Below are positions 1-64,000 of a stretch of DNA of 64,000 bases, in pieces. Position 1 is the first letter of the stretch. Every line of letters starts with the position of its first letter. The position numbers were made by a program, and so were the translations under genes. This DNA is from Acidobacteria bacterium 28-1 (GTDB lineage Bacteria > Acidobacteriota > Blastocatellia > Pyrinomonadales > Pyrinomonadaceae): contig MWYZ01000048.1 in the NCBI GenBank assembly GCA_002050365.1, forward strand, positions 1 to 64,000. The letters are read 5' to 3'. Under the pieces are notes generated by a model that had not been told where the DNA came from, did not search any database, and was given only the letters and a program-made list of their open reading frames with translations.

Positions 1-154
1 GTAACTCTGCCACCTTTTGAAAAGTTTCCCCTTGATGTAATTGCAAGAGTCCCATCGCTCGGCGAATAACTCTAGCTTTCGCTTGACCTTTGCTCAGAAG
101 TTCGGTCAAATACTTTTTGTCTGATTCGGTTAATTTCAGATGTTGTTTCTTCAT
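1..154 (-). mobile_element. IS630-like transposase N-terminal HTH region, cut by window edge
   Basis: Reverse strand reads MKKQHLKLTESDKKYLTELLSKGQAKARVIRRAMGLLQLHQGETFQKVAEL..., typical HTH start of IS630-type transposases. Confidence 0.6.
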
Positions 155-244
155 ACATCTAAAATACCAGAAAACTTAAAAATTGCTCTACTTAGTCAAA
201 AATATTCTGCTTCCATAGCCCGTCAGCGGCAATAATTAAGTTTC

Positions 245-1831
245 TTAAAGTTTGACTTGTCGCGCCACATTCACCGCTTCGAGATTTCGTAAATCCGCCA
301 AAACGTTTTCTTCTAGAGGCGAATCAATTTCGATAATCGCTAAGGCTTCGCCGCCTTTGGCTTCGCGTCCGAGATAAAAGCGCGAGATGTTGACTTCGTT
401 TTCACCCAGAAGAGTTCCAATTTTGCCGATAACGCCGGGAACGTCCTTGTTTTTTGTCAGCAGCATAAAGCCCGACGGCACGACTTCGATTGAGAAATTG
501 CCGATTTCCGTGATGCGTCCTTCGCCGTTGGCGAACATCATTCCCGACGCGGTTTGTTCCGTCTGCGCGGATGAGACGGCGGTGCGAATGTCGTAGCTTG
601 AGCGTTTCGACTGCGTGTAGCTAGTCGTGATTTTGATGCCGCGCTCGTCGGCGATGTGCAGGGCGTTGACGACGTTGACACGCGCCGAAACGTCTTTTAA
701 GAGTCCGGCAAGAAATGCTCTGGTGACGGGCGCGGCATCTTTTTCGGCTAATTCTCCGGCGTATTCGATTTTGACTGCCGAAACCGGATTTTCGTTCATA
801 ATCTGCGCCTGAAAACGTCCGAGCTTTTCGCCCAAATCAATAAACGGCTGAAATGCTTCGAGTTCTTTAGCCGCCATCGAAGGCGCGTTAACGGCGTTTC
901 GCAACTCGCCCGAAAGCAGATAATCGCGCATCTGTTCGGCGACGGTCAACGCCACGCCTTCCTGCGCTTCGGTTGTTGACGCGCCCAGATGCGGCGTTGT
1001 AATAATTTTCGGATTATTCAAAAGCGGCGAATCGGTCGGCAAAGGTTCGGTCGCGTAAACATCCAAAGCCGCCGCCGCAACCGTGCCGTTTTCAATCGCT
1101 TCGAGTAAAGCGTTTTCGTCAACCAATCCGCCGCGGGCGCAATTGACCAGACGAACGCCCTTTTTCATCTTTGCAAAAGCGTCTTTGCCGATAATGTTGC
1201 GCGTCTCATCCATAACCGGCGTGTGAATCGTCAGAAAATCAGCGTTTGCAAAAACATCATCCAAACTTCCGACTTCAAATCCCAAATCTTTCGCCTGGTC
1301 TTCGGAAACGAACGGGTCGAATGCGAAAATGTTCATCCCGAAACCTTTAGCAATTTTGGCGACGTGCCTACCGATTCTGCCCAAACCGATAACGCCGAGA
1401 GTTTTTCCATTGAGTTCCACGCCGACAAATTTTTTCTTGTTCCAAGTCCCGCTTTGCAGAAGCGCGTGCGCCTGCGGCACGTTTCGCGCCATCGAAACAA
1501 GCAGCGCAACCGTATGTTCGGCAGTCGTAATCGTGTTGCCGTCGGGCGCGTTCATCACGACGATACCGCGTGCGGTTGCGCCTTTCACGTCAATATTGTC
1601 AACGCCGACACCGGCGCGTCCGATGACGCGCAGTTTTGGAAGCGCGTCCATAAAATCGTTTCGGACTTTTGTTTCGCTTCGCACGATTAAGCCGTCAAAA
1701 TCCTTCATCGCTTCGGCTAGTTCTTCGGGCGATAGTTTAATGCGTTTTTCAACCGTAAATCCGGCTTCACGAAGCGGAGCGAGTTTTTCTTCGTTCACGT
1801 CGTCGGCGATGAAAACTTTTATGTTGCTCAT
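245..1831 (-). CDS. serA: D-3-phosphoglycerate dehydrogenase
   Basis: 528 aa; NAD-binding GLGRIGRHVAKIAKGFGM, RGGLVDENAL, C-terminal ACT domain (DVPGVIGKIGTLLGENEVNISRFYLGR). Confidence 0.96.
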   Translation of the reverse strand: MSNIKVFIADDVNEEKLAPLREAGFTVEKRIKLSPEELAEAMKDFDGLIVRSETKVRNDFMDALPKLRVIGRAGVGVDNIDVKGATARGIVVMNAPDGNTITTAEHTVALLVSMARNVPQAHALLQSGTWNKKKFVGVELNGKTLGVIGLGRIGRHVAKIAKGFGMNIFAFDPFVSEDQAKDLGFEVGSLDDVFANADFLTIHTPVMDETRNIIGKDAFAKMKKGVRLVNCARGGLVDENALLEAIENGTVAAAALDVYATEPLPTDSPLLNNPKIITTPHLGASTTEAQEGVALTVAEQMRDYLLSGELRNAVNAPSMAAKELEAFQPFIDLGEKLGRFQAQIMNENPVSAVKIEYAGELAEKDAAPVTRAFLAGLLKDVSARVNVVNALHIADERGIKITTSYTQSKRSSYDIRTAVSSAQTEQTASGMMFANGEGRITEIGNFSIEVVPSGFMLLTKNKDVPGVIGKIGTLLGENEVNISRFYLGREAKGGEALAIIEIDSPLEENVLADLRNLEAVNVARQVKL

Positions 1832-1924
1832 TTAGATAATTCCGTTTATGTTAATTTATTGTTTGATTGCAAAATCTGTTTCATATTAACACTACGGAAT
1901 TTATTCACAAAGCAACTGAAACTT

Positions 1925-2923
1925 ATGGAAATTTTTGTTTATCACAAAGACGCAGACCACATTGACGAAGGTTTTCCGGTGGAAAAACTTCCCGAATTGC
2001 TGGCTGACAAAGAGAGTTTGGTCTGGATTGATATGGAACAGCCAAATGAAAAAGATAACCGACTGCTCTCCGACGTTTTTCATTTTCATCCCTTAACGAT
2101 TGAAGACGCGATTGAAACGAGGAATCAACCAAAAGTTGAACCTTACAGTAATTATCTTTTTCTAATCGTCCACGGCGTGACGATGGAAACAAATAGCACA
2201 AACTTTGTCACCCGCGAGCTTGATATATATCTTGGAGCAAACTTTGTGCTGACTTATCATCACGAATCGTTCCGGAGTATTAATGCCGTTAAAGGTCAGG
2301 TTCGCTCCAATACATTTAATTGCGAACGCGGCGCAGATTATCTGCTTCATCAGATTCTCGACAAATTGGTGGATTTATACATTCCCGTGGTTGATGATTT
2401 TGATGCGGCGATAAACAATCTCGAAGACCGCATTTTTCAGATGAAAAAAGGCAGCAATAAACTTCTTGAGGAAATAATGGATTTGAAAAGAAGTGTGGCG
2501 CGGCTCGTCAGAATCAGTTCAAAACAGATGGATGTTATTACGCGGCTGGCAAACGGCGAGTTTCCTTTGATAAGCAAAAATGTTTTACCGTTTTACCGCG
2601 ATGTTTACGACCACTTGCACCGTGTTTCCGTACTTGCCGAAAATTACCGCGATTTAATCGGCGGTCTCCTCAATTTACATTTCAACGTGGTTGCCAATCG
2701 AACAAACGATGTTGTGAAAATTCTGACGATTTTTTCCGCAATTGTCCTGCCTTTGTCATTAATTGCCGGAATTTACGGAATGAATTTCGAGAATATGCCG
2801 GAACTTCACACACGAAACGGTTATTACGTCGCACTTGCAATGATGTTTATTGTCGGAGTTGGACTTATTATTTACTTTTGGCGCAAAGGTTGGATTTTTG
2901 AAAATGATGACGAGGAGAAATAA
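1925..2923 (+). CDS. corA: CorA-family magnesium/cobalt transporter
   Basis: C-terminal YGMNFENMPEL with two TM helices; start probably at MEIFVYHKDADH (1925). Confidence 0.9.
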   Translation: MEIFVYHKDADHIDEGFPVEKLPELLADKESLVWIDMEQPNEKDNRLLSDVFHFHPLTIEDAIETRNQPKVEPYSNYLFLIVHGVTMETNSTNFVTRELDIYLGANFVLTYHHESFRSINAVKGQVRSNTFNCERGADYLLHQILDKLVDLYIPVVDDFDAAINNLEDRIFQMKKGSNKLLEEIMDLKRSVARLVRISSKQMDVITRLANGEFPLISKNVLPFYRDVYDHLHRVSVLAENYRDLIGGLLNLHFNVVANRTNDVVKILTIFSAIVLPLSLIAGIYGMNFENMPELHTRNGYYVALAMMFIVGVGLIIYFWRKGWIFENDDEEK

Positions 2924-2991
2924 AAACGAACAAAACTTAATTAGCTGACAATTACATTTTGTTTAACTTTGCTTTTTGACGCGCATTTAAA

Positions 2992-3459
2992 ATGATGAAT
3001 TTTGTCAATCAAATTTGGGATTTTGAGATGTTAGGCGGTATGTTTCGTTTATGTCTTCCGTTTGCCGAGAAAATTTCACGTCCAATTTTGGTCTATGGTT
3101 TTCTCGTAGTTGCTCTGCGTATTTTCGGTAAGCGCGAATTGGCGCAGCTTAATCCCTTTGACTTGATTGTTTTGCTGATGCTTTCCAATACCGTGCAGAA
3201 CGCTATTATCGGCAATGACATTTCCGTTACGGGCGGAATTATCGGCGCAGTTACGCTTTTAGCGACAAATTATTTTGTTGTGCGTTTTGTTCTCAAGTAT
3301 GAAGTGAATTTGGAGGCTGAACTTGAAATTCTCAGCTTACACGAAAAATTAGACGAATTGCGCGAGTGGAAATGGAAAGAATTAATTCAGATGGAGCAAG
3401 AACAAATGGAATTGCTGATCCAATTAGTGAAGGAGCGCGACGCGCAAGTTCCCGAATAA
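2992..3459 (+). CDS. DUF421/YetF-like membrane protein
   Basis: LVVALRIFGKRELAQLNPFDLIVLLMLSNTVQNAI motif of the DUF421 family. Confidence 0.8.
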   Translation: MMNFVNQIWDFEMLGGMFRLCLPFAEKISRPILVYGFLVVALRIFGKRELAQLNPFDLIVLLMLSNTVQNAIIGNDISVTGGIIGAVTLLATNYFVVRFVLKYEVNLEAELEILSLHEKLDELREWKWKELIQMEQEQMELLIQLVKERDAQVPE

Positions 3460-3480
3460 ATTTCCCGCTTTTTTAAATAA

Positions 3481-4092
3481 TTAGAAAGAAATTCTTACCG
3501 CATAAATCAACGCCAGACAAGTTCCCGCGTAAACGCCAGCCAGAATATCGTCGGCGCAAACTCCGATTCCGGCAGGCAGATTTTGCAGCGAATCAATCGG
3601 ATACGGTTTCCAAATATCAAACAGGCGAAAAAGAATAAATCCTGCGAAAACAAAACGCCAAGACAAACCGAACGGAACAAACAGAAAAGTTATGAGCTGT
3701 CCGATGACTTCATCAACGACGGCTTGTTGCGGGTCTTTGTTTTGAAAAATCTTGACGGCGCGGTTTGCCGCCCAAATTCCAAGAAGACAAAACAGAAGAA
3801 ATAAAATCAAATTGACGGCGTGAATCCAAGCCGTGATTTGTGCGTCCGTCCAATTGTTTTGCGACGAATAAAAACTCGCGCGTCCTTCAATCGAAGCAAA
3901 GATTAAATAAATCAAAACGCCGACTGCCGAGCCGTAAGTTCCAGGCGCAAGCGGCAAATAACCTACGCCGAAAGTTGTCACCGCAAGCGAAAAATAATCG
4001 AGCGCGGTTTTCTTTTTTAGTTTCTCTTTTGATAGTTCTTGGACTTCAATCGCGGCGGAAATATGTGTTAGTTCGTCGTAATTCGCCATCAT
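3481..4092 (-). CDS. pgpA: phosphatidylglycerophosphatase A
   Basis: GYLPLAPGTYGS, DEVIGQLITF, FRLFDIWKPYPI..GIGVCADDILAG motifs. Confidence 0.88.
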   Translation of the reverse strand: MMANYDELTHISAAIEVQELSKEKLKKKTALDYFSLAVTTFGVGYLPLAPGTYGSAVGVLIYLIFASIEGRASFYSSQNNWTDAQITAWIHAVNLILFLLFCLLGIWAANRAVKIFQNKDPQQAVVDEVIGQLITFLFVPFGLSWRFVFAGFILFRLFDIWKPYPIDSLQNLPAGIGVCADDILAGVYAGTCLALIYAVRISF

Positions 4093-4446
4093 TTAAACTC
4101 GATTCAAAAAATTTTCCGAAACAAAAACTTTACGAATACGAAATCTCAAAGGACTTTCGACAATCGCCGTCGCCTTTAAGTTTTCCAAACCCGAAACAAA
4201 AAAAGGCTCGCGGCTCGCGGGAATTTTCTCTAACCAATCGGGCGCGTCGAGGTTCGATTCGTCGCACAAAAATTCCGCCGTCGAAGCTAAAAGCGCGTCT
4301 ATTTTATCATCTTTCAGCTCGAAAGGTTCGGAAACCGCCGTTAGATTTTTGTGTCGGCGAAAATCATCTACGAAATCAAAGAAAGCAACTTTCCACCAAT
4401 GCGGTTCGGCTGAAATTTTTTCTTTCGTTTCTTTGAGCGTAATCAT
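4093..4446 (-). CDS. hypothetical protein, overlaps upstream nucleotidyltransferase-like gene by 4 bp
   Basis: 117 aa ORF; ATGA-type overlap with 4443..4952. Confidence 0.55.
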   Translation of the reverse strand: MITLKETKEKISAEPHWWKVAFFDFVDDFRRHKNLTAVSEPFELKDDKIDALLASTAEFLCDESNLDAPDWLEKIPASREPFFVSGLENLKATAIVESPLRFRIRKVFVSENFLNRV

Positions 4447-4952
4447 TTTAATCGCTCGAACATTTCTTCGAGTTGAAATACGGTTTCGGATTTTACTTCT
4501 TTATTCGGGTAATAGTTTTTAACGATTGTTAATACTTCGTCAATAGTTTGCAGCTTTAATTCTCGGATCAAAAACATTGTATCTTCCAAATCAAAACTCT
4601 CGGCGCGGGCGGACAAAACTTTCATTGCCAGAAGATAATCACCCGTCGGAAAATACACGCGCAAATTCGACCAATCGAAAAGTTTTTTTTTCTCGTGCGG
4701 AACGAAAAACATTTTCACGCCGTAGTTCAGCCAGTCAAGCGGCAAATTATTTCTTTCGGCGATTTTTGTAATCGCTCGACGAATATATTTGACAGGCTCA
4801 AAAATAGCATCAACGTCTTTCGTTGACGGACGTGCTTTGAAAACCAAATACATTACCGCGCCGCCATAAATACAAATTTCGCCTTTCACATTTTGCGTGG
4901 CGAGTTCGTCATTCACTTCGCTCAGGTATTGTTCGATTTCTTCGGCGGTCAT
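4443..4952 (-). CDS. DUF6036-like nucleotidyltransferase-fold protein
   Basis: ICIYGGAVMYLVFKARPSTKDVDAIFEP: GG...(S)TKDVDA pattern of nucleotidyltransferase-fold proteins. Confidence 0.65.
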   Translation of the reverse strand: MTAEEIEQYLSEVNDELATQNVKGEICIYGGAVMYLVFKARPSTKDVDAIFEPVKYIRRAITKIAERNNLPLDWLNYGVKMFFVPHEKKKLFDWSNLRVYFPTGDYLLAMKVLSARAESFDLEDTMFLIRELKLQTIDEVLTIVKNYYPNKEVKSETVFQLEEMFERLK

Positions 4953-4992
4953 CTTTTGAAAATTTTACCGTTGTTGTGCCGATGTGACAAAT

Positions 4993-5945
4993 TTAGTAAT
5001 CAGCCGGACTTTTCACGCCGAGTTTGTTTTGCTGCAAAACGTGAGTGTAAATCATCGTCGTTGAAAGTTCTTTGTGTCCGAGCAAATCTTGAACGGTGCG
5101 AATGTCGTAACCGTCCTGCAAAAGATGCGTTGCAAACGAATGGCGCAAAGTGTGCGGGCTGGCGTTTTTCGGAATGCGGCTTTTTCGCAGTGCCTCTTTG
5201 AATGCCTTTTGCAGACTCGAAGGCGAAACGTGTGTCTACCCGTTTGATTCGTCCGCGGATTAATGCTTAAACTTTTCGACGGGAAAACGAATTGCCAACA
5301 CCATTCCTTTTCGGCATTCGGATATTTTCTCGCTTAAGCAAAAGGCATTTCCACTCGTCCGAGTCCGCGCTGCAAATCTTGTTCGTGTAATTTTTCAGCC
5401 ATTACCAATTGCTTTTGCAGCGGCTCAATCAATTTGGTCGGCAAAACGGTGAATCGGTCTTTCCCGCCTTTCCCGTCGCGCACGACAATCTGTTTGAATC
5501 CGAAATCCAAATCTTTGACGCGCAGGCGCAAAGCCTCCTGCAGACGCAACCCCGCGCCGTATAGTAAATTGGCAATCAGCCAATTCGTTTCTTTTAATTG
5601 ACTGGTTATTATTTTTACTTCGGCTTTGGTCAATACGACGGGAATGTGGCTGGATTTTTTAGCAGGCGTAAATTTTTCGAGCCACGGCAAATCCACGCTC
5701 AAAACTTCGCGGTAGAGAAACAGCAAAGCGGCAAGTGCCTGATTCTGCGTTGAAGCCGCAACCGTTCGCTCAACCGCCAAATGTGTTAAAAACGCTTCGA
5801 CTTCCGCCGCACCCATTTCCTTCGGGTGTTTTATATCGTGAAAACGAATATATTGAAGAATCCATTCAATATAAGTTTTCTCCGTCCGATAGCTGTAATG
5901 TCGTGTTCGCAACACGGCACGAACTTGGTCAAGCAATTTGGACAT
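4993..5945 (-). pseudogene. intI: integron integrase (IntI, tyrosine recombinase), inactivated
   Basis: N-terminal ORF 5334..5945 (HYSYRTEKTYIEWILQYIRFH...LLYGAGLRLQEALRLRVKDLDF). After an in-frame TAA the same frame continues [34 protein letters not shown]; after a 1-nt frameshift it resumes [78 protein letters not shown]. Confidence 0.9.
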
Positions 5946-6094
5946 AATTTAATAATTCGGCATAAAAATTTAGGCGGAATTTTTTATTTAGCCACGAAGA
6001 TAGCTCAACCATCAATTAAAATCAAACTCTTTATTGACTTTCGACTAAAAAAGCCTTATAAAAAATTCGGTCTAAGAAAACTATAATTCAGCAG

Positions 6095-6112
6095 AATACA
6101 AAGTTAGATGCT
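6095..6112 (+). promoter_or_regulatory. putative attI-proximal core / first cassette boundary (G^TTAGATGC)
   Basis: GTTAGATGC at 6103-6111, between intI and the first cassette. Confidence 0.5.
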
Positions 6113-6221
6113 TCGTGTTTAAAAACACTAAGACAACAGCAATTTGAAAACCGAATCAATACGCTCCGCGTTTCCCGCAAAGTTGCGCGAAGCTAAGCGG
6201 TGTGCTAAAGATAATGATGCA

Positions 6222-6334
6222 TTGAACAATTCAATGGATGGGAGGGCGAAATAGCGACTTTGTTATTTGGCTTGCGTGGTTACTTTCGGCAGGCTCGATG
6301 ACGGTTTCGCACCACATCATCTCCGCTGCTGGGC
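6222..6334 (+). repeat. attC site of ORF-less cassette A
   Basis: TTGAACAATTCAATGGATGGGAGGGCGAAAT ... GGTTTCGCACCACATCATC; long imperfect palindrome similar to attC-C, F, G, H. Confidence 0.7.
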
Positions 6335-6477
6335 AGTCGCGGTTTCAGACATGAGAGCCTGTTACACGGAGGCTATTTAGTATTCTGAAGTCGTGCTGGT
6401 TTCCGCAAGTTTAGGGAGTCTGTCGTAAAGACGTATCTCCCACGCGGCACAGGGAATATGGATATTAGCAAACGCAA

Positions 6478-7611
6478 GTGGCTTACCCGTTGGAGCCGCA
6501 GAAGTGGGAGGATCGCTATATGGCAAATATTATTCCATGGGTAGGAGCGAACCGGATCGCCATCGTACCGGTCTTTAATCGTCAGGTGGACTCAGAGCCG
6601 CCGCCTGACTGGGCATATCAGGTCAGAAATCGAGTCTTCTATGATCCCGACCCGGCAACTGGCGTGGATCGCTCGTTTCAGAACTATATCAAGACTTTGT
6701 CTTACGGCACAGCATGGCTTGAGGGCGACGTATTTCCTAGCGTGTGGTCCGAAGACGCCACGATCAATATACCAGCCATGAACTCGTTACCAGGTAATCA
6801 CGGCTATAAACACCTTGTTGCCGTGTTGCCGCATTCTTTTGGCGAACATCGTGGTGGACTTGCCTTCATGGATGTCCCGGCAGTAAATGGCATTACCTCG
6901 TGGGCACGTGTAGCACTTTACGAAGACCGATTCCTAACTGCACGACAGCCGATGGGTGTCTGGGGCATGGAGATTCTTCACATGGAGACGATGTTTCTCG
7001 ATCTCTATCTCACGAATCCGAACCTCGGGAGTTATGATGTCATGGCAGGTGCTGGAGCCACCACCCACGCTACTGCTCATACCAAGCAAGCGATGGGCTG
7101 GCTTGCTCATGGGAAGATATTGAATCATAGTGGCGGAACTACGGACTTGAATTTACAGGCAATTTCGATGCCGCAGCCGCCGCCGCCGGGTCGGGTCACT
7201 GCGGTTCGCATTCCGTCAAGGCTGACTTCGAATCACTTTGTGGTGGAGGCGCGAGTTGCCACCGACCAATACGAGAAGCGAGATAGTCCGGGCGATGGAA
7301 TCCCTATGGATGCCGTCATCATCTATGAAGTGGTAAGTATCTTCACGGTTTTCCTCCGTGCGACGCTGAGTGTGAATCAGACATTCACTATTGCCGGAGA
7401 AGGGCTGACAGTAAAGGTGACTCAGTCCATTCCCGGGGGGTTTTCGGTTTCGATCAAAACGACACCGGGAGCGGAGTGCGGTCAATTGCGAGAGGAGATC
7501 GCCGCTCTCAGGGAAGATGTAAGGACGGAAGAGGATCCGTTCGTGCGCCGGCAGATGCGTGCCCGCATCGCAACGCTGACGGCGAAAGCCACGCAACTCG
7601 GTTGTCCATAG
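6478..7611 (+). CDS. integron cassette B protein; M6-metalloprotease-like domain apparently lacking HExxH
   Basis: 377 aa, GTG start (internal ATG at 6520); GVWGMEILHMETMFLDLYLTNPNLGSYDVMAGAGATTHATAHTKQAMGWL resembles the M6 layout (HExxH..DLYD..WDVM..P.A..K..LGW). Confidence 0.55.
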   Translation: MAYPLEPQKWEDRYMANIIPWVGANRIAIVPVFNRQVDSEPPPDWAYQVRNRVFYDPDPATGVDRSFQNYIKTLSYGTAWLEGDVFPSVWSEDATINIPAMNSLPGNHGYKHLVAVLPHSFGEHRGGLAFMDVPAVNGITSWARVALYEDRFLTARQPMGVWGMEILHMETMFLDLYLTNPNLGSYDVMAGAGATTHATAHTKQAMGWLAHGKILNHSGGTTDLNLQAISMPQPPPPGRVTAVRIPSRLTSNHFVVEARVATDQYEKRDSPGDGIPMDAVIIYEVVSIFTVFLRATLSVNQTFTIAGEGLTVKVTQSIPGGFSVSIKTTPGAECGQLREEIAALREDVRTEEDPFVRRQMRARIATLTAKATQLGCP

Positions 7612-7628
7612 GTCCGTAGGGCAGGTTA

Positions 7629-7812
7629 CGCTTCGCTAACCCGCTGTTCCAGCGCACGGTAAAGGCGAGCAGAGTTCCAAGGACAGTATACTCAACCATC
7701 AGGAAGGTCCAGCATATCGTGCGTTGCCCACAATGCGCTCAATCCGATCGCCGGGATGTCGGTTCTTTTAGGTGGGTGTCGTTCCGCGGCGGGTTAGCCT
7801 GGGCGTTAGATG
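7629..7812 (+). repeat. putative attC of cassette B (different family)
   Basis: CGCTAACCCGCTG (about 7629) pairs with GGCGGGTTAGCC (about 7790), followed by GCGTTAGATG. Confidence 0.4.
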
Positions 7813-7920
7813 ATTAGTGTTTAAAAACACAAAGCGACGGCGAATTTAAAAATCAAGCAAACACGCTCCGCGTTTCCCGCGAAGTGGCGCGTAGGCAAAC
7901 GGCGTGGTGAAATCGGAAAC

Positions 7921-8035
7921 GCATCTAACAAGTCATTGGACGTGAGGGCGAAACAGCGACTTTCTTATCACGTTGTCTTTTGAACTCGGAGTTGCGCGTA
8001 TTCGGTTTCGCCCCACGTCAATTCGGTCGTTCGGC
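7921..8035 (+). repeat. attC site of ORF-less cassette C
   Basis: GCATCTAACAAGTCATTGGACGTGAGGGCGAAACAGCGAC ... CGGTTTCGCCCCACGTCAATTCGGTCGTTCGGC; arms GGACGTGAGGGCGAAAC / GTTTCGCCCCACGTC. Confidence 0.85.
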
Positions 8036-8136
8036 AACTTCAAAGCAGCGCTCGGGTAGGCGCCGCCAGTCAACGCCCGAGCGGCACTAGTGGCGGCGCG
8101 CTTGACACTTACAATCTCTTTGTGATACAGTAGTGT

Positions 8137-8754
8137 TTGCTAGTCAATCAAGGAGCATTCCCAGGATGGAACACCATGAGCCAAAATGAAACCCCTATCT
8201 TATTTGCCCACAACCCCTTAGGTATCTCTTACAGCGATTTTCTTTTCGCCTACCGGAAGGAAGCTTCCAGAATTGTAAAGCTCGCAAAAGGAGACAGCGC
8301 GCTCTTCTTCAAGCACGCCTTGGCTGTTCTTGAACAGAAAAAGGTCATCACTGGACCTGAGGCAAAAACGCTTGAAGATTGTATTGCCCGGACGATGTAC
8401 GCTCGCACCGGAAAAGCAAAGGTGCCTAGTACTTTGATCGCGCTACAGAATACGCATGCGAAAGCGCTTATTGATGGAAATAGCAATTCGTTTTACTTAA
8501 ATTATATTAATCTGTGTGTCGGATTGGTTCGGGAAGTAGAAGGAAAAGAACTTCCTAAAAACCCCACCACCCCACAGAACTCGTCACGCACATTTACGTT
8601 TCCGGCAGGGAGCGGTGGTGCCATCCTTTATGGTGCAATAGCCGGTGCGGCTATTGGTGAGTCCTTGGGCGGACCAGCCGGAGCTGTAATCGGTGGAATT
8701 GCTGGTGGACTCGTAGGTGCGAGTAGCGATGTGGATGTGACCACTCCGACTTAG
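8137..8754 (+). CDS. integron cassette D protein with C-terminal glycine-zipper segment
   Basis: 205 aa; GGAILYGAIAGAAIGESLGGPAGAVIGGIAGGLVGASS; likely start MSQNETPILFAHN at about 8176. Confidence 0.6.
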   Translation: MLVNQGAFPGWNTMSQNETPILFAHNPLGISYSDFLFAYRKEASRIVKLAKGDSALFFKHALAVLEQKKVITGPEAKTLEDCIARTMYARTGKAKVPSTLIALQNTHAKALIDGNSNSFYLNYINLCVGLVREVEGKELPKNPTTPQNSSRTFTFPAGSGGAILYGAIAGAAIGESLGGPAGAVIGGIAGGLVGASSDVDVTTPT

Positions 8755-8892
8755 AAATTAAGGCTCCTTGCTGTTTTGAGTCGGTAAGCTGAAGTTGAAG
8801 GGGATTGAAGAAGTGCCGCTGCGCAGGAGCAGTCGCTCAAGAAATCACGGTTCCTTCCTCTAAGTAGGTGGACGTAAGTTTCCGCACGCCAA

Positions 8893-8998
8893 CGTCGCCT
8901 AACCATGCGCTGCAGCGAATTGCTCCTGCTTCCCGCAGACTCGCCGCGCAGGAGCAGTGCCGCCCTCCGCTGCCGCTGAGCTTGGGGTCGTTCGACGC
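8893..8998 (+). repeat. attC site of cassette D
   Basis: GTCGCCTAACCATGCGCTGCAGCGAATTGCTCCTGC ... GCAGGAGCAGT..CGCTGCCGCTGAGC..GTCGTTCGACGC. Confidence 0.7.
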
Positions 8999-9105
8999 TT
9001 CGCATCTTTCAAAACATTAGCAATTTGTGCAAAACTTCAAGTCAAACGCTCCGCGCTTTCTGCGAGTGCGGCGCAAACTGCAACGGGCGTCCCTTATCGC
9101 AAAGG

Positions 9106-9210
9106 CGCGTCGAACAAGTCATTGGACGCGAGGCGGATGACGCACTTTCATCGCGGGAACAAACTTCTTTTTGAGATGTTTCCCGCCCGCGTCAATTCCG
9201 CCTTAGACGC
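9106..9210 (+). repeat. attC site of ORF-less cassette E
   Basis: GCGTCGAACAAGTCATTGGACGCGAGGCGG ... CCCGCCCGCGTCAATTCCGCCTTAGACGC. Confidence 0.75.
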
Positions 9211-9312
9211 TTCTTTGAAAAAAGATAAACGAAATGTTAAAAACAACAAATCGTTTTGCGCGGGGCGCAAAAGACATTCGGTTGTTTGCGGCTCGTGGTT
9301 TCCCGCCACGCC

Positions 9313-9426
9313 GCGTCTAACAAGTCGCTGGACGTGAGGGCAAAACAGCTACTCTTTAAAAACGTCCTTTCGTAATTCAGAGTTGTGTGTATCTGGTTTT
9401 GCCCCACGTCAACTCAACCGTTCGGC
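9313..9426 (+). repeat. attC site of ORF-less cassette F
   Basis: GCGTCTAACAAGTCGCTGGACGTGAGGGCAAAAC ... GGTTTTGCCCCACGTCAACTCAACCGTTCGGC. Confidence 0.85.
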
Positions 9427-9489
9427 TTTTCTTGGTAATCCGTAGCGAATGAGATAGAAAGCGTTAATTGTTTTTGCTACACTTGGCTT

Positions 9490-9963
9490 ATGAAGCCGTC
9501 CGTTTATATCGAAACCACGATTATCAGTTATTTGACAGCTAAACCCAGCCGCGATTTGGTGACTGCTGCTCATCAACAAATTACAACCGAATGGTGGACG
9601 GATGTGCGCCCGCAAGTTGATTGTTATGTTTCGCCTTTTCTCATTGACGAAGCATCACGCGGAGATGCAACTTACGCGCAAAAGCGGCTCGACGAGGTTG
9701 TTGATTTCACCGTGCTTGAAGTCAATGAGGAAATTGAAGATTTAGCACAACAGTATTTTGCAGCGTTGCAGATTCCTGAAAAAGCAAAGATTGACGCTTT
9801 TCATTTGGCTGTTGCGGCTTGGCATAAAATGGATTATTTGCTTTCGTGGAATTGCAAACATATTGCGAGCGGGCGCGTCCAAAAGATGATGCAGGAAATT
9901 AACGCTCGTCTTGGAGTTCACACGCCGATAGCTTGCACACCCGAAGAATTGATGGAGGTTTGA
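9490..9963 (+). CDS. PIN-domain toxin-like protein (cassette G)
   Basis: MKPSVYIETTIISYLTAKPSRD...CYVSPFLIDEAS...KIDAFHLAVAAWHKMDYLLSWNCKHIA; PIN-fold acidic positions. Confidence 0.82.
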   Translation: MKPSVYIETTIISYLTAKPSRDLVTAAHQQITTEWWTDVRPQVDCYVSPFLIDEASRGDATYAQKRLDEVVDFTVLEVNEEIEDLAQQYFAALQIPEKAKIDAFHLAVAAWHKMDYLLSWNCKHIASGRVQKMMQEINARLGVHTPIACTPEELMEV

Positions 9964-9968
9964 GGATT

Positions 9969-10148
9969 ATGTGGGAAGACCCGATAGTGAAAGAGGTTCG
10001 TCAAGCGCGGCTTGAAATCGAGCAGGAATGCGGCGGAGATTTTCGCAAGATTTACGAGCGAGCATTAGAAATACAGAAGAAAGTTGCTGAGAAGCGAGCT
10101 TCCGATTCTACCGTGAAAGCCCAAAAAGAAGCATTGCTTGTAGCCTAA
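9969..10148 (+). CDS. putative antitoxin partner of the PIN protein (cassette G)
   Basis: Starts MWEDPIVKEVRQARLEIEQECGGDFRKIYERALEIQKK, 5 nt after the toxin stop; charged helical protein. Confidence 0.7.
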   Translation: MWEDPIVKEVRQARLEIEQECGGDFRKIYERALEIQKKVAEKRASDSTVKAQKEALLVA

Positions 10149-10152
10149 GACA

Positions 10153-10267
10153 AGCCGAACAATTCAATGGATGTGAGGGCGAAACAGCGACTTTGTTATC
10201 ACGTTGTCTTTTGGACTCAAACGGGCTTAGTGGCGGTTTCGCCCCGCGTCATCTCAACCGTTCGGCT
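10153..10267 (+). repeat. attC site of cassette G
   Basis: AGCCGAACAATTCAATGGATGTGAGGGCGAAACAGCGAC ... CGGTTTCGCCCCGCGTCATCTCAACCGTTCGGCT; outer arms AGCCGAAC/GTTCGGCT perfectly complementary. Confidence 0.88.
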
Positions 10268-10317
10268 TCTTCGTATTGAATTTGTAGCCGCTTCTATTCT
10301 GTGGTAAAAATTGTGAT

Positions 10318-10560
10318 GTGCTAAATTACCGATACACGGCTTACTTTGAAAACGAGGTTTTGCGGAAACGCTCGTATCTGAAAAAAGAGTGGTGCGAGTT
10401 TGTCGTCGAAAATCCGATTCGCGTCGAAGTGCAAAGCGACAACCGTGTAAGATTTTGGGCGAGAATCGCAGAGTTTGGAAATCGTGTTTTGCGAGTTGTA
10501 ACTTTAAACGACAGAATCACAATCCACAACGCATTTCCTGACAGCAATTTTAAGGAATGA
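10318..10560 (+). CDS. DUF4258-like toxin-like protein (cassette H)
   Basis: 80 aa; ENEVLRKRSYLKKEWCEFVVENPIRVEVQSDNRVRFWARIAEFGNRVLRVVTLNDRITIHNAFPD; overlaps the next ORF by 4 bp. Confidence 0.65.
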   Translation: MLNYRYTAYFENEVLRKRSYLKKEWCEFVVENPIRVEVQSDNRVRFWARIAEFGNRVLRVVTLNDRITIHNAFPDSNFKE

Positions 10561-10775
10561 AAATTAACTATTACCCGGAAACAGATTCGCTTTACATTGA
10601 CTTGTCGCACAAGCCGAGCGTGGACAGCCGTGAGGTGTCGGACGGCGTGATTTTGGATTACGACGAACTTGGAAATATAGTTGGAATAGACATTGACCAC
10701 GCCAGTACAAAGTTGGAAATCGGAGAAATTGTTTTGGGCAGACTGCCCGTGCAGGTAACGCACGTCATTGCGTAA
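10557..10775 (+). CDS. DUF2283-like protein (cassette H)
   Basis: MKINYYPETDSLYIDLSHKPSVDSREVSDGVILDYDELGNIVGIDIDHAS. Confidence 0.85.
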   Translation: MKINYYPETDSLYIDLSHKPSVDSREVSDGVILDYDELGNIVGIDIDHASTKLEIGEIVLGRLPVQVTHVIA

Positions 10776-10780
10776 GGCGA

Positions 10781-10914
10781 AGCCGAACAAGTAGAACCAC
10801 TGCCAGAGGCAGTGGCTTTTCTTAGTCATTGGACGTGAGGGCGCGGGCAGCGACTTTGTTATCGCGTTGTCCGTTACCCATAGCTTGTGTGTATTCGGTT
10901 TCCGCCCCGCGTCA
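10781..10914 (+). repeat. attC site of cassette H, interrupted twice
   Basis: AGCCGAACAAG + inserted hairpin + TCATTGGACGTGAGGGCGCGGGCAGCGAC...CGGTTTCCGCCCCGCGTCA, then the expected R' half is replaced by IS110-related sequence. Confidence 0.75.
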
Positions 10915-11610
10915 GATACTGTGTTGAATGTCAAACTGATTTCACCCATTGCGGGTCAAATGGTTTTCCAGTCTTTAACACTCCATAAGCGAGATGAATC
11001 AGTTTTCGCATCGCCGCTCCGATAACCGCCATTTTGCATTTGCCGCGCTCGCGTAATCCCGAAGCCCATTGTTGAAAAAAGGCACTCCATCGAAGAGCCG
11101 TGAGTGCCGGAAAGTAAAGAGCCTTCCGCAGGCAGGCATTACCGATTTTTGATAATTGAGTGTGTCCGCGCACTGAACTTCCTGAACGCCTTTGACGCCG
11201 AACCAGCCGGGCGTCAGCGGCAACCTGGCGTGCGCTTTTGGATTGCTTAATGTTCACAATTTCGGCAAGTAGCAAAGCGGTTGTCGCCGCGCCGATGCCG
11301 GGAATCGAATCAAGCAAAGCGCTTTTCTGTTTCAGGTCGGGATGATTGTTAATGTGTTCTTGAATCATCTGTTCGGTCTGTTTGATTTGTTCAATCAGGT
11401 AAGCGATGTGTTCTTCGAGACGGGGTCGGACTGCGGCAGTCGAAATGCCGGATGAGAGACGATTTTCTTCCGCGACGCGCCTCTCAATCAGTGATTCGAG
11501 GCGGCGCACCAGTGCTTGCAGTTCGCGTACTTCCAGTGACGGCGGTCTCCACATCGGCGGTTGCTGCGTGAGGCAAAAGCGAGCAATCAGAGCGGCATCT
11601 ACTTTGTCCC
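10915..11610 (-). mobile_element. IS110-family transposase, 5'-truncated
   Basis: ...DKVDAALIARFCLTQQPPMWRPPSLEVRELQALVRRLESL...LDSIPGIGAATTALLLAEIVNI...GNACLRKALYFPALTALRW; catalytic N-terminus absent. Confidence 0.85.
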
Positions 11611-11695
11611 CGCCACGACTTCACCGCCGCCTTTGTCTGTCGCCAAAGTTTGCGGCTTTGACTGACATTTGTCAACATACAAGCTCCGCCGTTCC

Positions 11696-13048
11696 CTACT
11701 TTTCAAAACTGATTCCTAAATTTTTCATTCTTCTGTAAAGATGACTGCGGTCAACGCCCATCGCGTCCGCCGCTTTTGAAACATTGCCGTCCGCTTCCGC
11801 GAGTTTGTGCAAAATAAATTCTCGTTGATAAGCGTCATTTGCTTCCTTGAATGATGGAAAGCGAAACGAAGCGGCAGGCGTTTCATTTTTTTCATTAAAT
11901 TCGGGTAAATCGTCGGCGGAAATTTTTTGTTTTGAAATCATAATCACGACGCGCTCAATCGTGTTGCGAAGTTCGCGGACGTTGCCGAGCCAAACGTAAT
12001 TTTGCAGCGCGTCAATCGCTTCCGTCGTAAAATCTTTCGGCTTCTTTCCATAATTGGTTGAGAATTTGCGGTTAAAATGTTCGATTAAAAGCGGAACGTC
12101 TTCCAAGCGTTCACGAAGCGGCGGAATTTGAAACGGTATGACGTTCAGACGGTAAAACAAATCGGCGCGAAAATTGCCGTCTTCAATCAGGTTATCTAAT
12201 AGTTTATTCGTCGCCGAAATCACGCGCACGTCAACTTTTACCGGCGTGTTGCTTCCGACCGGCGCAAAGCTTTGTTCTTCCAAAACGCGCAGCATTTTCG
12301 CCTGAACACGCGGCGACATATCGCCAATTTCGTCAAGAAATAAAGTCGCGCCGTCCGCCAATTCAAACTTTCCTTTTTTCGCAACAATCGCGCCTGAAAA
12401 TGCTCCCTTAGCGTGTCCGAAGAGTTCCGATTCGACTAACTCTTCTGGAATCGCAGCAGAATTTATTTCGACAAACGGCGCGTTTTTCCGTTTCGATTGC
12501 GCGTGAATCGCTCTCGCAACTAACTCTTTGCCCGAACCTGATTCGCCCGAAATTAAAACTCTGCCGTCGGTCGGCGCGACGATGGCGATTTGTTTTCGGA
12601 GCGCCCGCATTGCAATCGAATCACCAACCATTTCATATTCCTGGCTGAGTTGTTCGGCTAAATTTTGATTGACTCGTTCTAACTCTCTCTGCTTAATTGC
12701 ATTCCTGACGGTGAGAACGGTTTTTTCGATTGACAGCGGTTTTTCGATAAAATCAAACGCTCCGAGTTTCGTCGCATTAACGGCAGTTTCGATATTGCCG
12801 TGTCCCGAAATCATCACGACCGCCGAATCATTTCCCTGCTCGCGCAATCGCTTCAAAGTTTCCAAACCGTCAATCTTCGGCAGCCAAACATCGAGCAGAA
12901 TGCACGCGAAACTATTTTCCTCGACGGATTTTAGACACGCTTCGCCCGATTCGACGGCTTCCACATCAAAACCCTCATCTTCCAAAACTCCGCGCAAGGT
13001 TTCACGGATTCCGCGCTCGTCGTCAACGACTAAAATTGAATTAAACAT
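11696..13048 (-). CDS. sigma-54-dependent response regulator (NtrC/NtrX family)
   Basis: Receiver domain, GESGSGKELVARAIH, GAFSGA, C-terminal Fis-like HTH (VSKAADAMGVDRSHLYRRMKNLGI). Confidence 0.93.
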   Translation of the reverse strand: MFNSILVVDDERGIRETLRGVLEDEGFDVEAVESGEACLKSVEENSFACILLDVWLPKIDGLETLKRLREQGNDSAVVMISGHGNIETAVNATKLGAFDFIEKPLSIEKTVLTVRNAIKQRELERVNQNLAEQLSQEYEMVGDSIAMRALRKQIAIVAPTDGRVLISGESGSGKELVARAIHAQSKRKNAPFVEINSAAIPEELVESELFGHAKGAFSGAIVAKKGKFELADGATLFLDEIGDMSPRVQAKMLRVLEEQSFAPVGSNTPVKVDVRVISATNKLLDNLIEDGNFRADLFYRLNVIPFQIPPLRERLEDVPLLIEHFNRKFSTNYGKKPKDFTTEAIDALQNYVWLGNVRELRNTIERVVIMISKQKISADDLPEFNEKNETPAASFRFPSFKEANDAYQREFILHKLAEADGNVSKAADAMGVDRSHLYRRMKNLGISFEK

Positions 13049-15266
13049 TTGTCGGTAATTCTACAATAAATTTCGCGCCCTTCGTCGAATTATTGACCGC
13101 TCGAATCTTCCCGCGATGCTCGGAAATAATTCTCTGCACAATCGCCAAACCTAGACCTGTGCCGCGTCCTTTGGTGGAAAAATACGGCTGGAAAAGTTTT
13201 TGAAAATCAGATAGCGAAATGCCGTTGCCATTGTCGGAGACTTCCGCGACGATTAAATCACGCGCCGCGTCGTGAAATGTTTTGACGAAAATTCGTTTGT
13301 CGGTCTGAGTTTTATCAAACGCTTCGGTCGCGTTTTCGATTAAATTGACAAACACGCGCCGCAGTTGTTCGTCGTCTATCATCGCGCTCGGCAGATTTTC
13401 AGCTAAATTTAATTCAATTTCCACATCGGAAAAACGGTCGTCGTAAAGCGTAACCGATTGTTTTATAATCTCGTTCAGTTTTCCGCTTTCGAGCCGCGCA
13501 TTCGGCAGCCGTGCATAACGCGAAAATTCGTCAACCATTGATTTCAAGGAATTAACTTCGCGCAAAATCGTTTCTGTTCCGTCCTTAATAACCTTTGCGG
13601 TTTGGTCTTCAGTCTTTGGTTTTGGGTCTTCGATTTTCGGTTTGAAAACTTCCAGAAAACTTTGAACTTTCGATTTTGTATTTTGCGTTAGCGCAAAGCG
13701 TTTCGCTATTCGTTCCGCCGAAAGTTGAATCGGGGTCAACGGATTTTTTATCTCGTGCGCCATCCGGCGAGCGACTTCTTGCCACGCCGAAGCGCGTTGC
13801 GCGGCGATGAGTTCCGACAAATCTTCAATTACAAGGACGACTCCGCTCGCGTCCGTTTCAGAAGTTTTGGGCAAAGCCGTCGCCGTCAAAGCCACCGACA
13901 AACTCTCATTTGCCGGCGCGCTTTCGTCGGTGTGTTCGCGTTGCAAAACGGTTTGTTCACTCGCTTGCCCGATGCGTCGGGCGCGGTTTATCAGCCGTTC
14001 CAAAATTGTGCGGTTTTCTTCATTGACAATTTTTCCTAATTCAAATCTTGTAAAGTCTGCCGTTTCGAGTTTGAAAATTTCAATCGCCGCTTTGTTGATT
14101 GTCGTTACGCGGTTTTCGCCGTCAAAGGAAATCACACCTGTCGAAAGTGATTGCAAAATAGTTTCGATATACCTTCGGCGTTCGGAAAGCTCGGCGGAAT
14201 TTTCTTCGAGCTTCGCAGACATTTGATTAAACGTCGAAACGAGCAGCGCAAGTTCGTCTTCGGCGAAAACGTCAACGCGGTGCTTTAGATCGCCGCGCGC
14301 GACTTTGTCCGCGCCTTCCGCCAGAGCTTTAATCGGCACGGTCAAACCGCGAGCGATATAAAACGCTGTCCAACTCGAGGCGAAAATTAGCAGAAACGTC
14401 AACATACCAAGCGTCAAAAGTCCGGTTTGCCGAATCGTAACGGCTGTTTGTTTGAGTTTTTCAAATTCGATTAAGGAATTTTCGACGATTTGGCTGACGT
14501 TTCCTTCGGGGCGCAAGTCAGGAACAATGACTAACATTTTGCCGTCGGGAAATCTGGCGACGGCGACATCGAAATTTTTTCCGTCGGCTAAAATTTTTTC
14601 AGTGAAATTGTTTGCGCGGACGAATTTGAGCGTGTTTTCGAGTTCGTTCTTTTGTTCGGCAGACAGATTTTTTTCGCTTTCGGCTAAAATTTTCCCATCT
14701 TTAGAAAGAACTTCGAGTCTGGTTAAGTTTCCCGCTTCGACCAGCGTTTGCAAATCTTGATTGCTGAAATTTTTCACGTCCAGAACCGTCGTCAACATCT
14801 GCGCGGTTTCGCTTAACTTAACGATTTGGTCTTCGATTGATTGGTTTTGAACTTGGCGGGCTTCGCGGATGACGTTTTCGGGAATATCCGTGAACCAACG
14901 GTCGAGCGCGCGATTCATAAACAGATAAGAGAAAAACGCCATCACAATAATTGGCAAAAGGCTGATGGCGAAGAAATATAAAAGAAGCCTGGTTTTAATT
15001 TTATAGCCTAAGGCAAACGCGCGTCTTTCGCGGCTTAATTTCACAAGGCTGCGAACGAATATAAATCCGAAAATAATAAATGCAAAAAAGTTGAGCGAAG
15101 AAAGGGCGTAAAGCAGAAGCGTGTCGCTGGTGGAATCTACGGCAATGTCTTTCCAGTAATTCGATGTTTGCAAAAGAACTAAAACGGTAAATAAAATTAA
15201 AACTAATCCGCCGAGAATCCAGGGCGGCACGCGCGGTTTATATTTTATCGGTTTTTCGTCAGCCAT
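13041..15266 (-). CDS. NtrY-like sensor histidine kinase
   Basis: TM region, HAMP, PAS, HEIKNPLTPIQLSAERI, GRGTGLGLAIVQRIISEHRG; overlaps the response regulator. Confidence 0.92.
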   Translation of the reverse strand: MADEKPIKYKPRVPPWILGGLVLILFTVLVLLQTSNYWKDIAVDSTSDTLLLYALSSLNFFAFIIFGFIFVRSLVKLSRERRAFALGYKIKTRLLLYFFAISLLPIIVMAFFSYLFMNRALDRWFTDIPENVIREARQVQNQSIEDQIVKLSETAQMLTTVLDVKNFSNQDLQTLVEAGNLTRLEVLSKDGKILAESEKNLSAEQKNELENTLKFVRANNFTEKILADGKNFDVAVARFPDGKMLVIVPDLRPEGNVSQIVENSLIEFEKLKQTAVTIRQTGLLTLGMLTFLLIFASSWTAFYIARGLTVPIKALAEGADKVARGDLKHRVDVFAEDELALLVSTFNQMSAKLEENSAELSERRRYIETILQSLSTGVISFDGENRVTTINKAAIEIFKLETADFTRFELGKIVNEENRTILERLINRARRIGQASEQTVLQREHTDESAPANESLSVALTATALPKTSETDASGVVLVIEDLSELIAAQRASAWQEVARRMAHEIKNPLTPIQLSAERIAKRFALTQNTKSKVQSFLEVFKPKIEDPKPKTEDQTAKVIKDGTETILREVNSLKSMVDEFSRYARLPNARLESGKLNEIIKQSVTLYDDRFSDVEIELNLAENLPSAMIDDEQLRRVFVNLIENATEAFDKTQTDKRIFVKTFHDAARDLIVAEVSDNGNGISLSDFQKLFQPYFSTKGRGTGLGLAIVQRIISEHRGKIRAVNNSTKGAKFIVELPTNV

Positions 15267-15395
15267 TCGGCGATTTTAGCATATTGTGCGGGCAGATTTC
15301 GTTCTTAATTTTTAAACGGTGTTCGGCGAAGCAAATCAATGTGCCGCGCAAGTTTAACCTGTTTCGTGAATCCGAAGCAGAAATTTCACTAACAA

Positions 15396-15433
15396 ATAAA
15401 AAAAGCGTCGTTTCATTCGTTGGAACGACGCTC
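15396..15433 (-). terminator. Rho-independent terminator downstream of radical SAM gene
   Basis: - strand: AGCGTCGTTCCAACGAATGAAACGACGCTTTTTTT. Confidence 0.8.
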
Positions 15434-15458
15434 TTAAAATAATTTACCAGCCAGCCGA

Positions 15459-17024
15459 TTAATTTTCGGCGTTTACTGCGCTGGCATCGGCGATTCCGCC
15501 GCTCGGTTTTCTTTTCGCGGCACGCCAGGTTGAAAATCCTTCTTTCGTCAAACTGAAAATCGTGCGGCGGTTTTGCAGCAGCAATTTTATCCACGCGCGT
15601 TTGTTCATCTGCGGAAAATAAATTCCGCGAAAGAAAAATCTCGCAACCAGATGTCCGATGCGATAACCAATCGGCGCATCGCTGATCGCAGCGAGTGCTT
15701 CGGCGTTGCGTTCGGGGCTGTAACTTAATTGCCACGCGTGGAGCGTTTCCTGCCGCGCTTGCTCAATCGTCATTTTCAGAGGCGTGTGCGCCATGACGAA
15801 CGGCGCGAACTCCAGCCAATGTTTCGGTCGGGTCATTCGTCCGGCTTTTTCCAGTCTCGTGTAAAGCGGCGTTGCCGGAAACGGCGTAAGCTGTCCGAAA
15901 ACCGGCAAGCCCGGCTGCCAACTGTTGACTTGCTCCAAAGTTCTGTCCGCCACACCGGGCGTGTCGTTGTCCATCCCGAAAATAAACGACGTAATCGCGT
16001 AGATATTTCGTTTTGCCAATCTGTCCAACACGGCTTGATAATCGCCGGGGCGCGAAAAGTTTTTATTGACATCCGCCATATTCGCTGGGTCAATTGATTC
16101 CATTCCGATGAAAACCCATTTGCCGCCCGCGTCCGCAATCAAATCGACCATTTCCTCATCGTTGAGTAAATTTGCGCTGATTTGCGCGACCCACGGAAGC
16201 TGCGCTCCGGCGGCGATAATATCCCGAAGCAAAGTTTTCAAGCGTTTTTTGTTAATGGCAAGGTTGTCGTCAATAAAGAAAACGGCGATTTGCCCTTTTT
16301 CCTTTCTGGCTCTGGCTTTCAATCTCAGCAATTCTTCGACCACCGATTCGTTCGTGCGAAAGCGAATCGAATCGCCGAAAAATCCCGTTACCGTGCAGAA
16401 TTCGCAGCCGTATGGACAACCGCGCCCGGTTTCAATCGGCACGACGAAAAATTTTCCCCAACCGTCGCCGAGTTTCGACATAAATCCGCGCATAAACGAC
16501 GGCACGAGGCTGAATTGGTCTAAATCCAAAGTTTCCCAAGGAATATGCGGATAAGGCTGCAGAGAAGGTTTTTTGTCGTTGCCTTTCGCGTCTGTTTCCG
16601 GTTGATAAATTTCTTTGAGTTCGCCACGCGCCGCATCATTGACTAATAAAGCCCAAGTTTCGTCGGCTTCGCCAAGCGCAACCGCATCAGCGTGTCGTCG
16701 TCCGCCGTCTTTGCCGAGTGCTTCATCGGGACATTCGGTAACGTGCGGTCCGCCCATCACGACTTTGATTCCAGCATCTCGAAGCGCGTCGGCAAATTTA
16801 TAAGCGCGGGCGACCATTCTGGTCATCGCGCCGATGCCGACAAGTTCGACGTTTTCTTTTCTGCAAAATTCGACGAGTTCTGCTTCAGACATTGATTTTG
16901 CATTGCCGTCAATCAACACGACTTCGTGTTCTTTCGGTGTCAGTGATTGAAGCAGAAACATCCAAAGATGCGGCATAAAGTTCCGCGTAACGCCGTTATC
17001 TGGATTATAAAGTAAGATTTTCAT
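15459..17024 (-). CDS. B12-binding-domain radical SAM protein
   Basis: Cobalamin-binding N-terminus; GRGCPYGCEFCTVTGFFG (CxxxCxxC). Confidence 0.92.
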   Translation of the reverse strand: MKILLYNPDNGVTRNFMPHLWMFLLQSLTPKEHEVVLIDGNAKSMSEAELVEFCRKENVELVGIGAMTRMVARAYKFADALRDAGIKVVMGGPHVTECPDEALGKDGGRRHADAVALGEADETWALLVNDAARGELKEIYQPETDAKGNDKKPSLQPYPHIPWETLDLDQFSLVPSFMRGFMSKLGDGWGKFFVVPIETGRGCPYGCEFCTVTGFFGDSIRFRTNESVVEELLRLKARARKEKGQIAVFFIDDNLAINKKRLKTLLRDIIAAGAQLPWVAQISANLLNDEEMVDLIADAGGKWVFIGMESIDPANMADVNKNFSRPGDYQAVLDRLAKRNIYAITSFIFGMDNDTPGVADRTLEQVNSWQPGLPVFGQLTPFPATPLYTRLEKAGRMTRPKHWLEFAPFVMAHTPLKMTIEQARQETLHAWQLSYSPERNAEALAAISDAPIGYRIGHLVARFFFRGIYFPQMNKRAWIKLLLQNRRTIFSLTKEGFSTWRAAKRKPSGGIADASAVNAEN

Positions 17025-17341
17025 TTGATTTTTTTAGGGAAAGTTTGGGAAATTTTAGCGAAATTTAAACGAATACGACCTCATTCAGAGTTTAAAGTTT
17101 AGTTTGTATTTAAGTGAAAGACAATCCAAATTTTGCACACCGAACACTTGAATTCTAAACAACCAAACTTACTTTTTTAAGATTAGATTTAATTGAAAAG
17201 CACTATGATAAACAACAGCCCGCTTGCTTTGTATCGGTTGAAAGGAGACATTCAACTTATATCTAACAATTTACGCTGTTAGGTGGATTTTTGCAACCCG
17301 AAATGTGAGACGATAAGTTTAGAGAGGCGTTAATATTTATT

Positions 17342-18238
17342 TCAAAATTCGCTTCCAATCGGCTGTGCATCTCGTGCGCCGCTCATCGAAACAAGATGCC
17401 ACCAAGCGTTTTTCGTGGAGATGCCGCTCAACGCCCATTGCAGTTCGAGCGTGCCAGCCCAAAATCGGGCGCGGTCAATCGCCTCCGAAATTTCAGGATA
17501 AACTCGCGTCATTCGCTTCAAAAAACTTTCGCCGTAATTGTAAATAACGCAGGCGAAATCCGCCGCCGCATCGCCCGCGCCAGCCGTGCCAAAATCAATT
17601 ATGCCGACGACTTTTCGTTTCGTTTCGTCATACAAAATATGATACGGCACAAAATCACCATTCATCAGGCGCGGTTCGTGATTCATAAATTCAACGTCGC
17701 GCACAATCGGCTCAAAATGCTCGTCGGTCATTTCCCGAACGTGCGGCATCACGAGCGGAAACAATTCCTTTTGCGCGTTTTCATAAAGTTTCAACCAAAC
17801 TTCGCGGCTGCGATTCGTATCCGAATTGCCGATTCCGTGACGCTTCACTTCTTCCATCGGAACATTGTGCATTTGCTTGAGAAAAACGCCGAGTTGTTCG
17901 GCGATTTTCGTCTTCTCTTTCTCATTCGATTTCAAAACGTCGTGACGGCAAAGGGGTTTGCCTTTGATAAAACGATGCACCGACAAATCTTCCGCCGCCA
18001 GTTCAAATTGCGGCAAAGGTATTTCAACCAGATTTCGCAAAAGTTCGATGACTTTGATTTCATTCGCCAACAATTCTCGCGCCCACGTTTCATTTTTTGG
18101 AAAACGAAAAACCAAATCATCGTTGACAATTAAAACGTCGTTCGTCAAACCGTCCGAATTATTACGAATTGTTTTGATTTCAAGATTCGGAAACGCTTCT
18201 CGAATGCGCTTTAAATATTTTTCGTTGATTGGATTCAT
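17342..18238 (-). CDS. aminoglycoside phosphotransferase (APH) family protein
   Basis: From MNPINEKYLKRIREAFPN; RLMNGDFVPYHILYDETKRKVVGIIDFGTAGAGDAAADFACV; ATGA overlap with the P450 stop. Confidence 0.8.
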   Translation of the reverse strand: MNPINEKYLKRIREAFPNLEIKTIRNNSDGLTNDVLIVNDDLVFRFPKNETWARELLANEIKVIELLRNLVEIPLPQFELAAEDLSVHRFIKGKPLCRHDVLKSNEKEKTKIAEQLGVFLKQMHNVPMEEVKRHGIGNSDTNRSREVWLKLYENAQKELFPLVMPHVREMTDEHFEPIVRDVEFMNHEPRLMNGDFVPYHILYDETKRKVVGIIDFGTAGAGDAAADFACVIYNYGESFLKRMTRVYPEISEAIDRARFWAGTLELQWALSGISTKNAWWHLVSMSGARDAQPIGSEF

Positions 18239-19624
18239 ACTTTTTCCAAAACGACTTTCACGCCGTTCCGTGGACGAAGCGTAACCGACGTTTCTGCTTC
18301 GACCTCGTGCTTTTCGTCGAGCGACACGCAAAATTTTTGCAAAACCATTGCGATTATTATTTGTGCTTCCATCTGAGCGAAATGATTGCCAATGCACTGC
18401 CGCGCTCCGCCGCCAAACGGAAAATAGGCAAATTTCGGACGATTGATTGAATTTTCAGCCGAAAATCTTTCCGGCGAAAATTCTTCCGGCGCGTCCCAAA
18501 ATTCCGCGTGGCGATGCGTGATAAATGGAAACAGCAAAACTTCGGATTTCGGCGGAACGTAAAATCCGCCTATTTCGTCCCGCTTGATTGCCACGCGCGA
18601 AAATGCCCAAATCGGCGGATAAAGTCGCATCGCTTCTTGAAACACCATCCGCGTATATTCAAGACCAGACAAATCCGCAAAAGTCGGCGCACGTTTGCCC
18701 AAAACCGATTCAATTTCCTTTCGCAGTTTCGTTTCCACCGACGGATTTCTCCCCAACAGATACCACGTCCAGCCAAGCGCCTGCGTCGTCGTTTCATAAC
18801 CCGCGCCGATGAGCGTCATCACTTCATCGCAACTGCCGGTCATTCATCGTCGCGCCGGTTTCAGCGTCTTGCGCCATCATCAGCATCGCCAGCAAATCGT
18901 CAAATTTTTCGGGCGATTTTCGTCTCTCCGCAATCAATTGATAAATGATTTGGTCGACCGATTGAATCGCCCGCCGAAAACGCAAATTAAGCGGAGTCGG
19001 TAGGGCGTCAGGAATTTTAACCAGCGCCATAAGTCGGCGCACGGTAAATTTGCGGACGACTTCAAACGCATCGCCGAACACATTAGTCGCCAAACCCAAA
19101 TCGGTGTTGAGCAGAGCCTTGCCGACAATGCCGAGCGTCAACCGCATCATTTCCGGCATAACGTCAAAAGCCGTTTTTGCTTCCGCAAAATTTTCCCAAC
19201 TTTCAAGCATTTCCGTCGTCGAAGCGGTCATCGTTTCGGCGAATGTCTGGATGCGCTGCTGGTGAAAAACCGGTTGCGCCAAACGGCGTTGCCTGAGCCA
19301 ATGCTCGCCTTCGCTGACAAACAAACCGTTGCCCGTCGAACTTTTGAGAATTTGATAGTTTTTGCTTTTCGGATAATTGCGGCTGTTCGTCTGCAAAACG
19401 TATTCGACATCGCGCGGATTCGTCAAAATATACGCCGTCCATAATCCGCGCAAACAAACGACATCGCCAAATTGTTCGGTTAAATTTGAAAATGTCGCCA
19501 GCGTGTGTTTTTTGAAACTCGGCACAAGGCGAAAAAAATCCAGTCCGCGCAAACCGGGCGCGAAAATTAAATTTTCTGGTTTTGAAGGCAATACCGTTTT
19601 ACTCATATTCAATACCGTATTCAA
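18235..19624 (-). pseudogene. cytochrome P450, split by frameshift near 18835-18845
   Basis: 19624-18824 encodes the N-terminal half; 18843-18235 encodes IGAGYETTTQALGW, ExxR and FGGGARQCIGNHFA heme motif. Confidence 0.85.
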
Positions 19625-19751
19625 CTTTTTTCTTACTGATAATTTCGCAATAATGTCGCTTGATATGAAAGATATGACAAATTCGGAAAATTGTAAATTT
19701 TTTGGTTACGGTGAAAAAAATGTTGGCTTAACAATAAAAGTTTGATTACTA

Positions 19752-19875
19752 AGTAGTCGTTCACAATTATGATTACCTATATCAATTCGAGCTTCTAGTC
19801 ATAAACAACATAAGTCTGGTTGCTCGAACATTTAACTAATCACAAGATAGTTAAGTCTAATTGTGAACCACTACT
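19752..19875. mobile_element. MITE-like element flanked by TA
   Basis: Terminal inverted repeats AGTAGTCGTTCACAATTA / TAATTGTGAACCACTACT; TA at 19750-19751 and 19876-19877. Confidence 0.65.
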
Positions 19876-20356
19876 TAAATACATTTCCATATAACCATCG
19901 TTTGAGTATTAGCTATTCAAAATAAGAAAATTTATCACTATTGAATGTATTTCATACACAATTCATACAAATTTCAAAAGCTGAATAAGTAATTTCGGTA
20001 ATATATAGCTGTGCTTCTTATTTTGCGGCTTGGCATAAAAATTGCTTTTAAGTTCGTTACTGAGAATGATGTGTACTAATTTCGTTCTCTCAAGTTTCTT
20101 TCATTTCATTTTCAATAGCAGATATAGGGTATATAAGCTACTTTCTTTATGAAAATAGCTTTTTTTATTGACTGTTTTTTCATTTGATTCAGAAATTTGA
20201 GACCTTTATTTAGCTTTTGGATGGAAATTGGATGTTTTCGTAGAATATCAATTTAATACAAACATTTTTGATTAATAAGAATTTAAGCTTGACAGACAGC
20301 TCCACGACAATTATTGAATAACCCTTGCTGAAAAGTAACGGCTTTTCAAATGTAAA

Positions 20357-20837
20357 TTATCGGACTTGCAAAATTTCCTGCAAACAAGTCGTATAACAAT
20401 TTAATTTTCGCCCGGCTTTCATCTTCCAAGTTTTTTCCGCTTTCGAAAAACCGAAGCTGACAATTTCTTTGCGGAATTTCCTTGATAATTTATCAATCGC
20501 CTGACATAGACGCTTTTGTTTTCGTATCACAGTTCGTTATAAAACCGAACGGTCTACGCCGTTTCCGGTTGCAACCCGCCGACATATCCTCATAAAGCGT
20601 GTAGTTTGACGAAAAAACTGCTACCCGTTCACGCTTGATTAAATCTTCGATTTGAAAAAACGGAACCCCCATCGTGATGCCCAAACGCTTGGCTTCTTCG
20701 CTTCGGGCAACTACGCAGCCATCATTGTTCGACAGTACGACAACCGGACGCGCTCTTAATTCCGGCGCGAAAACGCGCTTGCACGAAACATAGAAATTGT
20801 TGCAATCAAGTAAAGCAACGGGCATTTTATTATCCAA
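20357..20837 (-). pseudogene. umuC: umuC-like Y-family polymerase with internal deletion
   Basis: N-terminus [46 protein letters not shown]...YTLYEDMS, then out-of-frame C-terminal tail [48 protein letters not shown]. Confidence 0.78.
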
Positions 20838-20843
20838 TATAAG

Positions 20844-21281
20844 TTATCTTATAGAACGGTGTTCAACCATCAAACATAAATCCTGTACAACCTTGATACC
20901 ATTTTCAGCTAACTGTCGGGCGACTTCATCGTGGCGAATGCCCGATTGCAGCCAAACGGCTTTCGGCTTTTTCGCCAGAATATCTTCCAGATGTTTCGGA
21001 ACATCCGGTGAGCGTCGGAAAACATTCACGAGGTCAATCTCGCCGGGAACGTCAACTAAATTCCGATAAACCTTTTTGCCTAAAATCTCCGTCGCTTCCG
21101 GGTAATAAACGGGAACAGGAACGATTTCAAATCCTGCGCTGCTCATATATTGCGGAACATAAAACGCGGGCTGAAACGATTGCGCTTCGGTTTTAATGCC
21201 GAGAACCGCGATGCGTTTCGTGTCTGCCAATAGCTGTTTGATTTCTGCGTCGCTGTTAAGAATGTTTTTTTGCCAATCCAT
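20844..21281 (-). CDS. CoA-binding domain protein
   Basis: KRIAVLGIKTEA...VYRNLVDVPGEIDLVNVFRRSPDVPKHLEDILAKKPKAVWLQSGI. Confidence 0.85.
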   Translation of the reverse strand: MDWQKNILNSDAEIKQLLADTKRIAVLGIKTEAQSFQPAFYVPQYMSSAGFEIVPVPVYYPEATEILGKKVYRNLVDVPGEIDLVNVFRRSPDVPKHLEDILAKKPKAVWLQSGIRHDEVARQLAENGIKVVQDLCLMVEHRSIR

Positions 21282-21362
21282 AAATTTTAATTAGTGAACA
21301 ACTAGAAGTGAAATGTGAATAACTAAAAATGTTAATGATTGAGTATATTTGTTCGCTATTCA

Positions 21363-21728
21363 CTATTCCCTTGTATACCAAAACGCCCACGCAATCAACA
21401 CCAATTGTAACGGCAGACGCAGATATAATGCTGACGAACTGAACTCGGGAAAAAGTTCTGCGTTCAACGCCATATACAAATTTGCGGGAAAAACCGCTAT
21501 GAGCAAAACAATCAAACTCCACGCCGCTAATTTCGTAAATTTCCCTATCAAAAGCAATGCACCCAAAGCAATCTCAAAAACTCCGCTTAAATAAATCAAA
21601 AAAAGCGGCGCGGGCAAAACAGGCGGCATCATTTTTAGATAAAATGTCGGATTGAAAAAGTGGTTCATTCCCGCCAAAACGAAAGCGGTTGCCAAAAGCC
21701 ATTTGAGAATTATTTTGACGCGTCGCAT
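21363..21728 (-). CDS. DoxX/MauE-family membrane protein
   Basis: FVLAGMNHFFNPTFYLKMMPP..LPAPLFLIYLSGVFEIALGALLLI. Confidence 0.82.
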   Translation of the reverse strand: MRRVKIILKWLLATAFVLAGMNHFFNPTFYLKMMPPVLPAPLFLIYLSGVFEIALGALLLIGKFTKLAAWSLIVLLIAVFPANLYMALNAELFPEFSSSALYLRLPLQLVLIAWAFWYTRE

Positions 21729-21791
21729 TGGAGATTATTTTATTCCGAATTTTTGGTATAATTTAACAATATCTTATCAATAATATCACTT

Positions 21792-22934
21792 ATGAATTTT
21801 GAATTAACCGAAGAACAACAGCAAATAAAATCGAGCGTCCGCGAATTTGCCGAAAGCGAAATTTTGCCGAACGTGATGGAATGGGACGAAACGCAGCATT
21901 TTCCCGTCGAACTGCGCCCGAAACTTGCCGAACTCGGATTGCTCGGCGTGATTTTCCCGGAAGAATACGGCGGCGCAGGATTGGGTTACGTCGAATACGC
22001 GACGATTATCGAAGAAATCGCGCGGGTTGACGGCTCGGTCGGCTTGTCGGTCGCCGCGCATAATTCGCTTTGCTCAAATCATATTTATCAATTCGGAAGT
22101 GAAGAACAAAAACAAAAATACCTCGTGCCATTAGCGCAGGGCGAATCGTTCGGCGCGTGGGGCTTAACCGAAGCCGGCGCGGGTTCCGACAGCGCGGGAA
22201 CGCGGACAAACGCGATTCGCTCGAACGGCGGCTGGCTTGTGAACGGCTCGAAAAATTTCATCACGCACGCGATTATTTGTAACACGCTCGTCGCTGTCGC
22301 CGTTACTGACCGCGAAAAAGGTAACCGCGGAATCTCGGCGTTCGTCTTTGACAAATCAATGGAAGGCTTCCGCTCAGACAAAAAAGAAAACAAGCTCGGA
22401 ATGCGGGCTTCGGAAACCGCGTCGGTCGTGTTTGAAGATTGCTATGTGCCGGAAGAAAATCTTTTGGGCAACGAAGGCGAAGGCTTTCTTCAGTGTATGC
22501 AAATCCTCGACGGTGGCAGAATTTCAATCGCGGCGTTGTCGGTTGGCATCGCACAAGGAGCGTTTGAAGCGGCGGTCAGATATTCAAAAGAGCGTCAACA
22601 ATTCGGGCAGCCGATTTCAGAATTTCAAGCGATTCAATTCAAATTAGCTGATATGGCGACGCAGATTGAAGCGGCTCGGCTGCTGACGATGCAGGCGGCT
22701 TTGATGAAAGACGCGGGTAAAAAATTAACCAAACAATCGGCGATGGCGAAACTTTACGCGTCGGAAGTCGCCGTTCGAGTCGCGGAAGAATCAATCCAGA
22801 TTCACGGTGGTTACGGTTACACAAAAGATTACCCGGCGGAAAAATATTGGCGCGACGCGAAACTCTGCACCATCGGCGAAGGCACAAGCGAAATTCAAAG
22901 AATAGTAATTGCGAAACAATTATTGAAGGCGTAG
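21792..22934 (+). CDS. acyl-CoA dehydrogenase
   Basis: [57 protein letters not shown]. Confidence 0.96.
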
Positions 22935-23098
22935 GCATTTAGGAATTCAAAATTCAGCATTTAAGATTGAAGATCGGTAACGGCAAGCATTAAGGTTAAA
23001 TTAAAAATTTTGCCATCATCACTTTCTATATATGTAGGAACAAAAATAGACATTGCTGGTCGTTAGAATATTGCTTTCTTTACTACAAGCCAATAATG

Positions 23099-23806
23099 TC
23101 AAGGTTGAGACTGTTTACTTACAAATTCACCTAAATGTAAATCACTAGGATATTTGAATATTGGTTCGATTTTAAAATCCAGTGTAGGGCGATTTGTTCC
23201 TGTGAGTTCTAAATATCCTCCTTCTTTGTCTCCATGAATTCCAATACCGCGACCATTAGAATCATAAATTTTAGCTTGTAGCTGGACTCGATTTTCGATT
23301 AAACGCACTTGAAAAATTATATCTCCAGCATTGTCTTTTACCTCAAGGGCATTTTGCGAATAATTTCTGTCCCACAAATCATTATGTTTTATTTTCCATT
23401 CATTTTCGATTAATTCAGCCACTAATTTCCCACTTTTATTCTTGATAGCTATGGATACTTTGATGCCTTTAGTATCTGTTGATAATTTCAGCGCATTATC
23501 ATTTGCGAACTTTATCACTTCACCTGCTTGGGCAAAAGCCAAAATTGTACCTGAAGAACCAAATTCTAATAGCGACTCTGAAGAAGAATTTAATTGAGGA
23601 GGGAATATGATATTTTGCTCAGGTTTTAATACGCCTGTGCTAGCCTCTCTAGCAACTTTCTCTTTTTCTTTTGCTTCGGTAATAGCTTCCTTTTCTTTTT
23701 GAACCTGTTGACCAAAATAGTTATATCCAGCACCGCAAAGGAGGGCAATGAGTCCTGTAAAAAGACCAAACCATAGGCATATTGATTGAAGTGTTTCAGA
23801 ACTCAT
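23099..23806 (-). CDS. hypothetical protein with one N-terminal TM helix
   Basis: 235 aa; N-terminal hydrophobic segment SICLWFGLFTGLIALLCGAGYNYFG. Confidence 0.65.
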   Translation of the reverse strand: MSSETLQSICLWFGLFTGLIALLCGAGYNYFGQQVQKEKEAITEAKEKEKVAREASTGVLKPEQNIIFPPQLNSSSESLLEFGSSGTILAFAQAGEVIKFANDNALKLSTDTKGIKVSIAIKNKSGKLVAELIENEWKIKHNDLWDRNYSQNALEVKDNAGDIIFQVRLIENRVQLQAKIYDSNGRGIGIHGDKEGGYLELTGTNRPTLDFKIEPIFKYPSDLHLGEFVSKQSQP

Positions 23807-23847
23807 CGTTTTTCTCTTAATTTTATTTAACTAGAGCGGTTGCGGAA

Positions 23848-24444
23848 TCAATATACGGGACAGTGGCAACTTTCAAACCAGCCTTGCGCGTCTTTTTCCG
23901 TCACCAGGAGCAACGCTTCTTTGAGTGCTTTCTCCAACGCTTCACGAGTTCGCGCTTTCGCGGCTCTTAAATGTGTTTTGATCTTCGACCAGCATTTTTC
24001 TATCGGATTCAAATCCGGCGAATACGGCGGCAGGTAAATTACCTTTGCCCCGCGCCTCTCAATCGTTTCAAGAATGCCTTTGACTTTATGCGCTCCGAGA
24101 TTGTCCATTATCACGACATCGCCTTCGGAAAGCGTCGGAGCCAAAACCTGTTTAACGTATTCAAGAAAAACCGCCCCGTCCACCGCTCCACCGACCGTCA
24201 TCGGAGCAGTCAGTCCATCGGCGGACAAGCACGCCAGCATTGTGATATTTTCACCGTAATTTTGCGGCACACTGTCATACACGCGCTCACCTCGCGCCGC
24301 TCGTCCGTAAGCCCTTGTCATCGCTATATTGCTGCCTGCTTCGTCCAAAAACTTCAGCCGTCCAACGATTGCCGTCAACTCCGACCAATACTCGGCTCGT
24401 CTGGCTTGCACTCTTTCCAGGTCGCGCTCGGCGGCGTAGATCAT
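23848..24444 (-). CDS. IS630 transposase, DDE catalytic part
   Basis: FLDEAG..., VIMDNLGAHKV, YLPPYSPDLNPIEKCWSKIK. Confidence 0.92.
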   Translation of the reverse strand: MIYAAERDLERVQARRAEYWSELTAIVGRLKFLDEAGSNIAMTRAYGRAARGERVYDSVPQNYGENITMLACLSADGLTAPMTVGGAVDGAVFLEYVKQVLAPTLSEGDVVIMDNLGAHKVKGILETIERRGAKVIYLPPYSPDLNPIEKCWSKIKTHLRAAKARTREALEKALKEALLLVTEKDAQGWFESCHCPVY

Positions 24445-24794
24445 CTTTTTTTTCGCGGCAGATGCAGACGACGCAGTTCTTCGCTCAAAGTCGAAACCGA
24501 TACCGGCGGCTGATTCTTCTCGACCGCTACTTTGGCACTTAACTCTGCCAATGTAATATCGGGCTGGGCGGCAACTTCCGCGCGAATCAAATCTTCATCA
24601 TTTACCAACAATCGCCTTCTCCCGCCAGCGTGCGGCAACGCCTCATAACTGCCCATCATCCGAAAACGATGCCACAGTTTCTCCAGCGTGGAAAGCGAAA
24701 CCGCGAACCTTTCCGCAATTTCCGGCTGCGCTTCTTCGTTTTCCTGAATCGCCTCAACAATCCGTCGTCGCAAATCGTTTGAAATTGGTCGCAT
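24441..24794 (-). CDS. IS630 transposase, N-terminal HTH part
   Basis: MRPISNDLRRRIVEAIQENEEAQPEIAERFAVSLSTLEKLWHRFR; ends at an A8 slippery stretch before the downstream ORF. Confidence 0.9.
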   Translation of the reverse strand: MRPISNDLRRRIVEAIQENEEAQPEIAERFAVSLSTLEKLWHRFRMMGSYEALPHAGGRRRLLVNDEDLIRAEVAAQPDITLAELSAKVAVEKNQPPVSVSTLSEELRRLHLPRKKR

Positions 24795-24923
24795 CTTTCA
24801 AATATCTGATATTTATGCCGTATATGCAACCCGCAATCGCTCTAGGCTATTTATAAAAGTTATTACAATACTTATTGTGTATAACGTAACATAAAAGGTC
24901 TTTAAAGATAAGTAATTTTATAG

Positions 24924-26234
24924 CTAATCCTGAATCTTAAACCTTGAATCTTGAACCTTAAATTTTGAGTCTTCACTTTGCCTAATAAACCACAAAACGC
25001 CCGCGCTTGCCGATAAAATTCCCGAAATCACCGTTAGCATTTGCGGGGAAATATAATACACCGCTTCGCTAGCAAAAAAGCTCGAAAGTCCGAAAATCGT
25101 CATCTCCGCACCTCTGTCCAAAGTTGAAATGCGCCCGCGAATGTAATCGGGCAAACTTCTCTGAAACATCGTTTCCTGAACGGCGTATTCCACGCCGACA
25201 ATCGCCCGCGAAACGAATATGAAAATCATAAAAAGCCACAAGCTCGGCATATAACCGGCGATTGCAAATAAAATCCCGTGAACAATCAGCGTCCAGCCGA
25301 TAAACGAATTGTGGCTCGCGCGCCGGTCGAGAACGGTGGAAGTGCGGTAAGCAATCATCATTCCGAGAAAAAGTCCGAAGCCGCTCGCCGTCCAAAGCAG
25401 CCCGACTGCCAAATCGGGATTCCAATTCTCTTTCGCGGCAAAGAAAACGCCGCCTATTCGCTCGAATACAACATTAATTGCTCCGCCGCCGGTCGCCCAA
25501 ATAATGTTCATTATCAAAATCGTCAACGCAAAATGATTCTCGACCGTGTATTTGAAACCTTCTTTTAATTCAGTCAAGAAAGACGCTCTTTGCGTTTCTC
25601 CTGATTCGTAATTCGTAATTCGTAATTCGTAATTGTCTTTTTCCCTTGTCGCTTCTTCGGGAATCAGCCAAACCGAAAAAGCCGAGACTGCAAACGAAAC
25701 CGCGTTAATGATAAACGCCGCTTTATAACCGAAAAACGCAGCCGCAAAACCGCCGAGTGCCGAGCCGAGTGCCATCAGCAAAAAGCGCGACGAAAACATC
25801 AAAGCCGTTCCCGCAAGGAGTCCTTCTTTGCCGGTCAGATTCGGTGTCGTAGCGTTTTTCGCGCCTTCAAAAAACGCGCCGAATATCGAAAGCAAAACGG
25901 TTGCAAAATAGGCAATCCAAAGATTTTCCGCGGTGGTCACAAGAAGAAACATCAGCGCGAAAACGACTCGCACCAAATCCGACCAAATCATCACTTGCCG
26001 CCGCGAAAAGCGGTCAACGAAAGTTCCGGCAATCGGCGAAAAAACGGCGAACGGCAAAAGCCGGCAAGCGAATAAAATGCCCGCCGCCATCGGCGAAGCG
26101 TCCGAAACAACGCGCACTAGTCCCAAGCCCGCGATAAAGTTAAACCAATTGCCGAGTTCCGAAACTATCTGTCCCCAAAGCAGATTACGGAAATTTCGGT
26201 TGCCGCGTAATAATTGCAAGTAAGTTAAATTCAT
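24924..26234 (-). CDS. MFS transporter (enterobactin-exporter/DUF894-like)
   Basis: 12-TM MFS pattern; FNFIAGLGLVRVV, FAVFSPIAGTFVDRFSRRQVMIWSD. Confidence 0.85.
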   Translation of the reverse strand: MNLTYLQLLRGNRNFRNLLWGQIVSELGNWFNFIAGLGLVRVVSDASPMAAGILFACRLLPFAVFSPIAGTFVDRFSRRQVMIWSDLVRVVFALMFLLVTTAENLWIAYFATVLLSIFGAFFEGAKNATTPNLTGKEGLLAGTALMFSSRFLLMALGSALGGFAAAFFGYKAAFIINAVSFAVSAFSVWLIPEEATREKDNYELRITNYESGETQRASFLTELKEGFKYTVENHFALTILIMNIIWATGGGAINVVFERIGGVFFAAKENWNPDLAVGLLWTASGFGLFLGMMIAYRTSTVLDRRASHNSFIGWTLIVHGILFAIAGYMPSLWLFMIFIFVSRAIVGVEYAVQETMFQRSLPDYIRGRISTLDRGAEMTIFGLSSFFASEAVYYISPQMLTVISGILSASAGVLWFIRQSEDSKFKVQDSRFKIQD

Positions 26235-26339
26235 AAAAACGGATAATGGATAATGGATAATGGATAATTACATGAAGTAGAAAACAGAAGAATCAGGAAT
26301 TGTTTTTATTTTCAGTTTTCCATTATCCATTTTCCATTA

Positions 26340-26376
26340 AAAAAGCCGTCAGGCTAAAATCCCGACGGCTTTTTCC
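26340..26376 (-). terminator. Rho-independent terminator
   Basis: AAAAAGCCGTCaggctaaaatccCGACGGCTTTTT, immediately 3' of the enoyl-CoA hydratase. Confidence 0.85.
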
Positions 26377-26396
26377 TTTCGATATAAAATAAATTT

Positions 26397-27200
26397 TCAA
26401 GTTCCCGTAAAATTCGGTTGACGTTTTTCAAAAAATGCCTGCACGCCTTCTTTAAAATCATTTGATTTGCCCGATTCGATTTGTAATCTTTGTTCGAGAG
26501 CGAGCTGCTGCGGCAAATCGTTTGAAAATGTTGCGTTAAGCATTTGTTTGATTCTGCCGATTGCGGCGGTCGGCGCAAGCGCGAGTTTTTTCGCCGTCTG
26601 CAAAGTTTCTTCCATCAAATTTTCGGCTGAAACGATGCGGTTTATCATACCGATTCGCTCGGCGCGTGTGGCGTCAATCGTGCCGCCGGTCATAAAAAGT
26701 TCCGCCGCGAGTTTTTCGCCGACGGCTCTCGGCAAAAAGAAACTTCCGCCGCAATCAGGCGATAAACCGATACGCACAAACGCCTCGTTAAAACTCGCAT
26801 TCTCCGACGCGAAAACAATATCGCAAGCAAGCGCGAGGTTCGTTCCCGCGCCCGCGCAAACCCCTTGCACGGCGGCGACAAACGGAATCGGCACGTCCCG
26901 AATCAGCAAAATTAAATCGTGCAAAGCCTTGAGCGGTTCTTCCAAGGACGCTTCTGTTCTGTCTTCTTTTTTTCCGTTTTCCTGCATCTCACGCAAATCA
27001 CCGCCCGAACAAAACGCGCGACCTTCGCCCGTTAAAACTACGGCTCGCACCTTATCTTCAATCGCTTTCTCGACAGCCGAGCGCAAATCCTTGCTCAGTT
27101 GAAGCGAAAGCGCATTTAAGGCGGCGGGACGATTCATCGTAATAATCGCCACCGATTCGTTTAATTCATATTTGACGGTTTCAAAAGACATAGGATTCAA
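26397..27200 (-). CDS. enoyl-CoA hydratase/isomerase
   Basis: GEGRAFCSGGDLREM, VQGVCAGAGTNLALACDIVFASENASF. Confidence 0.93.
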   Translation of the reverse strand: MNPMSFETVKYELNESVAIITMNRPAALNALSLQLSKDLRSAVEKAIEDKVRAVVLTGEGRAFCSGGDLREMQENGKKEDRTEASLEEPLKALHDLILLIRDVPIPFVAAVQGVCAGAGTNLALACDIVFASENASFNEAFVRIGLSPDCGGSFFLPRAVGEKLAAELFMTGGTIDATRAERIGMINRIVSAENLMEETLQTAKKLALAPTAAIGRIKQMLNATFSNDLPQQLALEQRLQIESGKSNDFKEGVQAFFEKRQPNFTGT

Positions 27201-27283
27201 TATTCAAAATTCAGGATTCAAGATTTCAGGTTCAAGATTTCAGGTTCAAGATTGAAATTCTGAATCCTGAATCCTGAATTAAA

Positions 27284-27565
27284 TTAAGCGAATCTAACGC
27301 GAGACTTATTCGCCTGATAACATTCCTTGCACAAAACCGGGCGTCCGACTTTTGGTTGAAACGGCACGGTGTCGTGTTTGCCGCAATGGTCGCAGACGAT
27401 TTCAAAACGTGTCGGCGCGTTCTCGCCGGTCGCTGCTTTTTTCGAGCGACATTTCATACATCTCTGTGGCGGCATCATATTTCGTTCGTAGAAAATTTCC
27501 TGCTCTTTTTCCGTAAATGCAAACACTTCCTTGCACTGCACACAAGTCATTTCAACATCCGGCAT
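27284..27565 (-). CDS. zinc-ribbon domain protein
   Basis: TCVQC...PPQRCMKCRSKK..VCDHCGKH..VLCKECY. Confidence 0.75.
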   Translation of the reverse strand: MPDVEMTCVQCKEVFAFTEKEQEIFYERNMMPPQRCMKCRSKKAATGENAPTRFEIVCDHCGKHDTVPFQPKVGRPVLCKECYQANKSRVRFA

Positions 27566-27644
27566 CGCTTTTCCTCCTTTTCCTCTTTGCCGAAAAGTGT
27601 AACATAAAAGAATATCAACTTATATCAAATCTAACTTTTTAATT

Positions 27645-28439
27645 TCAACTCTCGTTGGTTTTTTCTCCAACAACGAGCGTCGCTTTGACCGTTACGCGAA
27701 AGCTGAGTTCTTGGCATTCGTCGTCAATGATTTTAGCGAGATTTTTGACGACTTTATTTCTCTCCGTCTGATTTAAAAAATCGAGCCAGACGGGAAACAA
27801 AAAATCGGCGAAGAGCGGCGCATTTATAAATTCTTCGCCTGTCGAATATTCAAAAAACTCGCTTTTCGTAATTGCTTCAACATTAATTAAATTCAAATTT
27901 TCGGCAATCTCTTCAACTTTTGAACTCGTCGGAATTTCAGTTAGCAAGCGTTCGACTTCCGCGCCGTGTTCCAGCAAATCTAAGTTCAAAAAGGTTTCCC
28001 AAAGGAACGAAAAGATGTCGCCGAAACTTCCCGCCGTCGGCAAACAAAACACGACTTGTCTTTCCGACGATTCGACGATTCGCGTCAAAAAATCTTTCAA
28101 ATCAGTGGGCTTGACTAAACTTGCGTCAGCCAAAACCGCATCAAATTTTCCTTTTGGAAAATCGGTTGAAAATTGAACATCGGCTTTTACCGCATCGGCT
28201 TTGGCTTGCGCGAGTTTCAAAAGTTCTTTTGTTTCGGACTGGGCGAAAAGCTCGACCTTCTCCTTTAATTTCTTACGCAAAGCGAGCGCGTGGCTGCCCG
28301 TTCCCGCGTTGACGTAGAGAACTTTTTCTTCTTTGGTAAATTTAAAATTGTCGTCGAAGAGATTTGTAAAACGCTCGGTCCAATCAGTTTCAATATAAAG
28401 GTCGCGCAAAAAGGCGAGTTCTTTTTGTGTTTTGCTCAT
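27645..28439 (-). CDS. SAM-dependent methyltransferase-like protein
   Basis: EKVLYVNAGTGSHALALRKKLKEKVELFAQSETKELLKLAQAKA. Confidence 0.6.
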   Translation of the reverse strand: MSKTQKELAFLRDLYIETDWTERFTNLFDDNFKFTKEEKVLYVNAGTGSHALALRKKLKEKVELFAQSETKELLKLAQAKADAVKADVQFSTDFPKGKFDAVLADASLVKPTDLKDFLTRIVESSERQVVFCLPTAGSFGDIFSFLWETFLNLDLLEHGAEVERLLTEIPTSSKVEEIAENLNLINVEAITKSEFFEYSTGEEFINAPLFADFLFPVWLDFLNQTERNKVVKNLAKIIDDECQELSFRVTVKATLVVGEKTNES

Positions 28440-28525
28440 TATAAATAATTTAGCGCAAAACAGCGGCGCGGCAAAGTTTGACAGATTACAGACGGCGACT
28501 CAGAACGTCCGGTTCGCAGAAACTT

Positions 28526-30073
28526 TTAAAAACCTTTTTGTTTGAGCCAGTCATTTGCTGCGTCTTTCGGCGCACGTTTATCCGCGTCAACCGCATAATT
28601 CAAACGGCGCATTTCTTCGGTTGAAATCGCGTTATTTAATCGTTCAAAAGTTTCACTTAACAATTCAAATTTATTTTGTCTGGCGATGAAAACGGCTTGA
28701 TACGGCGGAAAATATCGTTTATCGTCGGCGAGTTGAAATAAATCGAGCGCGGAAATCAAACCGTCGGTTGAATTACCGGCAATCAAATCAACTTGACTTG
28801 CAGCCAAGGCACGATACGTCAGCGACAAATCCATTTCGCGGGGCTGTTTGATGAAATTAAAATTATACGCTTTTGAAAATCCCGCGTAACCATCAGCCCG
28901 CGACATAAAATCCTGTCCGAATCCGGCTTGCCAATTAGCGGAAAGCGGCACGGCTTCGGAAATTGTTTTTAGATTGTTTTTTCGGGCTACGTCGCCGCGA
29001 ATTAAAATCGCAAAATCGTTTGAGAAACCAAGCGGCGGACTAACGGTTAAATCAAACTTTTTGGCATATTGGCTTTTCGTTTGCTGATAAACCGCGTCGG
29101 TATCAGTTATCGGCGGACGTTTCAGAATCGCTGTATAAGCTGTTCCCGTATATTCCGGATAAACATCAATTTGATTGGAAAGAAGAGCGTCGTGCGCGAG
29201 ATTCCCGCCGAGTTCAAATTGTCTTTCGACTTGGACATTTTTCTTCTCCAACATCTGCGCCAAAATCTCCGCTAGAATTAACGATTCGGTAAAATCCTTC
29301 GAGCCGACACGAATTTTATCTGCGGAATTTGCTGCCGAATTGTTTGAGTTCTGCCAAAAACTTAAGCCGAACAAAATTAAAATCAAAGCGGTTGCGCTGA
29401 TTAAAACGAATTTGCGTCTTTGCCGCGAAAATTTATTTTTGATGTTCGGGAGCGAATAAATTTTCTCGATTTGTCCGAGCGCGAAATCTGCGACAAGAGC
29501 CAGAATCGCCGAAGATAACGCGCCGGCGAGCAGAAGATTATTATCGTTCTGCCGAAGTCCTCGAAAAATATAAGTTCCCAGACCGCCCGCGCCGACCGCC
29601 GCCGCAATCGTCGCCACGCCGACGGCGATGACGACCGCCACGCGGATTCCCGTCAACATCACCGGCAAAGCGAGCGGCAATTCGACCATTTTCAAAATCT
29701 GCCAATCAGTCATTCCCATCGCCGTCGCCGCTTCTTTTACCTTTTTATCAACGCCGGAAATTCCCGTAACGGTATTGCGAATAACAGGCAAAAACGAATA
29801 AAGCGTCAACGCGATAATCGCTGTTTTCGCGCCGATTCCGCCGACGAACGGAATTGGAATCAACAAGCCGAACAGCGCGAGCGACGGAACGGTTTGCAAG
29901 ATATTGGCGACACCTAAAATCGGTGTTTGCAGAGATTTTCGGCGCGTAAGTAAAATGCCGAGCGGAACGCCAATCAAAACGGCGAACGCGGTCGAAACGA
30001 AAATGAGAAAAATATGTTCGCGCGTCAAGGCAAGCAATTCCGACCAATTTTGTTGGAGAAATTCAAAAAAGTT
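28526..30073 (-). CDS. glycine betaine/choline-type ABC permease fused to substrate-binding domain
   Basis: Permease (GVPLGILLTRRKSLQTPILGVANILQTVPSLALFGLLIPI) plus SBP (IRVGSKDFTESLILAEILAQMLE); likely start MNFFEFLQQNW at 30073. Confidence 0.9.
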   Translation of the reverse strand, partial: NFFEFLQQNWSELLALTREHIFLIFVSTAFAVLIGVPLGILLTRRKSLQTPILGVANILQTVPSLALFGLLIPIPFVGGIGAKTAIIALTLYSFLPVIRNTVTGISGVDKKVKEAATAMGMTDWQILKMVELPLALPVMLTGIRVAVVIAVGVATIAAAVGAGGLGTYIFRGLRQNDNNLLLAGALSSAILALVADFALGQIEKIYSLPNIKNKFSRQRRKFVLISATALILILFGLSFWQNSNNSAANSADKIRVGSKDFTESLILAEILAQMLEKKNVQVERQFELGGNLAHDALLSNQIDVYPEYTGTAYTAILKRPPITDTDAVYQQTKSQYAKKFDLTVSPPLGFSNDFAILIRGDVARKNNLKTISEAVPLSANWQAGFGQDFMSRADGYAGFSKAYNFNFIKQPREMDLSLTYRALAASQVDLIAGNSTDGLISALDLFQLADDKRYFPPYQAVFIARQNKFELLSETFERLNNAISTEEMRRLNYAVDADKRAPKDAANDWLKQKGF

Positions 30074-30818
30074 CATATCTTCTGACAGTTTCCAAATATG
30101 CTCGTGCCAACGGCAATTCAGATTTAACGAAATTCTCAGGCGTATCATTCAAAACGATTCTGCCTTTATCCATTAGCGCGATGCGCGTTCCCAAAACAAA
30201 TGCTTCGTGCAAATCGTGTGTTACAAAAACCGCAGTTTTGTTCAGTTCTCTCACCAATTTAGCAAACTCTTTCTGCAAATTCGTCCGCGTTAGCGCGTCG
30301 AGCGCGCCGAACGGTTCATCAAGAAGAAGCAAATCGGGATTTGCCGCGAGCGCACGCGCCACGCCGACGCGCTGCCGCTGACCGCCGGAAAGTTCGTGGG
30401 GAAAACGGGCGGCGAATTTCTGCGGATTTAACCCGACGAGTTCAAGCATTTCCGTTGTTCGTGTCTGTCTTTTCTCCGCTTCCCAATTCTCTAAATTCGG
30501 CACGAGCGCAACATTTTCTGCAATCGTAAAATGTGGAAAAAGCCCGGCTTCCTGCAAAACGTAACCGATTCTTCGCCGCAAATTTATTAGATTCCAATCC
30601 GTTGTTGATTTTCCCTCAACCAAAACTTCGCCCGAACTCGGCTCAATTAAACGATTGATAAGTTTAAGCGTCGTGGTTTTGCCGCAGCCCGATTCGCCCA
30701 ATAGAATTAAAATTTCGCCTTCGTTTATCTGTAAATTCAAATCGTCGAGAATTTTCACCGCGCCGATTTGAAAATTGACGCGGTGGAATTCGACGATCGT
30801 TTCTGAGGTTTCCGTCAT
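30063..30818 (-). CDS. osmoprotectant ABC transporter ATP-binding protein
   Basis: GESGCGKTTTLKLINRLIEPSSGEVLVEG, LSGGQRQRVGVARALA, LLLDEPFGALD. Confidence 0.93.
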   Translation of the reverse strand: MTETSETIVEFHRVNFQIGAVKILDDLNLQINEGEILILLGESGCGKTTTLKLINRLIEPSSGEVLVEGKSTTDWNLINLRRRIGYVLQEAGLFPHFTIAENVALVPNLENWEAEKRQTRTTEMLELVGLNPQKFAARFPHELSGGQRQRVGVARALAANPDLLLLDEPFGALDALTRTNLQKEFAKLVRELNKTAVFVTHDLHEAFVLGTRIALMDKGRIVLNDTPENFVKSELPLARAYLETVRRYELF

Positions 30819-30927
30819 TTTTTAAAGTCCAAGCGCAAAAATGATACGATTATTTTATATTCGACAATCGCTTTTGTATTCGAGAAATATTATTCGCCTT
30901 CATACATAATTTTTAACATTAATTTCT

Positions 30928-31560
30928 ATGTCAAAGCTAATTGCCGCACCGCTTTCACCCCAAAACGCCTTTCGCCGTGTTGACGAATCAGCCGACGAGA
31001 GTTTTTATAATTTCCCGCGCTTCGTCACGCACATTGACGAGCGGGCAATCGAAATCGTTACCGAACTTTATCGCGAATTTTTTCTGCTGAACGGTGCGAT
31101 TCTCGATTTGATGAGCAGTTGGATTAGCCACCTGCCGAACGAAGTGGCTTACGGGCGAGTCGCCGGGCTTGGAATGAACGCTGAAGAACTGGCGGCAAAT
31201 CCGCGTTTAACCGAAATGATTATGCAAAATTTGAACGCCGAACCAAATTTGCCGTTTGCCGCAGGTGAATTCGTCGGCGCGGCGATTTGCGTTTCCGTGC
31301 AGTATTTAATCGAACCCGTGACGGTTTTCGGCGAGATAGCCCGCGTATTAAAAACGGACGCGCCGCTCGTCGTAACTTTTTCCAATCGCTGTTTTCCGAT
31401 GAAAGCCGTTTCTGCGTGGAACTGGCTCGGCGACGAAGGACATGTCGAACTGGTGAGCGAATATTTTGCCCAAACCGAAAGTTTCGGCGAAATCGAAGTG
31501 CGTCGCCATTTACCTCTCAACAGCGACCCGCTTTTCGGCGTAATCGCCCGCAAAAAGTAA
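30928..31560 (+). CDS. class I SAM-dependent methyltransferase-like protein
   Basis: AILDLMSSWISHLPNEVAYGRVAGLGMNAEELAANP..., ISVQYLIEPVTVFGEIARVLK. Confidence 0.8.
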   Translation: MSKLIAAPLSPQNAFRRVDESADESFYNFPRFVTHIDERAIEIVTELYREFFLLNGAILDLMSSWISHLPNEVAYGRVAGLGMNAEELAANPRLTEMIMQNLNAEPNLPFAAGEFVGAAICVSVQYLIEPVTVFGEIARVLKTDAPLVVTFSNRCFPMKAVSAWNWLGDEGHVELVSEYFAQTESFGEIEVRRHLPLNSDPLFGVIARKK

Positions 31561-31562
31561 AT

Positions 31563-32117
31563 ATGAACAAATTTAAACCGACCAAAGAAGATTTGCGCGA
31601 CGCGGTGAATCGCACGACCGAAGATTTGATTGATTACAATTTGAAAATTTTATTCTGTGGCATCAATCCTGGGATGTGGTCTGGCGCGACGGGATTTCAT
31701 TTTGCCAAACCGGGCAATCGCTTCTGGAAAGCGTTGTATCTCGGCGGATTTACAACGCGACTTCTGCATCCGTCGGAAGAACAGGAGCTACTCGAAAACG
31801 GCTACGGCATCACCTCGTTTTGCAAACGCACGACTACCCGCGCCGATGAATTATCAAATGAAGAAATCATAGAAGGCGGAAAGAATTTAGTTAAAAAAAT
31901 TAAAAAATTCAAGCCGCAAAATCTCGCCGTTTTGGGAATCGGAGCATACCGTACGGCATTTCAGCAACCGAAGGCGAAACTCGGTTTGCAGAACGAGAAA
32001 ATCGGCAGCGCAAACATCTGGTTGCTTCCCAATCCGAGCGGATTAAACGCGCACTATCAAATTAATGATTTAGCGAAACTTTTCGGCGAAGTTCGGCAAT
32101 CGGCAGAAATTACGTGA
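31563..32117 (+). CDS. mug: G/U mismatch-specific DNA glycosylase
   Basis: LKILFCGINPGMWSGATGFHFAKPGNRFWKALYLGGFT...LLPNPSGLNAHY. Confidence 0.92.
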   Translation: MNKFKPTKEDLRDAVNRTTEDLIDYNLKILFCGINPGMWSGATGFHFAKPGNRFWKALYLGGFTTRLLHPSEEQELLENGYGITSFCKRTTTRADELSNEEIIEGGKNLVKKIKKFKPQNLAVLGIGAYRTAFQQPKAKLGLQNEKIGSANIWLLPNPSGLNAHYQINDLAKLFGEVRQSAEIT

Positions 32118-32162
32118 ATCAATTTTATTATAGGATAAGTAGTCGGACAAAAAATATTTGGC

Positions 32163-32278
32163 TGGGGAACGTCGGCATCTTGCCGGCAAACGCTGCTCGG
32201 CAGCGTAAAAATTCTTGGTAATCAAACTTGATTTGAACGCCACCAGCGTTCATTGCCGGCAGGATGCCGGCGCTCCCG
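32163..32278. repeat. palindromic GC-rich intergenic element
   Basis: GGGAACGTCGGCATCTTGCCGGCAAACGCTG vs the inverse of CAGCGTTCATTGCCGGCAGGATGCCGGCGCTCCC. Confidence 0.75.
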
Positions 32279-32309
32279 TCTTTGCCGATAACAAATAAGC
32301 GAAAATTAC

Positions 32310-32924
32310 TCATTCAACATTCAGCAAATTTGTTTTCAAACGGCGAAAATCTTTCGGCGTGTCTATGTCAATTGCTCCTTCTGAAAAGTTAATCGCGACC
32401 GTTTCGGCGGAAAAACGCTTGATTAATTCCTTTGCTCCGCCGCTGTTTTTCAAAGCCCTCAAATCAGAGAAAAGCCGACGGCTGAAAAGAGCGGGAACAC
32501 CCAAAGTTTCCGCATAACGCGACGCGACAATCAACGCTTGGGTTTCATTAAAATTTTGAACTAAACCATTAATGACATCGCTAGTTACAAACGGCTGGTC
32601 GCAAACCGTGATAACTGCACCGGCGACTTCTTCGTCAATCTCAAGAAGTTTTTCCATCCCGACGCTAATTGATGTTCCCATTCCTTTTTTCCAATCGTCG
32701 TTTTGAATTGTGTGAACGGCAAATTCATCAACGTGACGGCTGAGATTTCGAGCGTCTGCGCCGAAAACCGCCACGATTGGCTGACAGACGCTTTCAAGCG
32801 ATTCGCGCACAATGCGCCGCAAAAATGTTTCTCCGTTAAACGACAAAAGCTGTTTCGACGCGCCGTATCGAAGGGACGCGCCGGCGGCTAAAATTATCAA
32901 ACCGACGTTTTGTTTCAATTTCAT
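32310..32924 (-). CDS. MobA/MocA-like molybdenum cofactor nucleotidyltransferase
   Basis: LILAAGASLRYGASKQLLSFNGETFLRR. Confidence 0.88.
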   Translation of the reverse strand: MKLKQNVGLIILAAGASLRYGASKQLLSFNGETFLRRIVRESLESVCQPIVAVFGADARNLSRHVDEFAVHTIQNDDWKKGMGTSISVGMEKLLEIDEEVAGAVITVCDQPFVTSDVINGLVQNFNETQALIVASRYAETLGVPALFSRRLFSDLRALKNSGGAKELIKRFSAETVAINFSEGAIDIDTPKDFRRLKTNLLNVE

Positions 32925-33065
32925 AAACCGAACTTTAAAATGTTGATGACAACCTCAAACTAGAATGTTATGTTTTATTATAAACCAAACTTTTGGCAGC
33001 AACATTCCTATAAAAATTTATTGTTTCGACAGCGAAATTAATTTAACAAGAGGAGAATTTTTTCA

Positions 33066-33896
33066 ATGGAAGACGAATCAAAGGAACTTAAATTAACCGA
33101 CGACGAACAGGAACTGCTCACTGAATTGCTTAACGATTCGGCGAAACTTTCCGAAACGGGCAAATCGCGCCGCCAATTTCTGCGAAACGTCTCGGCGGCA
33201 AGCGCGGCGATTTTGGCGACGCAAATGTTAGCCGAGCAAAAAATTGTGGCTTACACGCCGATTGAAAATGTGAGCGGCGCAAGCTCCGCGATTGAAAACG
33301 GTGTCAAAGTCGTGATGAAAGTCAACGGCGCGGAGAAATCGCTGAATGTTGATTCGCGGATGACTTTGCTCGACGCTCTGCGCGAAAGATTGGAGTTGAC
33401 CGGCTCGAAAAAAGGCTGTGACCACGGACAATGCGGCGCGTGTACGGTGATTATTGAAGGTCGGCGAGTTTTATCGTGTTTGACTTTAGCGGCAACCTGC
33501 GAAGGCAAAGAGGTAACGACGATTGAAGGTTTGGCAAAAGGCGACGCGCTTCACCCGATGCAAGCCGCCTTCGTCAAACACGACGGCTTTCAATGCGGCT
33601 ACTGCACGCCGGGACAGATTTGTTCGGCGGTTGCGCTGCTCTCGGAAGCGAAAAACGGCGAAGCGAGTTATGTCACGGCGGACGTTCGCGCGAAGGCGCG
33701 GGCGATTCAATTGTCCGACGATGAAATCCGCGAACGAATGTCGGGAAATATCTGTCGCTGCGGCGCGTATCCAAATATTGTCGCAGCGATTAAGGAAGTT
33801 CACACTGGAAAAGATGTCGCGCAGACGTGGCAATTTGCCGGAGAAACGGGCGTAGCGATTTTTGAAAACGCGGAAATGAACAAGGAGGGAGCGTAA
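33066..33896 (+). CDS. (2Fe-2S)-binding subunit of xanthine dehydrogenase-family molybdoenzyme, Tat signal
   Basis: SRRQFLRNVSAASAAI; CDHGQCGACTV, GYCTPGQICS, GNICRCGAYPNI. Confidence 0.95.
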   Translation: MEDESKELKLTDDEQELLTELLNDSAKLSETGKSRRQFLRNVSAASAAILATQMLAEQKIVAYTPIENVSGASSAIENGVKVVMKVNGAEKSLNVDSRMTLLDALRERLELTGSKKGCDHGQCGACTVIIEGRRVLSCLTLAATCEGKEVTTIEGLAKGDALHPMQAAFVKHDGFQCGYCTPGQICSAVALLSEAKNGEASYVTADVRAKARAIQLSDDEIRERMSGNICRCGAYPNIVAAIKEVHTGKDVAQTWQFAGETGVAIFENAEMNKEGA

Positions 33897-33899
33897 AAA

Positions 33900-34907
33900 A
33901 TGAGACCTTTTAAATTTACGAAAGTAAACGACGCGGCAAACGCCGTGCAGACCGTTGCGGCAAATGCAAATTCCAAATTTCTGGCTGGCGGCACAAATAT
34001 TCTCGATTTAATGAAGGAAGATGTGATGCGTCCCGACGAACTCGTTGATGTTACGCGGCTGAATTTAACGCAAATCAAAACCGTTTCCGGCGGCGTGAAC
34101 AAAGGTGGCGTTTCCATCGGCGGACTCGGCAAAAACACCGACGCGGCAAATCATCCGCTGATTCGTCAAAATTTTCCGCTTCTGACACAGGCAATTCTGG
34201 CAGGCGCATCAGCCCAGATTCGCAATATGGCGACCAACGGCGGCAACTTAAATCAGCGAACGCGCTGTTCTTATTTTTACGACGTGGCGATGCCGTGCAA
34301 CAAGCGCGAACCGGGAACAGGCTGCGGCGCACTCGAAGGAATTAATCGGATGCACGCGGTTTTCGGCTGGTCGAATGATTGCGTGGCGGTTCATCCTTCG
34401 GATATGTGCGTTGCTCTGGTTGCGCTCGATGCAGTGGTCAAAGTTCAAGGAACTGACGGTGCGGAGCGAAGCATTCCGTTCATTGATTATCACCGCTTGC
34501 CGGGCAACACGCCGCAGAAAGACAACAATCTCAATCAAGGCGAACTGATCACGGCAATCGAAATTCCGAAAAACAATTTTTCGGATAAAAGCTATTACTT
34601 AAAAGTTCGTGACCGCGCGAGTTACGCTTTCGCGCTCGTTTCGGTTGCCGCCGCGCTCGAAATTAACGGCAACAAAATCAAACAAGCGCGAGTTGCAATG
34701 GGCGGCGTGGCGCACAAACCCTGGCGGGCAACCGAAGCGGAGAAATTCTTGACCGGCAAAGAAGCCACCGAAGCGAATTTTAAGCAAGCGGCGGAAATGG
34801 AAATGAAACAGGCAAAACCGCTTGAATACAACAAGTTCAAAGTTGAACTCGGCAAACGGGCGATTGTGAGAGCATTGATGCAAGCGATGAACGGCGGAAA
34901 AGTTTGA
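33900..34907 (+). CDS. FAD-binding subunit of xanthine dehydrogenase-family enzyme
   Basis: FLAGGTNILDLMKEDVMRPDELVDV, QIRNMATNGGNLNQRTRC. Confidence 0.94.
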   Translation: MRPFKFTKVNDAANAVQTVAANANSKFLAGGTNILDLMKEDVMRPDELVDVTRLNLTQIKTVSGGVNKGGVSIGGLGKNTDAANHPLIRQNFPLLTQAILAGASAQIRNMATNGGNLNQRTRCSYFYDVAMPCNKREPGTGCGALEGINRMHAVFGWSNDCVAVHPSDMCVALVALDAVVKVQGTDGAERSIPFIDYHRLPGNTPQKDNNLNQGELITAIEIPKNNFSDKSYYLKVRDRASYAFALVSVAAALEINGNKIKQARVAMGGVAHKPWRATEAEKFLTGKEATEANFKQAAEMEMKQAKPLEYNKFKVELGKRAIVRALMQAMNGGKV

Positions 34908-34996
34908 TTCATAGTTCGGTAGATTTTCGCTGTTTTTGAATTTCAGTAGTCTGAAAAACCGAATGTTAGAATTGTTTTGTTTGGAGGTAGCTTTTA

Positions 34997-35488
34997 ATGA
35001 TAACGATTACATTTCCTGACCCTGAAACCGAGAAACGGGCACTCGGTTTTTTGCTCGGACGCTTTTAGGGGCGCGTGCTGAAATCCGGTGAACATCTAGT
35101 TCCCGAAGCGGCTTTGGAAGCACTCGCCGACCAGAACATTTCTTTTACCGTCGAAGGCAAATCAACTTATGAGCAGCAAATTGCGCCGATTCGAGATTTT
35201 CTCCCACTCCAATTTAACGACGGGCGCGAAGTCCCGAGCGAATGGTTAGCCGACGCGGTTTTGGAGATTGTCGAAAATTTCGGAGCGGCAAGCTACGAGA
35301 CGCAAAAAGTCGAAGGTCATTGGCGACATCAAAGTATTTTGTATCGAGACAATTTGGTAAAAATCGTGATTGACGCGCCCGACGAAGAGGTAAGTCGTCA
35401 ATGGATGCGCGATTACAAAGCGCGTTGGAAGGTGAAACTCAAGCAACTGGAATTATGGCTTGTCAGCTACACGATTGATATTGATTAA
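34997..35488 (+). pseudogene. hypothetical protein interrupted by in-frame TAG
   Basis: MITITFPDPETEKRALGFLLGRF*GRVLKSGEHLVPEAALEALADQNISFTVEGKSTYEQ...; open through 35488 apart from one amber codon. Confidence 0.65.
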
Positions 35489-35539
35489 AATGCCTTTCGA
35501 TTGTTACGGACAACAAGAATCTGAAAAATTGAGGAAATA

Positions 35540-37666
35540 ATGAACGAACGAATTAAAAATGTCGGACAAGCGATGAACCGCATTGACGGGCTTTTGAAAG
35601 TAACCGGAACGGCGACTTACGCGACTGATTACGCGATTAAGAATACGGCTTACGCGGTTATTTTCAAAAGCGCGATTGCGGCGGGAAAAATTATTGACCT
35701 TGACACGAGCGAGGCGGAAAAAGCGGCGGGAGTTTTAGCCGTTATCACGCATAAAAACGCGCCGAAACTCAATGCGAGCGGCGGCATCCGTGGCGGTGCG
35801 CTGCTCCAAAGTCCGAATATCGAATTTCACGGTCAGCATATCGGTTTGGTTGTCGCCGAAACTTTTGAACAGGCGCGTTATGCAGCGCGACTTGTTAAGG
35901 TCAGTTACGAAAAAACGGACGCGAAAGTTGATTTTGAGAAGCACGAAAAGGAAGCCGTCACGCCGAAAGATAAAGATAGAGCCGAAGCGTCTCGCGGCGA
36001 TGTCGAGACGACTTTTCGGAACGCCGAATATAAAATCGAAGCCGTTTATGACACGCCGATTGAGCATCATCAGCCGATGGAGCCACACGCGACGATTGCC
36101 GTCTGGGAAGGCGAAAAAGTGACGCTTTATAACGGTTCGCAAATCGTTAACGGAGCGCAAAATGCGGCGGCTTCGACACTAAATCTCAAACCGGAAAATG
36201 TCCGCATCGTCACGCCGCACATCGGCGGCGGTTTCGGTTCAAAAGGCGGTCAATGGGCAAATTTGATTCTCGCGGCGGTTGCCGCGAAAGTGGTTAATCG
36301 TCCGGTCAAACTCGCGCTGACGCGCCAACAAATGTTTAATTCAGTCGGGCTTCGTCAAAGAAATCGGCAAAAAATTCGTCTAGCGGCGACCAAAGACGGA
36401 AAACTAACCGCGCTCGCCCACGAAACAACGACCCACTGCGCGATTAACGGCGAATTTGTCGAGCCGTGCGGCGATTGCTCAAAAGTGATGTATGACGTGC
36501 CGAATTCGCTGATTTCATATCGCGTCGTGCCGATGAATATTATTCTTCCGACTTACACGCGCGGACCCGGAAAATCAACGGGCAGTTTCGCGCTCGAATC
36601 GGCAATTGACGAACTCGCCTATCAACTCAAAATTGACCCGATTGAATTTCGTCTGAAAAACGAACCGGCGAAAGACCCTTCAAACGGCAAGCCTTGGTCG
36701 TCGCGGGCAATCGTTCAATGTTTAAAGGAAGGTGCGAAAGCCTTCGGTTGGGAAAAGCGCAAAATCGAACCGCGCCAAAATCCTCAGGGAAACTATTTGA
36801 TCGGGTACGGCGTGGCTGCCGGAACTTATCCGGCGCGACAGCGCGATACTTCCGCGACAGTGAAATTGACGCGCAACGGCAGCGATGTCAGATCGAGCAT
36901 TGAACTTGCCGCCAGCGATTTAGGAACGGGAACGCACACGATTCTCGCCCAAACAGCCGCCGACGCTTTGGGTTTGCCGATAAATAAAATCGGCGTAAGA
37001 ATCGGCGATTCGGCTTTGCCGCCTGCTGCCGGTTCGGTTGGTTCGGTCGGCGCGGCAAGTTTTGCCAACGCCGTCAATGACGCTTGCGTGAAAATCACCG
37101 ACGAATTAATTGCCAAATCCGGCAAACAGTTTTTCGTTCGCCCGACCGCTGCAGAGATGATGGCTTCAGAAAACATCAATGAGTTTCAAACGAGAGTTCA
37201 CGCTAAACCGCCGGCAGATGCAGATAAATACTCGTCGCACAGTTTTAACGCGAATTTTGCGGAAGTTTGGGTAAACGATTCTACCGGAATGGTAAAAGTT
37301 CAGCGTTTCGTTGCCGTGACAGGCGCAGGAAAAATTCTGAATCCGAAAACGGCTCGCTCGCAAATCATCGGCGGAAACGTCTGGGGCATTGGAATGGCTC
37401 TGACCGAAGAATCAATTCTCGATTCGCGTTGGGGGAATTTCGTAACGCGCTCGTTTGCCGATTATCACGTTCCGTCAAACCTCGACATCGGCTCGATAGA
37501 ACCGATTTTTATCAATGAAGAAGACACGATTCCCAACAAGTTAGGTATCAAAGGAATCGGCGAAATCGGCATCGTCGGTGTGGCGGCGGCGGTTGCCAAC
37601 GCAGTCTTTAATGCCACCGGAAAACGCATTCGGGAATTGCCGATAACGCCGGACAAATTAATTTAA
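35540..37666 (+). CDS. molybdopterin-binding subunit of xanthine dehydrogenase-family enzyme
   Basis: TPHIGGGFGSKGGQWANL, YTRGPGKSTGSFALESAIDELAY, IKGIGEIGIVGVAAAVANAVFNATG. Confidence 0.95.
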   Translation: MNERIKNVGQAMNRIDGLLKVTGTATYATDYAIKNTAYAVIFKSAIAAGKIIDLDTSEAEKAAGVLAVITHKNAPKLNASGGIRGGALLQSPNIEFHGQHIGLVVAETFEQARYAARLVKVSYEKTDAKVDFEKHEKEAVTPKDKDRAEASRGDVETTFRNAEYKIEAVYDTPIEHHQPMEPHATIAVWEGEKVTLYNGSQIVNGAQNAAASTLNLKPENVRIVTPHIGGGFGSKGGQWANLILAAVAAKVVNRPVKLALTRQQMFNSVGLRQRNRQKIRLAATKDGKLTALAHETTTHCAINGEFVEPCGDCSKVMYDVPNSLISYRVVPMNIILPTYTRGPGKSTGSFALESAIDELAYQLKIDPIEFRLKNEPAKDPSNGKPWSSRAIVQCLKEGAKAFGWEKRKIEPRQNPQGNYLIGYGVAAGTYPARQRDTSATVKLTRNGSDVRSSIELAASDLGTGTHTILAQTAADALGLPINKIGVRIGDSALPPAAGSVGSVGAASFANAVNDACVKITDELIAKSGKQFFVRPTAAEMMASENINEFQTRVHAKPPADADKYSSHSFNANFAEVWVNDSTGMVKVQRFVAVTGAGKILNPKTARSQIIGGNVWGIGMALTEESILDSRWGNFVTRSFADYHVPSNLDIGSIEPIFINEEDTIPNKLGIKGIGEIGIVGVAAAVANAVFNATGKRIRELPITPDKLI

Positions 37667-37789
37667 TTTGAAACCACAGACAGACACCGAGGCGTGTAGA
37701 TGATTTGATTCAAAGTTTCATTTTTGAAACTTTAAATGCAAACATATGCGGTCGCCTCTTGTTATCTGTGGTTTATTTTTGTTTTCAAG

Positions 37790-38926
37790 ATGTCAAAAGA
37801 AATTCAGCAAATCGTTCAAAAAATAAGATCTCTCGACGCAAATGTTTCTGCTATTCTGGCGACTGTCGTTGACGTACGCGGTTCGAGCTATCGTCTACCG
37901 GGCGCGAAAATGTTGATTTTAGAAAAGGGTGAAACTTTCGGCACGGTTTCCGGCGGCTGTCTCGAAGCCGATGTTTTGGAACGCGCGAACAAAGTTTTGC
38001 AAACCGGTAGACCAAGCCTTTTTACATACGACACAACGAATGATGAAAATTCCGTTTTTAGTTTAAATATGGGCTGCCGCGGCGTGATTCGGATTTTGCT
38101 CGAACCGATAAATAATGAAAGCGTTTTGATGAAAACTTTACAAACCGCGAACGAACAGCGGAAAAAACAAGTTGTCGGCACATTAATTTCCGCCGATTCA
38201 AATTTTGATATTCAAATTGGCGGAAGGCTTTTTTACAGCGATGGCGAACAATTTAAGATTGAAAATCTCCCCGATTTTTTAATAGATACGACCGAACTGA
38301 AAAATGATTGTCAGCATTTTTTTCACGAAACAAACCAAATCTCGCACAACAAAACATATCAAACTGAACAAGGCACGTTTGAATTTTTTCTTGGAAAAAT
38401 TAACCCACCAACTTCCCTTTTAATTTTCGGCGCGGGCGTAGATGCCATTCCTGTTTCTGAAATCGGCAAACAACTCGGTTGGAAAGTTTCGGTTATTGAC
38501 CATCGTCCGGCATTTCTTAACGCGGAAAGATTTCCCGCTGCTGATGATTTAATTTTGAATCACACGGAAAAACTTCCGCTCAATATTGCGTTTGACAATC
38601 AAGCCGCCGCCGTTATTATGACGCACAATTACGAGCGCGACCGCGACGTTCTGGCAAATCTGCTTGAATCAAATGTTTTTTACATCGGCGCACTCGGACC
38701 GAAAAGACGCGCCGAAAATCTCTTGAACGAATTAACGGAAAACGGCAAAAACTTTTCCGACGCGCAACTCGCCAAGCTGTTTGCGCCCGTCGGTTTGGAC
38801 ATCGGCGCGGACACGCCCGAAGCAATTGCGCTCTCGATCGCCGCCGAAATCCAGAGCGTTCAGGCAAACCGCGCCGGTGGATTTCTTCGTCTCCGGCAAG
38901 GGGGAATTTATAATCGAACGCACTAA
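37790..38926 (+). CDS. XdhC/CoxI-family protein
   Basis: VVDVRGSSYRLPGAKMLI, VSGGCLEADV, LLIFGAGVDAIPVSEIG, YIGALGPKRRAENLL. Confidence 0.9.
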   Translation: MSKEIQQIVQKIRSLDANVSAILATVVDVRGSSYRLPGAKMLILEKGETFGTVSGGCLEADVLERANKVLQTGRPSLFTYDTTNDENSVFSLNMGCRGVIRILLEPINNESVLMKTLQTANEQRKKQVVGTLISADSNFDIQIGGRLFYSDGEQFKIENLPDFLIDTTELKNDCQHFFHETNQISHNKTYQTEQGTFEFFLGKINPPTSLLIFGAGVDAIPVSEIGKQLGWKVSVIDHRPAFLNAERFPAADDLILNHTEKLPLNIAFDNQAAAVIMTHNYERDRDVLANLLESNVFYIGALGPKRRAENLLNELTENGKNFSDAQLAKLFAPVGLDIGADTPEAIALSIAAEIQSVQANRAGGFLRLRQGGIYNRTH

Positions 38927-38990
38927 CAAATATTTTTTCATGCATACCTTCAACTGGATGAATTAGCAAAAATGGCTCACAGCCAAAGGA

Positions 38991-39779
38991 ATGATTAAAA
39001 ATCCACAAGAATCCTTACCGCCAAATCTTGCAAATGCAATTTCCGGTTATGCGTGGCAGCAAATTGATATTGGATTTTCATCGGCGCAGGTTTTTCGTCT
39101 GGAAGCGGAAAACGAAAATTCTCTTTATCTGAAAATTGATTCGCGTGCTTCCAAGTTTTCTCTTCGGCAGGAGAAAATAAAACTGGAATGGCTCAAAAAT
39201 CGTCTTCTCGTTTCCGAAGTTTTGCTGTTTGCCGAAGATGAAACTAGCGAGTATCTTTTGCTCTCTGAAATTCCCGGCGTTAATGCGAGCGATGATTCTT
39301 TGAAAAATGACATACCGCGAACAATCGAACAGTTGGCAAGCGGTTTGAAGATGATTCACAAATTACCAATTAGAAATTGCCCATTCGACCAACGCCTCAA
39401 TTACAAAATCGAAATTGCCAAGGAAAGGATGATAAACGGTTTGGTTGAGGAAGAGGATTTTGACGAAGAACGGCAAGGCAGAACCGCCGAAGATTTATTC
39501 AAGGAATTGCTTGCAACAGTGCCGACGGACGAAAATTTGGTTTTCACGCACGGCGATTACTGCGTTCCGAACGTCATTCTCGAAAACGGAAATTTAAGCG
39601 GCTTTGTTGATTGGGGCAGCGCGGGCGTTGCCGACAGGTATCAGGACATCGCACTTTTGACGAGAAGCGTTTGGTATGACTTCGGCGAAGATTGGGAAGA
39701 AAGTGTGTTTGCATTTTACGGCATCGAGCCAGATTGGAAAAAGATTCATTTCTATCGGCTGTTTGATGAATTTTTCTAG
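38991..39779 (+). CDS. APH(3')-like aminoglycoside phosphotransferase family protein
   Basis: FTHGDYCVPNVILENGNLSGFVDWGSAGVADRYQDIALLTRSV. Confidence 0.88.
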   Translation: MIKNPQESLPPNLANAISGYAWQQIDIGFSSAQVFRLEAENENSLYLKIDSRASKFSLRQEKIKLEWLKNRLLVSEVLLFAEDETSEYLLLSEIPGVNASDDSLKNDIPRTIEQLASGLKMIHKLPIRNCPFDQRLNYKIEIAKERMINGLVEEEDFDEERQGRTAEDLFKELLATVPTDENLVFTHGDYCVPNVILENGNLSGFVDWGSAGVADRYQDIALLTRSVWYDFGEDWEESVFAFYGIEPDWKKIHFYRLFDEFF

Positions 39780-39822
39780 CAAGTAAAATTATGTTCCAAT
39801 ACCATTGGATACAAACAAAATC

Positions 39823-40804
39823 CTATTCATAATTTTCGACTGGCAAAATTATATTCTCATCAATTTCTTGTAATGCCTTAATAATTTCAGAAGTTGACAC
39901 ACCTGCATAAAATGGTGAAGCAGTTTCATTTGCTAATGAAAAGTCTTTACTTACGATTCCAACAATATATCCATCACAAGAAACAATTGGTCCACCGCTA
40001 TTTCCTAGACGAGCAACTGCTGAGAAAAAGAACACATTACTTCCGTCCAACGCAGTTGTATTTGTGGAATTTACTTCGCCCTTTTGAACAATCAATACAG
40101 CTTCGCGCGTAAGAAGGAATTTTGGGAAAGCCCATAACATAAATTTCATCAAGAATTTTGGGTTCGGCAAAAACTACTTGAGTTTCTGCATAATCAAAAG
40201 AATGTTCAATCTCTATAAAGCCAACGTCTATTTTCGGATGGCTTTTGAAATTTACGACTCGTGTTTCTTGTCCGTTAATAATCTGTACTTCATCTACTTT
40301 CATGTCTTCCAAAACGTGCGAACAAGTAAGAATAATAATACGGCTTATAAATATTCCAGAACCAGCGTGAACATCTTCACCAATTTTACCCGTAATTTGG
40401 ACTATACACGGTGAAAGTAAGTATCTAAGGAAATCAGCTCCAATTGCAGGAGTAAGCCAAATCCAACTCCTACGTTGTTTTTGTGTTAATTCTTTCAAAA
40501 AGTAATAACAATTTGCAAGATTTCGCTTTCCCGTAGACTGTAAAATTCCAACCTGTTCCAGCCTTTTCAACAAACTCAAGATGGAATCGTGATAACGCCA
40601 TGCGTCAGGAAGTAAATTTGTTTTTTTCAGGTATTGCAAAAAATCGATATCCGACAAAGGATAGGTTCTATTTTCTTCTGGTTTTATTCTTAAGACCTCA
40701 CAAACCTCTTTATTTGAACGTGATGAGAAGAAATTTATCGCAGTCACACACATGTTGAACTTTCCTTTTATATTGAAAGGTTTAAGAATTGAGTATTTAG
40801 ACAT
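39823..40804 (-). pseudogene. trypsin-like serine protease with N-terminal helical/wHTH-like domain, frameshifted
   Basis: ORF 40037..40804 carries GSGIFISRIIILTCSHVL; ORF 39823..40170 continues with RLGNSGGPIVSCDGYIVGIVS; frames switch near 40110. Confidence 0.75.
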
Positions 40805-40824
40805 AAATTAATAAAAAGTTGAAA

Positions 40825-42369
40825 TCATTCCCACTCAATCGTACTTGGCGGTTTTGACGAGATGTCATAAACGACGCGATTTACACCGCGAATTTCTGAA
40901 GTTATGCGCGACGAAACGCTTTGCAGAAAATCAAACGGCAGACGCGCCCAGTCAGCCGTCATTCCGTCGGTTGAAGTGACGGCACGCAACGCAACCGTTT
41001 TTTCGTAAGTGCGAAAATCGCCCATCACGCCGACCGATTGAATCGGCAGAAGCACGGCGAAGGCTTGCCAGACTTCTTTGTAAAGTTTGAAACGATGCAA
41101 TTCTTCGATGTAAATGCGGTCAACTTTTTGAAGAAGCTCGACTTTTTCGGGCGTGATGTCGCCCAAAATCCGCACGGCGAGTCCGGGACCGGGGAAAGGG
41201 TGACGCTGTAAAATCTCTTCGGGAATTCCCAAATCTTTGCCGATTAAGCGAACTTCGTCTTTGAAAAGTTCGCGCAACGGTTCGATGAGTTTGAGATTCA
41301 TTTTTTCGGGCAGACCGCCAACGTTGTGATGCGATTTTATTGTCACCGACGCGCCACGAAGCGAAACCGATTCGATAACATCAGGATAAAGAGTTCCCTG
41401 CACGAGATATTTTACATCGCCGATTCGGTTGGCTTCTTGGTCGAAAACATCAATAAATTTTCCGCCGATTGCTTTGCGTTTCGCCTCCGGGTCGGAGATG
41501 CCACCCAAGACTCGGTAGAATTCGGCGGAAGCGTCAACGCCGCGCACATTCAAATGCAATTCCTTTTCGTAGAGCGCGAGCGTCATTTCAAATTCGTCAG
41601 CGCGGAGCAGACCATTGTTAACGAAAATGCACGTTTGACGTTTGCCGGTTGCTTCGTGAACAAGGACGGCGGCAACCGTCGAATCAACTCCGCCTGAAAG
41701 TCCGCAAACCACGTTGTCGTTTTCGCCGACGATTTGGCGGATTTTCTCGATTTCTTCCTTGATAAATTGTTTTGCCGTCCAATCGCCTTTGCAGCCGCAG
41801 ATGCCGAATAAAAAGTTACGCAGAACTTCTTTGCCAAGCGGCGTGTGCGCGACTTCCGGGTGAAATTGAACCCCGTAAATTCGCTTTTCTTCATTCTCGA
41901 TTGCCGTTACGATATCGCCCGTCGTCGCGGTCGTGTGAAAGCCTGCGGGCAAACCGACAACGTGGTCGCCGTGGCTCATCCAAACGTCGAGTTCAAACGG
42001 CAAATTTTGAAATAACTGCGTTTGTCCACTTAAAACTTTAAGTTTGGCGTGTCCGTATTCGTGCCTTTCAGAAGGCGAAACATTGCCGTTTAAATCTTTG
42101 GCGAGAAGCTGCATTCCATAGCAAATGCCGAGAATCGGCGCGTCGATTCGCTCGTAAAATCCGCCTCCAACCTTTGGCGCGTCTTCTTCATAAACCGAAT
42201 TCGGTCCGCCCGATAAAATTACGCCTTTCGGATTTTTTTCTAAAATTCTCTCCAGCGATTGGTGAAACGGAACGATTTCGCAATAAACACCTTGTTCGCG
42301 CACACGACGCGCGATAAGTTGAGTGTATTGCGAACCGAAATCGAGAATTAAAATAAGTTCGTGGTGCAT
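40825..42369 (-). CDS. guaA: GMP synthase (glutamine-hydrolysing)
   Basis: ILDFGSQYTQLIARRVRE, GICYGMQLLA, CGLSGGVDSTVAAVLVHEA; ends STIEWE. Confidence 0.98.
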   Translation of the reverse strand: MHHELILILDFGSQYTQLIARRVREQGVYCEIVPFHQSLERILEKNPKGVILSGGPNSVYEEDAPKVGGGFYERIDAPILGICYGMQLLAKDLNGNVSPSERHEYGHAKLKVLSGQTQLFQNLPFELDVWMSHGDHVVGLPAGFHTTATTGDIVTAIENEEKRIYGVQFHPEVAHTPLGKEVLRNFLFGICGCKGDWTAKQFIKEEIEKIRQIVGENDNVVCGLSGGVDSTVAAVLVHEATGKRQTCIFVNNGLLRADEFEMTLALYEKELHLNVRGVDASAEFYRVLGGISDPEAKRKAIGGKFIDVFDQEANRIGDVKYLVQGTLYPDVIESVSLRGASVTIKSHHNVGGLPEKMNLKLIEPLRELFKDEVRLIGKDLGIPEEILQRHPFPGPGLAVRILGDITPEKVELLQKVDRIYIEELHRFKLYKEVWQAFAVLLPIQSVGVMGDFRTYEKTVALRAVTSTDGMTADWARLPFDFLQSVSSRITSEIRGVNRVVYDISSKPPSTIEWE

Positions 42370-42550
42370 AAAAAATTTACGGAAAGATATAAACTAGTTT
42401 GCGTCGAAATTTGCGTCAAATCCGAATTGAATTTTTTATAAAATCTTATCAAAATTATCGGAAACTTATCCAAAACCAAACTCGTTTAGCTCTAAAACAA
42501 AAGCAGAAACTTTTCATAAACCCAAATTTAATTTAATCAGGAGAAAGCCA

Positions 42551-43366
42551 ATGGAAAACGAATTTGACGCGTTGAAAAAGGATTTCGACGAAAACGGTTT
42601 TGTTATTGTTCAGAATCTTTTGGACACGGCGACGCTTGAAAATTTGCGTGTTGGGTTGAAAAAAATAACGAACAATATAAACTCTGTTTCGCCGAATCTT
42701 GCCGGTAAACTCTTTTTCGAGCGCGAACATATCAAAAACAATCCACAGTACTATCAAGGCGTAGTAACGGCGGAAGAATGCGGCGACAGCGTTCGGCAGA
42801 TTGAGGATTTACCTTTGTTCGATTCCGCGTTTGCCGATTTAATTTATTATCCGCGGCTGCTCGATGTGCTTGAAAATTTATTTGAAAGTCCCGAATTCAG
42901 TTTTACGATGATGCTCGCACGTCCGAAAGCCGCCCGCGTCGGGAACGGCATCGGCAACGGGAATTTTCACCGCGACACGCCTTTTGAAGAATTTACCGAA
43001 GCCAACACAATCGTCTCTATTTTATGTTTGGACGAAATGGCGGGCGAAAATGAAGGCACGCAGTTTGTTCGCGGAAGCCATAAAATCTCGGATGAAGAAG
43101 CGCGGAAAGAAACTTGGCGCGATGTCGAAACGGCTGAGTTATCGCCCGCAGAAATTGTGATGGCGCGTTGCCCAGCTGGTTCGGCAATCTTTTTCGACAC
43201 GAAAGTTCTCCACGCCGCTGGACATAACCGTTCGCCCTATCCAAGACGAACGATTCAAATCGAATGGGTCGGCGCAGACGTTTTGCCAACTTCGCCAGTG
43301 CGATACGCTTTTCAAGGTTTGAAGCCACGAAGCCAACAACCGGCATTTGCCCGACAGAATAAATGA
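42551..43366 (+). CDS. phytanoyl-CoA dioxygenase family protein
   Basis: GNFHRDTPFEEF, LDEMAGENEGTQFVRGSHKI, VLHAAGHNRSPYPRRTIQIEW. Confidence 0.88.
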   Translation: MENEFDALKKDFDENGFVIVQNLLDTATLENLRVGLKKITNNINSVSPNLAGKLFFEREHIKNNPQYYQGVVTAEECGDSVRQIEDLPLFDSAFADLIYYPRLLDVLENLFESPEFSFTMMLARPKAARVGNGIGNGNFHRDTPFEEFTEANTIVSILCLDEMAGENEGTQFVRGSHKISDEEARKETWRDVETAELSPAEIVMARCPAGSAIFFDTKVLHAAGHNRSPYPRRTIQIEWVGADVLPTSPVRYAFQGLKPRSQQPAFARQNK

Positions 43367-43768
43367 GCGTTTCCACACATTTCATAAACCGTTGCGGCGA
43401 ACCGGTAATTTTTCGGAAAGAATTCGATTCAAATTAAAATTGTAAGTTCACTTAACAAAAAAAATTAAGTTCGTGATGCAAAAAGAAAACCTCCGCCGTA
43501 GTTGTAAATTAAAAACTAATGCGGAACGCCGTCTGAGGTCAAATGCAGAAATTTTTGAACTTGGATATTTATTCGTAAAATCCGCCGTTTCCAATTTGCT
43601 GGAAATTTAAAAATTTTCAGCACGTCGAGCTTTAATTTTTTACTTTTCATCTTTAATTTGTAATCTGACAAATTTTTTTCGCCAAAGAGGAAACTTTTTT
43701 AAAAATTTGCCGATAATTATAAATAGAATATTTTGTGGGAAAAATTTGTGATTATCAAAGGAGTTAAA

Positions 43769-44821
43769 ATGGGATCTATAGATGCAGTCAAACAAACGCA
43801 ACCTGTTAATTATCAAAAAATAAGTAAACCTGTAAATAAACCTGTAAAGGATGTCGGCACATCTGAAAATATCCCGGTCGTATTCAGAACCAAGGCTTAC
43901 GAACGGGATTTTGCCGCCCAATATACTGTTGCCAAACTTAATTTTTGGCGAGACCCGGACAAGCCGTCGCCTACACCGCAAACACCGAATTTGACAAGTT
44001 CGGGAAGCGGCACCGATACGACTTATAGAATCGGCGACCCGACACGCCCGAATATTCAACACGATAACGGTTTTTTGCAAAACCCAAATAACCCGGATGA
44101 CCCTAACCCGATTTCGACCATTAATCCTACGCAAGCGGATATTGACTTTTACAATGACCAACTATCACAGGTAATTTGGGCGCAGAGGGTGGATGATTTC
44201 AATATTCCTTTCACGGATAAAGACGATACGGCGCGTAATCTGAGCAACGGCATTGAGGCTTATCGTCATTTCCTCGAAGGCAACGGCGCAGACCGCACTT
44301 TCTCTTACGATGAATTCGTTAATGAAGACCCGTCCGGTCAGACGGTTTTGAATAATGCGATTGCCGACACACAGCGCGGTGCGGAAGATTTATACAATCA
44401 AATGATTGCCAGAGACCCGAGTTTAGCGGGCAAGCCGATTACCTTCGATATTACGAGCGGAGCAATTACCGTCGGCGGCAGTGACACTTATCCTTATCCG
44501 GATACCGAAAACTGGCAAAAAGCCATCGGTGGACATCCCATCTGGAACAGCGCGACAGTGACGGTTACGCCGCCCTCGGAAGCGGGCGGCAAACCGCAGT
44601 TTTCGATGGAATATACGCTTCACGCCGAAGACCGTTATAATTTCAATCCAGATCAAGAAGATATTGCTACCGGAGCGCCGGATGCAATACGCGGAAGACT
44701 CGAACAAACCGGCTTAGCGCATCAATACACGCAGTATGCAACGCTCAATCGGGATGTTTCGTGGACGCAGGGCGATATTTCGGGAACAACGGAAACCAAC
44801 AATCCCAACGAGGGACGTTAG
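43769..44821 (+). CDS. hypothetical protein; possible secreted effector-like C-terminal domain
   Basis: 350 aa from MGSIDAVKQTQ; Pro/Asn-rich N-terminus, C-terminus GGHPIWNSATVTVTPPSEAGGKPQFSMEYTLHAEDRYNFNPDQEDIATGAPDAIRGRLEQTGLAHQYTQYATLNRDVSW. Confidence 0.6.
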   Translation: MGSIDAVKQTQPVNYQKISKPVNKPVKDVGTSENIPVVFRTKAYERDFAAQYTVAKLNFWRDPDKPSPTPQTPNLTSSGSGTDTTYRIGDPTRPNIQHDNGFLQNPNNPDDPNPISTINPTQADIDFYNDQLSQVIWAQRVDDFNIPFTDKDDTARNLSNGIEAYRHFLEGNGADRTFSYDEFVNEDPSGQTVLNNAIADTQRGAEDLYNQMIARDPSLAGKPITFDITSGAITVGGSDTYPYPDTENWQKAIGGHPIWNSATVTVTPPSEAGGKPQFSMEYTLHAEDRYNFNPDQEDIATGAPDAIRGRLEQTGLAHQYTQYATLNRDVSWTQGDISGTTETNNPNEGR

Positions 44822-44853
44822 ATTTGCCAAACTCGATTTGTTAAATTGATACA

Positions 44854-45402
44854 ATGAAAAACAAACCAAATTTTTCTTTTGTGTCGGCTTTGATTATGAT
44901 TGCCTTGGTAGTGGCGGCTTGCGACTCTTCAAACAGCCAAGCTGTCAATAATCAATCGAACGCTTCTCGAAATATGAATGAGTCAACCGCCAAAAACGTC
45001 GAAATTAAAACCGATATTGAAAATTTAGAAAAGCAAATTAATTTGCCGGTGCGTCCCTCCGAAGTTAAATGGACGGCAGAAATTTTCGATAATTCAAAAG
45101 GCGCGGTGCCGGGTCCGACGGATTATCGTCTGACTGCTCTGCTCAAATATGATGAAAAAAGTGCCGCGGAATTAGTGCAGAAACTTGAGGCTCAAACAGC
45201 GGAAAAATCGCTCGGAAACACGGACGTCAAATCTTGGTTTCCCGATGAAGTAAAGAATGAAGCCAAAACGGTTGACGGCAGAACATATCTCGAAGGCGCA
45301 AAATACCTGCCCGATGTCTTTCTGCACTCGCCTTACCGAAACGGAAATTTGATTCGCATTGGAAAAACAAACTATTTTGTCTTGAATGTTTTTTCATTTT
45401 GA
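44854..45402 (+). CDS. lipoprotein, hypothetical
   Basis: Signal peptide with lipobox-like VVAAC. Confidence 0.75.
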   Translation: MKNKPNFSFVSALIMIALVVAACDSSNSQAVNNQSNASRNMNESTAKNVEIKTDIENLEKQINLPVRPSEVKWTAEIFDNSKGAVPGPTDYRLTALLKYDEKSAAELVQKLEAQTAEKSLGNTDVKSWFPDEVKNEAKTVDGRTYLEGAKYLPDVFLHSPYRNGNLIRIGKTNYFVLNVFSF

Positions 45403-45638
45403 TTTTTGGCAGTGAGCCGGAGAATCAGTTTCCAAATTGATTTCGCCATCATCGAATATGGCAATTCAATCTAAGTGAATAGGGCTATTGCAAAGTCAGA
45501 GTTTGAGAGATTTTATCTATCAGCTATTGCGAAGCGGACTTTGCAATAAGCTTGTTTAAGATACAGTCATTTCTCTACTCAGCTTGACAAGACAAAAAGA
45601 AATTTTTAATCTTTAGATTCGTCTTCGGGCGAGTTTTT

Positions 45639-45713
<75 letters not shown>

Positions 45714-45726
45714 CATTTATTTACTG

Positions 45727-45767
45727 AAAGTGCCGTAATTACGTAAGTTATTGCGGCACTTTTGTTT
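45727..45767 (+). terminator. Rho-independent terminator downstream of tRNA-Asn
   Basis: AAAGTGCCGTAATTACGTAAGTTATTGCGGCACTTTTGTTT. Confidence 0.8.
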
Positions 45768-46038
45768 ATTTGAATTTAAGCATAAACGGGCAGAGCGGGC
45801 GAAACGGGTAAAACGGGAAACTTTGGACTCGGTTTGGACACGAAAAATTTCAGTTTAAATGCTCTTAGAGAAAAACTCCTTGAACATTAGGAGTTAAAAC
45901 TGCTATTTTAAAACGCTATAAGGCGGTAGCTTATGGCTCGATTAAAATCTTTTCCTCACAACTGAGAACGATCATGCTTTCTCAAAGGGCTTTCCGCTTT
46001 CAGATTATTATCGAAGGCTCACGCCATTAGTTTAAATT

Positions 46039-46701
46039 ATGACCGAAATAGGCTTTTTAACAAAAGTATGCATCGAGTGCCTTGAAGGTTTGAACGGCGA
46101 CACATACCGGAAAGATTACCTTGATAATCCTCTCTGTCAGTCGTGTGTCGAAAATTATTATGCGGCTTGCGCGGAATGCTTGCGGGTGGTGGCGGTTGAT
46201 GAAGCGACGATAGTTAATGCGGGCTGTGATGGGGTTGTTTATCATTGTCCTAACTGTAAATCTTCGACGACAAGTCAAGTAGAAGTCAGTTATGATATGG
46301 CGGAAGTCGCTAGGTTGGTTGATGAATACGTGGGTTTGCACGCGGAAGAAAGGCGCGTTAAAGAGCAGATGGAGGCGGTCAAACAAAAGCTCAAGGAAAT
46401 TGCTGAGGCACAGTCAGACGGCAAAAAGCCCGTAACGCTTGCAGGTTCGGACGGAATTTCAGGGGTTAAATGCACTTATCGGACGAGTTTGAAGGCAGAC
46501 GCTGAGAAAGTTGCGGAATTGCAGGATTGTTTGGGGCAGGAACTTTTCGCAATGCTTTTTTCAGAAAAACTTAGTTTCGATGTCAATAAAAGCAATTTTG
46601 AAAAGCTGGTTTCGGCAGATGCCGAACTGCCCGAAGATGTTCGTCGTCAAATCGAAGCTGCCGTCAAAATTTCTGTCAGCGCGACGCTAAATGTTGCCTG
46701 A
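46039..46701 (+). CDS. zinc-finger hypothetical protein with coiled coil
   Basis: CIEC/CQSC/CAEC/CPNC pairs followed by a coiled-coil region. Confidence 0.65.
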   Translation: MTEIGFLTKVCIECLEGLNGDTYRKDYLDNPLCQSCVENYYAACAECLRVVAVDEATIVNAGCDGVVYHCPNCKSSTTSQVEVSYDMAEVARLVDEYVGLHAEERRVKEQMEAVKQKLKEIAEAQSDGKKPVTLAGSDGISGVKCTYRTSLKADAEKVAELQDCLGQELFAMLFSEKLSFDVNKSNFEKLVSADAELPEDVRRQIEAAVKISVSATLNVA

Positions 46702-46772
46702 CGAATAATTTTTCTTGAAGTAAAAAAGTTTTCAGACACTTTAAAATCAATTTTCTTGTCTCACACGCTCTT

Positions 46773-49700
46773 ATGACTCTCCCGACAGAAAGAAATTTAA
46801 CCGCCGACCGGCTCGCGCAGTATGTGAAACGCAATCGCTGTGAACGTTTTTTGCGGTTTTCACTTTTTAAATCAGAAGCCGATTCGTTCGCTCGTCGTTA
46901 CGGAGTGCGGCTTGAAACTCTGTCGCCGCTGCTTGCGGAATCCGGGCAATCTTATGAGCGCGAAGTCGTTCGCGAGCTTGCGGCAAACGGCGCGACGGTT
47001 CAGGATTTATTCAACAAACCATCTGCCGATTTTCTCGATACAATCGCCTCGCAAACGACGGGGAAAGTTTTTTATTATCAGGCAAAACTTGCCGGTTCAA
47101 TCGGGCTAATCGAATGCGAAGGCATCGCCGATTTGATTCTAATTGAGAAACTTTCTTCTGATTCTTTCAACGTCTGCGTCATTGACATTAAATCCAGCCG
47201 CCGCGAGACAACGGGCTACCGTTTGCAAGTCGCTTTTTACGCGCGTTTGCTCGAAGAGATGCTTGCTCGCCGAAACTGGCGAATAAACGATTTAAAGGGC
47301 GCGATTCATTTAAAAGGGAAAACTCTTTCTACCGACGCGATAGACACTTTTGAACTTGGGCTTTACGCCGACGAGATTGAACGGCTGGTCGCTGTGGAAA
47401 ATTCCGATGTCGCGCGCGTCGTCAAATCCGCTTTTGCCGACACCGCTTATCATTTGAATTACAACTGCGACGGTTGCCGTTTTAACGCTGCGTGTTTTGT
47501 GCAAGCCGCCGAAACCGAAGATTTATCTTTGATTCCGCAACTGACCGCGACGGAAAAATTAGTTCTCAAAACAGAAGGCTACGACAAATTAAGCAAAGTC
47601 TCCGCGCTTTTTGAATACGGGCAAAAGGAAATGATTTCCGCTGACGCGAGTTCGGGAGATGGTGAAAGGCTTAATAAAAATTGGGCGTTGAGCGGAAAGA
47701 TGCCGATTATCGCCCAACGCGCCCGCGCCGCGCTCCACCGATTTGATAAAACGACTGATTTTCGTTCTTTTATCGTCGGTTCTGATTTCGGAACGCTTCC
47801 CGACACGAACCGTTACCCGGAACTCGTTCGCGTTTTTATTGACACGCAGCACGATTATTTGAACGACCGTTTGTATATGTTTTCGGCAGTCGTCGCCGGT
47901 GCCGCGCTTTCGCGTGAAATCTGCGAGATTGCCGCCGCGCCACCAGACGACGAAAGCGAACAGCAGCTTTTGATTTCCGGCGTTCAGAAAGTTTTGCAGG
48001 CAATCGGCGAAACTGCTGACTCAACGCACGCGCCCGTTCATTTTTATCTTTTCGACCGTCGCAGTCAGGAAAGTTTGAAAGCCGCGCTCACGCGCCATTT
48101 CGCCGCGCTGTGCGCGATTCCGGCTTTTTACGATTTGCTGACCGCTTCGCCGACGCTCTCGCAGCCGATGATTTCCTTTCTGGCGGACGATGTTCAGGCG
48201 CGGCGCAATTTAAAAAATCTCGGACAAAATTTGTATCAGGTAGCGGGCGAGATGAAATTTGACTGGACGGGCGGCGAGCGCAATATAAAAGAACGGTTTC
48301 GCGCTAAAATCTTTGATAATTTTCGCAAGTATTCGCGCTCGGAAGTCGGCGAATTTGCTCCCGCCGAAAGTGGAAAAGATAACATCCGCGACGTTTGGAT
48401 CGAAGCCTCGGCGCGTTTCGGAACGGAGATTCCGCTTGAATACGCTTACGCCGCTTGGGGCGAATTAGAATCGCCGGAAAATGTATCGGACGCAGGGCGG
48501 ATGCAGTTGGAAGGATTTTTAGGAACAACCCTCGAAGAAATGCGCGAACTCGCCGTGCTGCGATGCCGCGCATTGCAGCACATCGAAGAATCATTCGGAT
48601 ACAAAAACCGCGAGATTGAGAAACAGGAACTAAATTTAACGCGACTTCACGAAGTAGAAATTGAACCGGAAGCGGTGCCTTTGAGCCGCGCGATTGAAGA
48701 TTTTCTTTTTCTCGAACATCACGCCAGACGACAAGAGGCTTATTTGTTTTTCGCTCTGCCGCCCGACGTCCGCGCCGCTTCGGGTAGATGCGCCGTCATC
48801 CGCAACGAAGAATTGCGTGAAGAAAACAAACAACTTTTCGCCGAATTTTCGTTTTCCGACGTTAACGGCAACGAGCCTTCCGCCGCCGAACAAAAAATGG
48901 TGCGGTTTCGCGTGGGCGATTGGGTGGTTTTGAACGAACTGCGAAACGAAAACGGAAAATTTCCGTCCGCCAAAAGCATCGTTACCGGACGGCTCGCCAT
49001 TGTCGAAGAGGTAGGCGCGGAAAAAATTGTTTTGAATTTAAATTCGATGTGCAATGCATCGGCTTTTCGTTTCGCGCATCGTCTTTTCAAACCGGTCGCG
49101 GGAAAACTCTACACGATTGACAAGATGCTCGACGATTTCAATTCCGACAAATTTCTCGCCGCGTGTCGGCAGGCGGAATTGACCAATCCGTTGTATCGCT
49201 GGCTGACCGACGCGGAAGAAGGAAAAGCACCACGCCTGATTCGACCTTCACGAAAACGCGCCGCGCAAGCTGTCGCCGCGCTCGCCAATAGCTCCCAACA
49301 GCCGCACAATTTGACCGACGCGCAAAAAGAAATAATCGGGAATTTGTTGGAAGAAAAAGCGTTTGTTCTGCAAGGTCCGCCCGGAACTGGCAAAAGTCAC
49401 ACGCTCGGTTTCGCGGTTCTCGCGCGGATTTTAGCGTTAAAAGTTCAGGGTAAACCGTTTCGCGTGGCGGTTTCGGCGAAAACTCACCACGCCGTGAAAA
49501 TCGCTCTCGGCAGCATTGCCAAACGCGCAAAATTGCTCGTAGAAAATATTTCCGGCGAGCCGATTCTCGCGCCGCTTGCGAATCTCAAAGTTTATAAACT
49601 CTGCCATGAAATGAGCGAAGACATACCCGACGGCGTAACGGCAATCTCGCCCGACGGCGACGAAGATTTAAAAGCCGCCGCGCAATGGGACAAGCTCGAA

Positions 49701-50705
49701 GGCGAAGACGTTTTGATCATCGGCGGAACGCCGGGAATGCTTTACAATTTAATTAAACGCGGGGCGAATCGCGGCAAAAAAGACATCAATTGGGCGGCGC
49801 AGTATTTCGATCTGGTCGTCGTTGACGAAGCCTCGCAGATGGGTTTAGCCGAAGCCTTAACCGCCGCCGCTTTTCTGAAATCCGACGGGCAATTCGTCGC
49901 TATCGGAGACCACCGCCAAATGCCGCCAATCTTAGTGCACGCTTGGGACAGAGAAAGCCGCCGCGATTTGGAACGAATCAAACCACATCTTTCCATCTTT
50001 GAATTTCTCCAAAAATCCGGCTTTCGCTCCGCCGCATTAGATGAATCTTTCCGCATTCCGGCAGAAGTCGCCGAGTTTCTGGACGAACACATTTACCGGC
50101 AGGACGGCGTTAAATTTCACTCGAAAAACCGGCAGCGAATCGCCGCAATAGAAGAATTTGACGAGGAATGGCTTGCCGCGGTCTTCGCGCCCGAACATCC
50201 GCTCGTCCTTCTCGAACACGGCGAAAATCAATCGGCTCACGCCAACGAATTTGAAGCTGATTTGATCGAACAAATCATTTATCTTGCCAAAGCAAAGTTA
50301 AACCTTCACGAAACAGAAGGAATCGGCATCGTCGTCCCTCACCGCGCGCAAAAAGCTCTTTTGCAAACGCGACTTCCGCATCTGGCAAATTCGATTGATA
50401 CGGTCGAAAGATTTCAAGGCGGCGAGCGTGATTTGATTATTGTTTCCGCCACCGTTTCAAGCCGCGATTTCGCCCACGCCGAAATGGAATTCCTGCTCGA
50501 CCCGCGCCGCCTGACGGTCGCCATCTCGCGCCCGAAACAAAAGATAATCGTCGTCGCTTCGCAAACCGTTTTCAATCTGATTCCAAGCAATCTGGACGAC
50601 TATGAACGCGGCGCGCTCTGGAAACATCTGCATCGAGACTGCCGCCAAAAAACATTATGGCAAGGTAAGATTGGAAATCAGACTATTAATATCTTTGCTC
50701 GATAA
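46773..50705 (+). CDS. TM0106-like RecB-nuclease/SF1 helicase fusion (Dna2-like)
   Basis: CVIDIKSSRRETTGYRLQVAFYARLL nuclease motif, CDGCRFNAAC cysteine cluster, LQGPPGTGKSHTLG Walker A, VVVDEASQMGLAEAL, C-terminal VERFQGGERDLIIVSAT. Confidence 0.88.
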   Translation: MTLPTERNLTADRLAQYVKRNRCERFLRFSLFKSEADSFARRYGVRLETLSPLLAESGQSYEREVVRELAANGATVQDLFNKPSADFLDTIASQTTGKVFYYQAKLAGSIGLIECEGIADLILIEKLSSDSFNVCVIDIKSSRRETTGYRLQVAFYARLLEEMLARRNWRINDLKGAIHLKGKTLSTDAIDTFELGLYADEIERLVAVENSDVARVVKSAFADTAYHLNYNCDGCRFNAACFVQAAETEDLSLIPQLTATEKLVLKTEGYDKLSKVSALFEYGQKEMISADASSGDGERLNKNWALSGKMPIIAQRARAALHRFDKTTDFRSFIVGSDFGTLPDTNRYPELVRVFIDTQHDYLNDRLYMFSAVVAGAALSREICEIAAAPPDDESEQQLLISGVQKVLQAIGETADSTHAPVHFYLFDRRSQESLKAALTRHFAALCAIPAFYDLLTASPTLSQPMISFLADDVQARRNLKNLGQNLYQVAGEMKFDWTGGERNIKERFRAKIFDNFRKYSRSEVGEFAPAESGKDNIRDVWIEASARFGTEIPLEYAYAAWGELESPENVSDAGRMQLEGFLGTTLEEMRELAVLRCRALQHIEESFGYKNREIEKQELNLTRLHEVEIEPEAVPLSRAIEDFLFLEHHARRQEAYLFFALPPDVRAASGRCAVIRNEELREENKQLFAEFSFSDVNGNEPSAAEQKMVRFRVGDWVVLNELRNENGKFPSAKSIVTGRLAIVEEVGAEKIVLNLNSMCNASAFRFAHRLFKPVAGKLYTIDKMLDDFNSDKFLAACRQAELTNPLYRWLTDAEEGKAPRLIRPSRKRAAQAVAALANSSQQPHNLTDAQKEIIGNLLEEKAFVLQGPPGTGKSHTLGFAVLARILALKVQGKPFRVAVSAKTHHAVKIALGSIAKRAKLLVENISGEPILAPLANLKVYKLCHEMSEDIPDGVTAISPDGDEDLKAAAQWDKLEGEDVLIIGGTPGMLYNLIKRGANRGKKDINWAAQYFDLVVVDEASQMGLAEALTAAAFLKSDGQFVAIGDHRQMPPILVHAWDRESRRDLERIKPHLSIFEFLQKSGFRSAALDESFRIPAEVAEFLDEHIYRQDGVKFHSKNRQRIAAIEEFDEEWLAAVFAPEHPLVLLEHGENQSAHANEFEADLIEQIIYLAKAKLNLHETEGIGIVVPHRAQKALLQTRLPHLANSIDTVERFQGGERDLIIVSATVSSRDFAHAEMEFLLDPRRLTVAISRPKQKIIVVASQTVFNLIPSNLDDYERGALWKHLHRDCRQKTLWQGKIGNQTINIFAR

Positions 50706-50708
50706 TGA

Positions 50709-50795
50709 CTGAGATGACGTGGCGCAAAACACACGCAAGTTGGATAACCATTCAACGTCGCTGTTTTGCGCTCACGTCCATTGACTTGTTAGATG
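50709..50795 (-). repeat. solitary attC site of GIY-YIG cassette
   Basis: - strand GCATCTAACAAGTCAATGGACGTGAGCGCAAAACAGCGAC...GTGTTTTGCGCCACGTCATCTCA; near-identical core and arms to attC-C/G of the integron. Confidence 0.85.
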
Positions 50796-51733
50796 CGGGT
50801 TAGCCTATCAGCTAAATCCATACAGTGATAGCGGCTGTAAGCGCAAGCTCCTTTCTTCATTAAGCGCAAGTTGAACAACCGCATAGCCGGTATAATTTCT
50901 CTTTGCTGCATAAATGTTTTTGCTGAATCTGCTCCTTGAACTATAAGATTAATTTGGTCTTGACCACCCGGTTCATAGAAATTCTCCGTTGTTTCCAACA
51001 AAGGAAACTTTTCGTGGAGCAGCGACAGGGACTCACCAAACGCTTCCTCAAGGGGTGACAACGCAAGGTGGAATGAAAATTCAAGCTCACCTTCGTAGTC
51101 AAGTGCGGTAAAGACTTCCTGCCAATATATGTTTATGCGTGAGTAAATAGTTACCTTCGGTTGTGAGTAGCCTGGTAAGCATGAACAACCCCAAAAGGAC
51201 AGTTCGCTTCGCAAAGGAGTTGGTATGCCCGCGTGAACGTATTTACGCAAAACATTCATAATCTCATTAGAATAAGGCAAAGCAGCAAAACGCTGGAACT
51301 TTCTGCTATACTTTCGCCGCAACTCCGGGTCAACAACTCTGCTACCGCTAAGGTCAACATAACTTGTGTCCTTCAGCCATCGCTCTTGCTCCTCCGCAGA
51401 CATAATAAGGTCGAAATCAGATTCGCCTCTCGGAATGCTTGTGAACGTGATATTTCGTAAGCGATAGCCTTCATGTTCGAGCATCCATATTAGGGCGCGT
51501 TCTTCCTCATTCAAGTTCTTTTTAGCTACACGCTTAAATCTTATCTTCTCAATGTCGCAGTGAACCTTACGATGCTGAACATAGCGACGAGTTACATCCA
51601 ATGCCTGACCCGCATAAATCTCGCCATCAGAGAATTGAAGAATGTAGAGACCACAACGCTTACCTGACGGAAACAAGTCTGCAATCGAGTCGCGCCCTTG
51701 AACGTGATGTGGTTGGGAAAATCCATCCATCAT
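50789..51733 (-). CDS. GIY-YIG nuclease-domain protein, lone integron cassette gene
   Basis: CGLYILQFSDGEIYAGQALDVTRRYVQHRKVH; stop codon TAA lies inside the attC core ATCTAAC. Confidence 0.85.
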   Translation of the reverse strand: MMDGFSQPHHVQGRDSIADLFPSGKRCGLYILQFSDGEIYAGQALDVTRRYVQHRKVHCDIEKIRFKRVAKKNLNEEERALIWMLEHEGYRLRNITFTSIPRGESDFDLIMSAEEQERWLKDTSYVDLSGSRVVDPELRRKYSRKFQRFAALPYSNEIMNVLRKYVHAGIPTPLRSELSFWGCSCLPGYSQPKVTIYSRINIYWQEVFTALDYEGELEFSFHLALSPLEEAFGESLSLLHEKFPLLETTENFYEPGGQDQINLIVQGADSAKTFMQQREIIPAMRLFNLRLMKKGACAYSRYHCMDLADRLTRI

Positions 51734-51833
51734 TTAAACTTAACTCTTACGTTTGGAAAAAGAAGCATCTAACTTTTAATTGGAGCTAACGAATCTAACA
51801 GCCCCTCGAATTTGTGCCGCACAGAATTTTGAT

Positions 51834-53324
51834 TTACTGCGCTGCCGATAATTCCTGCAAAATAGACTTGAAATTTAACAAACCGGCTTCCAAATTTTCA
51901 ATAATATCTTCTGCCAAAACGTCTGGATTAGGCAGATTATCTAAGTCCGCCAGCGATTTATCTTTGATCCACGTTATATCAAGGCTCGTTTTGTCGCGGC
52001 TAATGATTTTGTCATAACTGAATTTGCGCCATTGCCCGTCGGGGTTTGTTTCAGGATGATAAGTTTCCGAGCGTTTGTGCCGATTTGCCGTATTGTAGCA
52101 ATCAATAAAATCTCGCAGGTCGCTCAATTTCAGGGGATTTTTCTTGAGCGTGTGGTGAACGTTGGTGCGGTAATCGTAATACCAAATTTCTTTTGTCCAC
52201 GGCTCGCTTGAAGCTGGTTTGGCGTCAAAGAAAATGACGTTTGCCTTAACGCCGTGAGCGTAGAAAATTCCGGTCGGCAATCTTAAAATCGTGTGCAGGT
52301 CGGTGTTTTCGAGCAGTTTTTTGCGGACGGTTTCGCCCGCGCCGCCTTCAAATAGAACGTTGTCCGGCACGACAACCGCCGCTTGTCCGGTGGTTTTGAG
52401 CATCGTCTTGATGTGCTGGACGAAATTTAATTGTTTATTGCTCGTCGTCGCCCAGAAGTCCTGCCGGTTGTAGGTTAAATCTTCCTTTTCCTGTTCGCCG
52501 GATTCGTTGGTAAATGTCTGACTGCTTTTTTTGCCGAACGGCGGATTTGCCAGCACATAATCGAAACGCTGTCCGGCGTCGGAAATCAGCGCGTCGGCGG
52601 GCGAGATAAAACTTTCGCTGCCGATGTCGCCGATGTTGTGCAGAAACAAATTCATTAAGGCGAGCCGACGGGTCGAAGCGACAATCTCGTTGCCGAAAAA
52701 GGTTTTGAATTTGAGAAATTCTTTTTGTTCTTTGTCGAGCGAATAATTATCAACCAGAAAATCATACGCGCCGAGGAAAAATCCGCCGGTTCCGCACGCC
52801 GGGTCAGCGATGGTTTTCGACGGTTCGGGGCGAACGCATTCGACCATTGCGCGAATCAATGCGCGCGGCGTGAAATATTGTCCCGCGCCGCTTTTCGTGT
52901 CTTCGGCGTTTTTCTCTAAAAGTCCTTCGTAAATCTCGCCTTTCACGTCCGCGCCCATCACGCTCCACTGTTCTTTGTTGATCATATCAATCAACTTGTA
53001 GAGCTTTGCCGGGTCTTGAATCTTGTTTTGGCTTTTGGTGAAAATCTGTCCTAAGATTCCTTTCTGCTGTCCGAGTTCGCGCAAAAGGTGCGTGTAATGC
53101 GTTTCGAGTTCTGCGCCGCGTTTTGTCGTCAGGCTTTCCCAGTTGTATTCCGCCGGAATCTGTAAATCACGGTTATACGGCGGCTTTGAATATTCGTCCG
53201 CCATTTTCAAAAACAGCAGATAGGTAAGCTGTTCAAGATAATCGCCGTAAGAAACGCCGTCGTCGCGCAGAGTGTTGCAGAACGACCAGACTTTTGAAAC
53301 GATGCTGTTTGTATTTGCGTCCAT
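51834..53324 (-). CDS. hsdM: type I restriction-modification DNA methyltransferase (M subunit)
   Basis: GQYFTPRALIRAMVECVRP, ADPACGTGGFFLGAY, VLANPPFGKKS. Confidence 0.96.
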   Translation of the reverse strand: MDANTNSIVSKVWSFCNTLRDDGVSYGDYLEQLTYLLFLKMADEYSKPPYNRDLQIPAEYNWESLTTKRGAELETHYTHLLRELGQQKGILGQIFTKSQNKIQDPAKLYKLIDMINKEQWSVMGADVKGEIYEGLLEKNAEDTKSGAGQYFTPRALIRAMVECVRPEPSKTIADPACGTGGFFLGAYDFLVDNYSLDKEQKEFLKFKTFFGNEIVASTRRLALMNLFLHNIGDIGSESFISPADALISDAGQRFDYVLANPPFGKKSSQTFTNESGEQEKEDLTYNRQDFWATTSNKQLNFVQHIKTMLKTTGQAAVVVPDNVLFEGGAGETVRKKLLENTDLHTILRLPTGIFYAHGVKANVIFFDAKPASSEPWTKEIWYYDYRTNVHHTLKKNPLKLSDLRDFIDCYNTANRHKRSETYHPETNPDGQWRKFSYDKIISRDKTSLDITWIKDKSLADLDNLPNPDVLAEDIIENLEAGLLNFKSILQELSAAQ

Positions 53325-53336
53325 TTGTTTTGTGAA

Positions 53337-54095
53337 TTATAAAATTTTGTTTAAGACATATTCTTCAAACCATGCAGGCACGTCCTCTTGTTCAATTACG
53401 ATGTCTTCGCCATCTGTTATTTCTGCAATCCAGATTGATTCTTCTCCTGAATTATCAAAAATATATGCGCGATTGGTCAGTTTGACGGCATCCAAAAGCA
53501 AGTCTAAGGAACGATAATAGCGAGATTCGATTTTATCTTTCGGGACATCATGCCCGCCTGTTTTTACCCGCTCTTCAACACGCGAAATATTAATCAGCGG
53601 GTCGTCTGTCGCTACATAATACAGATAATTTCGGTAACCTTTTTGACGCGATTTCCTCAAAAATTCCAATTTGTCCGGCGAAGACATTACGGTTTCAAAG
53701 GAAAAAGATTTTCCGTCTTGCATAAGTTTTTGCCGGATAAAATCAGCCGCGACAGATGCAAAATACGAATTTATCCCTGTCTCGGAAAAATCCAGCTTAT
53801 TATCGTGAAAATTTAATTTTTCAGCATCTTCGGCAAGATTGGCTTTTATTAAAAAAGTTGAAGTTTGAAAAAACCGGAGTGTTTCTTTTTCCTCAGGCTC
53901 GATGTCAAAGTTGTGAAAATCTAAAAAGCCCGTTCGTTTTATTTCAGCTTCTATTTCATCCGGGTTAATAAAAACGCCCAGCCAGTCCTGATTCATATCG
54001 GCGATTTGAGCCTTAATTGTGCTTTTCCCGGAGCCGTTTGGTCCGGCAAACATTCTGAGGCGTGGAGGAGCGGGCAGATCAGCGGGCAAATTCAT
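53337..54095 (-). CDS. zeta-toxin-like P-loop ATPase/kinase
   Basis: PRLRMFAGPNGSGKSTIKAQI, FINPDEIEAEI, FSFETVMSSPDKLEFLRKSRQKGY. Confidence 0.85.
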   Translation of the reverse strand: MNLPADLPAPPRLRMFAGPNGSGKSTIKAQIADMNQDWLGVFINPDEIEAEIKRTGFLDFHNFDIEPEEKETLRFFQTSTFLIKANLAEDAEKLNFHDNKLDFSETGINSYFASVAADFIRQKLMQDGKSFSFETVMSSPDKLEFLRKSRQKGYRNYLYYVATDDPLINISRVEERVKTGGHDVPKDKIESRYYRSLDLLLDAVKLTNRAYIFDNSGEESIWIAEITDGEDIVIEQEDVPAWFEEYVLNKIL

Positions 54096-54316
54096 TTAAT
54101 TTTGATTATCGTGCCTTTTTGCATTTTGACGCGCGGCGGAAGTTTCTTAACGGTGCTGCTCGTGCCGTCAGATTCGACACGGCGGATTTCTCCGTTTTGC
54201 GAAATTAAAACGCTTCCCGAAATTAATGCTTTGCGGTGAGCCGCGCGAGTTCCGAATTTTGCCAGTTGGGGAATTTGTTGTTCTGTTTCCTGAACGGTTA
54301 ATTTGCTGTTTGCCAT
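54092..54316 (-). CDS. small protein overlapping the zeta-like gene (candidate antitoxin)
   Basis: 74 aa; 4-bp overlap with 53337..54095; MANSKLTVQETEQQIPQLAKFGTRAAHRKALISG. Confidence 0.6.
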   Translation of the reverse strand: MANSKLTVQETEQQIPQLAKFGTRAAHRKALISGSVLISQNGEIRRVESDGTSSTVKKLPPRVKMQKGTIIKIK

Positions 54317-54339
54317 AACATCTTTAATTATACATTTCT

Positions 54340-55566
54340 TTATTGCGAATTTACCAATTTTCCTTCAAACGCCTGTTTCAAAATGCTCTGGCGCAGCGAT
54401 TCGGATTGCGCGAGCGATTGATTGATTGTTTCTTCCAATTTTTCGCAGACGCTCAGACGGCTTTCGATTTCTTCAACGATGCGTTGTTGTTCTTCAGGTG
54501 TTGGCGGAATTGGAACTTCAAATCCTCGCATTGCTTTTAACCCAACATTTTTAATTGTACTTCCTGTCGCCTCTTTATTTGCGTAGCTTTTAAAGCGGTT
54601 CGTAGTTAAGCAATACCTAATAAACCGTTTATCTATTTCGTTTAAGACATTGAAGTAACAAGCACTTTTACCTAGAATGACTTTCTCATTGTTATAGAAT
54701 GCAGTATTGCCAAGCGTCCCGTTTATCGAAACAAAAACTGTTTTATCTGTTAAATTCTTTTTGTGTTTTTCAAATTCAACTTTAGAAACTCTTTTGGTAT
54801 TTTCTTTAATCTCAATTTTTCCGTCTGTTAAATTATTTCCATTTATAAAAAAATAGTCTCCATCGGTTGAATATTTTGGTGTGCCGTGTAATCCGTCACC
54901 TAATATAGAAGATATTTCCTTTATTGTTTTCCACTTCCAACCGTCCGGCAATTCGCCTTCGCTGACGTTTTCGTTGGTCAGTTTGCCTTCAAACGCCCAT
55001 TTCAAGACGGCTTGGCGGTAGGTTTTTAATTGACGGGCGGCGGTTTTGAGGCTTTCGCGTCCCGCGTCTAATTCCGAAAAGAGTTCTTCGATTTTGGCGA
55101 CAATCCGTTCTTGTTCGGCAAGCGGCGGGAGATAAATCGGATAATCGCTGATTTCTTCATAAGAAATTCTCGGTCTATCGCCAGAAGTTTTTGCATTTAC
55201 GAATCTAACAAAATCTCGTGAATGCAAAATATACTGCAACAAATCTGGGGTGAAAATTGGCAAACATTCAAGAATTATAAATTCACCAGAGCAAACTCCA
55301 TCAAATTCGGCTTTATAGACTTTATTTAAATATGGGCGCATTCTGCCGTATAAAACTTGACCTGACTTAAAACGATTGCCAGCACTTTTAAAATCCTTGA
55401 AGTCATATAAAAATGCGGGCTTCAATCCATTTGGCTCAATACAATCCATTCCGATAAACTTCGCGTCAGGTGCATCTGATGGCAATGCTTTAAGAGTTTT
55501 CTTAGTTACAACTTCGCTTAACTTTGAGACTTCCCAATTTTTCGGTAATTCGTTTTTGTTTATCAT
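54340..55566 (-). CDS. hsdS: type I restriction-modification specificity subunit
   Basis: Two TRD halves; IYLPPLAEQERIVAKIEELFSELD and VPIPPTPEEQQRIVEEIESRLSVCEKLE. Confidence 0.94.
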   Translation of the reverse strand: MINKNELPKNWEVSKLSEVVTKKTLKALPSDAPDAKFIGMDCIEPNGLKPAFLYDFKDFKSAGNRFKSGQVLYGRMRPYLNKVYKAEFDGVCSGEFIILECLPIFTPDLLQYILHSRDFVRFVNAKTSGDRPRISYEEISDYPIYLPPLAEQERIVAKIEELFSELDAGRESLKTAARQLKTYRQAVLKWAFEGKLTNENVSEGELPDGWKWKTIKEISSILGDGLHGTPKYSTDGDYFFINGNNLTDGKIEIKENTKRVSKVEFEKHKKNLTDKTVFVSINGTLGNTAFYNNEKVILGKSACYFNVLNEIDKRFIRYCLTTNRFKSYANKEATGSTIKNVGLKAMRGFEVPIPPTPEEQQRIVEEIESRLSVCEKLEETINQSLAQSESLRQSILKQAFEGKLVNSQ

Positions 55567-55583
55567 TGTGTGCCGCTATCAGA

Positions 55584-55643
55584 GTCCGACAAACTTCAGT
55601 TTGTCGCTCGCTCATACGTTCGACAAACTGAAGTTTGTCGGAC
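55584..55643. repeat. nested palindrome between hsdS and hsdR
   Basis: GTCCGACAAACTTCAGTTTGTCG ... CGACAAACTGAAGTTTGTCGGAC. Confidence 0.85.
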
Positions 55644-55645
55644 AT

Positions 55646-58423
55646 CTATGCCGCGAGAGCTTCGTTTATTTCTTCGATAATCGGATTCATCTGCTCGCCG
55701 AAAAGCTGATACATTTTGCCCAAACCTCCGACGGGCGCGAACGGTTCGTATTCAAAATCCGACTCTTCGACGTGAAACGAAGTGGCGATGTGGTCTTTTA
55801 TCATTCGCAGCCACTGCATCTGTTCTTCGCTGAATTTCAGCGCGCCGGATTGTTTGCCGAAAACCCAGTTTTGAAAATTGCGGTCAATTGTTTTGCCGTA
55901 ATCAGTTAATTTTTCGTCAATGCCCGAAACTTTCCTGACCAGCGCGACGAGCGCGGTCAGTTCGGTTTTCGCCGCGCCGCCGCTTTCGCCGAGTTCTTCG
56001 TAAGCGCGCCAGACGTTGAGCGGCGCGATGCGCGGGCGTTCGGTCTTTAACAGGTCGCACAAATCTCGAATCATTTTATAAGTCAATTCGCGCCTGTGAT
56101 ATGGCTGACCGTAAAAAATCTGCAAAGCCGTAATCTCGTCGCGGTGTTCGGCAATCCACGCTGCAAAATCGCTGACTATCTCGTTTGCCTGCGCGTTTGT
56201 TTCCTCGCTCCAGCCCGCTTTTATGAGCCGGTCGGGATTGATAATGTCAATTATCTGGTCGAGACGGCGGCGCACGTTTTCGACGTATTCGTTAAATTCG
56301 CCGGTGAAAATCTCAGCCGCCTGTTCGATAATCTGTTCGTGTTTTTCTTTAACCAGGCGTTCGATTTCGTCGGCGGCGAGATTCGGATTTTCGCTTTTAA
56401 TTGTCGCTTCAATTTCTTCAAGCGTGTCTGGATCGTAAGCGTTGAGCAGAGCTTTCGCTATTTCGCTCGCGGTTTTGTCCTGCGCTTTGGCTTTGAACTG
56501 TTCGCGCTCGCGTTCGCTGATTTGCCGGTCGAGCCGGACAAGACGGCTGGCGATACTGGAAAACGTATCGGCATCGCGCACGCCGACGGCAACCGCGCCG
56601 AGAAGGTCTTTGAGCGCGACTCCGGGCGCGCGTTCGAGCGGTCGGCTGTCGGTCTTACAGCTTCGTGTTACGCCAACCGCGTCAACAATGACGAAATGAT
56701 CTTTGGTCAGTCGGGCGGTCGGCGTTACCTTTCGCAAATCATCGAGCGTGATGGTGCGCGTGCCGCGTCCTTTCATCTGCTCGAAATAATTGCGGCTTCG
56801 CACGTCGCGCATAAACAAAAGGCATTCGAGCGGGCGCACGTCCGTTCCCGTCGCAATCATATCAACCGTGACGGCGATGCGCGGATAATAATCGTTGCGA
56901 AACTGCGTCAAAATTGATTTCGGGTCTTCTACGGTTTTATAAGTAACCTTTTTGCAAAAACTGTTTCCCTCGGCAAACTCTTCGCGGACGATGTTTATAA
57001 TGTCGTCGGCGTGGCTGTCGGTCTTGGCAAAAATTAAAGTTTTCGGCACTTCAAATTCTTTTGTTTTTTCGTCAAAACGGTCGGGAAACATTTCCGGCAG
57101 TTTTTCCTTGAATGTGCGAATGACCATTCGCATCTGGTTCGGATTAACCACGGATTTATCAAGCTGCGCGTTTGTATAAGCCGTGTCTTCATCTAGCAGC
57201 TGCCAGCGTTTTTTACGCGACAATTTTTCGCGGAAATCAACGTATTCGCCTTTCCAAACAATCGCGCCGTTTCGCGTGATGTCGGTTTCGATCTCGTAAT
57301 TCGTAAAGCCGACGTTCACGCCGTCAATCACGGCTTGCTCGTGCGTGTATTCGCTGACGACATTTTGATTGAAATAGCCAAACGTCCGATTGTCCGGCGT
57401 TGCCGTCAAACCGATCTGAAAAGCGTCGAAGTATTCCAGAACCTGTTTCCAGAGATTGTAAATCGAGCGATGACATTCATCAATCACGACGAAATCGAAA
57501 AACTCAATCGGCAATCTGTCGCTATATTCGACCGGCTGCGGGGTTTTCGCCTGCCAGAAAATCTCGTTCGGGTTCGTCTCCTCGCTCGACTCGTCCAATT
57601 CGCGCCCGCGCAAAACCGAATAAAGCCGCTGAATAGTGCTGATATAAACTTGATTGTCGGTCGGTATAAAACCCGACTTTAAGCGATGCACGCCGTAAAG
57701 CTCTGTAAATTTGCGGTTATCGTCGTTCGGCAGATAAGCCATAAATTCCTGCTCGGCTTGCTCGCCCAAATTTTTCGTATCAACGATAAACAAAATCCGT
57801 TTCGCGTTCGTGTATTTCAAAAGCCGGTAAACGAACGTAACCGCCGTGTAAGTTTTTCCCGAACCGGTCGCCATCTGCACGAGCGCGCGCGGGCGGTTTT
57901 CCCGAAATGATTTTTCGAGATTTGTGATTGCGTTAATCTGGCAATCACGAAGGCGTTCCGGCGGCAGTGCGGGCAGTTTCTGAAAACTGTTCCGCAGAGT
58001 GTCGGATTGCTTCAGCCACTCACGGAAAGTTTCCGGCTTGTGAAAGGAAAAGATGGGGCGCGAGCGCGGCTTTTCGTCGCGGTAATCGGTAAAACGCGTC
58101 AAATCTCCGGTGCTTTCATAGACGAATGGCAGCGCATCGTTATTAAGATATTTCAGTTTCGCGTTGGCATATTCGGTGGATTGATCTTCGACCTGCGTCA
58201 ATTGAAAGCCTTTGTCTTCCGCTTTCGCTTCGATAATTCCGCACGGCTTTTTATCAACAAACAAAACATAATCCGCCGGTCCGACATCGGTTTGATACTC
58301 ACGAACGGCAACGCCGAGACGTTCGCCGAGATTGATTTTCTTTTTATCCTGAACCGCCCAGCCGCAAGCCCTGAGCTGCTTGTCTATATTATCTCGCGCA
58401 AATTGTTCGGGATTCTGATTCAT
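55646..58423 (-). CDS. hsdR: type I restriction endonuclease subunit R
   Basis: QMATGSGKTYTAVTFVYRLL, VVIDECHRSIYNLW, LTATPDNRTFGYF; N-terminal nuclease region (GIIEAKAED). Confidence 0.96.
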   Translation of the reverse strand: MNQNPEQFARDNIDKQLRACGWAVQDKKKINLGERLGVAVREYQTDVGPADYVLFVDKKPCGIIEAKAEDKGFQLTQVEDQSTEYANAKLKYLNNDALPFVYESTGDLTRFTDYRDEKPRSRPIFSFHKPETFREWLKQSDTLRNSFQKLPALPPERLRDCQINAITNLEKSFRENRPRALVQMATGSGKTYTAVTFVYRLLKYTNAKRILFIVDTKNLGEQAEQEFMAYLPNDDNRKFTELYGVHRLKSGFIPTDNQVYISTIQRLYSVLRGRELDESSEETNPNEIFWQAKTPQPVEYSDRLPIEFFDFVVIDECHRSIYNLWKQVLEYFDAFQIGLTATPDNRTFGYFNQNVVSEYTHEQAVIDGVNVGFTNYEIETDITRNGAIVWKGEYVDFREKLSRKKRWQLLDEDTAYTNAQLDKSVVNPNQMRMVIRTFKEKLPEMFPDRFDEKTKEFEVPKTLIFAKTDSHADDIINIVREEFAEGNSFCKKVTYKTVEDPKSILTQFRNDYYPRIAVTVDMIATGTDVRPLECLLFMRDVRSRNYFEQMKGRGTRTITLDDLRKVTPTARLTKDHFVIVDAVGVTRSCKTDSRPLERAPGVALKDLLGAVAVGVRDADTFSSIASRLVRLDRQISEREREQFKAKAQDKTASEIAKALLNAYDPDTLEEIEATIKSENPNLAADEIERLVKEKHEQIIEQAAEIFTGEFNEYVENVRRRLDQIIDIINPDRLIKAGWSEETNAQANEIVSDFAAWIAEHRDEITALQIFYGQPYHRRELTYKMIRDLCDLLKTERPRIAPLNVWRAYEELGESGGAAKTELTALVALVRKVSGIDEKLTDYGKTIDRNFQNWVFGKQSGALKFSEEQMQWLRMIKDHIATSFHVEESDFEYEPFAPVGGLGKMYQLFGEQMNPIIEEINEALAA

Positions 58424-58661
58424 TCGTCACAAACGTCCGCTGCCGGAGCGAAGTTCTAAATCTGATTCATTTTTTGTTTTCGTTTGTAAAGGCGACATTC
58501 ATTTGCGTTTTTTGTTATAAACACGCTAATTCAAATGCTCGCTTTAATTTACCTTATATAAGAAATTTACTCAAAAACCTGTTTGCTAAGTAGTGTAAAA
58601 ATAATATGTAACAAGCTCTCGGTATTTGCAAATATCACCCTAGCGGGAATAACATTCTGCT

Positions 58662-59261
58662 ATGCAGGGAAACGCCGAAAAAATTCAAAAACTTCTCGAA
58701 GAAAACAACATCGTGCGCTCAAGCGATTTGACGAAAATCGGCGTGCCGCTCATTTATCTATCGCGCCTGGTCGAAAAAGGTGAACTGTTAAAAATCGGAC
58801 ACGGAGTTTACACCAGGACAACCGCGAATTTTAACGAAAATCAGAGTTTGCTGGAAGCGATAAATACGATTCCGAACAGCGTCGTTTGTTTGCTTTCCGC
58901 CTTGCGCTTTCACGAATTGACGACGCAAAATCCGTTTGAGATTTGGTTGGCAATCGAAGCAAAAGCGTGGCGACCAAAAACGCAGATTCTACCGCTCAGA
59001 CTAAATTATTTTTCCGGCAAAGCCTTTACCGAAGGCATCGAAACGCGCGACATCGAAGGCGTCACGCTGCGCGTTTATAATCCGGCGAAAACCGTCGCCG
59101 ATTGTTTCAAATACCGCAACAAAATCGGTCTCGATGTCGCCCTCGAAGCCCTGCGCGACGCGTGGCGACAGAAAAAAGCGACAATGGATGAACTCTGGCA
59201 TTACGCCAAAATCTGCCGGATGTCGAACGTTATGCACCCGTATCTCGAATCTCTTGTATGA
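58662..59261 (+). CDS. AbiEi-family antitoxin (type IV TA-like)
   Basis: RSSDLTKIGVPLIYLSRLVEKGELLKIGHGVYTR...RVYNPAKTVADCFKYRNKIGLDVALEALRDAW. Confidence 0.85.
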   Translation: MQGNAEKIQKLLEENNIVRSSDLTKIGVPLIYLSRLVEKGELLKIGHGVYTRTTANFNENQSLLEAINTIPNSVVCLLSALRFHELTTQNPFEIWLAIEAKAWRPKTQILPLRLNYFSGKAFTEGIETRDIEGVTLRVYNPAKTVADCFKYRNKIGLDVALEALRDAWRQKKATMDELWHYAKICRMSNVMHPYLESLV

Positions 59262-59293
59262 CCGAACCGAAAAAAGATATTGCCGCTTATTGA
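59258..59293 (+). pseudogene. AbiEii toxin 5' remnant (11 codons)
   Basis: ATGA overlap with AbiEi stop; MTEPKKDIAAY* resembles the AbiEii start (...KNIAAS...). Confidence 0.5.
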
Positions 59294-59302
59294 TAATTAC
59301 TT

Positions 59303-61915
59303 ATGAACGAACAAATCCAATACATCACGTCTTTGGCAAAGCAGTATAAAATTTACGCCGAACAGCCGGAAGAATTACTCGCCGCTCTTAACGAACTTCC
59401 CGAAACGACCGTTAAGACAATTTATGACGAATACGGAAGCGGCGAGCGGTTTCAGCCGGTTAATGTGCTTCGGGCTGAAGCGGCGCGGGAGCTTCTCAAC
59501 GGCGAAGAATTAAGCAAGGAAAAAGTTGAAGAAATAAAAGCGAAAATTCGCGCTAAGGATTTGGATTATTTCTCGCATCTGCCGGCTGAGATTTTGTCGG
59601 GACTTGAAAATTACGCCGTCGGGAAACGTGATATTTTTGCCAACTGGCAGAAAGACTGGAATGTATTTCACACGTTTTTCTATCGCGGCAAAACAAAAGA
59701 AACCGTCCAGATTTATCTCGAACAAATTTGCAAACGCCTGCTCGATGATCTGCAGCTTAGCGATTATAAATTTCACACGGTGGATTTTCAGGGCGCGAAT
59801 AATTTTGGTTCAGATTACTGCTGGCTCGCGCTTTATCCGCAGAATAAACCTTCACACAAAGATGCCCACCAGTTTTTTCTAAGATTTGAAGCGGCGGTTG
59901 AAGCCGGGCAGGTGGAAGGCTCAAATATCGGATTTCATCTCCACGATACGCGGCGCGTCGAAACTTATGAGGAAATCTTAAATATCCTGAATGAACTGAA
60001 ACCGAAAATAATCAGTTTGAATCAAAAAATCCGCAGCTTTTTCAAATTCGCGCCCGGCGAACAGGCAAAGTATTGGGAGCCGTTTAAGAACGAAGGCATC
60101 GCCGCTTTAAGTTACAACAATTTTCCCATCGAAGATATTTCGGAACTTAATTCACGCGAAGAATTGAATGTGGCAGCCGGTTTGCCCGCTGAAAGTCAAT
60201 CGAATGAAACATGGAATTTATGGCTTTTCAAAACAGCCAATGTCGGCGATGTAGTTTTTGCCAGCAAGGGCGTTTCCATTTGTCTCGGCATCGGTATTAT
60301 CAAAGGCGCATATTATTACGACGAAGACGCTGACGAATACAAACACCGGCGACAGGTCAATTGGATCACCGATAAAGTTTATCAATATACGGCTAATTCA
60401 TTAAAGAATTATAAAACGCTGTTTCGTCCCGATACTTTTAGTCCAACATTGGTCTCTAATTTTATTTTGAGCGAATACGCGCGGCTTTACCCGGACCTAA
60501 AAGCGATTTTCGATGAGCATAATTTGACCTACACGGAAATTGAGCCAAATGAATTGCCGGAAATTTCGCCTGAGATTGAAACGAGCGAAACGGAAAGAGA
60601 TGAAATAAATTTCTGGTGGCTCAATGCCAATCCGAACATCTGGAAACTCAGCGATTTTAAGGAAGGCGAGCGGCAAACTTACACTTCGCGCAACGAAAAA
60701 GGAAACAAACGGCGCGTCTATAAATATTTTGAAGCGGTCGAGCCGGGCGATTTGGTCATCGGCTACGAAAGCACGCCGACCAAACAGATTAAAGCGATTT
60801 TGGAAATCACCAGACCGCTTCATCAGACAGAAGCAGGTGAAGTAATCGAGTTTGAATTGATTGAAAAACTCGAAATTCCCGTTTTCTGGAGCGAACTGCA
60901 AAACAACGCCGGACTAAAAAATTGCGAAGTTTTTATCAATAATCAAGGCAGTCTTTTCAAGCTCGCCGAGGACGAATACGACATCATCCGCGAAGTTATT
61001 GATTCCAAAAACATCGCGCAGGAAGCGAAACTCGGCTCACTTGAAATCAAACCTTATTCCTTTCGAGACGATGCGGACAAACCTTTTATTTCTGAAGCGG
61101 ATTTTCTGCAAACGGTCGAACTTCTGCGGCGCAAAAAGAACATCATTCTGCAGGGCGCGCCCGGCGTCGGGAAAACCTTTATCGCCCGCAAAATCGCTTA
61201 CGAGCTGATGGGTTTTAAGAATGACGCAAACATTGAAATGGTGCAGTTTCATCAATCCTACAGTTACGAAGATTTTGTGCAGGGTTTGCGTCCCTCAAAA
61301 AGCGGTTTTGAACTCAGAAACGGCGTTTTTTATACTTTCTGCCAGCAAGCCTTGGCGCATCCTGAACGTCAATTTTTCCTTATCATTGACGAAATCAATC
61401 GCGGAAACTTGAGCAAGATTTTCGGCGAATTGATGATGCTCATCGAAGCCGATAAACGAAGCGAAAAATTTGCGGTGAAAATGACTTATTCGGAAGACGA
61501 AGCCGACCGTTTTTTCGTCCCGCCGAATCTTTACATTATCGGTACGATGAACACGGCGGACAGAAGTTTGGCGATTGTTGACTATGCCTTGCGCCGACGT
61601 TTTGCGTTCATCAATCTACAGCCGGAATTTGGCGAGAAATTTGTCGAATTCTTACAAAACGGCGGCGTTTCAAATCCGACAATTGAATTTATTCGAGTTT
61701 CGGTCGGAAAAGTGAATCAAGAAATCGCGGGCGACATTAATCTCGGCGGCGGTTTTCAAATCGGGCATAGTTATTTCTGTACGAAAAACGGCGCGGGCAG
61801 CGAAACAGACTGGCTCAGGGAAATTTTCACATTTGAAATTAAACCGCTGCTCGAAGAAATCTGGTTTGACGACGCGGCAAAAGTTGAAGAAATGATGCGC
61901 ATTTTGAATGCTTAG
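59303..61915 (+). CDS. mcrB: McrB-like AAA+ GTPase with EVE domain
   Basis: INFWWLNANPNIWKLSDFKEGERQTY (EVE); NIILQGAPGVGKTFIARKIAYELMG, FHQSYSYEDFVQGLRP, GTMNTADRSLAIVDYALRRRF. Confidence 0.93.
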   Translation: MNEQIQYITSLAKQYKIYAEQPEELLAALNELPETTVKTIYDEYGSGERFQPVNVLRAEAARELLNGEELSKEKVEEIKAKIRAKDLDYFSHLPAEILSGLENYAVGKRDIFANWQKDWNVFHTFFYRGKTKETVQIYLEQICKRLLDDLQLSDYKFHTVDFQGANNFGSDYCWLALYPQNKPSHKDAHQFFLRFEAAVEAGQVEGSNIGFHLHDTRRVETYEEILNILNELKPKIISLNQKIRSFFKFAPGEQAKYWEPFKNEGIAALSYNNFPIEDISELNSREELNVAAGLPAESQSNETWNLWLFKTANVGDVVFASKGVSICLGIGIIKGAYYYDEDADEYKHRRQVNWITDKVYQYTANSLKNYKTLFRPDTFSPTLVSNFILSEYARLYPDLKAIFDEHNLTYTEIEPNELPEISPEIETSETERDEINFWWLNANPNIWKLSDFKEGERQTYTSRNEKGNKRRVYKYFEAVEPGDLVIGYESTPTKQIKAILEITRPLHQTEAGEVIEFELIEKLEIPVFWSELQNNAGLKNCEVFINNQGSLFKLAEDEYDIIREVIDSKNIAQEAKLGSLEIKPYSFRDDADKPFISEADFLQTVELLRRKKNIILQGAPGVGKTFIARKIAYELMGFKNDANIEMVQFHQSYSYEDFVQGLRPSKSGFELRNGVFYTFCQQALAHPERQFFLIIDEINRGNLSKIFGELMMLIEADKRSEKFAVKMTYSEDEADRFFVPPNLYIIGTMNTADRSLAIVDYALRRRFAFINLQPEFGEKFVEFLQNGGVSNPTIEFIRVSVGKVNQEIAGDINLGGGFQIGHSYFCTKNGAGSETDWLREIFTFEIKPLLEEIWFDDAAKVEEMMRILNA

Positions 61916-61920
61916 AATCA

Positions 61921-62964
61921 ATGTCAATTCCAATCGAAAACATCTATTACCTGCTTTGTTACGCGTGGAATAAGCTCGACGAAAAAGAGCGCGTGGCAGT
62001 TTCGGCGGAAGATTACACGAAGCTGCTCGATTTACTGGCAAAAGTGTTGATTAACTCAACACGAATTTTGCTCAAACGCGGCATTGACCGCAATTACATT
62101 GATATAACAACCGAATTTGCCGGTGTCAAAGGTAAATTGGAACTCAGTCAAACAATTAAAACTCAGTTGCTCTTAAAACAAAAAACCGTTTGCAGCTTTG
62201 ACGAATTTTCCTCAAACGTTTTAACTAATCAAATTTTAGTCGCTACATTAAATCGTTTGATCAGAACTGAAGGTTTAGATACGAATCTAAAAAGCGAAAT
62301 CAAAAATCTTCTGTGGCGTTTTGATGAAATTCAGCCGATTGAACTGAAAGGCACAGATTTCGGCAAGGTCAGACTGCACCGCAATAATAAATTTTATAAT
62401 TTCATTCTCAATGTTTGTCATCTGATTTACGAAAACAGTCTTCTGTCGGAAAAAACCGGCGATTGGCATTTCAACGATTTTCTGCGCGACGAAAGAAAAA
62501 TGAATCAATTGTTTGAAGCCTTTCTGCGAAATTTTTACGCTATCGAACAAAAGAATTTTAAGGTCAGAAGAGAAAACATCTACTGGCAATTTTCCTCAGA
62601 CGACAAGGGAAATTCGCGGTTTCTCCCGCTGATGCAAACTGACATCACGCTTGAAAACGAAACTGCCAAAATAATCATTGACGCAAAATTTTATAAAGAA
62701 ACTCTCAAATCAAACTACGGCGCGGAAAAGATTACATCGGCAAATCTGTATCAACTTTTCAGTTACCTGCTCAATCAGCGCAATAGCGATCCAAAGACTC
62801 AAACAGCGACCGGAATTTTGATTTACCCGACAATCGAGCAAGATTATGATTTACAGTTTCGTTACCAAAACCACAATGTTCTAATCAAAACCGTCAATCT
62901 AAACAGCGATTGGCGAAGCATCGAATATAGATTAAAGGAAATAATTAATCTGCACTTCTGTTAA
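61921..62964 (+). CDS. mcrC: McrC-like 5-methylcytosine restriction subunit
   Basis: IPIENIYYLLCYAWNKL...; C-terminal LMQTDITLENETAKIIIDAKFYKETL nuclease motif. Confidence 0.92.
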   Translation: MSIPIENIYYLLCYAWNKLDEKERVAVSAEDYTKLLDLLAKVLINSTRILLKRGIDRNYIDITTEFAGVKGKLELSQTIKTQLLLKQKTVCSFDEFSSNVLTNQILVATLNRLIRTEGLDTNLKSEIKNLLWRFDEIQPIELKGTDFGKVRLHRNNKFYNFILNVCHLIYENSLLSEKTGDWHFNDFLRDERKMNQLFEAFLRNFYAIEQKNFKVRRENIYWQFSSDDKGNSRFLPLMQTDITLENETAKIIIDAKFYKETLKSNYGAEKITSANLYQLFSYLLNQRNSDPKTQTATGILIYPTIEQDYDLQFRYQNHNVLIKTVNLNSDWRSIEYRLKEIINLHFC

Positions 62965-62987
62965 AGTTCTGCTCAATCAATTCTATT

Positions 62988-63500
62988 TCAAGCTGCGAGT
63001 TTGTCGCGCCGCGTTCGATTAGTGATTTCTTCGCGCCCGTAAATTAATTCGATTTCTTCAAACGAATAAACTTTTCCACTTTTGTTTGACGATGGAACGG
63101 CGGCGAAATACCAGGATTGTTTGTTTTTCGACCAACGAAAGCGGATTTTGTCGGCGCTTTCAAAGGATTTGATTCGGTCTTTGTAAAGGTAAGTTTCGCC
63201 TTCGAGCCAAAGCCAGAAGCCGCGAATTATTACCGAAACATTTTCGGGCAAAGTAACGGCGAATTCGATTGCTTCGCGTAGTGGTTCAAAACCGGCGTTG
63301 GCTTGTTCTCTTCTATATTCGTTTTCTTCCGCAGGAATCGCGCGGCGCATTGCTTCGGTGTATTCGGCGTTGATAAATTGCATCGTCGCGGTATCGCCGC
63401 CGAGATCGGAATGATATTTTTTGGCTAAATCTCGATAGCGGTTTTTTACTTCTTCGATGGTTCGGCAATCAGTGAAAAAATTTGTTGTAGTTGTCGGCAT
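62988..63500 (-). CDS. J-domain-like protein
   Basis: EEVKNRYRDLAKKYHSDLGGDTATMQFINAEYTEAM. Confidence 0.75.
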   Translation of the reverse strand: MPTTTTNFFTDCRTIEEVKNRYRDLAKKYHSDLGGDTATMQFINAEYTEAMRRAIPAEENEYRREQANAGFEPLREAIEFAVTLPENVSVIIRGFWLWLEGETYLYKDRIKSFESADKIRFRWSKNKQSWYFAAVPSSNKSGKVYSFEEIELIYGREEITNRTRRDKLAA

Positions 63501-63610
63501 TTCGTTTTCTCCTCAAACATTCGTTTATCAACAGGAAATTAAAACCGTGGATAAGGTGAAACGCCCGCGCGGGCGCGGCGTTGCGTGGTTGCCTCGCCGC
63601 GCCCGTGATT

Positions 63611-63847
63611 TCAAAGCCGGAAATCACTCGCTTTTTTGATCTCGGCGAGCGCGCAAAGCGCGTCGTGCAATTGGCGGCAAGCCGTGTTGCGGTCTTCCCA
63701 ATCCAGCGGCGCGTCCAGCCCGACGATGTGCGCGGCGAATCTGATGTGATTTTCGATCTCTTCAAATTTTCGCGCCGGGACGCGAAACGCGATCACGCGA
63801 AACGGCAAAACTCTGGCGGTCGTGGTTGGTTTTGAATTTTGTGTCAT
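63611..63847 (-). CDS. hypothetical protein
   Basis: 78 aa; plausible small gene downstream of the partial 3'-edge ORF. Confidence 0.45.
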   Translation of the reverse strand: MTQNSKPTTTARVLPFRVIAFRVPARKFEEIENHIRFAAHIVGLDAPLDWEDRNTACRQLHDALCALAEIKKASDFRL

Positions 63848-63912
63848 TGCGATTTCTCCTTTTTACGCGCGGGCGCGAATGAAAAACGCGCCCGCGTCTT
63901 TCGATTTTTCAC

Positions 63913-64000
63913 GCCGCTTTTTTCAGCCGCATGATTCCGGTGTGCGCCAGAAAAGCCGCCGCGATGTGATAGCAAAACATTCCGTTTTCGTTCGCTTTGC
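63913..64000 (-). CDS. hypothetical protein C-terminus, cut by window edge
   Basis: Reading ...KANENGMFCYHIAAAFLAHTGIMRLKKAA*. Confidence 0.45.

Follow-up and report, generated by a model that had tools for sequence, protein, structure and literature searches.

Gene-free minimal integron cassettes with a conserved core and an excess at array heads in an acidobacterial genus

From our analysis, two gene-free cassettes of the integron array studied here, A and C, belong to a conserved family of minimal cassettes, each consisting of a noncoding body and an intact host-type attC, and ORF-less cassettes are found in excess at the first position of arrays, directly behind attI and the promoter Pc. 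We tentatively favor the idea that the A/C family would serve as a transcribed, cis-acting leader or buffer cassette, whose transcription and action we infer from sequence. The window, by which we mean the whole 64,000-nt stretch analyzed (contig C17), comes from a MAG of a soil-type acidobacterium (Pyrinomonadaceae, Acidobacteriota; 4.15 Mb, 109 contigs), and its array has the following features.

5334..5945, (-): intI fragment, 203 aa, the N-terminal two thirds (TIGR02249, 3.3e-76, profile positions 1-200 of 315)
5946..6103, (+): leader with attI and Pc, ~160 nt, ending ...AGAATACAAAG|TT; the broken integrase gene faces it
6034-6039 and 6057-6062, (+): Pc in the leader, TTGACT, 17 nt, TATAAA, from a promoter consensus scan
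6104-6328, (+): ORF-less cassette A, directly at attI; body 6104-6220, attC 6221-6328
6158..6173, (+): core in A (AATACGCTCCGCGTTT), from the alignment
6329..7805, (+): coding cassette B, 54% GC, no host-type attC by the attC profile
6478-7611, (+): cassette B protein, 377 aa, M6-metalloprotease-like (weak match to TIGR03296, E=4e-4, well short of the cut-off)
7806-8029, (+): ORF-less cassette C; body 7806-7921, attC 7922-8029
7860..7875, (+): core in C (AACACGCTCCGCGTTT), from the alignment
8030..8990, (+): coding cassette D, 205 aa (8137-8754); attC of another type, R'' CGCCTAAC
8991-9202, (+): ORF-less cassette E; attC 9108-9202, diverged; probable distant A/C-family member
9203-9420, (+): ORF-less cassette F, of a family separate from A/C
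9421..10260, (+): cassette G, PIN-domain protein (9490-9963; Pfam 4e-4, slightly under the cut-off) and a small downstream ORF; host-type attC, 107 bits
10261..10923, (+): cassette H, 80-aa ORF and DUF2283 protein (3.3e-19); attC with a 31-nt hairpin insert

The four ORF-less cassettes of 212-226 bp that an earlier note on this DNA had described are indeed present (A 225, C 224, E 212 and F 218 nt), and the alternation with coding cassettes that it reported is also seen, with B and D separating A, C and E. None of the four has an ORF longer than 56 aa: the longest on either strand is 36 aa in A, 36 in C, 49 in E and 56 in F, so that all are ORF-less in the sense used here (no annotated gene, no ORF of at least 70 aa). 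In each, a host-type attC makes up about half of the length. Cassette boundaries were placed by R'/R'' complementarity; each cassette is bounded by G|TT core sites and carries its own attC, and because its start (e.g., TTAGATGC, TTCGACGC, TTAGACGC) is the reverse complement of its own R'' (GCATCTAAC, GCGTCGAAC, GCGTCTAAC), the strictest criterion that sequence offers identifies A, C, E and F as cassettes. The R'/R'' complementarity of cassette A is imperfect at 2 of 9 positions (GCATTGAAC). The attCs are host-specific and fold on the bottom strand; with a trained profile A, C and F score 83, 113 and 91 bits, while that of E has diverged (25 bits) yet folds strongly. The host genome has over 60 attCs of this one type, ~113 nt each, spread over many short arrays, which resemble a superintegron broken into pieces. 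Other MAGs of the genus carry attCs nearly identical to them. A lone host-type attC with one upstream gene lies in the window at 50703-50795 (-), 40 kb from the array.

Upstream of cassette A, the integrase fragment contains Pfam SAM-like and Phage_integrase domains, with C-terminal remnants in other frames down to about 5006. Orthologues in three related genomes (G001, G003, G004) are 84-86% identical and open over 318-335 aa, against 204 aa for the window copy, which, judged by its reading frames, is broken. The leader promoter agrees with the consensus at 10 of 12 positions in the consensus scan, a level that 0 of 60 shuffles reach. A homologous attI and Pc leader heads ~17 arrays in the genus, mostly with no adjacent integrase; judged by these leaders, arrays that tools would call integrase-less clusters retain their own promoter and attI here. 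Copies of the leader up to 93% identical are dispersed in the same genome and its relatives with no adjoining integrase (L012:11020-11174, L022:6352-6502, L020:6561-6694, L063:8705-8864, L140:4829-4982, L052:2421-2724 and others), and two leaders stand in tandem in G003:C150.

Cassettes A and C are homologous across the whole body, with ~77% identity. A covariance model built from ten bodies (R1) recovers A at E=5.6e-19 and C at E=7.5e-19, both being among the model-building sequences. Eleven full-length matches to R1 have E<1e-13 (five in the source genome G000, one in G002, three in G003 and two in G004), of which ten had built the model and one, G004:C242, is new. In a search of 119 genomes of the bacterial family, G025 gave the sole match from outside the genus, a weak and partial one (E=0.005), and a plasmid search with cassette C gave no match. 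A coding cassette in G008 has the first 81 nt of the A/C family as its 5' region, ahead of the ORF. The bodies in the family are ~110-120 nt long, of fixed length, and ~70% identical between members. E, by contrast, is a probable member (E=0.0005 with a profile that excludes it; E=0.016 with a covariance model that does not contain it), whereas a close copy of F scores E=0.29 with R1, F lacks the core, and its body has as sole relative found G000:C36:49614-49727 (91% identical). Therefore, the single family of A, C, E and F that had been suggested from the sequence holds for A and C, probably extends to E, and does not include F, which by these matches belongs to a separate family. The lack of further copies elsewhere, which the earlier note had named as a point that would speak against it, is contradicted by copies in four congeneric genomes. 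The A/C family, with its host-type attC, fixed-length body and single core, appears genus-specific, native and still mobilizable. Among the lengths of 199 cassettes of the genus, most gene-free ones fall at 206-227 nt and nearly all coding ones exceed 500 nt, with one cassette between 340 and 500 nt.

Several further observations concern related cassettes. A second ORF-less family of ~333 nt occurs at L016:6666-6838 (-), L043:17050 and L020:6695, once at a first position, and 2 of its 3 copies carry the motif ACGCTCCGCG near the 3' end. At L048:7201-7426 (G003:C149), an A/C-family member follows an attC in inverted orientation. Two family members (L153:984-1100 and L062:268-385) have attCs cut directly after R'' and followed by similar sequence (GTGATACAA), which suggests that a single insertion event, or a single element, lies behind both.

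Within the A/C alignment, a 15-nt core (AAGACGCTYCGCGTT) has a mean pairwise identity of 0.92 versus 0.56 overall (permutation p=5e-5), a conservation inflated in part because some relatives were first detected via the core, while A, C, C48 and G003a were detected by matches across most of their length. In sequence, the core is nearly palindromic (AAACGC-TYC-GCGTTT). Genome-wide it occurs at about the control rate, and thus it is special to these cassettes and was rejected as a general DNA-binding motif; scans of named genomes and viruses for it found nothing. We also rejected the body as a degenerate second attC, since the attC profile has no match in it, and as an "empty chassis" of all coding cassettes, since the outer 10-25 nt alone are common to a minority of these.

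The conserved element is not a peptide. A conserved small ORF, the other observation that the earlier note had set against its proposal, was looked for and not found in the A/C family: nearly all frames contain stops, those few that are open vary from one member to the next, and the gaps near and after the core have lengths not divisible by three. The lack of a shared frame, together with these non-triplet indels, therefore led us to reject a small-ORF reading.

The position of ORF-less cassettes in arrays is uneven. With a 60-aa limit, they occupy 5 of 17 first positions behind attI/Pc versus 9 of 202 others (p=0.002), a count to be read with the fact that the MAGs are fragmented, several loci were chosen for a family hit and same-genome members are not independent. 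With a 70-aa limit, the numbers are 6 first and 11 other positions (p=0.0006), the sixth being a broken gene; the first cassette at L139 was rejected as ORF-less, as it reads as a broken gene. Conversely, 12 of the 17 heads carry no ORF-less cassette (<60 aa), and C and E do not stand at an array head. In G000, the first-position cases are C17, C48, C72 and C11, that of C72 lying behind a second, intact integrase. One more copy, in G002:C20, directly follows an attI too and was left out of the count, its attC being truncated. In the G004 array with an intact integrase, the first cassette (492 nt, ORF of at most 74 aa) contains three core-like motifs.

We suggest a mechanism that could account for these findings. 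A first-position noncoding cassette begins ~40 nt after the -10 box of Pc, from which we infer that its transcript would form the 5' portion of the array mRNA. The core, either by itself or paired with CGCGAAG in a stem, would then be the functional element and would alter how strongly the cassettes behind it are expressed. Each new gene that the integrase takes up at attI would displace the leader cassette, and the reinsertion of another copy at attI would restore a leader, leaving the A-B-C-D-E alternation. F, an unrelated second ORF-less family, may have the same role or none. A stronger form of this idea, in which the noncoding leader is selectively maintained and each capture would be followed by integrase-driven re-insertion of a gene-free module at attI, seems to us rather unlikely. 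If it were true, the regulatory or buffering element at the array head would always be the same, and the expression of captured genes would be set by a mobile noncoding unit and not by the distance to Pc alone.

The neighboring cassettes B and D have no match to the host attC profile and are called foreign by attC and composition only; in C109 and G004:C242, likewise, the cassette before the family member has an attC of a different type. This alternation with foreign attCs is an observation that carries no statistic, foreign attCs not having been collected systematically. The cassettes before C (6478-7611) and before the member in C109 (L010:3086-4483) encode metalloprotease-like proteins of 377 and 465 aa, the first called by its weak M6 domain match and the second by eye only. 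B has no relative in the plasmid search, and D has its own promoter-like site at 8102-8131 in the promoter scan. Farther along the array, the 31-nt hairpin insert of cassette H (AGAACCACTGCCAGAGGCAGTGGCTTTTCTTA, 10786-10817) recurs at L009:6131-6165, so that two attCs of this genome carry it in the same position, and related hairpins are found at attC-like sequence in G002 (L058, L060, L133); they are perhaps the ends of an attC-targeting transposable element. IS110/IS1111 elements enter attC sites, and an IS110-family transposase gene lies directly after the attC of cassette H (10917-11554), whose R' end seems cut.

Another possibility, nearly as likely as the cis-acting leader, is that these minimal cassettes are hypermobile: passengers that carry an attC, do nothing for the host and would pile up at attI because of frequent excision and reinsertion. 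The suggestion that these are selfish minimal units draws on their very small size, with attC as about half of the cassette, on their intact attCs and on their presence in several arrays per genome; the attI-proximal bias and the mixing with cassettes lacking a host-type attC (B, D, C109, G004:C242) are explained equally well by passengers and by a leader. A conserved core outside attC would, however, be unneeded by a passenger, and its identity of 0.92 versus 0.56 is left unexplained unless the core, if functional, serves the cassette's own mobility; its near-palindromic form could, for example, make a hairpin in a single-stranded intermediate. The ~70% identity between members, which gives no sign of a recent copying burst, and the several diverged copies within one genome also speak against passengers.

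That the body instead starts transcription of the next cassettes, as promoter cassettes do in Vibrio and Treponema, we consider unlikely. Most gene-less Vibrio cassettes tested had sense-strand activity that software had not predicted (PMC11014356); promoter cassettes not being predictable in silico, an absent consensus is therefore weak evidence. The promoter option of the earlier note keeps marginal sigma-70-like matches in F, C72 and G004, while the bodies of A, C and C48 are at the level of shuffles on both strands, the A/C alignment has no conserved -10/-35, and the bodies, at ~110 nt, are shorter than the 335-515 nt of Vibrio. A strong and conserved Pc, the clear TTGACT-17-TATAAA of the leader, is already upstream at the head and would make a second promoter redundant.

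A trans-acting small RNA gene, similar to sRNA-Xcc1, is less probable still. The body is noncoding and length-constrained and has a conserved segment, and its 5' hairpin is somewhat stabler than those of coding cassettes (p=0.007-0.013); two hairpins are possible, weakly supported, and one candidate stem could join the core to CGCGAAG. Against a small RNA, a search of Rfam gave no match even at E<=1, covariation marks a single helix, the R'/R'' terminus, which is itself required for recombination, and folding z-scores of the sense strand lie between about 0 and -2.8, with similar values for the antisense strand. Scans of the bodies found no promoter of their own and no sense-strand terminator. 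Least probable of all are coding cassettes that lost their gene and kept their ends: the last 20-25 nt and a CTTCGTG start are common to some coding cassettes and the G008 hybrid joins the family's 5' part to an ORF, but independent deletions would not yield an identical body of 110-120 nt with its core in four species, and the 340-500 nt range holds a single cassette.

ORF-less cassettes as such are an already known kind (PMC11014356, PMC6557892, PMC8876359). The gene-less cassettes of Vibrionaceae superintegrons (491-666 bp, bodies of 335-515 nt, measured promoter activity; PMC11014356) resemble ours in having a host-type attC and no ORF above 70 aa and in belonging to large chromosomal integrons, and differ from them in that ours have 206-227 bp, ~110-nt bodies, one conserved family and no promoter consensus. 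The Treponema cassettes from an oral metagenome are also ORF-less, and TMB4 is first behind Pc (PMC6557892), a position that occurs here too. As cited in that paper, ORF-less first cassettes are rare there, making up 1 of 42 in marine and 1 of 5 in oral samples, versus 5 of 17 here. As described in PMC8876359 and PMC12444791, sRNA-Xcc1 of Xanthomonas (Chen et al. 2011) is also an integron cassette, one with a noncoding product, and recurs in several species; it shares its cassette with symE and is transcribed against Pc (PMC12444791). The noncoding Pc-attI transcript of class 1 integrons, an sRNA of ~300 nt upstream of aadB (PMC8876359), is also a Pc transcript of the array head, but it comes from a fixed 5' conserved segment, whereas here a mobile cassette would be transcribed. 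The experimental work that we found on gene-free cassettes concerns the Vibrio and Treponema promoter cassettes, and our literature search found no paper describing the A/C minimal family. To our knowledge, the new elements are therefore the conserved minimal family of ~220 bp, the host phylum and the first-position excess. Compared with the known systems, a defined family with a conserved core and a head bias, in a phylum with little-studied integrons, offers a concrete test case of whether noncoding cassettes are array regulators or the minimal mobile unit that an integrase can maintain.

Follow-up and report, generated by a model that had tools for sequence, protein, structure and literature searches.

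Integron cassettes located away from an integrase are known in several forms. A single attC site lacking integron integrase (SALIN), of which 115 have been described in Shewanella genomes (PMC9229058), consists of one cassette and its attC away from the integrase. By attG insertion (Loot et al. 2024, Nat Microbiol, cited in PMC12901181 and PMC12444791), a cassette enters a G^TT site other than attI or attC. The CALINs of Xanthomonas (PMC12444791) are intI-less cassette clusters at conserved loci. A cassette encoding a GIY-YIG protein is known from a class 4-like integron of Aeromonas (PMC10609294). According to the IntegronFinder 2.0 paper, integrons are described with typically one attI beside intI, and attI sites outside class 1 are poorly described.

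The window, which is the whole 64,000-nucleotide stretch of Acidobacteria bacterium 28-1 analyzed here (source genome, G000), contains a complete cassette in a defense island (Table 1), and this cassette is best read as a SALIN at an attG-like site. Comparison with the described systems revealed that (i) as in SALINs, which are already known, there is a single attC, the nearest other attC is more than 4 kb away, and no intI is close by; the window case adds a demonstrable 5' boundary, copies in arrays, and a non-attI target; (ii) as in attG insertion, the target is neither attI nor attC, and in contrast to the laboratory work on attG, so far as the citing papers convey it, this is a natural Acidobacteriota case seen in sequence data; (iii) as in the Aeromonas integron, the cargo is a protein with a GIY-YIG domain, the likeness being one of domain, but the Aeromonas cassette lies inside an integron array, whereas the window cassette is off-integron; and (iv) like the Xanthomonas CALINs, intI-less cassette clusters of this genus lie at positions common to several species, but here they are headed by a conserved attI-plus-promoter element, none being mentioned for Xanthomonas in the part of PMC12444791 available.

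Table 1. Features of the cassette, its landing site, and the integron of the window (window positions).
Feature	Positions	Strand	Remarks
Solitary integron cassette	50706–51772	-	complete (1,067 bp), taken up as one unit; homology with array copies begins and ends at the same points
Cassette attC	50706–50796	-	72.5 bits with a model that excludes it; hairpin
R'' GCATCTAAC	50788–50796	-	part of the cassette attC
Cassette start TTAGATGC	51765–51772	-	complementary to R''
Cassette ORF	50789–51733	-	314 aa; GIY-YIG-like N-terminus, C-terminal part without assignment
Left target half	51773–51833	-	ends CCAATTAAAAG^; spacer after hsdM, without attI element
Right target half TTATCGAGC	50697–50705	-	holds the helicase stop codon (+ strand)
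PD-(D/E)XK and SF1 helicase	46773–50705	+	1,310 aa; a relative of Mokosh (MkoA)/DpdJ-type defense helicases
HsdM, type I restriction system	51834–53324	-	directly upstream of the cassette gene, same strand
Zeta-toxin-like ATPase, HsdS, HsdR	53337–58423	-	remaining restriction operon
AbiEi-like gene, EVE-McrB, McrC	58662–62964	+	remainder of the defense island
intI pseudogene	4999–5945	-	internal stop and frame change
attI of the window integron	6012–6103	+	TTGACT-17-TATAAA promoter-like stretch, TTCAGCAGAATACAAAG^TT
Cassette array of the window integron	6218–10932	+	attC at 6218, 7920, 9106, 9312, 10151, 10812

The preliminary description had recognized an off-integron GIY-YIG cassette at 50709–51772, with an attC 3' of the ORF and a matching 5' start. 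These elements were all recovered; the boundary at 51772 holds, and the opposite one is corrected to 50706. The start TTAGATGC, which fits TTRRRY..., pairs with the R'' of its own attC, GCATCTAAC, at 8 of 8 positions, and the window holds 4 exact occurrences of GCATCTAAC, where 0.21 would be expected. An attC covariance model was trained on 22 other sites from the source genome and one congener, with the window site left out; it nevertheless assigned this site an E value of 3e-15 in the 323 kb of loci searched and of 3.8e-14 in the whole genome. The single-stranded site folds into an attC hairpin (z about -4 relative to shuffles). Score and hairpin stability together place the site well past chance expectation. 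The unit thus has an attC with hairpin and R'' and a start complementary to R'', and it is also found at other integron positions. The exception is the 3' junction (50706/50705), which reads A^TT instead of G^TT: the terminal cassette base is A, and the conserved base there is G. Cassette membership stands despite this, because the base is not defining and may have mutated after insertion; given A^TT, however, present-day mobility of the cassette is doubtful.

The 314-aa protein has three relatives within the genus. A copy with 88% protein identity is the third in an attC array of the source genome (G000:C50:60821–61762), and another also lies within an attC array in the congener Acidobacteria bacterium 28-9 (G002:C43, MWYY01000013.1). 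In the third (G004:C145), the frame is disrupted and the attC decayed. DNA homology among the intact copies extends from TT(A/G)GATGC to the end of attC, with the same ends in G000:C50 and G002:C43, and beyond these ends the window flanks are unrelated to the array flanks. The window ORF is a mosaic relative to the G002 copy: identity is 98.7% over the first 450 nt and 98–100% across the final coding stretch and the greater part of attC, and about 70–82% in the middle between these near-identical ends. The diverged ORF middle (within 50789–51733) between nearly identical ends, attC included, is seen in the comparison with loci L015 and L014. Such a mosaic demonstrates that homologous exchange between copies occurs, and an ordinary defense-island gene could accordingly have been brought here with its attC by homologous recombination or by another element, with no integrase acting at this locus. 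We regard this as very improbable, since the homology ends exactly at both cassette boundaries, the pattern expected of site-specific integration rather than of homologous exchange. Repetition of cassette sequences within a draft genome also raises the question of an assembly chimera; a false join would then be required at both ends, each exactly on a cassette boundary, and the other genomic copy is just 88% identical, so that this explanation has hardly any likelihood.

The cassette fills a short interval between convergent genes, with 0 bp left on the helicase side and 61 bp on the hsdM side. Joining the flanks gives ...CCAATTAAAAG^TTATCGAGC..., in which the helicase stop TAA is retained. 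A GTT secondary site had been proposed here; the target reads AAAAG^TT, but the A^TT at the 3' junction means that a perfect GTT is not present on both sides. No second attC was detected at the site by the attC model applied to the whole genome, and the attI model (R2, described below) gave no match at the cassette 5' end (51772) even at E 10; the reading of the site as a decayed attI was therefore rejected. A tRNA gene (45638–45709) precedes, by about 1 kb, the helicase at the edge of the defense island.

The hsdR-S-M operon, 72–86% identical outside hsdS (HsdM 80–86%, HsdR 72–74%), is also found in other genera, where the cassette gene does not accompany it, and the helicase occurs elsewhere with neither the restriction operon nor the cassette. 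The exact empty site, which the preliminary description proposed looking for, was found neither in relatives nor in viral contigs: helicase relatives were absent from the genus, full-length ones elsewhere being 46–53% identical; in hsdM relatives of other genera (80–87%), similarity is lost immediately beyond the stop codon; and the exact joined pattern was absent from the viral contigs. Among the genomes searched, only this one has the hsdM-cassette-helicase junction.

We attribute this arrangement, with a probability of roughly 0.87, to the off-integron (attG-like) insertion of a free cassette by an integron integrase. A free circular cassette carrying the GIY-YIG-like gene would have been inserted at the non-attI site AAAAG^TTATCGAGC, in the narrow space that separates the helicase gene from the convergent hsdM. 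This would have spared the helicase stop and left the cassette gene behind hsdM in the same orientation, as the last gene of the hsdR-S-M operon, where read-through could express it. A later G to A change at the 3' junction would have erased the conserved GTT triplet. As 5'-GNT-3' is the conserved minimal motif (PMC10127599), the loss of the triplet would probably impair re-excision, and the cassette can probably no longer be excised and is probably locked in place. Three points weigh against attG-like insertion: no exact empty site was found, the junctions rest on a draft metagenome assembly, and the A at the 3' junction needs an assumed later mutation. The claimed delivery off-integron into a defense locus is the best-supported reading, in view of the array copies, of flanks unrelated to those of the arrays, of the lack of an attI before the cassette, and of the restriction operon and the helicase each being found elsewhere without it.

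The integrase responsible is less certain. The intI locus reported 40 kb away is present, and the attI of its integron scores 72.3 bits with model R2, but the intI is a pseudogene; delivery by the window's own integrase is thus unsupported as stated, the gene now being broken. Contig C72 of the same genome encodes an intact IntI (G000:C72:86691–87623; 315 aa; 454 bits, cut-off 265), which makes action in trans possible. This integrase and the window remnant are 54% identical and represent two lineages in one genome, with different attI and similar attC sites. The decay of the window intI also fits another history, in which an array or integron once present here lost its attI, integrase, and all cassettes but this one; degenerate lone attC sites elsewhere in the genome and the word GTTAGATTC, a possible old cassette start 26 bp upstream, point the same way. 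Against this, the cassette flanks meet the neighboring genes directly or nearly so, with no remnant of attC or attI, and the locus is outside all orthologous attI sites; we therefore consider such a history unlikely.

The decayed G004 copy (L016, G004:C145, about 25752–26642) also lies at a non-attI site, in the order zinc-ribbon gene, ACAAG^TTAAATGC, fur-like regulator gene. The orthologous intergenic region in six congeners is empty or holds an unrelated gene, without cassette, attC, or attI. That this copy and the window cassette stem from the same insertion was rejected, the flanking genes being different. With two independent insertions of the same cassette family at non-attI sites, a one-off accident becomes less likely.

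The cassette protein scored 15.6 bits (E 0.02) against Pfam PF01541, below the cut-off of 22.6, and we therefore designate it GIY-YIG-like only. Residues G28, Y30, Y40, G42, R49/R50, E86, and N94 are invariant in three homologs, down to 52% identity; the protein thus carries the GIY...YIG motif with the conserved R, E, and N, and its nuclease activity is putative. The predicted structure has a mean pLDDT of 50. Searches for phage relatives found none, and plasmid relatives were distant only (24–38% identity). The dN/dS ratios of about 0.15–0.19 between the window ORF and the other two intact copies, and of 0.12–0.19 across intact copies, indicate past selection on the protein.

The attC covariance model detected about 88 sites in the source genome and scores more in congeners, and upstream of many cassettes that have no intI close by there is a conserved element, about 150 bp long. 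This element comprises, in order, a AATTCGGCATAA...TTATGCCGAATT-type palindrome, the promoter-like stretch TTGACT-17-TATAAA, ATTCGGTATAA, and, where the cassette starts, TTCAGTAGAATACAAAG^TT; in true integrons, the same element is the stretch from intI to the first cassette. The attI model R2 was trained on 14 such elements, and start/R'' pairing and synteny are independent of it. A census of ten congeners with R2 gave at least 74 matches at E 0.01, and the loci examined in them hold at least about 61 attI elements, mostly without a nearby intI; these counts are lower bounds, as limited candidates were scored per genome and all genomes are drafts. The elements are located on G005:C1, C7, and C37, on G000:C50, C67, C23, C63, and C11, and in G002, G004, and others (L112–L170). 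Other genera of the family have at least 1–5 each. Where the R'' of the first attC was readable, the cassette start lay exactly at the attI element in 28 of 37 cases; in 2,000 trials, shuffled pairing gave on average 3.5 such cases and never more than 12.

In the near-complete congener G005, a copy of attI heads 15 of 19 cassette clusters and intI, itself disrupted, is present at 1. The window cassette looks like an exception to this apparent local rule, by which intI-distant cassettes lie mostly at dispersed attI. Eleven attI positions, one of them the intI locus, are orthologous in two to four species, with upstream flanks 71–88% identical up to the element and cargo mostly without detectable similarity between species. 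In one case, L148 (G003:C150:22570–22716), attI is tandem: the second unit, of 146 bp, is identical to the intI-adjacent attI of G003 and is inserted in another attI with the cassette-like ends TT...AAAG, an indication that attI, too, can be mobilized by the integrase. Three attI elements (G005:C1:556188, G000:C50:36975, and G002:C72:7072) have no detectable attC in the 5–6 kb examined and are possibly empty docking sites. N-terminal intI fragments of about 30–44 codons lie beside attI in L146, L159, and L161, on the cassette side in L146 and L159; given these fragments, some attI elements may derive from integrons that have since been lost. At G000:C9:24889, C20:35722, C28:13317, C49:8592, C57:22230, and C61:81551, degenerate attC sites stand alone, with no convincing cassette start to match them.

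On balance, we lean toward a distributed integron, in which up to about 20 promoter-bearing attI sites per chromosome, mostly far from intI and at fixed inherited positions, would be reloaded with differing cassettes through one or two trans-acting integrases, attI itself being spread by the integrase. A search for dispersed or orphan attI found nothing relevant among the texts covered, which included few subscription papers and no preprints, and the system appears to be a variant absent from the literature searched.

The window cassette offers a clear case in nature of integron cargo that has escaped to a defense island and probably become fixed there, a route described in laboratory studies of attG sites. 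The dispersed attI setting matters more than the cassette itself and appears the more valuable lead. If true, many inherited attI docking sites would explain integrase-less cassette clusters and suggest cassette expression at many loci, and the dispersal of attI would be directly testable.
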